Shown here piece after piece: positions 1-64,000 of a stretch of DNA of 64,000 bases. A program made the translations under genes and the position numbers. Source of the DNA: Lineus longissimus. Taxonomy: Eukaryota; Nemertea; Pilidiophora; Heteronemertea; Lineidae. Location: NCBI RefSeq assembly GCF_910592395.1, contig NC_088325.1, positions 11,288,109-11,352,108 of the forward strand, read 5' to 3'. Every line of letters starts with the position of its first letter. The first letter of the stretch is position 1. Under the pieces are notes generated by a model, which was not told where the DNA came from, searched no databases, and saw only the letters and a program-made list of their open reading frames with translations.

Positions 1-24
1 ATTTGTGCAAGTTTTTGACCACTA

Positions 25-260
25 ATGGATGAGAGTACCAGCCAGCCATGGTCCAATCAGCCTTCAATTGGCTAAGACGCAGAGTCTCGCCTGTTGTAAA
101 GACTCCACATCATTTGCATGCATGCTCATGGTCAGTACTACTCAGAAGATTACCCCTTTATCAAGGGATTAGCCAAATTCTGGTATAGCATGGGGACGCT
201 ATGGCTCCAGGGAGCGTGGTTGGGCTGGAGCATTGTGTGATAAGTCTGGGATGACAGGTC
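25..260 (+). repeat. Duplication block 1, copy A
   Basis: Direct match to 33764-33999. Shared runs include GGATGAGAG, AAGATTACCCCTTTATC and a GGGGACGCTATGGCTCCAG-like run, giving roughly 70-75% identity with few gaps. It is the first of the collinear blocks linking copy A to copy B. It contains a perfect octamer ATTTGCAT at 112-119 that copy B lacks. No reading frame is shared. Confidence 0.75.
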
Positions 261-680
261 ACAGTCATCAACCTTAGGGTGGCCATGCTCGTTACTACAA
301 GATCAATCCAAAGGAACATGTTCATGTCGTATATAATCTTGAAGACGTCCGACTGTGATATTGTGATGAGGGTGTTAGATCATATATCCAGTTCCTTCAG
401 AAATGTCAAATATTAGAGGTGGACACAATCAGATGTTTTGTACGGTATTTTCAACTCGCTGGTGTGCTTCAAGTGCATTTTTCTTTTCCTGCCATGCGAA
501 TGTCCATTGATTTTTTTGCGGACAGTGAAAGTGATGCCCCTTCTTCCTGTTTCTTTGATAATACAGGGCTGGCCGGGCCAACAACGACTCCAGTTGTGAT
601 GAAAACGCGATGGTCGGAACCCCAATATTTTGTTGACTGTGCATGGGCTCAAAGCTTGTTATAATGGTATCAGGTTCATG
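261..680. other. No feature recognised
   Basis: Overlapping short frames on both strands (about 70-80 codons near 413-664) have no recognisable domain. They overlap antisense to each other, as chance frames do. No match to copy B was seen. Confidence 0.5.
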
Positions 681-850
681 TAGATTTCCATAAGATTAGT
701 TGGACATAAAAAGTATGGTTTTCTTCACATCATTCAGTCTTCATTCCTCAGCTAGTTATGATGTCTTCTGTGAGAAGAACAAATTAACATCTTAGTTATT
801 AGAAAAAAAGTTATGAGCTCTTGTAATTTTCCTCTCGAGTGGATCACTAT
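681..850 (+). repeat. Duplication block 2a, inverted in copy B
   Basis: Matches the reverse complement of about 32517-32662. The clearest shared runs are AAAAAAAGTTATGAGCTCTT and GATTTCCAT.AGATTAGT. The block is in reverse orientation relative to the collinear blocks, so a rearrangement separates the copies here. Confidence 0.7.
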
Positions 851-1889
851 CCAGTATTTTCTGAGGTTACAATGTTCTCCGGATATTGCTGCTTTCATGT
901 TTGGATGCACAGATAAATCGTCTCTGACATGATATCATATGAAAGTCTGGACACAGTTATTGATGGTCGTGATTTTGATATTAGCAGATGTCTTTTCCAC
1001 CTTGTTTGGGAACAGTTGTCCAGGTTCTTCCTAAGATTATATGGTTTTCTCCTCTCTTAACATTTGTATAACATGTATATAATAATGTGTTAGATGAAAT
1101 AAAAATCCCCTATACCCTCAAGTAGCCATTTCAAAATGTTGCACTTTTTCCACAGACCAGTTTTTGTCAGTTTTCCACACCATTTTTTATACACCAAAGA
1201 ATCCGTCTTAAACTTTGCAGCACACCACTTTTGAAATCCAGGATATACCCCTCGAGGCACCTACTCTTTGCAAACCTAAATAAGCAATATTGTTTCATTA
1301 CTCTAGAGGCCTTGTTTTAAAAAAAGGAGCACTTGTATGAGGCCGCCAACTGTCACATAGTTGTGCAACTTGAGCGGGAAGTGGGGAACAAGAAGTTATC
1401 ATAGCATCGTAATGAGCCGTATCCATTGAAGAAAGTACTACGCAGCATAGTTTTCAAATGATGCTCTGATCACATGCTGAATGCTGACAGCCACTTTCGG
1501 TCAAGATAGGGTGCATAAGTTTATCAAAAAGTTGACAGTTTGCCATCTCAAACAAGGTCGCGAGATTTGTTCAGCAAAACAAATATCTGGCCGAAAGAAT
1601 TTTGGATAATGTACTGCGAACGATTTAGGCAAAATTTTGTGAACAAAGACTGAAAGTACTCAATATGTTATACCCTATTGTTTTTTATTGTCGATATTGG
1701 ACTATTCAAAGTTAACTGAAAGTGAAGGAAATGGTCTGACATAAAGACTTAACACATTTCGTACTGCTCGTGTGTAAAAGTGGTAACTCAAGTAAGGACG
1801 TTGTCGCAATGGTTGAACAGTTAAACTATTGTCGCAAGTCTTTGATGAGGTCACACTGATTAGGTAACATTTGCTGACTGCCGAATAAC
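851..1889. other. No feature recognised
   Basis: AT-rich anonymous sequence with no open frame worth reporting. The inverted copy in B is much shorter over this interval (about 290 bp between the flanking matches), so most of this DNA was gained in A or lost in B. Confidence 0.5.
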
Positions 1890-2360
1890 AATGTGTACTA
1901 TGCCTGTGGAGGTGGTTGTAATAAATGACAACAACTCTTTATCGTGTCAGATGCATTGTAATGTACTAGTCAGCCAGTATGTCCAGGCATCCACATCAAT
2001 TGATAAAATACGAACATGTTCTTATTTTGATATCTGACAGGTCTTTGTTTATCAAGGAAGTGTGATGTATACCCTCGAGGATGATTGGCCATCCTAGATA
2101 CCTCGATGAGTCTTCAATGTCACTTCAGACAAAACATTGCCAAGTTATTTTACCCATTATCTGATTTCAAAGGAATGTTAATATATTGTAGTACAACTGC
2201 TAAGGCTGTTGGAGTGCCTTGTATTTTCTTTGGGCAAAATGAATCTTATTTAAAAAAAAGAAAGGCTGTCAACACTCATAACATGAGCACAAGAAACAAC
2301 AGATAAACGGTCAACTATTACCAGTCAATGCTTTTTGGGCCTGATAAATCTCCAGTCCTT
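1890..2360 (+). repeat. Duplication block 2b, inverted in copy B
   Basis: Matches the reverse complement of about 31640-32230. Shared runs include GGCATCCACATCAA, TTTTGATATCTGACAGGT, TCAAGGAAG, ACAACAACTCT and GCCTTG.ATTTTCTTTG. The order inside the block is preserved, so the whole 681-2360 interval behaves as one inverted segment. The 73-codon frame at 2085-2306 is not kept in the other copy. Confidence 0.75.
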
Positions 2361-2589
2361 TATTTTCATATGGACAAACCTGCAGTGCACTCCCATGTGC
2401 TTTCGTTGGCAATCGACATGCACACAGCATAACATAAAGAAAAAAACAAATTAAGCCGAACAAAATGTGATATTACAGTATCATTCAGAGTAGCAACTTG
2501 GGAGCATTGACAGACGCAATAACCACCTTGAAGACCAGTTTCTCTTAGCAAGCAAGAAAAACACCAAAACAATTAATTTAGTTTGACGA
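2361..2589. other. No feature recognised
   Basis: Anonymous sequence. The words GTAGCAACTTGGGAGC near 2490 recur near 2935, so this is the upstream edge of the local tandem duplication that follows. Confidence 0.4.
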
Positions 2590-2960
2590 ATGTAATATTG
2601 CAAGATTCTTACCGGACCTAGTTGCAACTTGAGATCAAGGACAGAACCAATATTAGCTCAGGTTGAAACCAGAAAAGCATCTACATCTAACTTCACTTAT
2701 TTACAACGAATGCTACAGACACCAGGAGCAGAGAGGAACGCGACAAGGTCTTTGAGTAGCAACTTGATATCAAGAACGGAACAAGTTTTAGCTCAGGTCA
2801 AAATCAGAAGAAAAAAAACCCTGCATTTTATAAACTTCACTTATTTACAATGAATGTTACAGACACCAGAAAAAAGAGAGAAACACTACGCAGTTTATTG
2901 AGCCAAGCAAATAATGTAATATTGCAAGTAGCCACTTGGGAGCCAGCAAGGCAGCAAGAT
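2590..2960 (+). repeat. Diverged local tandem duplication
   Basis: Two copies of a roughly 130-bp unit lie side by side, about 2621-2747 and 2753-2900. Both contain GCAACTTGA.ATCAAG, TTAGCTCAGGT, CTTCACTTATTTACAA and ACAGACACCAG in order. The run TGTAATATTGCAAG brackets the pair at about 2590 and 2917. Identity is roughly 75-80%. The open frame across it (74 codons) is a by-product of the repeat. Confidence 0.75.
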
Positions 2961-3494
2961 ACATGCTCAATATCCGAAAGGTGTCATTAGGGTAATTCAT
3001 AACGACTGGCATAAGCTATTTTCAGTTATACATTCTGAAAATCATTTAGGATATTGCTACATCTAAAGAGCGTGGGTAGCATTGTACCATTGCCGCATTT
3101 CAACGAATTTAAGTAAAGAAAAAAGTGTCTCCCGTATGACTTATCCGAATCGATTTTACGTATGATGTAACGTAATTTGTGTAGTGGCAATATGTAAAAC
3201 CGATACGGATACGTCATACGAGCGTGAAATTCACAACTGCTGAAACTCCCTAACATCTACACAACCTTCAGGTTTCATCTGGGCCTTATATCCCTTATCA
3301 AATTTCATCTCTTTCCTCCGGGATTTCATGTATATTTCAAATACAAACTGATTCCGACACAAAGGAAGTTTAAGCAATTTCACACTCTGCTGTGGGAAAT
3401 CAACTCGTTTTTCAAAGTTTTCGGAGTTTTTTGTTATCAAAGGGGATAAGATTTCATCATGCAGGATCAATGATGAATGACTGCAACAAGTCGC
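2961..3494. other. No feature recognised
   Basis: Two minus-strand open frames of 76 and 91 codons (3026-3256 and 3231-3506) overlap each other. They carry no motif I recognise and look like chance frames. No counterpart was seen in copy B. Confidence 0.45.
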
Positions 3495-3625
3495 TAACAG
3501 TGCCATTCATCAACTGGAGCTTGCAGCCCATCAGCTGATCGTGTGTATTTCCTAAACTTGATGACAGGTGTCTCTTGCCTTTCAAATGAGGCATCAGTGA
3601 TATTGCTCCATCACTACGAGGATTA
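3495..3625 (+). repeat. Duplication block 3, copy A
   Basis: Direct match to about 45510-45645. The shared core is TTGATGACAGGTGTCTCTT, followed by CTTTCA and a conserved ACGAGGAT. TTGCAGCCCATCAGCTGAT aligns with TTGCTGCCTATCAGCTTAT. The offset to copy B is about 42.0 kb. Confidence 0.75.
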
Positions 3626-4234
3626 TAAAGTTTTACAAGACGGCAGTAGTTGTTGACAATACAATGTACTCTGTTTTGGATGTCATTTCACCTGGTTTGG
3701 TATCAGAAGTGGGCTACCCGCCAGCAACTGATGCCTAGATCTTCAGTGCTAGAAGTACCAAAGGCATCGAAGTACTGTACCAGGGGATATACAATGACGA
3801 TAGTTGTGAACTCGTTGGGTCACGTGGATTCATTGATGGATACATCGTAATGACTAAATCGATAGAATAGTGAGAATGTGGAATTTGTTTTGTCTCCAAA
3901 GCTAAATTTTATGGGAGGGCATATTTTGTCACTTTGGTATCGGACCTCATTCTTGCAAAGCCAACAAGGACTTGCTATCATATACATCTTAGATCTTGGA
4001 GCGAGTCGTTGTTTGTCAACATTCATAGCTCGGTATTTTAGACTATTGCGACACTTCGACTTGCTGCAGTCATGCATCATTGATCCTGCTAATTTCAAAA
4101 CAGGTCAGTTTGTTACAGACTTGATACTGACTAGGCTCTGTGAATTGACATTTTACATTTGCCATTGCACAGTCTGCAAGTTTCGTCACGTTATGGCCAG
4201 CCGTGTGTGGCAATAACTGTGCCACTTTTGCTGA
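3626..4234. other. No feature recognised
   Basis: Contains a plus-strand frame of 112 codons (3878-4216) and an antisense frame of 92 codons over the same bases. Neither has a recognisable motif or a visible copy B counterpart, so I do not call either a gene. Confidence 0.45.
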
Positions 4235-4490
4235 TACGTTCACAATTTACTTTGCTGCAGATCAATACGCGAGACTTTCCAGCATTTTCAGCTGAAGCCA
4301 CAACTCGCTCCAAGAGCAGCTCTCTCATTTGAAATCAGTGGCCGGGTGTTCTTGGTCATAAGAATGGTTGCTTTGAATGGTCATTTGCCTGTGCACTGAT
4401 TTACCTTCCGGGAGAAGTTTCATACGGGACAGTATATATATCAAAATGTGCCATTGATGGATATGTTCTTCACTGATGTACGGCAGGTGA
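4235..4490 (+). repeat. Duplication block 4, copy A, ending at a splice-donor-like site
   Basis: Direct match to about 46170-46439. Shared runs include TTTACTT.GCTGC.GATCAATACG, TCTCTCATTTGAA, GTGCACTG and GGGACAGTATAT. The block ends at CAG followed by GTGAGT (donor at 4487), and the copy B equivalent ends at AAG followed by GTAAGA (46434). A possible acceptor ends at 4260 (TTTGCTGCAG), but its AG is changed to GCGG in copy B. No shared reading frame is open. Confidence 0.6.
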
Positions 4491-6312
4491 GTTTTATCTT
4501 GAATGAGTTTTTATTTCTTATACAGATCATCATCAGATCATAAAAAGATATTAGAAGTTGTCGTAATCATAGGTTCCTATACAATTTGCAAGGCATGCGT
4601 TATTTAGAAAAATACATGTATGGCCCAAGTCAATCTATTTGTCATTTTCGTGTGGGTGGGGGGGGGGGCTGTTAGATTTCTGATAAGTTAATCGAAAATA
4701 TGACCTTGGGATACATATTATCATAGACTAAGTTGTTTGGACTTTGAGAAAACACGACCATACTGTACTCATGCGCTATCATTTGTTGCCTTTAACAAAA
4801 AAAAACAGTACCTGTCTTTCCTTTCTTTTATCAATTGCACAATATCACGAGGAGATAGTTATTGGTCACAGAATGGGAATGCCTTTTCTGAACTGTCAGT
4901 CTGTGGCACTTGTTCAGTCGTTGACTTCCCAGCAGAACACGGCCTATATACCAAGTATTTGAATCCAAACACTCAACTGCACTACTTCAATGCTCATTCA
5001 CCAGCAATTTTGGGGAAATATCACAAATCTACGTTAGGAAAAGAAGTGTTTGATCATGCTTATTCAGTAATGACTATGTCTATGTCTATGACTATGTCTG
5101 TCTACTCAAGATAGATAAAACTGTCCTACTAGTATATATTGGCTGGTAGAATGAACTAATTCATATACATGAAACTTTAAAACACAAATGCCTGAAATTA
5201 TTATTAGAAATAAATATGGTTGCCGCAGCATAAGGGTTAACATGTGTATATATTGAAAAGTCAAGATATCCCTCTCTTAGGAAATCATAGTATACTTTCA
5301 TGACTTGTCACATATGGAAGGATAATGACACATAATCATATTCATAATCTGGCTTAAAATGAGAGTTTCATTGAGGCGGTTGTAAAATTGTCATACGAGT
5401 CATACAGTAGCAGGTTTTCTCGGAAATTTTAATCCGGTTATGTTATTTTTTGTACATGATGAAAAGATTAGCTGTCAACCCTTTGAGGGTTTTAATACTT
5501 TCATCATGCTTTTTCGGGAAAAAAGCTTTAAGAACATAAAATCTTATGAGAGAAGTTCACAAAGCCATGAAGATGCAATAATGAGATCTTCAAGGTAGAT
5601 TTAATCATTTTATCTTTGGCTGGTGATGCTACGTTGGCATTCCGTGCCATGGCTTTTTGCACTTGATTGTCATAGACTTGTTGAGGCGGGCAGTACATCT
5701 TGACTCCTTTGATCTGAGTCCTTTTCTATGAGATGAAATATTTAGTGTGTCGTAATAGGAGAAGTAAAAAGTTGGGTGAAAGGAATTCAATGCATGATAT
5801 CAAACTGATTTAGGCCTATATCAGTAAAAATACTAATTACACCAGCTATACACATCTTTGTTTATTCTATCTTTCTGGTCAGCAGCCTGCGTTGAATTTG
5901 GTGTCATTGCGTTATATCTTGATGATACTTGGTGATACTCAGTGTGTTAACAATTTTTGACACCAAACCAATCTTTGAATTCGAAATAAGGCATCTGAAC
6001 AAGATGAAAATTATTAATTCGTCGCCATCCGAGTTGTAGGCCATAACCACAATTTGGAATATGACTTCAACAATTAGGCTAACACCACCTTCCCATTAAA
6101 ATTTTCAAATATAGACGCGAAAGTATTTTAATCGATTTGAAAGCGGTTAAGTCAAAGACGACACTAGGCGACTATAATTCCGTTTCAAAGCGGACGTCAA
6201 CAGTCTTAGATATGCGTGCTGACATAGTTAGTTTAAGCAGGAGTAAATACTAAGCTTTCAAGTTTTACCTCTACGAATATATGCTGATAATATTCTGCCC
6301 TTGTTATTTTAG
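4491..6312. other. No gene recognised; putative intron of copy A
   Basis: Lies between a conserved donor-like site and a conserved acceptor-like site. Its length (about 1.83 kb) is close to the copy B equivalent (about 1.86 kb), though little sequence similarity remains. It includes a G-run near 4658-4668 and a short TCTATG-type repeat near 5076-5100. The 125-codon plus frame at 4737-5114 ends in that repeat and shows no known domain. Confidence 0.4.
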
Positions 6313-6361
6313 ATATTAGATCGAATGGATTACTTCTGAACTAACTAGGACAACGTTTAAG
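6313..6361 (+). ncRNA. Candidate non-coding exon, copy A
   Basis: A 49-nt stretch is preceded by a pyrimidine-rich acceptor (GCCCTTGTTATTTTAG) and followed by GTAGGT. The paralogous stretch at 48297-48346 is 50 nt, preceded by CTTTATCCTTTCAG and followed by GTAAGT. Both share ATGGATTA and ACTAACT in the middle and TTTGCA after the donor. Stop codons and a 1-nt length difference argue against a shared protein. This is either an exon of a duplicated non-coding or UTR-bearing transcript, or chance splice-like sequence inside a conserved element. Confidence 0.35.
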
Positions 6362-6584
6362 GTAGGTTTGCACCAAACAATAAAATCATGTATTTTCATC
6401 ACCCATTTGATACATTTTTTTGTAACCTTGGAGTACAATCTTTGAGATTCATATAGAGCTACTATAGTTGCATGAGAAATGGACATATAGCTAGGTATTG
6501 AAAACGGGACCTCCGAGATGAAAACCGAAGTAGTTCATTCCAGGCCTGGTCAAATAGTACTTACAAGTAGACACTGGGGTACAT
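6362..6584. other. No feature recognised
   Basis: Anonymous sequence between conserved blocks, following the candidate splice donor. Confidence 0.35.
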
Positions 6585-7210
6585 GAATGATCTTTTGGGT
6601 CATTTCCTTCTTGTAGTTGCCCAATAAGCAATGAGTGGTCAATTTACAGAAAAACACATCTTAATAAGATTGCTGCTATTCGAGATAGGTAACATTGGTA
6701 ACATGAGCCAAAAGGGCCATTCCATACGCGTCTTATTGTTTCTTACTTTATATTCCCTTTCCTATGATGAGATGCAATTCACCAATCGCCTTGTGGAGCA
6801 ATGAGCCGGTAGGCCATTCCAACCAACAAATGCGTCTTTCGGCAGCCATTAGTTACGGCTGACCAACATCATTTTCGAAAAGGTTACGATTGCTTGGCAG
6901 TTTTTCACCAGACACTGACGCCACTACCCACCATGCCCCCATCACTGTTCAGAATGGATACTGCCTCATCAAATTGTCATTCGATTCAAGTGTGCGTGTT
7001 TCAGATATTTTTATCAGTTACGAGCAAATGTGGCGGAGAGCATCGTGGGCATGGCAATGTTACATGCTCCATATCTAGGAGCTGCAGGCTCCGTGAAGGG
7101 CAACATGAGCAGCCAAGCCATCTTGATTACCTGAATGGGTAATGTTGCTGAAAGAAGATTTTCCATCATCCCGGGGCAGCTGCAAAAATTTTTCTTTGCC
7201 AGATTATAAT
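6585..7210 (+). repeat. Duplication block 6, copy A (long island)
   Basis: Direct match to about 48595-49240, the longest continuous homologous block. Shared runs include CTTTTGGGTCATTTCC, GAGTGGTCAATT, GAAAAGGTT/GAGAAGGTT, CGTTCAGAATGG, TCATTCGATTCAAGTG, ATATTTTTATCAGT, ACGAGCAAATGTGGCGGAGAG and TTCCATCATCCCGGGG. Short frames of 62 and 82 codons here are broken by indels in copy B, so conservation is at nucleotide level. Confidence 0.8.
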
Positions 7211-7554
7211 TTTTTTTAGGTTTACATCTATGATAGATGATTTAGATTCAGCTGCCTGGTATTCATTCGGAAAACATCAGGTCTATTTCTAAAGGGCTAA
7301 GTAAGGACCCTTTCATGGTTTGAACATCCCAAGTTAAAAATCCAATTTCGATTTCTAGCAATATTTTTAGTAAAGTTTTTTCTTGTTTTGTACATGTATC
7401 AGTCATCGGTAGTGGAATACTAAACTTCATGGGAATAGCATTTGATAGTTTGAGTTAATTGCTTGCGTTATCTGATGACCAATTACATGTAGTGCGTTAC
7501 ACCATGCCGTCAAATTATTGAAAATCAGTCAGAAACTTGAACAATGGCCTGTAA
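7211..7554. other. No feature recognised
   Basis: AT-rich anonymous spacer; nothing recognised on either strand. Confidence 0.45.
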
Positions 7555-7850
7555 ACTGCACCAAAGACACTGTGCTGCCACGTGACCAAGTATAAAGCTT
7601 CAAAAAATCTCAAGCCAATAAATTCATGAAGAACTAGCCCGCAAAAATAACCTGGAATGTGCTGTTAACTGGTTTTATAAACTTTTCATCTCACCGTTAT
7701 CCACACTATGGAGGCAAGTCATTACCTTAAATGTGTTCTTCACCACCACTGATATCGCTCATTTAGTATGATAACACGATATAAGACGCTATTGCGAGAT
7801 TTCCTAAATTACTTTCCAGTGGATCAGTGCTGAAATGGAACTTTGATATG
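7555..7850 (+). repeat. Duplication block 7, copy A
   Basis: Direct match to about 50205-50520. Shared runs include GCCAC.TG.CCAA.TA, AAAAAATCT.AAGCCAATA, TGCTGTTAA, GGCAAGTCATTAC, AAATGTGTTCTTCA and GACGCTATTG, ending at ATTACTTTCCAG.GG. Confidence 0.75.
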
Positions 7851-8174
7851 AGAAGTATGTTATTGCAAACGGTGAGATTTTGAGTGAAAAGGTTGAATTA
7901 ATAAGGACACTGCAGGTTGAGCTTCTATTGCAGAGGTGAGCTGGACATTTATGCAGAGACTGAGAATCGCAAACGAACAAAAGCCAATTGGGTTTCAACC
8001 AATGTTGGTAGTTATGTCTGCAAGTATTGCTATTTTAATGGCTACTTTCAGCCAGAGAAAACATTTGCTGTTAGAAACCACATCAATACGTTATCTCAAC
8101 TAAAACAGTTGCAGAAACGGTTAACTGAGTTAACGTGTAACAATGGTCATGCCTAATCAGAATTCCCGTCCAGA
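7851..8174. other. No gene recognised
   Basis: A plus-strand frame of 79 codons (7917-8156) contains two CxxC-like pairs of cysteines. It matches no family I know and has no visible copy B counterpart. I treat it as chance. Confidence 0.35.
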
Positions 8175-8920
8175 CAGAAAAAATATATTCATTAGTTTGA
8201 ACATGTAACGAATTCATCAGCCACATTAGTCGCGCCCAGAGGTGACGCCGGCCAAGAAGAACATTGGCCAATTAGGGTGTTGAAATGGGCTTTCTTATCA
8301 TACACACGCGATGATGGAGCAGTAGACACAAACTAATGTGATGTCATTCTTGGGCAGAAAGCACAATTTTCATTCCAAGTTAAGCTAACAATGAAAAACT
8401 CATCACTATATCTCACCCTTTTATGAAATCACTGCAAGAAAATTTGTAATTCAAAAGAACTTTCATTATGAGATTTCAATAAAAAGGTAATAATAACATT
8501 GTGGGGGCTTTCACGTGAAATCTTATGTTTTATTTGATTTCAACAATTGTGTAGTCAGTAATATAGAACTGTGGTGCTTTTTCCCAAGGACAATAACTTG
8601 AATTTAATCACGGAGATGTCACATTTATAATGAAACGGTCTCGAAAGTGACGAGTGGTATCTAAAATCGATTAGACTTGGCCGTGCCTGGGAGAGGAGTT
8701 TCATGTCGTTAGTTAGTAAGACATATTTCTTAATCAATTTTATTCAATTAAAATGTAGCCCATGATTTCGCTAGAATACTTACTTAATTATTTATGGGGT
8801 CGTTTCCTTGATCACCCTGAGTATACTTGGGAGCCGTGGTGAGAAAGTTAAAAGAGGTGGGGAACATCCGTTTGCTGATATTGACAGTTACTGTTGGATG
8901 GAGTTACTATGCCACCAAAT
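8175..8920 (+). repeat. Duplication blocks 8-10, copy A
   Basis: Three islands match copy B in order. 8175-8300 matches 51255-51410 (ATTCATTAGT.TGAACATGTAA, ATCAGCCACATTA, GGTGAC, GAAGAACAT.GGCCAATT). 8615-8760 matches 52145-52300 (TATAATGAAAC, GGTATCTAAAAT, GTTTCATG.C.TTAGTTAG). 8780-8920 matches 52810-52930 (CTTAC.T.AATTATTTAT, GGGAGCCGTG.TGAGAAAGTT). The DNA between islands is not alignable by eye. Confidence 0.75.
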
Positions 8921-9119
8921 GTACATTTAGATGTCAAGGAAATATTTAAACATGTTAAATGAAGTACTACCTGCATGTAGTACTCTGCTGCCAGAACAAA
9001 GACAAAATAATACTGATGAGAAGGAACAGCAACAGAAAAGATATGACACGTATGACAAATAATATACCCAAAGTTTCATCACCGATAAGGTATTCCATCT
9101 TTCAGACACATGGGCTGAA
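8921..9119. other. No feature recognised
   Basis: Opposing short frames of 61 and 71 codons overlap here; neither is supported. Confidence 0.35.
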
Positions 9120-9665
9120 GACATTCCCTGGACACCTTTCATAACTCCTAAGTGACAGAAACAATATCAATAATAGCGGGCATTGCTAAGCGCCCGACGT
9201 GAGAAGTTTATCCATTTATCAGAATGACCACAAATTGATATTATGTGATAAATATCCATCACTTTAGGAGATAGTGCCTTGTTCTCCAAAATTATTGGTT
9301 CTGTGTCACTTCACTTGATCGGACAGACATGATTGGTTAGTTAGTTAGGTGCCCACACCACAATCTCTCTTGATTCCATTGTTGTCTTAACTCTTGAGCC
9401 TAATGTCGCTGATAACCTCGTCCCTGATTATTTTAATATAAATGATACGTCACAAAAGTGTCACTCAACGCTGCAGTTTGTAGTCAGGGCTGCATTCGAT
9501 TTGCCTTCCTACCAGTTCTTGCTATCTTTTCTCAAGTTAACGATGTTTAGGCTTCTCGAGATTTCTAATGATTCGGGTGTATTTCTATTGGTTAACGTGT
9601 TCAATTGTCAGCTTAGCCCTGAACTGGAGCCAGGGGATGGCAATCATCTTGATTTGAGGCAGAAT
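9120..9665 (+). repeat. Duplication blocks 11-12, copy A
   Basis: Matches about 53690-54255. Shared runs include GATACCTTTCATAA / GACACCTTTCATAA, GACAGAAACAATATC, CGACGTGAG, GCTGATAACCTCGTCCC, CATCACAAAAGTGTCAC / CGTCACAAAAGTGTCAC, GATTTGCCT and GAGATTTCTAATGAT. The right edge still aligns at AACTGGAGCCAGGGGATGG against AACCTAGGTCATGGGATTG. Confidence 0.8.
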
Positions 9666-9869
9666 GATCAATGTCAATTTGCAATAGTACAAAATGCAGC
9701 AAAGTTCGCATAGCTGGAGTCCTCTCAGGAAATTCCTCTGAAGAGCTGTTATACCTCTGTAGAAAAGAAATCTGAAAACATACATTTATCAGACACAAGT
9801 GCATTTACCATTTCGCCTGAACCGTATTTCAAAGTCAATATGCCAGTATAAACTGCGGCCAAAAGATAA
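9666..9869. other. Rearrangement junction region, copy A
   Basis: Lies between the last direct block and the inverted block. Only weak words match copy B in either orientation, so the inversion breakpoint should be here. Confidence 0.4.
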
Positions 9870-10155
9870 ATACTCCTGCCACCATATTGATATTCACTGC
9901 AGCGATGCTTCCATATTAATACCAAAAGTCGCAGAGTATTAAATGAACTGTGGTGTGTGGGTGATTTATGATGCTTTTGTCTGATAATGCACTCAGGGTG
10001 AGACAGTGTAAATGGGATTGCTGATTTCGAACGGAAGTTATGATTTCTCTCTTGATTTGTCATTATTATATGACAGACTGGATGAAATATTTCTCTGATA
10101 CACAAAGTCGTAATCGAGAGAAGAGAAGGCTAGAATTTTCAATTGCATACTCATG
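9870..10155 (+). repeat. Duplication block 13, inverted between copies
   Basis: Matches the reverse complement of 56530-56825. Shared runs (one orientation) are GAAATATTTCATCCAG, CTGTCATATAATAATGA, ATGCATTATC/GTGCATTATC and GTGAATATCAATATGG, with AAATTCTAGCC at the far end. Identity is about 75-80%. A minus frame of 118 codons crosses it. A short peptide (WKH.C.EYQYG) is seen in both copies, but substitutions fall mainly on first codon positions and the copy B frame has an upstream stop, so coding is not supported. Confidence 0.8.
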
Positions 10156-10979
10156 CAACTAACCTGAGATTTAAAGTGTTGTTTATTCATTAAGTCATTT
10201 AACAAGTACAGTGCACATTTATGGTCGGCTCGACATTATAAAAGTCATCGAAATAACCTCTTTATATCATCTTATTCAGCATTCCCTCAGCACTTGGAAA
10301 TGAACGTTATCCTCCAGGGGGTATTCCTCCTCCAATGCTGGATGAGTGTTTTTTATGTGCCACTTTGGTTCAGGAGCAATCCGGTTTATTGGCCTGGTGA
10401 CCCTGTCTTCAGCCAGAGGCAGAGTCCATGCCATAGTTTTCACGTTTCTTACCTGGTGGTTTCTTTTTTTTCATGCCCTAGGAAAGACCTAAGATTCAAG
10501 GAGCCTTGCATACTCGTGCAAACAGGGCCTACAACATGACTCCAGAGGGAGTATAGTATCTAGTGTATCGAGTGAAATGACCTGATATTGTTAGAATGGG
10601 AACTCATTCGGAGGGCTTTGAGGGGCCAAGAATTCTACCTCCTTGAAAGCCATGCTCTAGAAATACAATCATGGGTTCTCTCTGGGATCTCACGCTCTAC
10701 GCTGTGTGTCGAAGTTCCTCCTGTGTAACCCACCTTGACCCTCAATGTATTGACATTTCTAAGCTTTACAGACAGCGCACGTCTAATGGGCGGAAGTAAC
10801 GGAGGCAATACTGCAGGAACTTCAGTATGGTATAATTTTGGATAGTTGCCTTGTTGTTGAATATTCTTGCCATTTTGTGTTTTGTCAATGAGGGATGTTG
10901 TGTTAATTCATTAGAAGCATTTTATATTCAATCCAATTGCTATGTTCCAAAGTTGCTATCGTTTTTATTACACCCACCA
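10156..10979. other. No feature recognised
   Basis: Anonymous sequence with one 81-codon plus frame (10294-10539) that has no recognisable motif. No copy B match was seen. Confidence 0.45.
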
Positions 10980-11200
10980 TCTTGACTCTCACCTGTCCCC
11001 GGCAGCAAATGAAATAGCGCAGGTATAATCCACTGAAATTGGATGTTTTTTTCTATGTCCCCAGGCCAGCTCTACAGACAGCATATGGGCCCTGATCAGC
11101 CACACCATCTCCGAGGGACGATAGAATCATATCTATTCATGAGAATTGAAAAATATGCTTGTATATGTTGCCTAAGGGTTGGAAAAGACGACCTCAAGTT
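10980..11200 (+). repeat. Duplication block 14, copy A
   Basis: Direct match to about 57710-57910. Shared runs include TGAAATA.CGCA.GTATAATC, AAATTGGATG, GCCCTGATCAGCCA / GTCCTAATCAGCCA and the near-invariant ATCATATCTATTCATGAGAA followed by TTGAAAA. The last 30 bases are much better kept than the rest, like a small conserved non-coding element. Confidence 0.8.
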
Positions 11201-11509
11201 GGTGCGGTGATGGATATTAAAGATGGAGAACTTGATAATGGGCTTGTATAAGAGTATTTTTTGCCACCTCAAGAGGCGTACACTAAGTTATTTTGGAGTT
11301 GTTGATATAGACCTAATGAGCCGCAAGCTCATCTGCTTTACTCCAATCAGTGAATTTGGTTTATTCCAATGTCCACGTAGATGTTTTTTTTATTAGCAAT
11401 CCAATGGATGGAACTTGCTCTATTCGTCAATATCTCATTATAATTTCTTGAAAAGTTAAATTAGTGTATATCTACCAATCACATGGACTGAAAGAGTGAA
11501 AAGCACAAA
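11201..11509. other. No feature recognised
   Basis: AT-rich anonymous spacer. Confidence 0.4.
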
Positions 11510-11850
11510 AGATTTTTGCCACTTGAAATAATTTTGTCCTATTGAAGTTGATTGCAAAAAAAATTGTTACAACTCTATTTCTTATTAAAGTGTGAACTTC
11601 ATTATGCCGAATAGATCTGAGCAACAGACTCAATTTCAAATTTACAACGCTGGGAATTTTGCCTCGCAGGAAAAGTAATGAATTTTGGGTCGATTGCGGA
11701 GGCATGTTAAGTAATTGTTCTACAATTGATAGTTGTTCAGTTCATTCCTAACAAATCACGAAAACATTCGAAGCTGATGAATGATGTAAAATTGCCCGAG
11801 GAATTTTCATGCGTTTTGTCGTAAAACTGAAGTAAACTTGAAATTGGATG
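11510..11850 (+). repeat. Duplication block 15, copy A
   Basis: Direct match to about 58940-59235. Shared runs include TGAAGTTGATTGCA, GTGTGAACTTCA, TCAATTTCAAATT, GGGTCGATTGCGG, TCTACAATTGA, AGTTGT, TTGATGAATGATG and GAACTGAAGT/AAACTGAAGT. Confidence 0.75.
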
Positions 11851-12084
11851 AAATTAAGGGATAATTTTGTTTTTGGTAATATCGTTTTGTGTTTGTGTTC
11901 CTTCTACTCTCATTGACTGTTTTATAGCATTTTCAAACCACGCCTTGTGTATATTATCCTTTTCAATTAACCGCACACATTTTTACACTTTAACCACAAT
12001 CCTTAAACCAGTCAGTAGACATCATGAGCTGCACAATCGGCTCTTCAATCTGAGCTTTTTTGACCGGTACCAATTTATACACCT
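11851..12084. other. No gene recognised
   Basis: Left part of a 113-codon plus frame (11867-12208) that runs antisense through the SINE-like piece downstream. It is therefore not a credible gene. Confidence 0.4.
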
Positions 12085-12212
12085 ATGTCACCTGAGTTTA
12101 TTAGACAAAGAGACTTACCTAAAGTCTCACATTGACTTTGGGGATGGAACCAAGGACCTCTTGACCACTAGTCGAATTTCCGACCCACTGGAGCACACCA
12201 GCTCCTAAGAAT
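12085..12212 (-). repeat. tRNA-derived SINE-like element
   Basis: On the minus strand a pol III A-box-like TGTGCTCCAGTGG (about 12187-12199) lies about 40 nt upstream of a B-box-like GGTTCCATCCC (about 12142-12152). The order and spacing resemble a tRNA gene. Between them is a diverged anticodon-arm-like stretch, and the tail runs on toward lower coordinates. The T-arm and A/B boxes are degenerate, so this is a SINE fragment or tRNA pseudogene rather than a working tRNA. Confidence 0.55.
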
Positions 12213-13039
12213 AGCACATTGGACAGTGATAATATATTTCAGATCTGTTGAAATGGCATTTCTGGCTCTCAAGCCAGATATTCCAGAGACTAAAATGCAT
12301 CCAGGATGCAATTCATTGCTCCCTTGACTTTGAAGCGAAATCAGTGACAAGGTGAATATTCAATGTGTCAGCCTCTCAACTTGGCAAATTAAAATTTTCT
12401 TGTAAATCGGATATCTATCGATGATCCTTCTGATCTAAAAATGGAGATGAACGAGGATGCAAAGTTGTGTCACTAAACTAGCATATAGATCCATTTTAAT
12501 GATATGGATGACTGACAGATGAAGGGGCAATAGTGAGAGGAGTGTGGTTAGCTAATTTACTGCTGTCAGTTTGTGATTGAAAAGAATGCAGGTCTTTGAT
12601 AGGCTGAGTTGAGAATTCTAAAACATCTGGGTTTAGAATAAACTGCACATTGCAGTGTAAATGCACAATGCGCCAATGAAGCTTCGTTTTGAATTCAGCA
12701 GTTTGGGCTAGGCAACCATAACCACTCGGTTTGGTGCAAAATATGGATGCATTTCAAAATCAGTTAGAAATGTGTTCATCCAATTCGTAGCTTTCGTACT
12801 GCCAATATCAGTGCATCTGCATGACACCTCAAACAGGGGTAGTAAGAGATATATGTTGGAGTTCTCCAATTGATGAGAACTCAGGATACGACCGACGTGT
12901 ATGGCACTAAGACACCATTAGTACGTTTCCTGACATTTTAGGGAGAGTACGTGTCACATTTAGATATGATTTTGTGTAAGACAGGGCAACTGGTTAATGT
13001 AGAAGGTAACTGCAGTCGGAATTCAGTCTTTAAATCGGA
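12213..13039. other. No feature recognised
   Basis: Anonymous non-coding sequence; no convincing frame, repeat or copy B match. Confidence 0.45.
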
Positions 13040-13330
13040 TTGGTGAAAAAGGAAAAATTACACTCGCAGTCTACAGCCATTAGCTGCAAAGACATCTCTC
13101 CGTGGCCAGATCAATATAGCGTCCAGCAAAAGTGTTGCTATAACTTCGCTTCATTAGTGCAGAGAACTCGATAAACCCGGTCATGTCAGAGAATGCCGCT
13201 TCACTGACTTAGGTTGGTAACGTGGAAAAAATCTGGTCATTTGGTTCCAAGTCCTGATATGAAGTCGATACTCCCATCTTGGAAATGCAAATATTCAATT
13301 GCTCTGGTTTAGGCAAAACAAATAGGGGTT
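13040..13330 (+). repeat. Duplication block 16, copy A
   Basis: Direct match to about 60520-60810 at an offset of 47488-47491. Shared runs include ATAACTTCGCTTCATTAG, GCAG..AACTCGATAAACC, CATGTC.GA, CGCTTCAC and AAAATCTGGTCATTTGGTTC. It contains a TCATTAG homeodomain-type word kept in both copies. Confidence 0.8.
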
Positions 13331-13599
13331 AGGTTCTGTCTCCAAGTGTAGACCTCTCGCCTGAAACAGGACACTTTGCAGATACCGGTATTGGAGAGAA
13401 ACGAGTTTGAAATGTAGCGTTCTATATCGCTAAATGAGCTATAACGTTGGTGAAAATTTTAGCTGACAAAATAGTACCAAGCCATTCAGATCATTCTGAA
13501 GTGGAGAGGCCATTTCAAAAAAGTTTTACCACTGTTTATAAATAATATCATTCCATATTACCCCGAGTCGTAAAAAGCAAGTTGATTGATGTATATGCT
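13331..13599. other. No feature recognised
   Basis: Spacer just left of the FB1 insertion. Sequence has drifted relative to copy B, but the distance between flanking blocks is preserved once FB1 is subtracted. Confidence 0.45.
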
Positions 13600-13608
13600 A
13601 CACTAAAC
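13600..13608 (+). repeat. FB1 left target-site duplication
   Basis: ACACTAAAC, identical to 14746-14754 immediately after the element. Confidence 0.9.
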
Positions 13609-13670
13609 GGGTGTCTATAAACCGAAGACCAAAGACCGAAGACCGAAGATCGAAGATGGAAGACCCCCCC

Positions 13671-14287
13671 CAAAACTATAAAACGAAGATCCCCCCAACT
13701 ATAAAAGGAAGACCCTAATGTCAACTATAAAACGAAGATCCCCCAACTATAAAAGGAAGACCCTGATGTCAACTATAAAACGAAGATCCCCCCAACTATA
13801 AAAGGAAGACCCTAATGTCAACTATAAAACGAAGATCCCCCCAACTATAAAAGGAAGACCCTGATGTCAACTATAAAACGAAGATCCCCCCCAACTATAA
13901 AAGGAAGACCCTAATGTCAACTATAAAACGAAGATCCCCCAATCTATAAAAGGAAGACCCTAATGCAAAAATAAAACGAAGATCCCCCCAACTATAAAAG
14001 GAAGACCCTGATGTCAACTATAAAACGAAGATCCCCCCATCTATAAAAGGAAGACCCTAATGTCAACTATAAAACGAAGATCCCCCCAACTATAAAAGGA
14101 AGACCCTGATGTCAACTATAAAACGAAGATCCCCCCAACTATAAAAGGAAGACCCTAATGTCAACTATAAAACGAAGATCCCCCAATCTATAAAAGGAAG
14201 ACCCTAATGTCAACTATAAAACGAAGATCCCCCCAACTAGAAAAGGAAGACCCTAATGTCAACTATAAAACGAAGATCCCCCCATCT
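13671..14287 (+). repeat. FB1 left-arm 49-bp tandem array
   Basis: About 13 occurrences of the AAAACGAAGATCC half-unit at roughly 48-50 bp spacing. Variants alternate CCCTAATGTC with CCCTGATGTC in a partly regular order, suggesting higher-order (about 98-bp) duplication. The C-run length varies from 5 to 7 between units. Confidence 0.9.
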
Positions 14288-14313
14288 AGTTGACATTAGG
14301 GTCTTCCTTTTAT

Positions 14314-14690
14314 AGATGGGGGGATCTTCGTTTTATAGTTGACATTAGGGTCTTCCTTTTATAGTTGGGGGGATCTTCGTTTTATAGTTGACATTAGGGT
14401 CTTCCTTTTATAGTTGGGGGATCTTCGTTTTATAGTTGACATTAGGGTCTTCCTTTTATAGATGGGGGGATCTTCGTTTTATAGTTGACATCAGGGTCTT
14501 CCTTTTATAGTTGGGGGGATCTTCGTTTTATAGTTGACATTAGGGTCTTCCTTTTCTAGTTGGGGGGATCTTCGTTTTATAGTTGACATCAGGGTCTTCC
14601 TTTTATAGTTGGGGGATCTTCCTTTTATAGTTGACATCAGGGTCTTCCTTTTATAGTTGGGGGGATCTTCGTTTTATAGTTTTGGGGGGG
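14314..14690 (-). repeat. FB1 right-arm 49-bp tandem array
   Basis: Inverted version of the left array, with about 8 units. One unit near 14615 reads GATCTTCCTTTTATAG instead of GATCTTCGTTTTATAG. The arms differ in unit number, so the array has expanded or contracted after inversion. Confidence 0.9.
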
Positions 14691-14745
14691 TCTTCCATCT
14701 TCGATCTTCGGTCTTCGGTCTTTGGTCTTCGGTTTATAGACACCC

Positions 14746-14754
14746 ACACTAAAC
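14746..14754 (+). repeat. FB1 right target-site duplication
   Basis: ACACTAAAC, the second copy of the 9-bp duplication. Confidence 0.9.
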
Positions 14755-15034
14755 GCGTTCGTCGTTGATTAGCGCTGTTGGTTTGCTAAGTGTGACATTA
14801 TTAGCTTGAGATCTGTTGGATTCCTTCTTCCTGGCTGAGAATATGGATAAACTTGGCCACTAACTCCTGGCGCCAAACTTAATGGGACACTTGTGCAAGA
14901 ATTGCTCACAAGACTAAGCATAGACGTATCTACAGTTAGTGGAAGTCATGTGGTTTATTGACATATGGGTGAGAAGATCAAATCTCCCAATAATTTCCTG
15001 GTTCTCTGCAACCAACTTGTCAATTTAGAGTGGC
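14755..15034. other. No feature recognised
   Basis: Spacer between FB1 and the next conserved island. It holds the start of an 80-codon plus frame (14965-15207) that continues through the island. Confidence 0.4.
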
Positions 15035-15160
15035 TGGTGAGATGCTTTATTGAATGGGCAAATCGAAAGTCATCTTATTTATTGCTTTCGGATGAACACA
15101 CGGCTGACTATTCATGGACGTTTTATATAACCAGGTATTGTACAGAATGCTCTGTAATAC
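15035..15160 (+). repeat. Duplication block 17, copy A (highly conserved island)
   Basis: 15041-15111 aligns without gaps to 61382-61452 with 5 mismatches in 71 columns counted by eye, far above most other blocks. Invariant runs include TTTATTGAATGGGCAAATCG and TTATTGCTTTCGGATGAACA. An open frame spans it in both copies (80 codons in A, about 53 in B), sharing RCFIEWANRKSS and LLLSDEHT. Over about 42 aligned codons the changes fall about 10:6:8 on positions 1:2:3, which gives no coding signature. A conserved non-coding element is more likely than an exon. Confidence 0.7.
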
Positions 15161-15464
15161 GTAGGAAGATGAGAAAGAACGTTGATACCTATTTAAAGAT
15201 GAGATAGAGGGGTACGTAACGGGCGCTGTGTGATGGTTATGTAAGCAGGCTCATAAACCAAACTAGGTGGGTTTAATCACACATCTCTTGTGACATTGGC
15301 CAGGTCGTTTTATTGTTTGTGATTCATTTATGTGATAACATTACGAGGGCAAGCAAAAAGAGCCAAACAAAGTTTGAAACATAACCCATTATTGAAAACG
15401 AACTTGTTTATTAGCTATTGCTAACAGTGTAGCATTCAGGACAAATCCTTGGCATTGTGAGCTC
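15161..15464. other. No feature recognised
   Basis: Anonymous spacer between two conserved islands. Confidence 0.4.
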
Positions 15465-15890
15465 ACGGGAATGGAGCATTTCATCCAATTTACAATTCAA
15501 TTCTACACACAAAATATTGTGGCTCAGTATCAAAATCTGGCAGCATGGCATTTCATGGGCCCATGACAATAACTTGCGCCAAATTCCCTGATAAAAAAAC
15601 TTACAAAGTTTGATTACAGTCTATCATGAGCTAATACCTCATGTCAGACAGGGTGTGCCTAGATTCACCAAGTTCTTGCGTGCGTCGCTATTTTCTATCC
15701 TCAATGACAAGAAGCTGTGACCTGATAATCGCTAGATCGGCGACTAGTATTAAAAGCTTGACAGATTCATTATGTTAGAATGTGATCAAAGTCTCGTGTC
15801 GCCAGGCTGATTAAGCTTTTGTTCTTGCTGTTGTTTTATTGTATGGAATACAAAGTAAGAATGTGGCTTTATTTATGTATGTAAGTTATT
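15465..15890 (+). promoter_or_regulatory. Duplication block 18, copy A: candidate conserved regulatory element
   Basis: Matches 62765-63215. The core 15717-15820 aligns gap-free to 63029-63130 with about 11 mismatches in some 104 columns. Invariant runs are AAAAGCTTGACAGATTCATT, GTGATCAAAGTCTC and TGTCGCCAG. GATCAAAG at 15784-15791 is the reverse complement of the TCF/LEF consensus CTTTGATC and is kept in copy B (63095-63102). A TTCATTATG homeodomain-type word is also kept. Enhancer activity is inferred, not shown. Confidence 0.6.
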
Positions 15891-17215
15891 GATGGAACTT
15901 GGGCCACTGTTTGTCAGCATATCAGCCTGATCATGCTCATGGACAAGTCAACACCATTTTTCTATTTCTTCTGTGTTTGAAATTTTTGAGATGCACGCTG
16001 GACGGTCAATCCGTTTTCGGTAACAACGTTGACTTTGTTAGAGTGTTTCAACACAGAGCGAGAGAGTCGTGTCTTTTGGCCGTTATTCCTCTCTATTCTT
16101 CATGAGGGAGCAAGTCTAAAGCACATGAGCTGAAGTCTGGTCCCCAGCTCTACATTCTCATCAAGCAGATTGTCGTTTTCTACATAATAAATCTTGTGTA
16201 CAAAAAGAACTCCTAGACTACAGGCAGACATCTTAATCTCAGCCTCATATAAGAATTATGTTGCGAAAAGTTTTACTTCTACATCTGCCCTGTCTGGTAA
16301 TAAATATATTTGCTCAGACAAACTCCGTTTCCTAATATCACACTAAATGCCTGATTCATGCCATCTTCAGACCAGTTAACGACACCATATTGCATCAACT
16401 TTATCAAATAAACTTTTTCAAAAGGTTATCGATTTTTCTTTCCTGGAACATGAGGTAGATGAACCATTAACAAAAGTTTTGTCTTGAAATGTTGGAGATA
16501 ATTTGGAAATTGATGCATTCTGATATAACCGGCGGGTCCCGAAACATGACTACTTGACCTTGCCGAAGGTAAAAAGCATCTAGAGTTGATTGAGCTGATC
16601 ACGTAAAACGCTGCGGTATGGCCCGAGTTATATTTTTTAAGCAATATCTGTGATGAGGTGTCATATTCTACAATCAGCACGATCACATGAGACGCTAAAG
16701 TAACTGAATCAAGCGACAATTTTTACTCTTTGTGTTCCTTTTAAATATATTCAGATTCATTGGGTCAGAATGTCCCTTCATACAGAGAAATGAGGAAATT
16801 GACAGCACTCCTTAGAAGTCTCCATCAAAGCATCTGATAAAGTGTCGGCCTTTCAGTCCACTTATATCAGGTCAGACATGTCATCTTGGGTTATTTGATC
16901 GAAGCCTTACCTCTTAGTCTTCGAATATCGACATGTAGCTCAAGATTGGGTAGCATACTGGTCCTAAGGCAAATCATTTAGAGCGATCCCTTTAATCAGT
17001 ATGTTATATCTGCTGGTCATTTCCCAGTTGGGGTATTGGCAGTTGGGTCAATACGTTTGTAAAATACTGCCACATACGGGTTGTGGAGATGATGGGCTCG
17101 ATCCAGATTCAACGGCTGAACCGGCACTTGCAAAAAGGCAGAACCACTTTACATTGGAAACGACTTGTATCGGCACAGAAATGAGCCCTCGCGAGCAGTT
17201 GGAACTATATCAGCC
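15891..17215. other. No gene recognised; right edge of copy A
   Basis: Homology to copy B fades after about 15890; whether it resumes cannot be judged because copy B runs near the end of the window. Frames of 68, 97 and 93 codons (15899-16105 plus, 16426-16719 minus, 17001-17282 plus) have no recognisable domain. The last one runs into the FB3 terminus. Confidence 0.45.
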
Positions 17216-17224
17216 CATCTTCTG
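17216..17224 (+). repeat. FB3 left target-site duplication
   Basis: CATCTTCTG, repeated at 18011-18019. Because GCCC also flanks both sides, the exact boundary is ambiguous by one or two bases (7-9 bp). Confidence 0.65.
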
Positions 17225-18010
17225 GGCTTATTATAAACCGCGAGATGCGGAATGCGAAATCGCGAGAAGCCAACCTCGGTGAGAGTACTATGCGCCGCAG
17301 GATGTATTGCAAACATGGAACCTGAAAAGGTGAACATTCATGAGACCGAGGCTGTAGTAGGGAGCTATCCTTGTTTTGATTGAAATAGACTCCGCTGTGC
17401 GATGTGTGGAATTTAACCTAATTAATAGCCTAGTTTCGCTGGTCAGACTATCCCGCGCTACCAGACGTTCACCAGTTGCATGCCCTGTGTTATCGGTCAA
17501 TCTTGTGTATGGTGACTTCTGCAGCCAGGCGTAACGTAAAAATAATCTTGATACATGCAGCATCCTGAATCTCGTGGTATTAAACTCACAGTATTTCTTG
17601 ATAGGTTGCAAAAACCTTCGTGGTCAAGATGAACATGCAGTTGCATGTAACCTTTGTATTGTCTTCGGCCCCACTATCATTGAATGGAGAAGTGGACAGC
17701 AGCGTTAGAAATGGTGATTGTCATGGTCCAGGGATCTTGTGGCAGAAAATGATGATGACACATCTCGCGATTTCTCGATTTCTCATCTCGCGGTTTATAA
17801 TAAGCCCCGTTATGATTGCATGCAGGCATGAAGTACATCTGAGTTGCACGTAACCTTTGTATTGTCTTCGGCCCTTCTAACGTTGAATGGAGAAGTGGAC
17901 AGCAGTGTTAGAAATGGTGATTGTCATTGTCCAGGTAAGTAGAAAATCTGGTGGCAGAAAATGATGATTACTCATCTCGCGATTTCTCATCTCACGGTTT
18001 ATAATACGCC
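17225..18010. mobile_element. FB3: second foldback-type element
   Basis: About 786 bp with inverted ends: left GGCTTATTATAAACCGCGAG, right the complement of GGCGTATTATAAACCGTGAG. The ends continue into degenerate GCGAGATG / GCGAAAT repeats. A 9-bp direct repeat flanks it. The subterminal TATAAACCG is the same as in FB1, at almost the same distance from the end, so I infer the same superfamily. The interior (17288-17640) has no transposase frame. The right arm is duplicated (see 17641-18010). Confidence 0.75.
17641..18010 (+). repeat. Duplicated right arm of FB3
   Basis: 17641-17808 and 17844-18010 are about 85-90% identical, sharing CCTTTGTATTGTCTTCGGCC, TTGAATGGAGAAGTGGACAG and GGTGATTGTCAT. 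Both end in a foldback terminus. The inner terminus (ending near 17808) matches the left end of FB3 perfectly over about 24 bases, while the outer one has drifted. Only the outer end is bounded by the target duplication. Confidence 0.85.
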
Positions 18011-18019
18011 CATCTTCTG
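18011..18019 (+). repeat. FB3 right target-site duplication
   Basis: CATCTTCTG, the partner of 17216-17224. Confidence 0.65.
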
Positions 18020-20450
18020 CACCCAATCTAGCCACTTTATTACAATTGGCCGCGAGAAATCTGTTCAGTTCATTTCAGGTGTTGTCAACAACTTCTATCT
18101 GCCGACGCATTGAGGTTGTATCCTTTTGGGTAGATTCCCTATTATTGAAATTCGTGTCCACTTCTTCCTAAATATGGCTTGACCTCACGTTATGTGCGGG
18201 TACGCTTGATTCACTTAGGGCAATCGCTGATGGTCCACTTAGGTCTTGTCCTGCGAATATAGGCAAATGGTAAAGTAGATGCTGATTTGGGGTGAATCGA
18301 ATTTGATTTGGCAAATGGGACTGGATGGTAAGGGGAAGTGCTGAGTAATGTACTGAAATGCTATTTGTCATGGTCTCAGCTTCAAGCCTTGCACTCCGAC
18401 TCTCTTTCTATATTCTGTCTTGTTTTGTGTGGTGTCAGTTAATGTTCGAAAGCTGTTATTTTTCCCTATACTTTGTTATCTTGACCTACAATACATGAGG
18501 TAGTTGTACTATACACCTGATATGCTAGTTGTTTTTATTGGCGAAATACCTTGCAATTTGCATCACCAAATCAAAACTGAAGTGATATGTACAATTGCCT
18601 GTTTGCGATTCCTGGTGGAAGAACACATTCTACTTTGTTTTCAGTTGAGTGGTGGATCAAGTCATTTGAAAATGTTTGATTCCTACTGTCTTGGAAGATT
18701 GGGAAAAGGCAAACATCACTTCAAAAGGCAACCACAAGGCAAATTGTGTCAATTTTGTAGCAGTGCTACACACTTTTCTCATCCTCAGCCAGGGCTCTGG
18801 TCAGTCCATCTGTGTGCCATTTATCTTCTTTTTTTTAAGATGATACCAAATTAATGGCCGTGTCGGCAGATCCTTTCGCTATCACTGGTAGCTTTAGGCA
18901 AGCTTTTTTGACTTTTTATTGGTAATTAATGGCATCACAAATCCTGGTCAATGTTTCCTTTGGAGATTGGTACATGGTGATGTTCATCGGTAATGATGTT
19001 ATTGATAGAGTAAAAGCTGGTGCAAAAAAAGTGATAAGACAAAAAAATTATGAAAAGATTGAAGATTATAAGTTTGACTTATCAAACTTTTAAACAAAAT
19101 ATGTTGATTTCCACTCTTTACAATTTGTGAATTACAGCTTCTGAGTATGTGACAGCTATTACCCAAGGCACAGGCAACAACAATAATTGCTTTCCTTTTT
19201 GTGCGACTACAACTGTTAATTGACTGTTTTGGTCTTGTCGAGAACCATTAATGGTTGCTGGAGGGTGCTAAGGGAAATGAGAAAGCCAATGGTCACTCGC
19301 CCAAGAATAAAAAGGTTAGTGTGCGCACTCCGTAGCATGTTAAAGCTTCTTCTGTTGGTTACGAAAGTTTCCTTGTAGTGGTCATTAATCCGCACTTTGT
19401 AGAAATGGTGAAAGTAAGTGTTACTTTGGAGGAGTACCTTCTTCCTCTCTTCTACCCTTCTCTAGTGTTCTGTTTTCATTGTTTTGATTTCGGAGGGTAA
19501 GAGGCTGCTGAATTTCTACTGCTCTTGAACCCCAACCCAACCTTTCAAGAAAGTCTCAGCGTGGGCAACTCTTGGAGGCTGTTTTCTTTCACTCGACTGT
19601 TGCGGCATCCTGAACCTCATGATCTATGAAGTGCTTCTTATCCCTCATTCTCCACTGATGGAACAAATGTGGGATGGAATTGTCTTTGGACTTCATAATG
19701 CCACCTACCAATGCCTACACAGATAAAAGTATAATTTTTTACCGACTTTCTTCTCCTCACATATTTTTAAGAGAATATATTATGTCTAGCCATCCCCTTC
19801 AAAATTCTACTTTTTGGATACCATTCATATCTTGCTTTCCTACTCCTGTCATTTCCCACCAGTTAATGATTGTGCATTAGAAATGGAAAATGTCAGGTAT
19901 TTTTATATTTTTATCATCGTATACTATGCAGGAATTCCTCCAGAACCCCCACAAGAATTCCTGTTATACGCCCACCGTTGATATGTCACATCAGAAAAGA
20001 CTATTATCATGTGTTTTATTGTCATCCCAGTTATGTCAGTGTGTGAAGCTTACCTCTGGGAATTTCCGATGTATCTAAATCTGCAGAATGCAAAGAATTT
20101 ACAGGAAGTTATTCATTGCCGCATCGCAGGGTCTTAAAACATCTGGTAGGTTTATCTCCAGTACTCAAAAATATTTAATTACTTAACTACTCGATCTGTT
20201 TAAGTGAGACTGGGCATTTTATTTCATCCGAACAGAAAATTGATTCCGTTAGAAGTAAGTGACACGGTACCATCAAATTCATATTACTATTTTCTTCGAT
20301 GTTATTGTATTTTAAGAGCTGGGGATTTATTTCGATATTCAAATCTTTCTTTTGTTTTATAACAGTACTTAAGAGTCTTATCTAAAAGTAAAAAGTGTAA
20401 AATATTTGAACGCTGGTAAATCAAGCAGATATGGAAATAACTGTTAAAAA
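18020..20450. other. No gene recognised
   Basis: Anonymous sequence between the two duplication copies. The longest frame is a 116-codon plus frame (18504-18854) with no motif I know. No repeats or homology to other parts of the window were seen. Confidence 0.45.
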
Positions 20451-22554
20451 TTTTTGCTGAATCAAAAAAAATCAATATCGCAAAGGTATGACGAGAATTT
20501 AGAAGATGAAATATTCCTTAGATTTGTCACTATACTCCCAATAAATTCAAAATTTATTCTGAAATTTAATCTTGATCAGATTTTTAAATCTGATATATTT
20601 AATCACGAGGCTTTTAACAAAAATTTTAAACATGGTTTATTCATGAAAACAGATCATGTGTGTCACATAGATCATTCAGTGTCAAATGAATATTAATTGC
20701 GTCTTCTTGGTTTTCAGTTTGTCACTTGACACACAGGCTGTTTGTAAAAATGCCGAGAAACATGAGGAGTATTCTAAAGTTAACGTTGAGGTAACGGCAG
20801 GTTGAAGAAAAACCCTCAGAGAAAAGGCGTACAAGAATCCGCCTGAGTGCGGAGTTGTGGACCTGACAAAATCTCCTGCTTCCTCAGATTTGCTCCGACA
20901 CAAAGAACGAAGGGTAATACCGTCCAGCACGGCCAGTGGACACAAAGCTGACGAAGAAACTAGCTCTGATGCGCAATGGTAGAACTCTCTGGGACAGCCG
21001 CTTTTGTTATACCTGCATGAACTGATTGTCTAAGCTTTTATATCAAAAAGTATGACCGAAAGGTGTATTGGGTGTCCAGTCCTTGTTCCATATTATACCG
21101 ACTGTCATGAAAACAGTGTTACTTCCAGTATTTTGTCAAGGAATGAGTAATTTTGGCATGTTTCTTGACCGTTAAGGCAGAGGACATGAACTTTTGCATG
21201 GGTGACCGCAATTTCAGATGACCTGTTCTCATAACATGCAGAGACACATCTGGCCTTGAGAGCTGTCTTCTGATAATTGAAGGACAAGGGCTAATTTGCC
21301 CCCCATCATCTTAAGATAACTGCCAGCACGCGACATCACAGGAGGACATCATTGAATAACCTTCACGCAAGCTACAACTATCAACGGATGGATTTCACGT
21401 CCGATCAAGAACGAGGAAAATGGTTTATGGCAGAATTAGCTGCAATTCAGATTCTAGATCCAGTGAGGCACATGACTTCTCTCTTCTTATATTCCCTTTT
21501 ATTCTCTACCCATTACGTCTTGAGTCATACTTTTGCGCCACCCATACCTTAACCAGCACGTACTGCAATTAGGGTTAAGTTGGGTAACCTTCTCTCCATT
21601 ATCAATATGAATATCCACATAATGACAATATATTGATGACAGGAAGGACTCGCGGCTGATGATTCACCTATCCTGTAGCGGCATGTTGGTAGTCCCGACA
21701 CCCGCCTGCGGGAACAAGGAAATTAGCCCTTGCCTACCACTGATCAGATAATATGGTCTACAGGCAATGAAACTGTCATTTACCTGATGAGCTGAGAGGG
21801 ATATCATGCCCTTCTACATGGAGTTGTTGGACGGAGGTGGGTGCAGAATGACGAAGTGGAGGCTGGGGCATTTTCTGTAATTGTGGCCTAAGCGACCTGA
21901 TGAAGCGAGAGCACATACGTCAGTCACATAAGGGGTGGTTATATGTGTTGATGCTGGTAACCTTGTGTCAGCCACTCGTAGTCATTGCTGGATGCTTTAT
22001 GGGTATCAAGAAACTTTTAATATGATGTATCATTGTGTACACAGTCCACAGTATAGAGCTACTGACAGCAGAAAAGCAATGAATCTAAAAGTCCAAATTA
22101 ACACTTTCCACCAGAGGTTTCTTTGCATGATTACTCTGCATGTTGCGTCTGATGACTGTGGTCTGTGGGGATAGCATGTGGTTATGAAGTGCACCACTGA
22201 GACATCAGATGATGTAGTGATTGTGTAAGGTCATTAGGTACATCACTGATGGCCACACCCCACTCAGTACATCAGTAAGGCACTTGATAGGTCAGTCAGT
22301 GTTATAATTTAAGTATGCGTTATGATTTGGAGGGTTAATGATTCATCTTATCGATAAGCTGGAAATATTCAACAAGACAATAATATATAAGGAAAGTGTT
22401 GCTAAGGAATCATTGAGCCGTTCAAATCAACAAGGAGTCAATGGGGACAATTATCTTCAATATCCAGTTATGGGGCTTCATAAATCTGATAACAGGTTTG
22501 TCTTGAAGACGAGATGGATTGAAGTCCGTCTGACACGCCTGGGGTAACTAGTCC
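20451..22554. other. No gene recognised
   Basis: Begins with an AT-rich stretch (20454-20696, an 80-codon frame made of K/N/F/I-rich codons typical of AT-rich noise), then anonymous DNA. No domain, RNA gene or repeat seen. Confidence 0.45.
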
Positions 22555-22640
22555 AGGAAGGCTAATCGTTGGGATGTGATATCAATTGATTTCGTGAGGT
22601 GCAAGGGGCATTGGGTTCGAACCACTATGTCTGTATAAGT
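22555..22640 (+). repeat. Possible tRNA-derived SINE remnant
   Basis: A B-box-like GGTTCGAACC (22614-22623) sits about 50 nt downstream of GGCTAATCGTTGGGA, a poor A-box. The flanking GCATTGGGTTCGAACCAC resembles a T-arm, but no acceptor stem closes. It is too degraded for a functional tRNA. Confidence 0.35.
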
Positions 22641-24506
22641 ATCTGAAAATGATCTTTCTTTTGAAGTGCTGGAACAAAAATGGAAAGCAAGAATGTACCT
22701 TCTGAGTACAGAAATGGTCGCCAATCTTTAGGCGTAATTTCGAAATGTTTAGAACTGAACAAAATATGTTTCTGCAAAATACTCCCTGATTGGTACCCAG
22801 TAGTGCTACTCAGTAAAGAAGATTCAGATTGGAAAGTTGTGTTCTGCCCCGCTTCACGATACCATAACAATATTGACAAGGTCTCATCCCCAGATTTAAT
22901 CAATCTAATTGAGGCAGAAAGATGAATTGGGGTGATGCTAGGGTTGACTGTTGTCAGCCATCATGTCACAGGTGTTGGGTATTCCGAGTTAAAAGGATTG
23001 GAGTTGAACACTGTTATAGCCCTTTAGGTCATTATTGGGCAGTAATCAAAACCATGTGGAAATGACTGAAAATTCTGTTTGGGATATATTTTCCCCTATA
23101 TGATTAAAGTCGCTGTGATTCCAGTATTCAAATATCATCACCAGCAAGGAAAAGCCTACTTAGAGAATAATTGTGAAACTGTAGAACCACTTTATCTCAT
23201 TCTATTTAAATGCGCTCTGCCTTTGAGATGTACTCCCTATAACGATTTTCGTAAAATGCAGCTGTACACTAATTTCATTTTCAACCAGTTGTACAAACCC
23301 TGCTTGGAACTACATTTTACTAATCCATGTAAGTAACACCAAATGAATTAAAGAAATGCAATAAGGTTACATCGGTAATAAGTCTTGTCTCAAATACGTC
23401 CGTATTTGCCAGAAGCCCTTCTGAGCACACCAACGGACAAATTAAGATAGCTTACAAATGCTAAGGTCGTCTACCGTGTCTTGATTTAAGCCATTAAGGG
23501 GTCTGCTGCAGACCCAGGCCACAAACAGTCTTAGAATGCATTATCAGACCTGCACGTAAAAAACCCATTTGTTAAACCCATCAGTGGCGAATTGACAGAT
23601 TGTTAGCTTGTGCGGTAGCGTCTTGTGATAAGAGTAGCCACTTGGGCTTTTGCATCCCTTTCTTGCAGTGTCTGAGAAAATGTGTTAGCTAATGGCTCTG
23701 TCGTTGGCAATTGTTAGGCATGTTTAGAGGAGTTACCATGGTTTTTCCTAACCCAGCCCATTATTTAGCATGTAAACTATATCATGTTAATACTTCGGGC
23801 GGTTTTGGCACAATATTGGCTTTTAGTAGCTGGATTGCCTGTCTCGCGTAACAGAAGAAGCCACATGGATTTTCCCTGGCTTTCATGCAATGTCAGAATG
23901 AATTATTTAGATTAATTATTATATATTTGCTTGGCATGACATTGGGAGAGTTGTCAGATCTCCTTTTGGGGGGCTGCAATGGGGTTTGAACTATTGAGGT
24001 TATTTTATTGTATGCAGGGCTCATTTAAAACGTAGCCACTCATTTGTTTGCATCCGTCATTGCAGTTTGCGATCTCTTTACCTTCTTATTCCTCTTATTG
24101 GTAGATAAGCCATGAGTGGCTTGTTGTACTCTTATGTGGCGTGTTGTACTCAGCTGCATTTGACGCCTGTATATTTTCTGTATGAGACATTCACAGCAAA
24201 ATCTATGTTACACAAACAAAAACATGTAAAAAGCATATTCCATTAAATCAATTGCTTTTCCCCTAGGAATTGCTATAAGATAGATGTAAGTTCTCTCCTT
24301 TATATGCAGTCAGCTATCTAGCCACTAGAGGAGGGTATTGAGATTGCTTTGTTGCGTTACTTTGTTACTTTGTGAGCATTTGTGCTTCTTCTGGGCACTA
24401 TGGTCAGACAGATCAAGAACCTGGGAAGAAAAAAAGGCTGAACTTGTCTTGGTACAAAATAGAAATCCGAATGATAGAATGGGGTAGTGGAATTTTGATA
24501 AATCCC
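22641..24506. other. No gene recognised
   Basis: Frames of 81-92 codons (22625-22925, both strands) and 85 codons (23079-23336) show no domain. No repeat or RNA gene was seen. Confidence 0.45.
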
Positions 24507-24543
24507 CGCCTATCTGCACCTCTGCCTATGGTGCAGATAGGCG
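24507..24543 (+). other. Perfect short hairpin
   Basis: A 14-bp perfect stem (CGCCTATCTGCACC and its complement) with a 9-nt loop TCTGCCTAT. Pairing stops abruptly at both ends, so it is too short for a microRNA precursor. It may be a snap-back replication scar or the tip of a decayed inverted-repeat element. Confidence 0.8.
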
Positions 24544-25196
24544 TGCATCCTTTCAAGGATCGTGCGAACATTATAATGACAACGCTAACTGCTGATGGTG
24601 CGAATGACAACACTGAACGTTCAATATACGAGCTAACAGAGCAAGTAAATGATGTTACAGGGTCACAGTTGTTCTTCCAAGACGTGATTGATTTCGCTGT
24701 TGTCATTTCATCTCATTTGTTGTTTTTCTGGTTTTAAAACAACCCTCCCCCCTCCATTAGCCCTGGAATGAAGAAGGCACACAATCAAGTCACTGCGCCC
24801 CCAAGCGGATTCACTTAAAACTGTACTTATTTCCAAGTCCCCCCTCAACGTGTGTTATGGTAGATTTTACAATATCAATGTCTTGTACTAAGTTGTAGGC
24901 CCCACTTTGACATTGTGAAATCTCCAACATTATCGGGGATATTTCAACAAAATTGTAAACCACCAAGAATGCCACAAATGTGACCTATGTTGAAAGAGAG
25001 TTAATGTCATGCGATACTTTCATCAATGATCATAATGGTTCTGTCGTTTAAGTCCGACAGAGACGGGTTATCAGTCAGAGCCATTTCACAGTAATTTCTT
25101 TTCCTCTTGGAGCTGCATTTGGGTTGTGTGTGAGTCACGGTTTCTGTTTTGGCTATTGGGTCTTTTAACAACAATGAAACGGCCAGGGGCCATTGT
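24544..25196. other. No gene recognised
   Basis: A 121-codon plus frame (24372-24737) runs through the hairpin with an antisense 97-codon partner; neither has a recognisable motif. The rest is anonymous. Confidence 0.4.
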
Positions 25197-26746
25197 GCTC
25201 ACCGTATAGATATTTGGTGCTTTGTAATTCATCCAGATTAAGAAACATTGTACATGTATAGTATATAGGTCAAACCAAAGTCGGTATGACATGTGATGTA
25301 TCGTTGCTTGGAGTAAGTACCCTAAGAATATCATCAAAAACAAGTCAATAATAAACGAGATATTGCACTTTTTACCTATTTTAGTTTTGGCCTCCTGGTG
25401 GCCGAGTTGAGTACCAGATCAGATCGAAATTCGGTGTCCGAGGTTACATGACGTAGGGAGTCATGTGTATCAAATTTCAAGTTCAAAGCTTTAGTGGTTA
25501 AGAAACGTGCCATAGTTACAATCAAACGACAAATTTACGCCATTTGACCTCTGTGACCTTGAAAAGCAGGTCAGATCAAAAACTCATATGATATGTGATG
25601 TATCCTTGCTAGGAGAGCCTACCATAAAAATGTTATTGAAAACGAATCACTAAAAATAAGCAAGATATTGCACTTCTTACTTTTTCCATTATGGCCCCCT
25701 GGTGGCCGAATAAAGAATCAGATCGAGCCAAAATTTGGCATCAGAGGTTATCTGATGTAGGGGGTTATATGCACCAAGTTTCAAGTTCATAGCTTTACTG
25801 GTTAAGAAACGTGCCATAGTTTACACTCTAACGGCCAATTTACGCCATATGACCTCTGTGACCTTGAAAAGTAGGTCAAATTGAAAACCCGTAAGATATG
25901 TGATGTATTCTTCCTAAGGGTACCTACCATAAAAATTTTATCGAAAACAAGTCACTTATAAGCGAGATATCACACTTTTTAGATTTCCACTTTTGGCCCC
26001 CTGGTGGCAAAGTTGAGAATCAGATCAAACTGAAATTCAGCACCAGAGGCTATGTGATATAGGGGGTTATATGTACCAAGTTTCAAGTTCATAGCTTTAG
26101 TGGTTAAGAAACGTGCCATAGTTTACACTCTAACGGCCAATTTACGCCATATGACCTCTGTGACCTTGAAAAGTAGGTCAAATTGAAAACCCGTAAGATA
26201 TGTGATGTATTCTTCCTAAGGGTACCTACCATAAAAATTTTATCGAAAACAAGTCACTTATAAGCGAGATATCACACTTTTTAGATTTCCACTTTTGGCC
26301 CCCTGGTGGCAAAGTTGAGAATCAGATCAAACTGAAATTCAGCACCAGAGGCTATGTGATATAGGGGGTTATATGTACCAAGTTTCAAGTTCATAGCTTT
26401 AGTGGTTAAGAAACGTGCCATAGTTTACACTCTAACGGCCAATTTACGCCATATGACCTCTGTGACCTTGAAAAGTAGGTCAAATTAAAAACCCGTATGA
26501 TATAAGATGTATATTTACTATGAGTACCTACAACAAAAGTTTCATCGAAAACAAGTCACTAATAAGCGAGATATCACAGTTTTTAGATATCCACATTTGG
26601 CCCCCTGGTGGCCAAGTAGAGAATCAGATCAGACAGAAATTTAGTGTCACGGGTCATCTGACCTAGGGGGTCATGTGTACAAAGTTTTAAGTTCATAGGC
26701 CTAGCGGTTAGGAAACGTGCCACTGTTTTTGAACTAGGATACGACG

Positions 26747-26805
<59 letters not shown>

Positions 26806-26858
26806 ACGACGACGGACGACGGACACTGCGGTATTGTATAGACTCCCCTACGGTGAGC
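25197..26858. mobile_element. 302-bp tandem array bracketed by a 10-bp inverted repeat
   Basis: The phrase GGCCCCCTGGTGGC recurs (first copy GGCCTCCTGGTGGC) with starts near 25389, 25693, 25995, 26297 and 26599, a period of 302-304 bp. Each unit also holds GTTAAGAAACGTGCC, TGACCTCTGTGACCTTGAAA and AAGCGAGATAT-type words. The two middle units are virtually identical; outer ones are diverged. The array ends in an ACG microsatellite. GCTCACCGTA at 25197-25206 is exactly inverted as TACGGTGAGC at 26849-26858. No target duplication is evident, so calling the whole a transposon is tentative; the array itself is certain. I do not recognise the family. Confidence 0.7.
26741..26824 (+). repeat. ACG trinucleotide microsatellite
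   Basis: About 26 ACG/GAC units, interrupted three times by GGACG. It terminates the 302-bp array. Poly-arginine and poly-valine frames on the minus strand here (26583-26902) are products of this repeat. Confidence 0.95.
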
Positions 26859-27424
26859 CAAAAAGCGACTATTGCCATGATCTGTATCAATTGATCAATC
26901 AACTGACAATATCATCCTTAGAACAAAGCGTTGATTCATCTTTGATCCATATTGATGGAAGTGGGCCATCCCAGACAACTTATCAGTTGCATCAATTTCT
27001 TTTGAGTTGCTGCAGGTTAGTGAGTCACGGTTTCTTTTGATTTGAATTCACCATCTTTGTTTCCATGAGAAATAAATCCAATCAGTAGTTCATACTTCGA
27101 GTCCTCCCTTTTAAAGCCGTAGAAATCTTTCTGAATAGGTTCAAATGTATTATCAACTTAGGGATATACATTGCCCTAAAGATTCTATTGAGGTCAAGGT
27201 TGATGTTGGGGTATATCATGAGTTGCATCTTGAAGCCAACAAGAATTTGGAATTTCAGGTTCTCGGTAGGCTGCCCCCTCCAAACAAAGTGGTCCAAAAC
27301 TTTCGGAGACAGTATGCATTGGTGATTAAATGTTAAATGTCTGGAGTCAATCCACTAGCGATTGTCCCACTAACGACGGACTTATCGCTGATGAGTTATG
27401 GCGTGTAACAGAGGAAACTAACAA
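26859..27424. other. No feature recognised
   Basis: Overlapping 60-70 codon frames on both strands at 26834-27336 have no support. Confidence 0.4.
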
Positions 27425-27500
27425 GGTCTTCCCGGGGATTGAAACCGGGACCTTTAGCGTATAAGGTCATTCTCTCCACCGACCAAGCTGAGGGGGAGTC
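27425..27500 (-). repeat. tRNA-derived SINE head or tRNA pseudogene
   Basis: Read on the minus strand, an A-box-like CAGCTTGGTCGGTGG (27477-27491) is followed by a potential anticodon-type stem GACCTT/AAGGTC. Then comes a B-box-like GGTTTCAATCC (27436-27446) inside a C/G-rich T-arm-like hairpin (CCCGG/CCGGG). The order and spacing are tRNA-like. No matching acceptor stem is visible, and the stem-loop sizes are off, so it is not a working tRNA. Confidence 0.55.
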
Positions 27501-29300
27501 ACATAAATGTACCTCTAGCCTGGGTTGTAGGATGATGCCACTACTACATGTACATTCAGATGATACCACTTCCTTATAAATTAGCATGAAACCGTTTTTC
27601 TTACCATCTACACCAGAGGAATCGAAATTTGGAATCGTGTAACTTTGGAATGATATTGTTGACTTGATCTTAACATTGCAATGATCTCCGATTAGCTGTT
27701 CCATTTAAACTTTAATGAACTAAACCATTTTCATCAGTCCACTTGGAATTACATTCGTCTTAAAATTCCCGATGAGTATCTATGGAAATTTAAGCTGATT
27801 GAAATTCACCCCATCAATAGTCTAATGAAACTGAGATGTTTGAAGCACATAATAGTGGTGACATGTGCTTAGTTAAGTGATAGGTAATAAATACCCTGAG
27901 AGAAAGATATTCAGCCAAGATTTAAGTGAGGTGCAACTCTGCTGTAATAGACGGATCATATTTTTGAAGCTATTTTGCTTCTGCTCTGGTTGTGATATTC
28001 ATGTAGTTTCTTGGGATTGTGGCCTAGGTAGAAGTTGTACAGCAGATTGAGGAGTCGGGGCGAGTACCTGCACATGTCAACATTAGGTTGGCTTGTCTGA
28101 AAGACCGCCTAAAATGCGGAGGAGATGGAACTCCAACTTATGTTTCTTCAAGAGATTCGCACAAAAAGGCATTTCGGATATCTTATTTAGTTCTCATTTA
28201 AATCATTGATTTTTTGTTTTTGTTTTTAAAGATCCACTTCATAAATTGAAACTTGGTTGATGAATGCACAGGACTTGTTTTGGAGAGACGCCAGCTATTG
28301 AATTGAAAAGACGAGACACTAGCTTTTAAATTGAAAAGACAGCGTTTTGGCGATTTGTGAAGGCTGAACGCAGTATTCGGTTGATGTCGGCTACTTCGTG
28401 ATATAGTCAGTGAGAATCTGAATGAATGCAAATTCCGAAGTAGGTTTAAATATATTCTAGTCATTATACCCTGATACCTCTTGGGTACCAAGTCATTAGA
28501 GAAAATTGGCAACTTCTGAGTTCCCACTTAAATTTACCAATACCAGCCAAACGAATAAGTAAAATGTTTGTGAAAATTGCTTAACACGAGTTGCTGTATC
28601 ATCATTAGCTCTCTTCGCCCACAGTCTTTTCTGATAAAACTAGTGTGAAGTACATGTAGTTAACGCTATATAAACTATGGAATTTAAGAGTATATGACCA
28701 AACGCTTATTGATAAAACCAATCAGCTTCTAGCACCCTGCGTATAGTTGCCGATGACATCTGAAAGAAGACATCACCAGAAATAAAATTTTGTATGGAAA
28801 TGACTTGGATACAAGTGGGGTTAATTCCTTTATAACTGCATGTACATCCATTGACGACAAAATTCAGACAAAGTTGAAATGAAGTTGTTTGTATCATCTT
28901 GTTTATAGCAATTGATAACTTGACAAGTCCTTTCTCTATCATGTCTATGTGTGTTTCTTATTTCACGAGTCAATTGCATTTTGAATTTTTTTTAAGTCAC
29001 TTACGAGTCTGATTTCGAATGAAATTATCTAACTTTGGTCGTTCTCACTCAGCGACATTTTCTTCCGAAAAAATTTTTCAAATCATCTTTTCAGTCTGCT
29101 CTAACCTGTCTACGCAGTTGTACGCAAGCAAATCGTACTGAAATGAAAGGTTAATAATGCCCCCGCCTCTTAATGTCTACATTACCTACACAATGAATGG
29201 CCCCTAACCGAGATAAGTGAAAGATCTTTGGTAGGGTAAATAGTGTCATTATGAAATATTATTAGCCCGAGGAACGATGTTGATAAAGTCATCATGAAGA
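27501..29300. other. No gene recognised
   Basis: Anonymous. A small imperfect tandem repeat of about 28 bp near 28271-28335 (TTGAAAAGAC twice in register) lies inside a 109-codon minus frame (28198-28527) that has no domain. Confidence 0.45.
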
Positions 29301-31639
29301 AATGAGTGATTGGTTTAGTTTTGTAATTACGACTCCCTTGCTTAAGGGTTGTTTATCTTCTGTACATTTATCTTTAAATGAGTACACCATTACAAATCAA
29401 ATTTACTGGCGGGTCCGGAAAATAGAAATCCAGTTATACGCAATGCCACAGTGCAGTTATTATGCATACAACTTTACTGAAACGCTCTATTCATAGTATT
29501 TGTATATTGCTCTGCACAGCCGAAGTGTTCAATTTCATAATCAGTGCATATTTACGCAATTGGAAATTTCGAATTCAATTACAATTTCAATTTTTAAGGA
29601 ACGACAGGGTCATTGGCCACCCTCTTCCTTAAAGTACATTTTGACAGCACACGTTGTGTGTGATATGGAACCAGTCCTAAAAATCCTAAAATACTCCCAA
29701 AAAATGTTCAAACAGTGAGTTACATACATGTGATCATGTCTGCAAGTTTATTCCAGTTAGCTAAACACTAGGTTTTCTAAATATACTAGTAGTTCATCCT
29801 GGCAGAGGTGATGATATCACTAAGAAAGCCTTTGCATTACATAATAAGGTTATATAAAAAGCTAAGACATATTCAACTGTAGTTCGAATTGAATGTGTTT
29901 TGTTTGAATAGTTGGCTTAGTTCCACCTCCATTAAACCTGGAAGTCTTGAAAACATGATTCCCTAATGATAGTCTGATGGTACTATCACATTTTCGTCTC
30001 ACTGTGAGCTGGTAAATTGCAGGCTCAATTACGGGTAGCAAGGGTCATTAGTCTTTTATTAATGGGACGCAATTACACGATCAAGTGTCAGAGTGGCTTT
30101 TCATGTTTCCATAGGTTTAATAGCTGTTCATGGTTTGGTTGCTTTGATGTCAAGATGTCACGAGGAAGGAAATAAAGCATTAAAAGTCGCCGTAAATTGG
30201 TCACTGAAATTGCGTGGCTGACGTCATGTCATCTTCTAAGAAATGAGTGTTGCTTTCATGTTGTTTATCATACGTTTATAGTCGGATGGTGAGCTGTTAA
30301 GGCCACTTCATACTTATGACCTAACTTAAACATTTCTCAGATAGAAGGCCTGGATACAAACTTTTCAGATTAGGTTATAATAACCCCCAACCCCCTCCAA
30401 TCAGTCATTTCGCACCTTATTTGCAAAATCATCCTCAAGTAACCTCTCAAATATTATAGCTCATCTATTCATGTCCTGCCACTTTATTTTCCTATTTGAC
30501 ACCAATTTCATAACGGTCTCCTGGGTTCCCTGTTTCACTAGTATCAAGTAGTATTAATGATATATAGTAATGCCAAAGTGATGAATTTACATGGAGTTAA
30601 CCACACAACCATGACATCAAAACAACACTAACGCGGCCTATGGGGCTACTGTTTGGTACTGAAGCCGTGCATTTTGGCATTAGGATGCAAAAGGGACTAT
30701 TCAGTGACAAGTGTATTTGGGACAATCCATTGAGAGCACTGTTTGCTCGTTAATCAAAACCTCGTATCAGAGTTGTCATATGATAAGTCGCGATGTATAG
30801 TCGCCCTGTCTAACTCCCTGCGTCAGCTCTCCCTGATGAATGCTGGGTATTTACGAGAGAAGCTTGTCCCGGGATTGCCTGATTTGAAATGGGTTATCAG
30901 TTCCGTAGATTTGTCATTATCAGAGCATGGAGACGGCACATGATAGAAAAGATGATATGTGCACCATGTAACTGATAATAAACAGAATACGGCATGGCGA
31001 TTGATGTTCTCCGCTGGCGTATTCTGTCCCGAAGGAATTCTGGGTATTTCCGCAATTATTGAGATCAGATATTGCATTGCCTAGCATTGAGGTTCGAATT
31101 ATGATGGTTATATCTGCTTCACGGTTGATGTGTTACAGTGATCTGTGTTTCTCGGACCTGGCAGATCATAGATTGACACTTTTAACTATCTTTGTAGAGA
31201 TGGTGCAGGTGAGGTTATCACGGCAAAAGACGGCATTTTGGACATCAAATGCACGTCACATGCCCAGGTGGTTTATTTGTTTTCGACTTAGCGTGTGGGG
31301 ACGACAATCAGGACTCATCCTCATTTGTGGCACTGTTAGCGCCAACAATTACTCCCTTCCGACAAAAGTGTTGGTTACTGGGCTATTGCAGTGGTCCCCC
31401 TTGTTTAGGTAAATTTCTTGTCTTGGTGTTTTAACATGGCTAAGGGTATGTGGGCTGCACATGTCTTCAAAGGCGGCTATCAAGTCTACATTCTCTGATA
31501 TTATGAAGCTGTGAATATGCTCCCAAATTGCTACTCTAAATAATTGACCAATAATATATTTATGAGCCTTAATACCTTGGTTTGTTGTACTTGGTCTGCT
31601 GTGTGAACGTGGTCTGCACCACAAAATTGTGTAGCCTAT
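29301..31639. other. No gene recognised
   Basis: Anonymous. It includes a 9-bp inverted repeat CAGAATACG near 30980 with its complement near 31016. The longest frames (117 codons plus at 31059-31412, 105 codons minus at 31349-31666) overlap antisense and have no motif. No further homology to copy A was found. Confidence 0.45.
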
Positions 31640-32230
31640 GAGAAAAATAATCTCTGGCTGGCCCAAAGTCGTCCTAAACTTAGCTGCACATCCATGTAAA
31701 AATACGAGGATATATCGTCAAGAGCAGTGCGGCAGTATTCCTGGACATATTGCGTTTACACAGAAGAAAAAGAAGAAGAAGGAGAAGAAGCAGTGACAAA
31801 GATAATCTTACAGTGTATCTGATATTTCCTGTGGTGTATAAAGATGTTACTAGCAATGGCTTTGCTTTTTATCAACGTGGTTCATCTTCATCAAAGAAAA
31901 TCCAAGGCATAGCAACAGTCTAATACGCATAAGCAATACTGCAATATCCTAACTTCACTTTGAAAACAGATGCTGAGTAAAATGACCCCGGCAATACTTT
32001 GTCAGTAGTGATATTGACGACTGATTGAGGCAACCAAGATGCCCAATCAAGTTCGAGCTCGCTTCCTTGGTGAATGGAAACCTGTCAGATATCAAAATGG
32101 TGAAATATCTTTGTCAGTTGATGTGGATGCCTAGATGTATCGGCTATTAAGTAATATCATGATTCACCTGACTTGCCAGCTAAGTAATGCATTGTTGAAA
32201 CAGAGTTGTTGTCTATATTACATAACAGAG
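31640..32230 (-). repeat. Duplication block 2b, copy B (inverted)
   Basis: Reverse complement of A 1890-2360, including CTGTCAGATATCAAAATGG/ACCTGTCAGATATCAAAAT and TTGATGTGGATGCC matched to the copy A words. The GAA-rich microsatellite at about 31765-31795 is an insertion relative to copy A. Confidence 0.75.
31765..31795 (+). repeat. GAA-rich microsatellite
   Basis: Imperfect AGAAGA/GAAGGA run inside the inverted block; absent from copy A. Confidence 0.8.
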
Positions 32231-32516
32231 TTCAGAATTGATGATATCTCATAAGTGATTTCCCTCTTGCTGCAAGGCGGGTTTGGACATGCCTCAAAAA
32301 TTGCATCTACATGTAAGCCTATGCAAGATGCTCTATTAGCACTGTTTATGGCAATTTTTTTGTTTTATTATTAGTATTGTTTGATGAAACCACATACACA
32401 AGGTCCCTTCAACATGATGGTCAGGCAGTGACGCCTTATTAGTGAAGCCAAACATGTGAACAATATCAGTCATGTCAGTAAGACAGCATTAATCTCACAA
32501 CTTACAAGATACTGAC
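32231..32516. other. No feature recognised
   Basis: Short spacer in copy B where copy A has more than 1 kb. Confidence 0.4.
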
Positions 32517-32662
32517 CACAGGAGTGGAAACTTACAAGAGCTCATAACTTTTTTTCTATAAACATGATATTAACTTTTTCATACAACGGAATATCTCACA
32601 AATGATTAGTCTGGTGGATGAGAGGTACATATTTCGTGTTTGACTAATCTCATGGAAATCTG
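32517..32662 (-). repeat. Duplication block 2a, copy B (inverted)
   Basis: Reverse complement of A 681-850: AAGAGCTCATAACTTTTTTT and GACTAATCTCATGGAAATC align with the copy A words. Confidence 0.7.
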
Positions 32663-33218
32663 CAAGACCAAATAATCACATTTTCATAAGCATTAGGCAT
32701 GTTAGCCCATGCATGGAATATCCAGTCAGTTAGATTGGACCACCAGTTGACAACATCATAAGATACTGTGCAAGAAATTAAGTCAATGATACACCAACAG
32801 CTCTGCTGTACAGAATAGAAACATAACCATTTCTATTCATTCCCATCATCACGTACATCTGTGAGGTGTGCCAGATACGCCTTGACTAAACTGAGATTGT
32901 ATAATTGGCAAGAGATATTGAGCAACGAACAGTTGGAAGGTGATACACCCCAACTTCAGCTTGCTTTGGTCTGTCAGGAAAAGCTGATCTAGCAGAGGTA
33001 GCATTACAATTGGGAGAATAGCTTCGGCTTATAGGGTTATCTTGACATGGTACGTATTTTCGTTGATAAATCAGTGGTGTTACCTTGATCCTTTAATAGT
33101 AAACAAGAAAAATAAGGTTATGTATGTGTTCCAACTCTCTATGTTTGTCATATTGATGTTACAATCGAAAATACATTAAGCTGCAGATGTGCATCATCCT
33201 CTACAGTGCAAGTAAAGG
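32663..33218. other. No feature recognised
   Basis: Anonymous sequence with no frame of note. Confidence 0.45.
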
Positions 33219-33225
33219 TGATGTT
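33219..33225 (+). repeat. Left target-site duplication of the 355-bp element
   Basis: TGATGTT, repeated at 33581-33587. Confidence 0.65.
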
Positions 33226-33580
33226 ACGAAAGCCCAGAAGGATCATTCAAACTTCGAAATTCAAGTTTGTAGTGATCTATGAGTTACTTCAAACTTCAAA
33301 CTCCAATCACTGTTCAGGTACCGCCGTCATGATCAGAAGGTCGTGTGTTGGATACCCACGTACTTTGTGAAGTTACCACCACTAACTCTGGTCGAATGAA
33401 AAAATAAGATAAGATAAGAGCAGGCCTACTGCAGGTTTGTCAGACGACCCTATATATACTTATGTTTGACTATCTAAAACTTTATTGAAGTTTGAAGTTT
33501 GAAGCGACCTGGAGCGACTTCAAACTTTCAAACTTCAACGTTGACGTTTGAAGTTTGAATGATCCTTCTGGGCTTTCGGA
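33226..33580. mobile_element. Small inverted-repeat element with GAAGTTT repeats in its arms
   Basis: 355 bp. The terminal inverted repeat of about 28 bp contains CGAAAGCCCAGAAGGATCAT followed by TCAAACTTC at the left and its complement at the right, with one end mismatch. Both arms hold several TTGAAGTT / AACTTCAA units. The flanking TGATGTT is identical on both sides. The middle (about 33315-33420) has a tRNA-like stretch, AGAAGGTCGTGTGTTGGATA, and an AAGATAAGATAAGAG tail, suggesting a SINE fragment captured or nested inside. There is no transposase. Confidence 0.75.
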
Positions 33581-33587
33581 TGATGTT
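33581..33587 (+). repeat. Right target-site duplication of the 355-bp element
   Basis: TGATGTT, the partner of 33219-33225. Confidence 0.65.
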
Positions 33588-33763
33588 CTTGATGTATTGT
33601 CATTGAAGCTGCACTTCTCTTGTGGTCCTAACCCAGCTTAACATTCAGATCCCTATCTGGTCGAATACTTGTTATGGTGGTGTAGACAGTTTTGTCCTTG
33701 AATAAACGAAAATGAACTGAAAACGGCATCACATTTTGCATAGGTCTCGCTTACAATAGCCCT
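33588..33763. other. No feature recognised
   Basis: Short spacer ahead of copy B block 1. Confidence 0.35.
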
Positions 33764-33999
33764 GATGGATGAGAGTGGTGGTCTGTCATGCTCAAATCAG
33801 CCTTTCATTGGCCAATATGCAGCAGACTCGCCTCCTGTGAAAGGTCTTCCTGATTAAGATGCATACTCATGGTCGACACTACTCTCAAGATTACCCCTTT
33901 ATCCAAGGATTAACTAAATTTTGGTCTGGCGCGGAGACGCTACGACTCCAGCGAGCCTGATAGGCTAGAATCTGGCATGATTAGCCCGGAATGTCATGT
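33764..33999 (+). repeat. Duplication block 1, copy B
   Basis: Direct counterpart of 25-260. The inverted block 2 lies upstream of it, whereas in copy A block 2 lies downstream, so at least two rearrangements separate the copies here. Confidence 0.75.
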
Positions 34000-36243
34000 A
34001 ATTCCTACCCTGGGAATTGGATACATTTTTTCAAAATGTTTGTCAGCGGTGTATGGTAGGTCTGTTTTGACAATGTGTAAACCTCTAAAGGCTCCAAGAA
34101 ATTTGTTTTAAATCTCCAAGTTTCTAGATGACGACTGCCTTTTTGTGCTGCATGTCGACTACAAAATTAGTCTTAAGCGATGAAAAAGTAAGAAAATATG
34201 ACCCCAGTTTTATAAAAGCCAAGAGAACTGTGAATATTCGAACAATGGGCGAGTTGATCTCAGGGGTTTTGCGTGTAGGGTCATGTTAGCCTGAACCAGA
34301 CTATATGACCAAATCGATGTGCTCGAATATATGATGGCCATGTCGCTTCTTGATTAAGAAATGAGTAATGTGAATTTGAAGAGCAGGGGGTTGACTGGTG
34401 GTGATGACTGCACGCACATTCTTGATGTGGAGGCATTTCTAGATGACAGGTCCTCTTGTTGATGGCTTGGGTAGGAAGTTTATTGTATAAGAACATGCCT
34501 TTTGCATGCAAACTTGCTAGTACAACATTTTGCTTTTTGGATTTTTTATAGGTTTAATCCTGCGGTTGTGATGCTCCATCGCTGAGATGACAGTTTCTTT
34601 CAAACACGCAGTTAAGTTTAAGTTTGGTTAGGTCGACCACTTACAGTACATCCTAAGGCAGGAGCTTCTAGAAGGAGCCAATGATTGTCTCCGGATCTCA
34701 AGACAGACTCGGTCCGTCTGATAAAACAGAAGTAGACGAATCCAGGAATAGAATCATTTACCACTGAAATGGAATGGAAAGAGTTCAGTTTCTTGCGTGT
34801 GTGTTATTGAGTTGCAAAGTTCAAGCAAAGGAAAGTTACTAGAATGCTTAGTAAGACCATGTGACTTGTGACGTAAAGTTGCCGAGGGGGGAGCAATTAC
34901 CTGTAACCTAATGGCTAAGGCAGGAAAGAAATATTGATAGTCATAATATACTACTGCAAATAACACAAAATCATCAACCATGAAAGTACATGTATTCGTA
35001 CATTCGAAGTCATTGAAAGCGAAAAAAAACACCAGACAGTCGGCAGAAAGCACTCAGGAAGTGCTTTAAGCTGTTTTTCTGTCAACTATATGAGCCAAAC
35101 TAATGGACAGATGGTACTTGTGGCATCAAATGAGAGAAACATTAGCACTGGTAATATTATAGTTGTGCCTGAGGCTTTAGTTTACTTGCAGGAAACTTGT
35201 CCATTTCGGTAACTAAATTGTTCATAAATGAATGGCCATTGTTGAGGTCACAGATCTTGGTTTCCCCCTCAGTTATTAAGGTTAAGTGGTTACAATGCAT
35301 TTTTACTTAAAACTTCGAAACGACACAATTCATAAGAACAGTTTGAACATTCTCATGAACAACTATGGTGGCATATTCTAAAACACATCGGTTTCTGCAG
35401 AAATAACTCCATTAGATATTAATCTCTAGTGTGGCTGAGCAAAAAGGAGATGAACCACACGTGGCACATTGACTTAATTCTTCTAATCTTGATGTGAGAT
35501 ATTCAGTTGGATGTTATGTGGGACCTCCCTATTTGGTGAACTACGCTATGCTTCCAAGATGCTTGGCATGAACCATATCCTAAAGGACCCAATGCTATTG
35601 GGTGGCTGAATAATTAGCCGAGTTCCAAAAACCAGGGTGCTATCAGAGGAAGGCAGATGTTACATTTCTGCTTCCATTTCTTATATGCAATGATATCCCA
35701 TTCGCGGAGTATAAAATTATTGACCATTTCTGGGTGGGAAATTGAGAAGAATCATTCGTTCAGCAACATGTAATCTGGAATGAAACGCCCAATAAAATGA
35801 TAGATAAGTGCATTCTCAACCTGAAATGATTAGGTAGATAAGACACTTCACTGCTTTTCATTTAAAATGACTGAGAAACTTCTAAGTGAATTTAATTCCT
35901 CATCATACATGTCATAATGTTCCAGTATAAGCACAGTGACCTTGGCCATTTCCACACTTTCCTTTGAGGTAATGTTATATTCCATGCACAAAGAAAACAT
36001 GATATGAAACAGGAAATCGAGTATGCAGTTAGTTTGCACATAATATCGTGTACCGCTTAATGTTAGCTGAAATTAGACGACCGTATCATGTTGCATTGGA
36101 AGGAAGGAACAACATTTAACTTATGTTTTAGAGGAGAAACCTAATCTTGGGGGTGCAATAAAGCTGGAATTGGAACTTTGGTAGTTCTGTGTCTTGACGT
36201 ATTATTCCAGTGCATACAAAAGAACCACCAGTCGATATCCCCT
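34000..36243. other. No gene recognised; copy B-specific DNA
   Basis: Part of about 11.5 kb present between blocks 1 and 3 in copy B, against about 3.2 kb in copy A. Frames of 76 and 99 codons on the minus strand (34281-34511, 34754-35053) have no domain. Confidence 0.45.
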
Positions 36244-36251
36244 CTTGAACT
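36244..36251 (+). repeat. FB2 left target-site duplication
   Basis: CTTGAACT, repeated at 37810-37817. Confidence 0.75.
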
Positions 36252-36600
36252 GGTATCTGCCCATTTCGCCTTAACCTTATTCGCCTTATCCAATTTTGCC
36301 TTCTCCCATTTAGCCTTCTCCTAACTTGCCTTTTCTCAATTCGCCTTCTACGATTTCGCCATCGTCTTATCTCGCCTTTGTTCCAATTGGCCTTCTTCCT
36401 AACTCGCCTTCCTCTCATCTTGCCTCATCCTTGTTTGCCTTTTCTTATTTCGCCTTTGTCCTATTCTGCCTTGGTTCCATCCTGCCTTATCTCATCTTGC
36501 CTTTTCCTGATTGACCTTTGTGTCAATTCGCCTTCTTCCCATTTTGCCTTCTCCCGTTTCGCCATATCTCACCTCGCCTTTTATCAATCCCCCTTCGTTA
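36252..36600 (+). repeat. FB2 left-arm minisatellite
   Basis: Pyrimidine-rich units of 17-20 bp containing TTCGCCTT or TTTGCCTT, strongly degenerate between units. Open frames on both strands (96, 62 and 88 codons) are by-products of a period near a multiple of three. Confidence 0.9.
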
Positions 36601-37438
36601 AGCAAGGGGTCTATTATTTGCAGGGGGGGGGGGCAGTGTTTTGAGTAGTTTAATGATTCTGTTCAAAAAAACTTTGGTACTTATATTATCTCATGCTTAG
36701 TTATAGCATTGCTGTGAATGAAGAACATCAAACATACCAAAACCATCTAAAGGGAACACTGCGTGTGACGTTCTTGAGAGCTAACTCGTTCTGTGAGAAG
36801 GCCTCATAATTCCCCAATGATCAAAGGAATACATCTTCCAGATTGCTGGATTTGAATAGGCCTATTGACCATAGTCCATAATAAAGAACTTCAGAAGCAC
36901 TCACACTTTGAATGATCAATAAAATACTTAGCACCCCCATCCCTCCTATATAGTACCAGGTCACAAGTCTTACTCATCAAAGAATGCCAAAACACTATGC
37001 CAAAATATTTCCATGAAAGACTTGGAAAACTCTAAGATTTGACAAACATGGGTAAAGATACTAAGTTGGTTTTGGAGATACATGTAAGCTTACATGTAGA
37101 TGGTTCAGAAGTTATGAAGATTTGAAAATATTGGTAATTAAGCAACAGCCTTGGGTAGGGTACCAAAACATAATTCGTGGAAACACTCTTATATGAAAGA
37201 CTGGCCCCACAAACATGGGTAAAAGAGACAAAAGTCTTTTGTAATATGGTATGTAATGTAATATGACTATAATGGCTGAGAAGTTATCTACACTTGTAAT
37301 TTTGGCAATGTCCACCGGGTTTTGGTTGGGGGTACCCCCGAATGGACCCTAGAAGCCCTTCAACACTGTTGAAGACATTTTCATATGAAAGATTGACTCA
37401 ACAAACATGGGTAAAGACACCAAGTTTGTTGCAAAGTA
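36601..37438. repeat. FB2 spacer with a diverged internal repeat
   Basis: ACAAACATGGGTAAA recurs near 37043, 37208 and 37402. Around it lie a TATGAAAGA(C/T)TG word and an ACTAAGTT / CCAAGTTTG-type sequence, giving three diverged copies of a 160-195 bp unit. A run of about 10 G lies near 36625. Confidence 0.65.
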
Positions 37439-37809
37439 GGAAGAAGGCGAAATGGGAAGAAGGCGAAATAATACAAAGGCGGGGCGGGTAAAGGCGAGAT
37501 AGGATGAAGGCGAATTAGGACAAAGGTAAATTAGGACAAGGTGAAATAGGAGAAGGCAGATTAAGACAATGGCAAACTGAGACGAAGGCAAGAATGGATA
37601 AGGCAACTTGTGATAAGGCAAGATAAAACAGAGGCAAAATAGCATGAGGCGAAAAATGAAAAGGCGAAAAAAGACAAAGGCGAGATAGAATAAGGCGGAT
37701 TGGGAAGAGGCAAAATTGGAAAAGGCGAAATAGGAGAAGGCGAAATGTATATTTTTTAAAGGCAAAATGGGAAAAGGCGAAAAAAGACAAGGCGAAATGG
37801 GCATGAACC
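37439..37809 (-). repeat. FB2 right-arm minisatellite
   Basis: Purine-rich AAGGCGAAAT(G/A)GGA-type units of 16-20 bp, complementary in sense to the left arm. The longest open frame in the window (151 codons, minus, 37349-37804) is this repeat and is not a gene. Confidence 0.9.
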
Positions 37810-37817
37810 CTTGAACT
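37810..37817 (+). repeat. FB2 right target-site duplication
   Basis: CTTGAACT, the partner of 36244-36251. Confidence 0.75.
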
Positions 37818-39173
37818 CTATATCATGTTTCACCTCTCCTTGACAATATACTTATCACACGTAAGATAGACATTTTAAGAAGAAGCCCCTCACAGCATTG
37901 ACATAGGTTTTTTTGTGGGCAGTAGATTTTGGCTCCCCCTCTTCCCCCCCAGGGATAGTTTTATTACACAAAGCATGTTTGTTGTCATAAAACGGCAAGA
38001 CAGATATTTGGATATCCACATTGTGATAATGCTGCCCCACACACTTCATAAATGGTGCCGGTGTGCAATATGTTGTTTAAAATAGCTTGACGCATATTTT
38101 GACATCATCATTGACGAGAATTTTCAATTTATTTTCGACACTGACATAGATATCATCAAAATAATAGATTAGGAGTTATTAAAAAGCAAAAAACTGTTGA
38201 TGTGCCGTCAACGGATATTGGTGATTATTTCAATTAATTTTATAAGCTTTATCTGAGCCTATAAGCTTCGCTGGCGCCATGAGAAGAGCAGTGATGACAG
38301 TTAAGCCCGATGGCTAATGCGATAATTGTCACATCGTAACAGAATGAATTCTCTATGGCAATTTTGCGTATCTCTTTTACGGTCATACAACAAGGTAAGC
38401 ATGGTAAGCAACATATTAGTTTAGTTAGGCTATAGAGTAGTTTAGTGCATAAGCTGCATGCATCCCTGGACCCTATGTGCACTGATCATGTCATCGAGAG
38501 CATACCTACTCAATGAGTCAGTGTATCTACAATGTGTAGGTGATGACAAGATGCATTAGCCTCTTAAGAAAAAAATGTTTGGCTGAAAAATAATAATTTA
38601 TCAGTATGGTAAACGTAGTCAGCATTATCATCAGAGGGAGGGGAAGGGGTACTTCCCTATTCAGTCATTCCGTTATAAAAATGCGTCTGGAGTGTAACCT
38701 GGGGTTGACGCAACAAAGCAACTTCAGGTACCTCATTAAAGTGAAAGCCATGAGTACAATGTACATGTAGCTTGCACCTTATTTGCACCCGATTAGCACA
38801 CATCGACAATGACATGCATCATAAGTTCACAAACATTATCGCTGCAGAAAAAGACAAGAAGAATTTTTCAGAAGGGTGCTTTTTCACGCAATTACTCTCA
38901 ATACCCTTGCCTAACTCCCTTTTTTCTAACATTGCGAAATAAAATGCTATGACATGGGATGCATTTAATGATGTGTTTCCTTTTGCAAAAACATCTCTCA
39001 TCAGACATTTCATGATGACATGCTAGGTTCCCTCTCTTGATGATGCAGATTTTTCTTCCGATTTGAAATCTACACAAAATGCAACTTTATAAAAAGGGAA
39101 ATTAAAACATACCATTGGAGGTAAATGCCATTTAATCATGTTAATTGAAACACGAAGTAGCATGCTACCATAC
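37818..39173. other. No gene recognised; copy B-specific DNA
   Basis: Anonymous sequence with several 60-77 codon minus frames lacking motifs. Confidence 0.45.
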
Positions 39174-39317
39174 CAGGGCGGGCTGCTCAAAACAAGTCTT
39201 GTCACTAACACTGGATCTAACTTAAATTGGTGTTACAGACTTAAACTGAAGGAGATAGCGCCAAGTTAAGTTAACCCCAGTGTTAATGTCAATTTTGTTT
39301 TGAACAACCAGGCCCTG
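39174..39317. mobile_element. Palindromic MITE of 144 bp
   Basis: The two halves are complementary. Left reads CAGGGCGGGCTGCTCAAAAC..., right in complement CAGGGCCTGGTTGTTCAAAA..., and both continue with TAACACTGG and TAACTTAA. Identity of the halves is about 75%. The CAGGG ends resemble short non-autonomous hAT or PIF/Harbinger-type MITEs, but no clear target duplication was found, so the superfamily is open. Confidence 0.7.
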
Positions 39318-41400
39318 TCATTCCAATGAACTAAACTGGGTTTTCTGTAGTCTTCAGTAATATTTGCCCAATTGTTGTGTTGGATGGATCAAATGAGCTT
39401 TCTCTGTTTCTTGTTTATTTCAGCTCTCTCGGGTTAATAAAAAAGAACTCAGAACAGACACTGAAGACAAGATGAACTGTTGACGGCCGTAATCAGACTC
39501 CTGATTGCATTGGCACAGACATTTTTCTCGCTATTTGGTGTTGATGTCCAACTCATCCTGATCAATACATTTGGACTGAAAACAAGACAGAAGATGCAGT
39601 GTATTGCAACAAAAATCTAGTAGTTCGTTATCACTACATGCAAAATAGATTGAGTGCAAGCCAACATAGAATGAACACTTGTCATTTGTATTGTTGGTTA
39701 GTTATTTTGTTATTTTGTAAGTTAATTTAGAGGATGATATGATGATATTTCAATCGCAAATTGTCACTCAATGTGAGGAGTCCGTCCATGAATTTCTGAT
39801 AATCGTGTGAAGGGCAAGGCAGAAAAGTATTCAAATCAATTTTTATTAGTCTTTTTCTTATTACTCTCCAAACTGTTAAAGCAAGATTATAACTTCTGAA
39901 CCCCAGGGACAAATGCCAGCATCACTACATGCCATTGTACTCCCATCCAAACCAGATTTTCTCCTGAAAACTCTGAAAGGCCATTAAACATACTTTAGTT
40001 CAAATGACGAACGACTATAAAGCTATTCTTCTGGGATCCTGTCTGATGATTATGCATGTGATCTGGGCAAAAAGGCTCCCCTGTGATCCTGCGATCGCGT
40101 AAATCACCTGTATCTCTATCCGTCAGAAATGTTGCGCATCAGTTGTTTGATAAAGGCCTCATTTGAAATTCAATTGCTCGATTTACGCCAAAATTTATTA
40201 GCGCCCAGTGAGTTTGGGACTGATGGAATAAATCGGCTCCCCAAGGTTGTGTCTGGCAGGTTGAGTTGAATTTGACGAAACCATATTTTGCATTAAATTG
40301 TACCGCAAGAATGTTGATAGCACTTCTTGTGTTATAGTCAAACCTCATAGAAAAAGATCTGTTTTTGCACCAAACAAATGCTAAATATCAAATACCTTGA
40401 AACCAGCCAACATGGTGACTATGTTGACTGACTTCTGTTAAAAGTGTTGTAGGCAATGAGATGTTCAAAATGAATATAGCTCCTGTTATCTATGAACTGG
40501 TTGGTTCCATCTCAAGTCAAATTGCTTCCTCATAAGAGGGACGACCCTCATAAAAGCCTTTGTTCCCTCTTGGGCCATGTTTTTCAATATTAAACCAGGA
40601 GCAGATATGGTCATGTGTGACACTTGCTTCTGTTCAACTCTAGTTTGAAAAAAACAGCTAATCATTGGAAATTTTGCACTTTTTAGCACGACTTGGTTCA
40701 GCAGATTGTGTCATTTGGTGCATCTTCAATATTGATGGCTTCCTGTCGTTCAAGGCAGCAATTTGCATTTTCGACCAAAAAGTCACATCGTTGCTTTGAG
40801 ACGGTTCCCAGTTTGATCATCAATGCGGAAATGAATTTAATTAATTAGAAAATCACATGCTATGGTTTCATCAGTGGCGTCTGCCGTACTTCAGTACAAA
40901 GAAACTGACTGTTTGTCAGATTTAGATGATAGAGTCCAAGGTCAAAGGGTGATTGGTAATAAAACTTTTCATATAATGCGTGATTCATAAATCAAATGAG
41001 TTTGAGCGTCCTTTAGTTCTCAAGGCTGTGTGTACTTTAAAATGAAGAGAAAGACATGCATCCAAAATGTCTATTCGAAAACTGTTCTTTCGAACGCTTC
41101 CCAAAAATACATGCTAACTACCATAACCAGTGGGTTGAAAAGTCATGATACATGTACCTGACATGCATGAAGACGTTCAGTAGTGGCCGAAAAGTTCAGA
41201 AGCAACCTATATATAACATGTCCATGTACCTTCATTTAAATCACCACACTCACTGGTTACATTTTTCACAGTGTCAAACCAGCATCTCTTTGGAAAGATG
41301 TCAGTACATCAGTCGCTGGTGGGTCAAATTCAAATGGATCATTGGATAAATAGATTATTGCAGTTGTTGAATCAAAAGTAACAGCAACAGTACATTACCT
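39318..41400. other. No gene recognised; copy B-specific DNA
   Basis: Anonymous; only short frames of 61-69 codons. Confidence 0.45.
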
Positions 41401-43879
41401 AGTAGAATCTCATCTACGCAACACAGAAAAGATGTGTGTCACCAACTATGTAAAAGGGAAGCAAAAGTAGCATTGCAAGAAATGTCAGCATTGCAAGAAA
41501 TGTCAAAGCCATATGACAGGTTTTTTGGGGGTGTAATCAAACTTGTGTGATATCTTGCCACAGCATATGTTATCTGTCATTATTCAGGGATGCTTGCTGG
41601 AATTGATTTCGTAATCCGTTGTATGACATTGTATAGTTGTGACAAATTTGGTGTTGCCCTTTCATACCATTGATAACACCGGTGCTGTCAGAAAACATGT
41701 CTCTTTTGACTTTGTTGCTGGTCCTGTTTTTGTCAAAAAGGTATGCCTCGCTAGCATGTCTTCTTCTTCTTCTGCTATTTTCTCTTCTTCTACATTCACC
41801 ATTCTAAATTGTAAGTTTTGTAGAGTTTACTTCAGTTTTGTAATAAAACCCCTGTAACTCCCTTTTGTCGGTCTTGGATATGGAGTGCTGTGTATGTCAT
41901 GGTTTTAAGGTGTTGTATATGTATGTCAAAGTATATTTTAGGGCCGCCAATATACCGTACAAAAACATCACCAGCCAAATCTAGACTCATTTAGGCCCCA
42001 CAGGCTGTTAATAGGATATAGAGGCTGACAAATAAACTAATATCCTGAATTGGGGACAGTTTCATTTGATATTGGTCAGTGTATTCATTTACTGTCATCA
42101 ATTGAGCGCTGCGCTATTACAAAAAAATGATCAATACATATCTACATGTATTGTGTGTCGTATTTGTAACACAAACGTGGTTGTATCCAGAAACTGGGTT
42201 AGTCAATGTTTCTTTGTTCACTCGATTGACTGGAGATTTTGAATAATTAATCAGTGGAGTTGCATGGTCTGCCCCCACACTGCTGCAAATCAAAACCCCT
42301 ATAGTACAAGTATAGTGTATGTGGCGTATCAGATGTACACTGCATGTACATTCGTTGTCAAAAGTAAATGGATATAGTCATCAGGATATCAACCATTTTA
42401 CAACTTCAAAGATTCAGCATTTTGTATCATGTTTTAAAAGCTTTGTATTCTGCCTACTGTGAACCCCAGGCATGTAGTGTTGCCAACATCTATTACCTCA
42501 TCTAGCTCTAATAGTCAAGTGCTATTTGCTACCCAAGCGGCGTTAGCTATCTTTGTTTTCAATACGACTCCAACTGGAGATGAACATATTTTGAAATGAT
42601 CTCACAACATCTTTGAAAAAATGTATTTTATAAATATGTAAAAATAATAGATATAGCCATTAAAGTTTGTTAAAGGTTACATTCGAGGGGAAAAAAACAA
42701 GGCTGCAGGAAAATGGGGTGTCTGCATCGAGTGCGTAGGCCAAAATTATCAGTTATCAGATTTGGCAAGAATTAGTAAATGGAAGCGAAACTACAGCATC
42801 TTATCTGACACTTGGTACCTAATTCTGACAATAGGGGGCTTTTAGAAGATAAGTCGGCTTGTATCCTATGCCCACTGCTCCTATTGGCTGGATGTTTATC
42901 ATCAAATATATACCTATATGCAGACAGACGTTAGGCCATGAAACACTTTCCTTTAAACTGTTCAACCTGCTCCCGAATGTAATCTGTATTGATGGCTTTA
43001 AACTTGTCAACCAATTCAAACGTGTTCTGGCAACAGCCGTGAATATCAATTGATTTTCAGCGCAGTGAAACCGTGATCAGTCAAGGGTTAAGTTCAGAAC
43101 CACACCATCCATACTGTGCCACACAAATTGATGAATATTGTCGCGACAAGAATAATACCCACAATGCACTGTAATAAATTTGATCATACACGATTGGCAG
43201 AGCAACCAAATCACTGTCATATTCAATGCAGTTATGTTATTCTTGTGGCTGGGGCCGAATGAGTTAGAAAAATAGTTCAGTATCAAGGCAAAAATAAAAT
43301 ATAATCTGAAGAAGCCCAGATTATTTATCATGGACAACCTAAGTTACTATCTTCCTTGAGACCAAAGTGCCTGGCAGACAGGCAATTATGCAGGGATGTG
43401 TGTATTTTATCGCTGCGAAATGTAATAGAATCAGAACAGTATGGTTTAGTCCGCGACTTAAAATTGCTATTCCGTGGCCTTCTCTTGACTGGTATAATCT
43501 AAGTTAGCGATCGGTTCAAGACGCGCAGGTTCAATGACTTGAAGATAAGCCCATTATATTCTCTTCAATACATACGCTGCGGGACTGGTTTGCTAATGCA
43601 TCATTCAATCACCAAGCGATCTGGTTTCAATTTGTGAAATTTACATCATCTGGAAGGATTTTTTTAGATGTATTAAAGATGAAATTTTCTGCACGTCTTG
43701 GGTCTTTTGATGACTAACTGATTTCTGAACCCATCTTTTCTTTCGTTTTGACGACCAGATCTGATGTCCCATCAACACTTAAATTCATATTTCTTTATGA
43801 AATCCCTACAATATAACTAGAAATTTGAAATTTGCTTGTCAGCAAATTTGATAGCCCCCACGGGCCCACACAGTACACT
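41401..43879. other. No gene recognised; copy B-specific DNA
   Basis: Anonymous. It contains a small TCT-rich run near 41759-41790 and a 9-bp hairpin AAATTTGCT/AGCAAATTT near 43828-43849. Confidence 0.45.
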
Positions 43880-44380
43880 ACACTACTACGTATGGAGGAG
43901 TGAAGTCTATTCCGTTTCGCGGATGATCCATTTCCGGACAAACACGCTCGCGCTTTCTCAAAATCACACGCTCAATAACATTTAAACAGCACCCTAACCT
44001 TTTCAGATGGGCAGGATGGATCATCGATAAGCATTTAAGGCGATTCCTTTATTTCATTCCTACATTCAACCGTCGTTCTTTGCTCAAAATACTCGACAGC
44101 TCGCCACTTCGGGGGATCCCCCACTTCGGCAAAGAGACACCGCCGCCATGATGCATGAGGATATGACGTCACCATTACGAGGCGGAGCTTATGCTAATGT
44201 GCGTGTGATTGACAGAATCGTGCCGGAGATTTGAAAGCAAATCAGAAAATCGGCGCATAAAAACGCTTCAAAGTCATCAAAATTATCCGAATTTCGAAAA
44301 AATCTTTGCCAGGTGCACTAGATCGAGTTTAGTTTGATGGGACAGGGGTGACAGTTTTTCAGTTGAAATAGCAGTTTTGC
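43880..44380. promoter_or_regulatory. CpG-rich patch with CRE site (candidate promoter or transposon body)
   Basis: Conspicuously richer in CpG than its surroundings (words such as TTTCGCGGATG, CACGCTCGCGC, CACCGCCGCCATG, TTACGAGGCGGAGC). It contains a perfect CRE TGACGTCA (44164-44171), ATGCTAAT, a 12-bp palindrome GGGGGATCCCCC, and GATGATCCA with its complement about 90 bp away. A Kozak-like GCCGCCATG opens only 28 codons. It is absent from copy A. It could be a promoter, or a recent insertion not yet CpG-depleted. Confidence 0.4.
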
Positions 44381-44447
44381 TGGACTACCTCCATAATATA
44401 AACTGGGAAGAATGCAGAAGCCTAGTACCTTCTCCTAGTAATCTCAA
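44381..44447. other. No feature recognised
   Basis: Short stretch between the CpG-rich patch and the hairpin. Confidence 0.3.
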
Positions 44448-44482
44448 TATAGACCCCACATTTGTTGTATGTGGGGTCTATA
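44448..44482 (+). other. Perfect short hairpin
   Basis: A 14-bp perfect stem TATAGACCCCACAT with its complement and a 7-nt loop TTGTTGT. The sequence GATAGCCCCCAC near 43851 resembles one stem arm, so the hairpin may mark the end of an element spanning the CpG-rich patch. Confidence 0.75.
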
Positions 44483-45509
44483 ATTAACAAGGGCATCTGA
44501 CCTACATGTACCAACTACCTAGTTTCTGATTTCAAGGGAGTGATTGCATGATCTGATAAAGATATGACATTCAGTTTCTGAAAAACCTCTTCGGGGTGCA
44601 TATTTGGAAAAACCCTAAATGAAAAAAAAACTCTTTCAAGTCTAGATATGTGTCATGGGCATGTCCTATTTTAAGAGGTGTCTCTAAGTGGTGTCACTCT
44701 CTCTCTGTCTCAGAATTGAGGGATATCATCCCCATCTCATTTCTTTCCTTGAGGGTATGATCTGGCTATGCTCAATCGATAGCATGAGAAAGAAATCAGT
44801 GACACCAGACCTGCCAGAGAGATGATGTCAACGTTGACAAGCAGATTAAACTGATCAATTTATCTTGGATGAAATCTTGTTAATTTCACTCAGAAACTGT
44901 AACGAGATTATTATCTTCCAATCTGAATCTGATTCATCTTTGGTATCGTCTATCTTGTACTTCAAGTACTGTTTGTTTTAAAGTTCATGCCTTGCTAGTC
45001 TTCTTCTGGGAGTATTAGATGTCCAAGTATCATTTTAGTGTCGGTACAATGTCTTACTGGCTCAAAAACTCTTTTTTGGCTAAACACAAAACATTGGATT
45101 AGAATTTATGTGATTTTGGGAGAGCCTGACCTGTTACGACTTTAAATGCTATGTAATGGTGGCTTTCTGACAACCCAGTCGCAATATGTGTAGTCTTCGG
45201 CTGTAAGATTGGCATAACAATAGTGTAATGTAAGAAGACAGTCATTGATGTGTTGATTGAGTCTAAGATATCCTTATGACAAAATTGGCTCCCGACATAC
45301 CCTTTCATAAAGACAATTGTTCACCACATCTAGTTTTCCATTTTGATGTACCTACATGTAGAGTAGCATCAAGAATGATTCGACCGTCACTTATTAAGTG
45401 ATCAATGAGACCGCTTACTATGGCTTTCCCATCCAATGAAAACAGACATACAAAAAATGATCATTTGCCGATGCTCCTGGTACGATGATAATATCAGTCA
45501 TAGCTCTCC
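44483..45509. other. No gene recognised
   Basis: Anonymous; a 69-codon minus frame at 45099-45308 has no motif. Confidence 0.45.
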
Positions 45510-45645
45510 GAGGCTGGCTGTGACATAAAGCAGCTTGAGGGTTGCTGCCTATCAGCTTATGGTGTATAGTTCCAGTACTTGATGACAGGTGTCTCTTTTC
45601 TTTCACGTGGCGTCGGTTAACACAACGAGGATATGAAGGTTGTTC
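45510..45645 (+). repeat. Duplication block 3, copy B
   Basis: Counterpart of 3495-3625, sharing TTGATGACAGGTGTCTCTT. An overlapping 91-codon minus frame is not kept in copy A. Confidence 0.75.
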
Positions 45646-46169
45646 ACCTTGTGTTTGATGTTCGAACTCCGTTGTTTTTGTAAAACTTTTCAAATAGTTC
45701 GCTGTTAAAATTACTTTCTGGTAAGGAAGAGCTGAACCGAGTGGGAGACACGAGGAACTATCAATGACTCAGAGGAGGTCTAAAGGTCTTTCAAAGCTGG
45801 GTGTGTCGTATTAAAATGGATGTGTCCTAATAAATAGATGAGTGACTTCATCAACAAGTAAATTGGATTATGTCTTTCAAGTGAACAACTGATAATCTTT
45901 TACTTCGGTAACTCTTCAGAAGGTGACTTCGACTTGCTATACTTCTATGTGTAACTTGAAAATCTTGGATTTTTCTGCACCTACAGGCAACTATCCTATG
46001 GGATATGCTCCATTCACACATCACGGATCTTGTTGATTTCTAAACCTTCATGAGACAAATAGTTACTGAGAGCGTGACTAACTTGATACATGTATGATAT
46101 AGAACTTTGTGTACCAAAATCCGACATCTGCTTATTTAGTAAGAGTGAAGCAATTATTGTCCATCACTT
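45646..46169. other. No feature recognised
   Basis: Anonymous spacer whose length is close to the copy A equivalent (3626-4234). Confidence 0.4.
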
Positions 46170-46439
46170 GTGTTGATGCATTCACATTTTACTTCGCTGC
46201 GGATCAATACGAGACACTATCTCATCGTTTGGATCATCGAGTGTGGACTAAAACCCGCACGTTCTCGCTATTAGAGAAAATCTCTCATTTGAATTAAGTT
46301 GCGCTCTTATTCAAAAGGAGGGATGAGATAAATGGACATTTAGCTGTGCACTGTTTTAGCTGCTCGGTGATTTTCATATGGGGACAGTATATCAAACAGT
46401 GACAGTGATGGATAAGTTTTTCGTTGATTTAAGGTAAGA
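46170..46439 (+). repeat. Duplication block 4, copy B, ending at a splice-donor-like site
   Basis: Counterpart of 4235-4490. It ends at AAG followed by GTAAGA (donor at 46434). A 62-codon frame at 46109-46297 is closed by early stops in copy A. Confidence 0.6.
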
Positions 46440-48296
46440 AGGTTTTGATTTCATGAGATATGTTAATCTAGTCTCAAAGCTGTTATTCATTGAAGTGTTT
46501 AGAAAGAAATCATGTCATGTTTGTACTACAGCCCTGCACAAATGTGTGATTTAAATCGCTGCGATATGCAATCATGGTCACATGCAACAAAAGTATTGTG
46601 TGTGGTAGTCATCACAGGTATCTGCAACAAAAATCGGTGATCGCAGCAACCTGACATCAATATCAAACCCAGCTATTACCAGTTCGACCAGGAGACGAGA
46701 GAGTGTCCAACATTGCAGCAATTTCAATTGCAGGTTACTGTGACGAAAATTGTTTGTTTGCTGGGGGCTTAAACCACTGCCTTGAACTGACACTAATGCA
46801 GCAACACAACATGCAAACAGTATTGGAATAATTAACCTGGAGAAGTAATCACATGCTCGTCAGTTAATTAAAAGCGTGTGAAGACGAACTAATTTATAAT
46901 TTAGAGGACGTGTTATATCTTCTATCAGTTTGTAAGCGAATTTCATCAATTTGTGGCAGGGGTTGATTAGGTTTATGCTGTTTGATAAACCCAATGCTCC
47001 GCATGAGGCCAGTCATGGTATTCTTCTAGTTTAACTATTTCTCTGCATGGTCGGTCATTCTTGAATATCAGAGTCGAATAATCTGGTTTTGCAATTGCAT
47101 AAAAGGAGGAGAGTCACAGAGTTAAAATGACCTTGTGCTCCATTGGTCGTCTCCTGAAGCTGGAAATCATGATAAGTGTTCAAAAAATCTGGTAGTGAAT
47201 ACTATAACTTTAAATTTGCTGAAAAGCCAATATTAGTGTTACTCTTTGCACACTTGCCATACTCTCAACACGATAGAGAAAAAATATCTGAACTCTGCGT
47301 TCTAAAATTTTCAGTTGCTTTCACAAATTTGGTATGCGCCGGTATGGAAAAAAAGAGCTGAAGATATTGCATACAGCTTGTAGGACTGCAGACATTAGTA
47401 TTGCCATTAGAAAGAAGAAACCTAACAAACAAACTAAATGTGCTACTATCGGTACGATGGTTCTCTTTCTTAACTTCTGTGGCTTCAGGAATTGCAAGGT
47501 TTTTTTACTCGAAATGACATCCAGTGAGCATCAACACCATCATCGAATGATTGCGGGCAAATGACGGGAAAAGGCTGATATTTGCAGATAAGAAATTCAA
47601 ATGGCATCACATGTGACCAACTGGTGATCATGAGTGAACCACATCTGAAACTACCCTATCATTTCCTTAAAAACTGCAGAATGTCTTCAAAACTGCTTGC
47701 AGCTAATTGGTCTTTAAATTCTATTCTTGTCTGAATCATTAGACTTATTACCTTAATTTGCTTAAAGGAAGACTAATGTTAAAAATGACATCAATTATTC
47801 AGTATTCTTCTGTTCTATTACTTATGACATTTAAACGATGATGTAAGGACCGATGGATTCTTTGGCATATCATTGGATTGGATTGGTTGTCCACTTATCT
47901 TTATATTGTCAACGTCCCTCCTCGGCACAAGGTTGATGCTGTTGATCCTTTTTATTTTGCATTGCAGCGTATACTGTATTTGCCTCCCAAGAGATTGCAA
48001 CGTAGTGCACTGTGTAATGATCGTGCTCATAGTTTGAGCCTGGTGAAATTCAGTTTACCAGCGTTTTTGAATGCATGGTATCAAACTAAAGGCATTTTCT
48101 CATAGCAGTTTAAATTTTTGAACTTTGGCAAGATATGAGGGAATAAATGATGGTTTGGCTTTGCAACCTTGAGCAAAAGTTAGTAACTATATACTGCTTT
48201 CTTCTTAAGACGATAATTCCTTAATAGGCCTTACAGTTGAGACTAGAAAACTGAGTGACTATGACATAACAAAATGCCCTGTCTTTATCCTTTCAG
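46440..48296. other. No gene recognised; putative intron of copy B
   Basis: About 1.86 kb between the conserved donor-like and acceptor-like sites, nearly the copy A length. Frames of 60-76 codons have no domain. Confidence 0.4.
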
Positions 48297-48346
48297 ATGC
48301 TAAAACCTGATGGATTATCCGTGGACTAACTCGGTCGAGTGACAAG
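48297..48346 (+). ncRNA. Candidate non-coding exon, copy B
   Basis: 50 nt between a strong acceptor (CTTTATCCTTTCAG, ending at 48296) and GTAAGT. It is paralogous to 6313-6361 and shares ATGGATTA and ACTAACT. All three frames contain stops or differ from copy A. Confidence 0.4.
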
Positions 48347-48594
48347 GTAAGTTTGCAACCGTCGTACTTCTCTGTGCCTTGTTTCGTCCATTTAAATCTT
48401 ACTTGAAGCTGGGACATGCTAAGAGTATCATGCTCTGCATGGAATCAGGTAGTCACATCACCAGGTTATTATTCTAAGGGTCACATTAGAAACGGGCCAA
48501 TATTGGTATAGGGCCCAAGACCTTAGAGGTGATACAATGTACATGTATGTTCCAACTTTGCTGAGCTCGATCTTCAAATCAAACAATGAATATT
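48347..48594. other. No feature recognised
   Basis: Anonymous spacer, equivalent to 6362-6584. Confidence 0.35.
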
Positions 48595-49240
48595 TGGGGT
48601 TTCTGAATGGCCTTTTGGGTCATTTCCCTCCTGCGCTGGCTGACCGAACATGGAGTGGTCAATTCTGGGAAGGACGCCTCTCCATCACCTAGCTGCAATT
48701 CTGCCCAGGCAACATTTGTGAAATGAGCCAGAAGGGCCAATCCTGTAGCCTAATGTCATTTCTTACTCTATGTTCCCGTTCTTATTATGGAAAGATAGCC
48801 CTGCACTGGCTAATATGTTGTGAAATGATCCACGAGGCCGTTCCCGCAAACAAAATGAGTAGTTCACTGACCACTGGTAACAGCCGACAACGTTCATTCT
48901 CGAGAAGGTTCAAATGGTTGTTTCTTGGTAGCCTAGTTTTTGCCAAACATCTACGCAATGACCCGCATCCCCGTTCAGAATGGTTAATGCCTCATTGACT
49001 GGTCATTCGATTCAAGTGGCCATGTTTTAGATATTTTTATCAGTCACGAGCAAATGTGGCGGAGAGAATTGAGCGCATGGCAATATAACTTTCTCAGTAT
49101 CTTCCTGCTGCAGGGTCCGGCAATGGTAAAATGCGACCGTAATCCATCTTGATTATCTAAATGCGTAATTTGGCCGAGAAAAGGTGTTCCATCATCCCGG
49201 GGGCTGATGCAGGAAATGCCGTGTTTTTGGCAAGATTATC
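48595..49240 (+). repeat. Duplication block 6, copy B
   Basis: Counterpart of 6585-7210. The 91-codon frame here (48723-48998) is not the frame open in copy A. Confidence 0.8.
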
Positions 49241-50204
49241 TCATTCATTGAGGTTCTTGTAGTATTTGCATGCGCATATCAAAGGATCCATTAAGGTATT
49301 TTCAATTCACTGCCCATTCTTTTGTTCATTTAAGTAAGCTCATCATTATGCTCACAGCTATCACAAATTCTGCTTTACTGAAATGTCCCTCTACTCTAGA
49401 TCTTGTGTCAACCTAGTTGGCCCAGATACTCGGACGCAATTTTGTCTCTAATCACAGAATAGCCAATCTGCACAGATCTGATGTTAGGGGTTTATCTAGA
49501 ACGATCCATGGAGTAAAGAGCTATTGAGAAAAACACATTTCATCAGCAGATTCCGAAGGTTGCATGCTAACCCTAACCCTAACCCATTGATGTTGCTGTT
49601 CACCTACAAAGTAACATTAGGTACATGTTCATACAGTAAATGAAGGAGATAACAATGGTGGAAATAAGAAGGAGTACAAGAACAGTAACTGTGCGGCCGA
49701 TAAAGGAAGAATACCAACGCAGTTGCTATCTATAATCCAGTTTCGGGACAGTTTTAGAATCTTTGGATTTAGAACTGTCACCTATAAATTCCACGATCGA
49801 GATAACCTTTTAGATTTCTCCAAGATGGACCACTGTGGTATCTTGAATCATGACCAATGGGTCATATAGTTTCCTTCTGAGTTTATGGTACTTTGGTCAG
49901 TCAAGGAAGAAATAACTGTTCAACTTGATCGAAAAAGCTCTCATTCCTGACAACATTTCTCGGACAAAGTAATGTCATTATTGTGATGAATAACGTGATA
50001 ACAAAATAGTTACACGGTTTCAGATATGCTGACTTTAATTACGAGAACATCCAATGCTAAGAGCGATTTTTAAATCGCCAAGAAGACCATTTGGGTTATT
50101 GCGTAGCAATCTGATAACCAAATACGACTGTAAAGATTGTTTAATGTGATGCGGTCAAACTACATGTATTGAAAGTTTGTAAAAAACATGAATAACTGGA
50201 CCAT
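49241..50204. other. No gene recognised
   Basis: Copy B is about 620 bp longer here than copy A. It contains the short telomere-like run at 49567-49585. Confidence 0.45.
49567..49585 (-). repeat. Short interstitial telomere-like run
   Basis: CTAACCCTAACCCTAACCC, about three TTAGGG repeats read on the minus strand. Confidence 0.85.
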
Positions 50205-50520
50205 TATCAGCACCAAATACAATCACCAGTGATGTGCCACATGGCCAAATAAAACACCTTAAAAAATCTAAAGCCAATACATTTCCTTGGCAAGGCAGAG
50301 ACTGTGAAAATCATCAGAAGCATGCTGTTAAATCTTTTTTAGTCTATTCATCTTGCCATTATTATAGTATTACATACTATAGCGGCAAGTCATTACTATA
50401 AATGTGTTCTTCAGAGCTATAAGATGCTACTAATATCCTTCAATGGGTATGATAATACAAAAGACGCTATTGATGTGGCAGCCTCAATTACTTTCCAGGG
50501 GAGAAGGGCTCTAATGGAAA
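50205..50520 (+). repeat. Duplication block 7, copy B
   Basis: Counterpart of 7555-7850, with GGCAAGTCATTAC and AAATGTGTTCTTCA preserved. Confidence 0.75.
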
Positions 50521-51254
50521 GTCAGTTGCAAATGCAAATTATTGTTGCAAATGGTATATGATTTGGCGCAATCAGTTGCTTTAGAGGTAGAAAGTGCTGA
50601 ATTAGGGGCAGCATGGTTTGATTTGTGTTGTGCAATTATGTTTGATATTTGCAGTTCCCGGTACATGTAAGCATTTTACACAAACACCATCAACTTCAAA
50701 ACCTGATGCCAAAGCTATTTTGCATCAACATCGCTAAAATGTCAGGTTCGGCAACAATTCTTCAAAAAGGGGGATTACAAGATATTCTCAAAGCAAATAT
50801 GTTCAACAGTAACAGACTGCCAAATTTAGTGATGATATCATTTGAAAGCACTGGAATCCCAGCTTTTCGATGAATTATGGTAAAATGAATACATCGAAAC
50901 CTTTTTCAATTTGCCCCTCATGTCTGGACTATCCGTGTAAGGCAAGCATTTTTAGACAGTGGTTCAACCACTCATGATAACAAACTATAATGAATGACTG
51001 GAGTCAATAGATAACTTGAGTTGTCCCTCCTATTTATGGTACAACAACAATTTTTGCCCAATAATGATTATCCTTGACGCATTACCTCTTTATTTTTCAT
51101 TGACTCACCCTGTACATGTACATGTATAATGATAAGGAAATTATAACTTTTTGAAACCCATCCTATCCCTGTTCACCAAACTGCGAAGATATCCTAGACC
51201 TACCTCAGCGCACTTGGAAAGCAGTCACACTATTCTGAATTCCCAACAGGACCA
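50521..51254. other. No gene recognised
   Basis: Anonymous. It includes a GTACATGTACATGTA run near 51112-51127 and a 74-codon frame (50649-50873) without motif. Confidence 0.4.
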
Positions 51255-51410
51255 AAACAATGTATTCATTAGTCTGAACATGTAATGCATTGATCAGCCA
51301 CATTACTCACGCCGAGCGGTGACACTGGCCAGGAAGAACATCGGCCAATTTGTAGTAAATACCACTTTGGGGTGTTGAGAAGCTTTTCTTATCTTACGTA
51401 GGCGAAGATG
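51255..51410 (+). repeat. Duplication block 8, copy B
   Basis: Counterpart of 8175-8300, with about 25 extra bases (near 51352-51376) relative to copy A. Confidence 0.75.
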
Positions 51411-52144
51411 GAAGAGGGCAGAAATGTGAGATTCTTTTTGGGCTGCCAAAACCACTTAAGTTTGAGGTGAATGTTTTGATTAGAAAATTAAGCAAGTGTG
51501 TTTTTGGTATGGTCGATTTGGTTTCCGGGGACAAGGACAACCACGAGTGTGATATTTCCACTCCAAAAACCCACATGAGTGTCGTTTTAATATCCCAAAA
51601 TCCATCAACTTGTTCTGCTTTTTATGAATCCTATAAGAAAATATATCATAAGAACGTTATGAGCAGGGGTGTGAAGCAGATTGAAATTCAATGATTCATG
51701 ATATCAAACCGACACATGCCAAGAACTCTCCGGTTTTTATACATAAGGTATTTCTTTTTAACCATGTACAGCAATGTATGTAGGTGATCGTGACGACATC
51801 GCGCATGTATTGTAAGCATAACCTGGATACAGTTTAGAACGGCTCTTCTCGAAAGCTGACTATAGCCAACCATCACTGTATCATCGAATAAAGCCCACCA
51901 TCAGCATCTTCAATTTTCACCAAAAATGCTTTCAAAATAATTTTAGTTGACTGCCTGGTACTCAAATGCATTTGAGATGACACTAACAAAGGAGTAGCAT
52001 ACCAAATGCTACTTAGCATTACAACATCAAGTGCGCTAGACTTCAAAATGTTATAGTTGGTCTCTTTTAACCTTAAAGCCACAGGAAGTTCTCATTGACT
52101 GCAGGAGTGAGCATGTATTTCAAATATAATTCGAATTCAATCTT
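51411..52144. other. No gene recognised
   Basis: Anonymous; frames of 60-75 codons only. Confidence 0.4.
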
Positions 52145-52930
52145 CGAAATGTCAAAGTATAATGAAACCTGTCTCCAAAATGATAAGTGGCATCTAAAAT
52201 GGATTACAGTCAGTCCGTGCTGGGATGTGAGTTTCATGCCATTAGTTAGAAAGTTAGACGTATTTCTTGATCAATTTTCATTGACAAAAAATGCAGTTTG
52301 GTGAGACTTTGATTGAGGCTACTATAAGTGCAAGATTGATAGGTTCACAGAGTGGGTCTAAGAATGAAAAAGAATGCAGGGATGCTTGTGGTTCGTGGGA
52401 GACCATGACTTGGAGTTAGCCTACATGTCATTTCTCTCCAAGAAGTTAAGCATATTTCTCAATAAGTTTAATTACTGAAATCACAAGCCGGTGCACTGTG
52501 ACAAGGTATCAGAACAACACCAGAATACTGACTTTATTGAATGGTTAAAGTAGATTGGCAAAGTTTTCACTGACGTTGTAATGAGAAAAATATTGATGGT
52601 ACATGTGTTGCATGAAGATATTTTAAGAAGCGACTGGCATGCCTGAAAAGTTTGTCCGAAATTTCTTTTTTCTGACCGGAACCGCTGGCGTAGAGTGCGT
52701 GTAACAGAGTCATATAACACGAATTGACAAGTCGTCAGGCCCGCTAATTTCACATCTACATGTAAGACAGTTAACGATATGAGCTTTCAAGCTCATGATC
52801 TTGCTAGGCTACTTACCTTCAATTATTTATATGGTCATTTCCCCTATCACTCAAAGTATACATGATTAAGTACCACTGGGAGCCGTGATGAGAAAGTTAA
52901 AAGTGGGTGAGAATATCCGTTCAGTAAGTC
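52145..52930 (+). repeat. Duplication blocks 9-10, copy B
   Basis: 52145-52300 matches A 8615-8760, and 52810-52930 matches A 8780-8920. About 500 bp between them is extra in copy B. Confidence 0.75.
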
Positions 52931-53689
52931 TATCAGTGAATGTAGGTGTTACATGTAGATACAGATAACCAATGTGTAGAATCCAGTTGTGCCATATTAA
53001 TGAGGTGAACAGCCTCCCAGGTGAAAAATGGGCATTCACTTCGGTTAGAAGGCATTTCAATTGCTTTAGGAATACAAGTTTTAGCCAACGCTTAATCAAG
53101 GAAGTGGTTAAGGATTTGTGTACTGGACGGAAATACGTCTGCTGTGTCTATAATACTTCTAAAATACCACTGGGAAGTAGAGTCTCATTAGCCGCGAGTA
53201 CTTCATCACTTCAGTCCTGCCAGCAAGTGGTTTTCAATTGATAAGCCTCCCCCGGGAAACCTGATGACAATAATACAAGCTTGCGAGACAGAAGCGTTGA
53301 TTTATTGGGTGATGATGGCGGGGTCGTTCTATTGTTAGTCGTAATACATTCCATGAGATGTTTGGAGCTTTAGAATGTCATTGTTGTGGCATGGGCTGCT
53401 TGCATTTCAGTAAATTTCATCAGATAATTCGTAGTCAAATGATATGTTGTACTTCTCTTCACGGACACCATATGTATATGCTTCCCTTGTTTCCCTTTTT
53501 TAAGCTAGAGCCCCATCCGTTGTTACGAACTGTAACAAACTGTGTGGACGTTATGTAGCCGGTTGAACAAAGGCCTTTATAGCATGCAATAGGCCTATAT
53601 GAAACTGACGCACCGAAACCGACTTAAAGGCGTCTACACATTTTCATAAAAATTCATGTCACATGTGTGAGATAGTATAGTCCATCCAT
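52931..53689. other. No gene recognised
   Basis: Anonymous. An 89-codon plus frame (52972-53241) has an antisense 77-codon partner and no domain. Confidence 0.4.
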
Positions 53690-54255
53690 AAGCATTAGTC
53701 AAGGACATTCCATTGATACCTTTCATAAATTCCAAGAGACACAAACAATATCGGTCATTGCTCTCACCATCCGACGTGAGCTGTTTACATAAATCGACCA
53801 AATAGTGGTGCATTGTGCAGTAAATAGCCATTGTGCTTATCATTTTATGAGATTGTGCCATGTCCTCAAAAATTGTCGATATAAGGTTTTTTTCTGGCAA
53901 CATTCGGAACACGATTAGCTAGTCACAACATAGTTACACACAGGGCAATCTCTGGCGATTCCTTCAATGTCTTAAATCTCGCGTCTAATGTTGCTGATAA
54001 CCTCGTCCCCGGGGTATATCATCCAGTAATACATCACAAAAGTGTCACCCAGTGCAGCAGTCTATAGGCAGGACTGATTGATTTGCCTCTATGCCACTTC
54101 TAGCTATCATTTATCAAATTTGCAACGTTTACATTGCCTGAGATTTCTAATGATATGAGTGTTTTCTATTGATTGTGTGTGTTTTGTTGTCATTGCTACC
54201 CTTGAACCTAGGTCATGGGATTGCATTTGTCATAAATTGAGGTAGAACTATCAAA
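53690..54255 (+). repeat. Duplication blocks 11-12, copy B
   Basis: Counterpart of 9120-9665. The CTGATAACCTCGTCCC and ATCACAAAAGTGTCAC runs are preserved. Confidence 0.8.
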
Positions 54256-56529
54256 GCCATTTGGCTGTATATGTAGTCCCTATACAATGTATCTAGGCGT
54301 AAGTTGGGGGCCAGCTTCTCGGATGATCGGTCAAAAAATAATTGGTTTCCTCGTGGAGAAAAACAATCAGAACACGAGGGTTCAAAGTAAGGGCAAGTAT
54401 TGGGTTGTGTCATTGAGACTCGTCAGCTTGCTTATGGCTAATTCTGATTGCGTGACATTGGCCACCTTGATATATGAACATCATTAAGAGGAGTTGTAAA
54501 AGAGGATTCATTATTGTTGTATTTTGATTTTCTGTCTTTGTGTGGGTCATGCAAGGACAATAATTTATTGATGGTAACTTCATTTCAATGAATGATTCTC
54601 TGCAGGATTCATTGGCTGCGCGAAAAGCATGCTCACTACCAATCAATGCATTTAGATATGCTCATTTTTAGACATTTGGTAACTGCTTTTTCTACAGCTT
54701 TTTCTATGGCAGTAAAGCATACCACTGCATCTTCTTACCAGCGCCAACTATTAATCAGAGTAAATGAGAACATTTTAGTGTGTCACACGCTTACTACTTT
54801 GAATTGGAAATTCTCATAAAATATCCACACCCTGGGCTGTTATGGCCAGTTACAAGAACTGACAAATTATCTACTGCCTGCTCTGCCACCATCATGGACC
54901 ATTTTTACGGTGCGTGCGGACGTGATGGAAAGTTGGCGATGTAGTCGCGTTATTTATTGCATGTTTAGTGGATTGGTCCATTAAGGGTATCTTGGTAAAG
55001 GTGAATAGATTCATGTTACGCCAGTCGACCATTGATTCCTTGGAAGACGTATGGTGATTCAATGACATTATCGTGATAGATGATGGTTACACATGGTCAG
55101 GAAATGGCCATGCTTTTTTCTCCACGAGTTGTTAGGAGGAAAAGAATCGCGACATATTGCTCATCAAACTTTCGGGGAAGTTGACTCTAGATATTCAAAG
55201 ACTCACGTAGTGCCAGTGGTGAGCACATTGTGTTGTACCCCTACCACCATGACCAAGATGACTGCAAAAATTAAACCTTTCCTAAGACAATGAAACTTTT
55301 CCAAAGCCAAGTTGGGATCCAGACTGCCCTGTCTATACTGGGTGCAGGCCTAGTGTACGCTACACTTCAAAAAACCTTCAAAAGGGTCAATTGTTTTCAA
55401 GCAAAAGCAGTGCACAGAGAGGTGGCAGAAGTTGTGTCAATCTAACATGTCTAAATGTATCAGTGCATTTACCCTGGCATCTGTGATCCAGCCATAGTCG
55501 ACAACTATGTCACTAAAATATTCTGATCTGCATTATAAATGAAATTTTGAGGGGACTGTTATGGTGTGGAGTACCAATTTTAAACAAAAATGGAGACAAC
55601 TTGGTGCAATATTGCATTTTTATTGCATTTTTATTGCATTATTTGCATCTCCAAAATACTCTTTTTGGTCTGTACCCAGATACAAGTACAAGCCTAATAG
55701 TTCAAGTACAGGTCAAGATGATTGAACCTTAGTTTGGTCATGTTAAATTGCAGTACTGCCATTGACTGCTGGCAGTTACCCATATCACTTGGTTCAGCTG
55801 AGAAATCACTTGATGAAAGCGCATTTTGATGATTAGTTTTAGTTTACTTCTTACAATTTGATCAAGAATTGTGAGTAATTTGTGACCTGCTCTAGCAAAA
55901 CAAGGCACTTGAGGTCAAGTGCAGATATTGAAATAATCACGGCAATGTCTTCTAGCAAGACAACAAGTCTATTGACATCTGACTGAAATAGTTGGATGAA
56001 CCGTCAAGCCTGCAGCACATGGATGTGACAATGACATGTATGTGAATGTGGGTGGATTCAGGGAACAAGTAAATAATTACTTTAAAATGGAAATTATATC
56101 TTGCAGTCAAGGGGTGATATGAATAAAGACTAGCAAATGCTTTTTATCTAAAACTCATGTACATTTACACCAGGCCTTTCTGTACAAATTCGAAGTAAAA
56201 GCACTTGCTAATTTTTATTCATATCACCCAATAAGTCGGTTTAGCATTGTTACTAACCCTTTCAGAGTAAAACCAATAATTCATAATGGCAGCCGCAGAT
56301 ACGATTTTGATAAGAAGCATGATATTTTGATAGAAATGTTTGTCTTGTTGATACAAATGAACCATGTCAAATGTGACATAAACTGCTTTGGTGAAGATGC
56401 TGTTTTCAATTGCTTCTTCCTTCATATTGATGTTTATGATATATCGTTGGGTCAACCATCACTAGTTCTGTTGGTGTTTAAATTCGATTGACCTGACAAC
56501 AGTTAAACCTTGCAAGTCACATCTAGATG
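54256..56529. other. No gene recognised; expanded in copy B
   Basis: Copy A has only about 200 bp here against 2.3 kb. It includes a three-fold TTTTATTGCAT-type repeat at about 55609-55640, followed by a perfect octamer ATTTGCAT at 55641-55648. Frames up to 78 codons lack motifs. Confidence 0.45.
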
Positions 56530-56825
56530 AGAATGTAATTGGAAATTCTAGCCATCTCTTCTCTATGATTACTGTTTCGTGCATGCGAGAAATATTTCAT
56601 CCAGACTGTCATATAATAATGAATAAATCAGGAAATAAATCAGAACTTCCTTTTTGAAATCGTAAAAACCCATTTGAGTCCGTCTCAACTCATAATGCAT
56701 TATCCGACAATAGCATGATTAATCAACTGAAAATATCCATGTTCAATTTTCTCCTCAGTAACTTTTTTTGTATTAATGTATGGAAGCATTGCTGCCGTGA
56801 ATATCAATATGGCTGCAAGATTTGT
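56530..56825 (-). repeat. Duplication block 13, copy B (inverted)
   Basis: Reverse complement of 9870-10155. Which copy carries the ancestral orientation cannot be told from this window. Confidence 0.8.
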
Positions 56826-57709
56826 TTCCCCTCAGGCAAAAGTCTAATTCTTAAATGTAGTCGTAAATATGAAGGAAAGAGAGAAAAAAATAAAAAAGTG
56901 AAAAACATACACTTTTTTCTCATGTTTGCTTTCTTTTAGAAATTGATTGTCATACAAACTTCTCGTACTGTTTTAAAGCTGTCTTGCGACTCTTGAAGTC
57001 ATAGTAAAATTTGTGAAACATATAAGGTGATTGTTAATTGTTTTCTTATTAGGTAACTCATCTTTAGATTCCCAAAATAAAAACATGAACTAATGAAGTA
57101 TTCTGAAGTTAATAACTCAATCAATTCTCAGGTGACTAACAAGCGTGATATATCATTTTAAAGGCAGTTTTGTGCACAATCAGCCCATGAACATGTTCTG
57201 AAAATTTCGATGATGAAAGAGTTGTCTCAACCAAATGCCAAGTATAATAATCTTAACATGTGATTAATTTTTAACTAGCCATTACATGGTCAGGCATAAA
57301 CTAGTAAAGAAATGTTTGTAACGTAATCTTGAAGGTTGGGCGTTCCTTCAGGCGCATTTCTTTCAAATTCGAAATTAGGCAGTAGTCAGTGTAAACCCAT
57401 TGACCCTGAACACACACAAACACTAAGGGATATCTGCCAGATAATGTAGGGTCAAGTAATGGACAAACACATGCAGTCTATCTATCAGATCCTTGTCGAG
57501 AAGAAAACTAAATAATGTTGAATACCTGTTAAAACTTTCCATCATTTTCAATAGAGAGGTACATGTACTTTACAATCAGTGAAAACCTCGAACATAAATG
57601 TAAAAGCATCCGGTGGCTGCTGTGGCCCTGGGAGTAGCGATCTCTAACTGCTGCCTTAGACATCAGGAATATGACCACGAGCTGGAATCAACCTGTCGAT
57701 AATTTTATC
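56826..57709. other. No feature recognised
   Basis: Anonymous, AT-rich; nothing recognised. Confidence 0.45.
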
Positions 57710-57910
57710 CCGCATTTTCACACCCTTTTGTCTCCAGAGGCTGATGAAATAACGCATGTATAATCACAGTAAATTGGATGATTGTCTGTGCCCCAAGGCC
57801 AACTCTTGTGACAGCATCTGTGTCCTAATCAGCCATTCCGTCTCCTAGGGTCAATAGATCATATCTATTCATGAGAATTGAAAATATGTCGGTATCATTG
57901 CCTTCGGGTG
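57710..57910 (+). repeat. Duplication block 14, copy B
   Basis: Counterpart of 10980-11200, with ATCATATCTATTCATGAGAA invariant. Confidence 0.8.
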
Positions 57911-58939
57911 AAGAGGGTCCGCCTAATGTTGTTTAGTTAGGAGTATGATGAATGGGATTTTTTAACGACTATCGAAATTTGAAAATGCCCTGTGCATGTT
58001 TCCAATAAGTAAGGCTGACCTCAAAATGTCAATGTCATGTAGTATTGAGAATGATTAAAGCATGATTTTAATTGGGTTCGATGCAAGTGGTGACATCTGG
58101 TATTTTCAAAACCTAACAATCTTGGTGGCCCATGGTATGGTTTGTCAATTCCTGTGCTCTCCCTTTAAGTATTTTTAAGTCTGTAGTGTCTAGATTCACA
58201 GTAGCAAATTTTCATTGATTTGATAATTGAATGTTGTCAGTTTTTTTTGTTTTGAATGGAAGTGGCTGTACTCGCTCTCCTTCAATATTTCATCAAATCT
58301 GCAACCAACAGCATCTTTTTGTAAGAAAATTGCCCGGAACAACTCTAACTCTGACTAAAGAATCGTACATTCTAGAGTTATGAGGCCTCACTACATCCAG
58401 AAATTACGAAATTCAATTGGGTACATTGCACGAGAAACGATAGAAACAATCTAATTTTCTATCTCCGTGGTTACTATCTGAAACTTGTGCAATCTGTGGC
58501 TGACTTTGATTTAATCAGCAGAAAATTGCCAAATGAGATAAAAAGATTTGTCTCACTTCAGTGATGACACTTTCACTCGGTGTTTTCATACCGTCGCTGT
58601 GTTTGTTGATTGAGTCTTGTGTGTTATACTGGAATGGAATGCATGGCTATTTTGCCAATCTTCTGGTACCCTAATGCGGAACACATTCATGAAATGAAAA
58701 GTGGATGTGCTTTTCTATGCTAAAAGAGTAAATATTGGTACTACACTTCTTTTCATTTCTGTAGTCTAGGTGAGGATTTATAACTACCCCAAATGCAGCT
58801 TTTCTCTTTATTACATTGCTATATTCAGCTATCCTTTTCCAATAAATCCATTCAATGTGCTAATTCATATCAAAGTAAAACCTAATTTATTAACACTGAC
58901 TTGAATTGAATCTTTTCACAAATTATTGTTGCCTGTTCG
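57911..58939. other. No feature recognised
   Basis: Anonymous; no frame of 60 codons or more. Confidence 0.45.
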
Positions 58940-59235
58940 AATAAATTTGTCTGTAATGAAGTTGATTGCAGCAAATGGAATGGTTACAACTTTTTTTTGT
59001 TGAGTGTGAACTTCAAAAGAAATGCGTTAGATTCAATTTCAAATTGACAACACTGGGAATTGCAGTGAAAAATAATGATGCTGGGGTCGATTGCGGCGAC
59101 TTGTTGAGTTATCATTCTACAATTGAAAGTTGTCGAATTCATCATCAAAAATAATGATACAAGTCCTCGTTGATGAATGATGCAAGGAATTTTGATGCAT
59201 TTTCGCGTAGAACTGAAGTGGAACTAGAATTGAGT
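58940..59235 (+). repeat. Duplication block 15, copy B
   Basis: Counterpart of 11510-11850. Confidence 0.75.
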
Positions 59236-60519
59236 AAAACTAATTGACAAATTCATTCTCAGTCAGATGGTTAGGATTCATATTTCTTAAAATTCATTTT
59301 TTCGCTTCCAAGGGATTATCAGATCGAACGTTAATGACCGATTGAAACAGGAGAAAAACAAAGATATTGCTGCCCACGCCAGCTTGCAGAGTAAATTGTA
59401 GAGCACTGTACCTTGAACGTTTGTTCTCTCCTTTCTCCATATTTTTTCTTGGCTGGGAACTGTCTTCAAAAGAATCAGATCAAATCAAACACATTTTGAA
59501 ATTAGTCGAAAAATACACTCGCACTGCCATCTGATTTTGACGTCAAACGAGATCTTCAACTGGCTAAGAGAATATTCTGTTTCATACACTAAACTTAACC
59601 AATTCTTCATCTGTATAACATGACTTGCAGCATCATTAAAATTGTCAGATACTTTGGAATTTTACTCATCTCATTCAATCATAATTCCAGCAGAGCCAAT
59701 TAGCATCACCTGGCCACTGTGCTTAACCACTATAATCTTATTTTAAAACCAACCTGTATATTGCTTAGAAGGAAATTATGAAAGCAATTGACAAATCCGT
59801 ATCCCGAGTGTGAGACGATGAATATGAATAGAGTAGCTAATGTTGAGTATGTTGACATAAAACCCACTAGACTACAGTCTGATCAGTTGATCAGCCTAAG
59901 AAAACATTCCTATAGATATGTGCGGCGATCATTGATGTTATTATTTGATTAGGGGACACTTGATATTATACTTGGTGTGTGGGCTTCATATCAAGTTCTG
60001 GCCCTTGGAAATAGATGCAGCTGATATAATTTAGTCTATAGCTTGTCAAAGTGTCCTTTGACCATCGTTAAAGGTCATTGACAGTTGGACATTGATAACA
60101 TTGAAACCAATGTCATGTATATCCTTGAGATGATACTGCCCCTAGAGAAGGTGTGGACCTTTCATGCAACATCAGAGAATGAATCAGAGATTTTAACCAA
60201 CTCCGATATCACCTACACTGCCATCTTCTCGTTTTATTCCTTAAAGTTGAGGACTCAAAATATGGCCGATTGGTTCAGCACTTAACCACCATGTTAGGTT
60301 GTTTCCTTGAATATTTTTTTAGGGTGGGCATTAAAGAGGGACAAGTAAAGTAGTTCTACTCAAGTTCGCTGGATTTGAGGTAGCCGGAAACTACCAAGGA
60401 TCATGTGATCAGATTGATGTGTATGATCAAGTTCACTGAGCAACATACAGCAATCCACCAGTGGCAGTGATGAACCATTCCTAAAATCAAGTCAGTTGGC
60501 GCAGAGTGCGAATAAAGAC
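59236..60519. other. No gene recognised
   Basis: Anonymous; frames of 60 and 66 codons without motif. There is no SINE here, so the SINE-like piece at 12085-12212 is also specific to copy A. Confidence 0.4.
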
Positions 60520-60810
60520 GAAGGCAAGCGTGTCCTAATATATCGCAGACTGCAGCATGCTACCATAAGTAGCCAAGAAATCTCACCCGGGTCAAATCAA
60601 TACACAGCGTTCAGCAAATGTGCTGAGATAACTTCGCTTCATTAGCGCAGCCAACTCGATAAACCAACTCATGTCGGATATTTACGCTTCACCAACCAAG
60701 GTTCGTAATGTGGATAAAAAAATCTGGTCATTTGGTTCTAAGTTTTGATCTGAATTCGATACTTCCCCAATTTGAGAATGCAAAAATTTCTCTCGTGTTA
60801 AGGGTAACGC
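60520..60810 (+). repeat. Duplication block 16, copy B
   Basis: Counterpart of 13040-13330, with TAACTTCGCTTCATTAG and ATCTGGTCATTTGGTTC invariant. Confidence 0.8.
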
Positions 60811-61369
60811 CGTACTAATAAACGTTCATTTCTTGCCTGAATATACTATATCTATCCTACACCTGGCATAGATAGTTTGATGGTAAATCTTCAAAGCAGA
60901 AAGGAGTCTGAAATATAATGCTGTTGGCTGATACTACTGATGGCCCATTCTGCTAACCCCAAAAGCCCTCCTCCGAGATGTCCACAGAGGAGTTCACTCC
61001 TGTCAAGATTGTCTGATGTGGAGGTTTTGCTCGCCAACAACCTTTGTGTGCTTAGTCGGTCCCCAAGAGATACAGCAAAATTCATTGAAATTTCAATCAT
61101 AGCCTCTGTCTTTTGAAACTGATATGTTCAGAAAGGCCACACGCGTGTAATGTAGAATCACTCATTTGGACAGGTTTCGTGGGTGTGACTGCGAGTTGCT
61201 TCCATGGTCAAATGGCGTTTCAATTGCAGCTGTACATAATACATAAGACACCGAATCATTCCTCTCCAAAAAGTGTATTTTAGAATTAGCCTAAGTTCGG
61301 AAGATTAAAAATGCATTTCAGTTTGCCCAATAATGACCCGGTACTCCTCCTACCGACTTGTTAAGTCAG
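60811..61369. other. FB1-empty interval in copy B
   Basis: Equivalent of 13331-15034 without FB1. From ATCTGGTC to TGAATGGGC is 670 bp here; copy A gives 674 bp once the 1,137-bp element and one 9-bp duplication are removed. A 69-codon minus frame here has no motif. Confidence 0.6.
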
Positions 61370-61515
61370 AGAGGCTGATGAGATGTTTTATTGAATGGGC
61401 AAATCGAAAATCGTCTCATTTATTGCTTTCGGATGAACACACGACTGACTATCCACCAGCATTTCTTCTTAACAGAAGCTGTACAGAATACTAAATAATT
61501 GATCTGTAATACTCA
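61370..61515 (+). repeat. Duplication block 17, copy B (highly conserved island)
   Basis: Counterpart of 15035-15160; see that entry for the alignment. The open frame here is about 53 codons and ends in a stop where copy A continues. Confidence 0.7.
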
Positions 61516-62764
61516 CCATGATGAGAAATACTGGCGAAGCACATCGGAGGATGATATATTGCTAGGTGACTTAATCAAGTGATTATTGTGTCTGACTCGC
61601 TCTAACATGCTTAACAAACTTTTGTTAAATACGCATACTAGATTATTCGGAAAAAATTTGGAATTCATGTCGGTGACTTTGCCAGCCTGCAAGCAAACAA
61701 ACCTATGAGAAGCTTGAACAGCTCAACTGCTCTCTGGTCATTCATTCGAAGGCATGACCTTTTCTTTATAACATGCATAAGACTCAATGTGAACCTGAAA
61801 TCTGATGTCGCTACTGTCGCCAAGCAGCTAGTGATGTCTTCGTACTGAGCAAACCTCACAAAAAATCATTGAACTTAACCAACAAAACAGCAGCCTCACA
61901 TCCGACAGAAGTGTTGACGCAGTATTATTTTCCTTTTAAGTAAACATTTACACGATTGATTAGTCGATAATCAGAAATTATTCCATGACACTCGGAGGTT
62001 CTCAAATGAAATTGGCACTCGTTACAAAAAAATCATACAGAGTTGTCTGCAGAGTGTGGAAAGTTTGTGTAGTGGCTGCATCAATAAATAGCAAGAATTC
62101 ATAAACACGGAGCACAGACCCAAAAGGTTTCACCCCGGCAGTTACTTTCTTTGACAGTTTTCACTCCAAGCTCTGGTTTCTCGTCTCGAACCCTGGAGTG
62201 GAAGCCGAAGACAATTGGGGCCTAAGCAATTTAGATTCATTTTTGTGGAAATGAGAGCTGACCAAAAGACAGCATTCAACGTTTTGCCTGAGCTCACTCG
62301 CATCCCGCATTTTCTTCAGGCATACTGCAGCTTCAACAAAAATTTATTGGCATGAGGTGCAAAGAGAGTGGCCAGGTCTCAAGTGATGAAGTGTTAGCTA
62401 AGGTCTAGATACGATGACTTATTGGCACTCTGGAAATGCAATATAAGTTTTTGGTCATATTGGCCCAATACTAAACTGTTTGAATTGGAGTTTCATTTGA
62501 TAGTCAAACTGTTGACAGTCAATTGGACTTTGAAAATGATAGACCTATACTTTAACTGGGCCACTTGACTGCACAGACAACAACCTTCATTGGCGAAACT
62601 GGTCCCAGAGACGTTCATTTGAAGTGACGAACTACTGCTTGCAGTTATATGCATGCATGTCATCGTTTGATGGTACGTGTGGATTACTTTCTTGAATGAC
62701 TGTAGTTCATTCGCTATCAGCCTGACAGTTACACTTTAAAATTCAGAGAAACTCTTTGAGTTTA
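61516..62764. other. No gene recognised
   Basis: Anonymous. It is about 940 bp longer than the copy A interval; a 64-codon minus frame is unsupported. Confidence 0.4.
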
Positions 62765-63215
62765 ATTATTTAGCAGCATTTAATCCAATTTACAATGTAA
62801 TGCTACACAGAATATTGGCTCAGATTGAGATACGTCTCTTAGGCGACTCAAAGGCACACAATATAATCTCGCGCCAAATCTCTGGATATCAAACCTACCA
62901 AATCTGATTACAGCCCAACACAACATGTTATAGATCAAGACTGACATGTCTATGTTTGCTTGCAGTCCCCTGGTCCACCATTTTTTTCGATTATGCCATA
63001 TTTTTCCATGGAAGATGCCAGAATGTTGTGACCTAATTATCGCCAGATCGGCGGCGAGTATCAAAAGCTTGACAGATTCATTATGTTTGGATGTGATCAA
63101 AGTCTCATGTCGCCAGACTGATTACGCTTTTCTTTGTTGCGGCAGTTGTTGCGACAGTTGTTGTTTTGTTGTGTGGAGTTCAGCAAGAAATATGGCTTTA
63201 TTTTTGTGCGGAGGA
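62765..63215 (+). promoter_or_regulatory. Duplication block 18, copy B: candidate conserved regulatory element
   Basis: Counterpart of 15465-15890, with the TCF/LEF-type GATCAAAG (63095-63102) and TTCATTATG words invariant. After the island, copy B has a GTTGCGGCAGTTGTTGCGACAG-like expansion of a TTGTTGC repeat. The SOX-type CTTTGTTG near 63132 is only loosely matched in copy A. Function is inferred from conservation. Confidence 0.6.
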
Positions 63216-64000
63216 TTTTAAGGAAGTAGAATTTACCACGGCAGTTGGGAAAGAACAGTTAAAAAATCATTGCTAATGACTTGTTTTGATCAGCACAATT
63301 TTTCTACTAATAGTTCCTGTTTCCAGGCAAGAATATTTCTATAAGATTCGTTTCATGGTGTCTTGTGTGACGAATAGGGTTTGATTTTCACCAGAATATG
63401 TCTACATGTAATAATAAAGGTAGTTCCCCAGATACGTCTTATCTCCATTGTGACACCATCGATAGGAAATGCTTCTGAGAGACCTGCGTTAAATGGAGAC
63501 GAAAACACACCATATTATGCATCCACTTGATCTAATAGAGACGTCCCTTAGGAAATTGATTTTACTCTCCAGAACATGTGCAAGATGAAAAAAATCAACC
63601 GAGGATGAGAAGAAAATCATTTTCGTCTGGAGTTGATTCGGTGTATGATGGTAGGTCGTGATAGAACGTGACATCCAGTCATGGGGGTGTTCTGGTATGG
63701 TAAGAAGGGATAAGGTGTTGTAAAAAAGGTCCTGGTTGGCCCTCTTGAAGAGACAACTAGGCCATGGGATTTAGGAGGTCAATATCCCTGATTACCACCA
63801 TGCGCAACCAATTGTAGTGTCACACTAATGCTGGCATCTGATAATAATTTTCGCCAGTGTTGCGAGGCAGTTTTGGACAAGCCTATAGTTACATTTCTTT
63901 CTGGTGCATTGTTTATTGCAGTTTTTAATGATTTTTAAATGATCCTGTTTGGAAGACTTTTATGTAAGAAAAAACAACATACATGTATCTCATGCCCAAG
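63216..64000. other. No gene recognised
   Basis: Right edge of the window; anonymous sequence with a 61-codon minus frame. No clear match to A beyond 15890. Confidence 0.45.

Follow-up and report, generated by a model that had tools for sequence, protein, structure and literature searches.

FB1, a 1,137-bp inverted-repeat element of the nemertean Lineus longissimus, is very probably a non-autonomous member, reduced by an internal deletion, of a high-copy foldback family of the MULE type. It lies on contig C19 (G000:C19:11301717-11302853) of the 391-Mb assembly (30 contigs) that was searched as the genome, in a stretch of 64,000 nucleotides that was analysed as a whole and is here called the window. 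FB1 itself is ordinary, and the finding is the kinase-transposase lineage behind it: a protein kinase and a deubiquitinase-like domain beside a transposase are an unexpected combination for a transposon. With moderate confidence, we place the FB1 family in an ancient animal lineage of MULEs in which transposase, kinase and a viral-tegument-like deubiquitinase domain form one protein, which could phosphorylate or deubiquitinate itself or host factors.

Structure of FB1

FB1, a foldback-type element at positions 13609-14745 of the window, is flanked by a perfect 9-bp target-site duplication, ACACTAAAC, at 13600-13608 and 14746-14754, and in both length and duplication it is as a preliminary description had stated. 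Its ends are perfect terminal inverted repeats at 13609-13670 (forward strand) and 14684-14745 (reverse strand), which are 62 nt long rather than the 16 bp first given, with 7-bp ACCGAAG-like sub-repeats inside the left one. Between them are two opposed arrays of a 49-bp unit, 12.6 units on the forward strand at 13674-14288 and 8.1 inverted units on the reverse strand at 14287-14681, in agreement with the earlier estimate of about 13 and 8. Because the arrays share 2 nt where they meet, at 14287-14288, the unique spacer is zero; the 26 nt formerly placed between the arrays fit the loop of one folding register and are themselves array sequence. The outer parts of the arms, 461 bp and 459 bp, align at 97.6%. 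Their six-unit order is collinear, which only 28 of the 720 permutations equal, and a register shifted by five units gives an equally good fit per unit.

The 49-bp unit is a dimer of two related half-units, for which the real score was reached in none of 20,000 shuffles. It also resembles the FB1 terminus, with a score of 23; when the doubled unit was mononucleotide-shuffled 20,000 times, 13 of the shuffles reached it. This likeness is modest, and the highest score elsewhere in the window is 21. Folded as a single strand, FB1 is predicted to form 453 arm-to-arm pairs with RNA and DNA parameters alike, a count that refers to the minimum-energy fold of the unshuffled sequence only. A transcript might form a long double-stranded RNA hairpin and the DNA might extrude a cruciform, as the preliminary description suggested. 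The arrays hold 19 TATAAAAG and 19 TATAAAAC boxes, all facing inward. The TATAAAAG boxes at 13674-14681 number 11 on the forward and 8 on the reverse strand, out of 13 and 9 window-wide. As far as sequence can tell, the unequal arms, the flush duplication and the recurrence of the FB1 ends in 44 further parsed copies argue against an assembly artefact.

The FB1 family in the genome

The FB1 family is large and present in high copy number. Used as a query, FB1 gave at least 196 matches in the genome (132 candidates, 40 scored), and its 22-nt end, at up to three mismatches, was found 205 times in forward and 198 times in reverse orientation, 403 in all, against 1 and 1 for the reversed-pattern control. 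The preliminary description had proposed a search for other copies with these ends, whose absence would have spoken against a transposon, and the termini found dispose of that objection. Fifty-two loci were fetched. Six of these (L016, L026, L029, L031, L040 and L041) were dropped because the fetched stretch did not include a second end, and L049 and L050, which together are the 14.9-kb copy described below, were handled apart, so that the parsed set (n=45) comprised 44 copies with both ends and FB1. Target duplications in the parsed set were exact and 9 bp long in 30 of 45 copies, exact and 10 bp long in 10 and imperfect in 5.

Most of the 44 other parsed copies carry 49-bp arrays, with the number of units varying between arms. 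Among the armed copies (n=43 including FB1; of the 45, L059 and L060 were set aside as short or degenerate), 42 have spacers of about 313 to 3,130 bp by a half-unit matching rule, and FB1 alone has none. The absence of spacer cargo, which the preliminary description called extreme among foldback elements, is no trait of the family. Within a copy, the two arms resemble each other no more than they resemble arms of other copies: the own partner was nearest in only 3 of 43 copies, and divergence from the own partner compared with other copies had means of 2.1% and 3.8% and medians of 2.1% and 2.0%, respectively. In FB1, the right arms of 21 of the 42 other copies are closer than its own right arm. 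In 28 of the 45 parsed copies, none of them FB1, the interior is 98.4-100% identical to part of the 14.9-kb copy, in most cases to the stretch that leads up to and enters its kinase ORF.

Pattern scans of viral contigs for the FB1 terminus and for the 49-bp unit gave 0 matches each, and no match was found in the phages and plasmids searched. Scanning genome contigs for 18 terminus bases gave 2 matches with only those 18 bases in common with FB1, where by our own estimate about 7 are expected by chance. The terminus sequence was not found in the open-access literature.

Origin of FB1

The closest copy compared, L012 (G000:C9:14835052-14836962, 1,911 bp), contains the whole of FB1 plus one contiguous piece of 776 bp, which consists of the L012 spacer and the inner right array. 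Outside this gap, FB1 and L012 match at 1,128 positions and differ by 4 mismatches and by 8 single-base gaps, of which 7 fall in C or G runs. The break, at 14287-14288, has the dinucleotide TA common to both sides. In a parent test of 42 copies in both orientations, in which the outer 760 and 540 bases were compared, L012 in the same orientation required 12 edits and one deletion, L012 reversed required 28, and the other copies among the best 12 rows required at least 32. L013, a near-duplicate of L012, required 44 edits, owing to its repeated terminus. L013 (G000:C9:14842214-14844155) is a near-identical neighbour of L012 with a repeated 32-bp terminus at its right end and flanks unlike each other. 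The FB1 junction has 1 match in the 391 Mb at up to three mismatches. Since the junction is found once and L012 minus 776 bp fits FB1, we conclude that FB1 is a singleton deletion product and not a class. The description "almost pure minisatellite foldback transposon" is right in that FB1 is a foldback-type DNA transposon with minisatellite arms, and wrong if taken to denote a pure-minisatellite class. A five-unit duplication in the left arm was also considered as the cause of the unequal arms and was rejected, as the L012 alignment shows that inner units were lost from the right arm.

We propose that a transposase from full-length copies would bind the ends, and perhaps also the terminus-like half-units, and would move copies of the FB1 type in trans by cut-and-paste. 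The middle of FB1 may have been lost through microhomology-mediated or abortive gap repair, either at its present site or during the event that brought it there. As the interiors of short copies match the 14.9-kb copy, the full-length element, the short copies and FB1 would form a series arising through successive internal losses, with the order inferred. FB1 is a clean example of how a spacer-less foldback can originate, by one microhomology deletion in a normal copy.

Three other readings of FB1 were weighed against this origin. FB1 could be the founder or a member of a separate class of minisatellite-only foldbacks that is mobile as such, and its perfect ends and target duplication would leave it structurally complete for movement in trans; the single occurrence of its junction and the spacer in the closest copy compared make such a class very improbable. 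Still harder to credit is that FB1 has been kept as a source of hairpin RNA or as a tandem TATA promoter array, which the inward boxes (19 of each kind) and the predicted arm-to-arm pairs might suggest, but the boxes belong to the repeated terminus-like motif. Fold-back synthesis, in which one arm is copied off the other to give a spacer-less palindrome, would agree with the identity of the outer arms over about 460 bp and with their collinear unit order, the five-unit-shifted register being equal per unit. We regard it as scarcely credible, given that the arms of FB1 are just as close to those of other copies as to one another and that one deletion of L012 accounts for FB1 with 12 edits.

The full-length copy and its transposase

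A transposase-bearing partner, for which the preliminary description had suggested a search, was found as a copy of 14,858 bp with ends at C3:10315112 and C3:10329969, flanked on both sides by GTTTCAACA as a 9-bp duplication and possessing the family ends and 49-bp arrays as in FB1. Its 738-aa ORF matches PF10551 (MULE) with E=8.9e-5 and 23.3 bits, compared with a Pfam curated cut-off of 27.6. In an alignment of this ORF with 13 chosen of its 30 relatives, PF10551 matched 12 of the 14 proteins at E up to 0.1, and the predicted DDE/C2H residues D139, D209, C230, H233 and E350 are kept in all 14. The residues of a SWIM-like CxCx8CxH motif are kept in 12 to 13 of the 14, and only one of the 14 matched the Pfam SWIM model with E up to 0.1. 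The best solved fold found by Foldseek with the predicted transposase model (mean pLDDT 74) was the ISCth4 transposase, which we take to be of the IS256 family, with E=2e-5, low TM-scores of 0.23 and 0.39 and 13 A rmsd. A C/DxxH motif is given for MuDR in PMC9587614.

An ORF of 188 aa with the transposase N-terminus overlaps the 738-aa ORF in another frame. Since the transposase is split over two frames, this copy may be broken and no longer functional, as judged from its reading frames. A scan confined to these two ORFs, of 738 and 188 aa, gave no PHD family with E up to 1.

The genome-wide search with PF10551, in which 150 of 235 candidates were scored, gave at least 127 matches, many of them in long open reading frames, and the 14.9-kb copy was absent among the 127 listed. 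The Lineus longissimus genome probably contains several other MULE families. In viral contigs, 29 pattern matches to transposase relatives were obtained, none of which was confirmed.

The kinase and the probable joined gene

On the transposase strand, the 14.9-kb copy also possesses an ORF of 625 aa that contains a protein kinase domain (PF00069, E=2.2e-30); the putative kinase exon lies at 11648-13384 of this copy. Two Lineus longissimus proteins in the databases are 99-100% identical to a family ORF over the matched part. The NCBI protein P0032 starts inside the kinase domain, at ORF residue 281, and runs to the end of the ORF and through small exons, two pairs of which are mutually similar, into the transposase N-terminus. 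By our own reading of its first seven exons, GT or AG lies within 2 bases of the BLAST edges at donors and inner acceptors; no acceptor was located for the last exon. P0031 has the start of the kinase and a different end. Neither protein extends over the whole of both kinase and transposase, so that the joined Lineus gene is inferred; in the 14.9-kb copy the kinase with its deubiquitinase-like domain and the transposase are probably encoded by one spliced gene.

Among relatives of the kinase, P0033-P0036 are 36-38% identical to the 625-aa ORF over 90-92% of its length. In an alignment of the Lineus ORF with 35 relatives (P0029 and 34 of 120 listed), the relatives are 29-40% identical to the ORF and mostly keep the catalytic residues and the extra domain, with five kinase residues complete in 34 of the 36 rows and gaps accounting for the misses. 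In viral contigs, candidate kinase relatives were found at 71 loci, with 20-45% identity over parts of the query. A search with P0029 returned 24 proteins: P0029, P0151-P0155 (99-100% coverage), P0156 (77%) and 17 proteins at 19-44%. Of the first seven, which were scanned with Pfam, P0029 and P0151-P0155 have kinase and MULE domains in one chain and P0156 has MULE only, with all MULE scores below the cut-off. P0155, a protein of the sea cucumber Holothuria leucospilota, also has a SWIM finger above the Pfam cut-off. P0151-P0153 are 84-87% alike, and the six fused proteins are otherwise far apart (44-53% to P0029), from which we recognize four divergent groups. Several of these apparent transposon kinase genes are annotated as host genes, namely P0031 and P0032 in Lineus (a ULK1-like and an uncharacterised protein) and P0155 in Holothuria (TAO1).

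Alternatively, some copies might have captured the kinase from the host, and it would then be a host gene without a role in the transposon. Uptake of host sequence by MULEs is documented (PMC6446971), and the short copies retain only pieces of the kinase. Precomputed domains place a kinase in only P0029 among 30 transposase relatives, in a search from which proteins above about 1,290 aa were excluded, and PF10551 is present in 0 of the 120 listed kinase relatives, in a search that excluded proteins much longer than the query. Many of the kinase-less transposase entries may be single exons. Against capture stand the kinase and transposase in one chain in P0029 and P0151-P0155, in four divergent groups, the 35 relatives that at 29-40% identity mostly keep the catalytic residues and the extra domain, and the distance to solved kinase structures, the closest having only E=6.6e-10. 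We therefore consider capture unlikely. A dN/dS comparison of kinase copies was uninformative: 6 loci matched, and only L023 was usable, with 1 change in 1,500 bases.

The putative deubiquitinase domain

In the predicted model of the kinase ORF (mean pLDDT 84.7 overall), residues 400-625 stand apart as a confidently modelled portion of their own. In this third domain, Cys445 and Asp572 are each present in 36 of 36 aligned rows and His574 in 33 of 36. PMC9741609 gives Cys and Asp-x-His as the residues of viral-tegument-like deubiquitinases (VTDs), which have spread through transposons. C445 and D572/H574 correspond to this pattern, and the domain is a putative tegument-like deubiquitinase. Profile matches are weak. 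The best PDB match of the domain profile is the deubiquitinating enzyme 8adb with E=0.031, an entry that appears in the VTD paper (PMC9741609). Herpes_teg_N was matched in 1 of 36 aligned rows with E=0.0012 and, in a second scan, in 1 of 6 (the Lineus piece) with E=0.19. A single-sequence PDB search with the domain gave no match, and the best 50 rows of two Foldseek searches were all kinases in one and mostly kinases in the other.

The full-length gene would encode in one protein the kinase, the putative tegument-like deubiquitinase, a linker and the transposase, and the extra domains may regulate the transposase or shield it from ubiquitin-dependent removal. If true, the three in one chain in several animals would amount to a regulated transposase of a new kind, and would account for some animal genes annotated as ordinary kinases, such as the ULK1-like gene of Lineus and TAO1 of Holothuria. 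No account of a kinase joined to a transposase was found in the open-access literature searched.

Host region and other features of the window

FB1 lies in an old collinear duplication, in which 3521-15878 and 45542-63207 are about 67-85% identical in blocks and show no clear coding exons. The diverged duplicate of the host region has an interval without FB1 at 60788-61326 (forward strand), where 538 bp separate the flanking matches, compared with 1,691 bp on the FB1 side. An exact empty site in this duplicate was considered and rejected, since the flanks near the insertion point align unconvincingly.

A second long-inverted-repeat element, at 36244-37817, measures 1,558 bp between two copies of CTTGAACT. 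Its ends are GGTATCTGCCCATTTCGCC and, as reverse complement, GGTTCATGCCCATTTCGCC, and its arms consist of degenerate 15-bp repeats flanking a unique spacer; presumably it is similar to a sea urchin TU-type element. Its 19-base end is present in one viral contig (L003). A 302-bp tandem array of 4.8 copies at 25284-26722 adjoins an ACG microsatellite at 26741-26821. None of 20 window ORFs scanned with Pfam scored above the cut-off, and an Rfam search gave 0 matches.

Comparison with known systems

The FB1 family has the structure of foldback elements, with long inverted arms composed largely of tandem repeats. Sea urchin TU elements have 15-bp repeats and an 8-bp duplication, so that FB1, with 49-bp units and a 9-bp duplication, is not one of them. 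Mutator/MULE elements produce target duplications of mostly 9 bp (8-11), with which the exact 9 or 10 bp in 40 of the 45 parsed copies agree.

The VTDs, as treated in the main text of PMC9741609, resemble the third domain in Cys and Asp-x-His, weak profile matches and spread through transposons, and differ in that their non-viral members are mostly in Helitrons. That main text describes cnidarian VTD domains fused to transposon-associated domains and mentions neither kinase nor Mutator, MULE or MuDR. Galileo and Foldback (PMC3573991, PMC3688188) are like FB1 in their long inverted repeats with internal repeats and in the occurrence of copies made of terminal inverted repeats (TIRs) only, which are described for Galileo (PMC3573991); the THAP domain of their transposase binds several sites in the long repeats. 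Galileo differs in belonging to the P superfamily and in its 7-bp duplications, compared with 9 bp in FB1. Galileo provides precedents both for copies reduced to their TIRs and for multiple binding sites within long arms.

The comparison with Rehavkus suggested in the preliminary description is fair structurally. PMC6446971 and PMC10218199 give Rehavkus for arthropods and annelids, and the FB1 family shares with it a 9-bp duplication, tandem repeats in inverted termini and, probably, a relationship to MULEs. By description, Rehavkus differs from the FB1 family, whose scanned ORFs have no PHD finger and whose zinc motif is SWIM-like (CxC x8 CxH). As no PHD finger was found in the two transposase ORFs scanned, FB1 was not filed under Rehavkus.

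Tm1 of root-knot nematodes is presented in PMC3169594 as a foldback member of the Mutator/MULE superfamily. Tm1 and the FB1 family are alike in their mostly 9-bp duplications, variable-number tandem repeats in inverted repeats and, for the FB1 family putatively, MULE-type transposase, and each has a transposase-bearing copy and many non-autonomous ones. The FB1 family differs in its 49-bp dimeric unit, compared with about 14 bp in Tm1, in the 62-nt perfect ends of FB1 and in its full-length copy with kinase and deubiquitinase-like domains (PMC3169594 for Tm1). By analogy, FB1 would work structurally like Mutator-superfamily foldback members such as Tm1.
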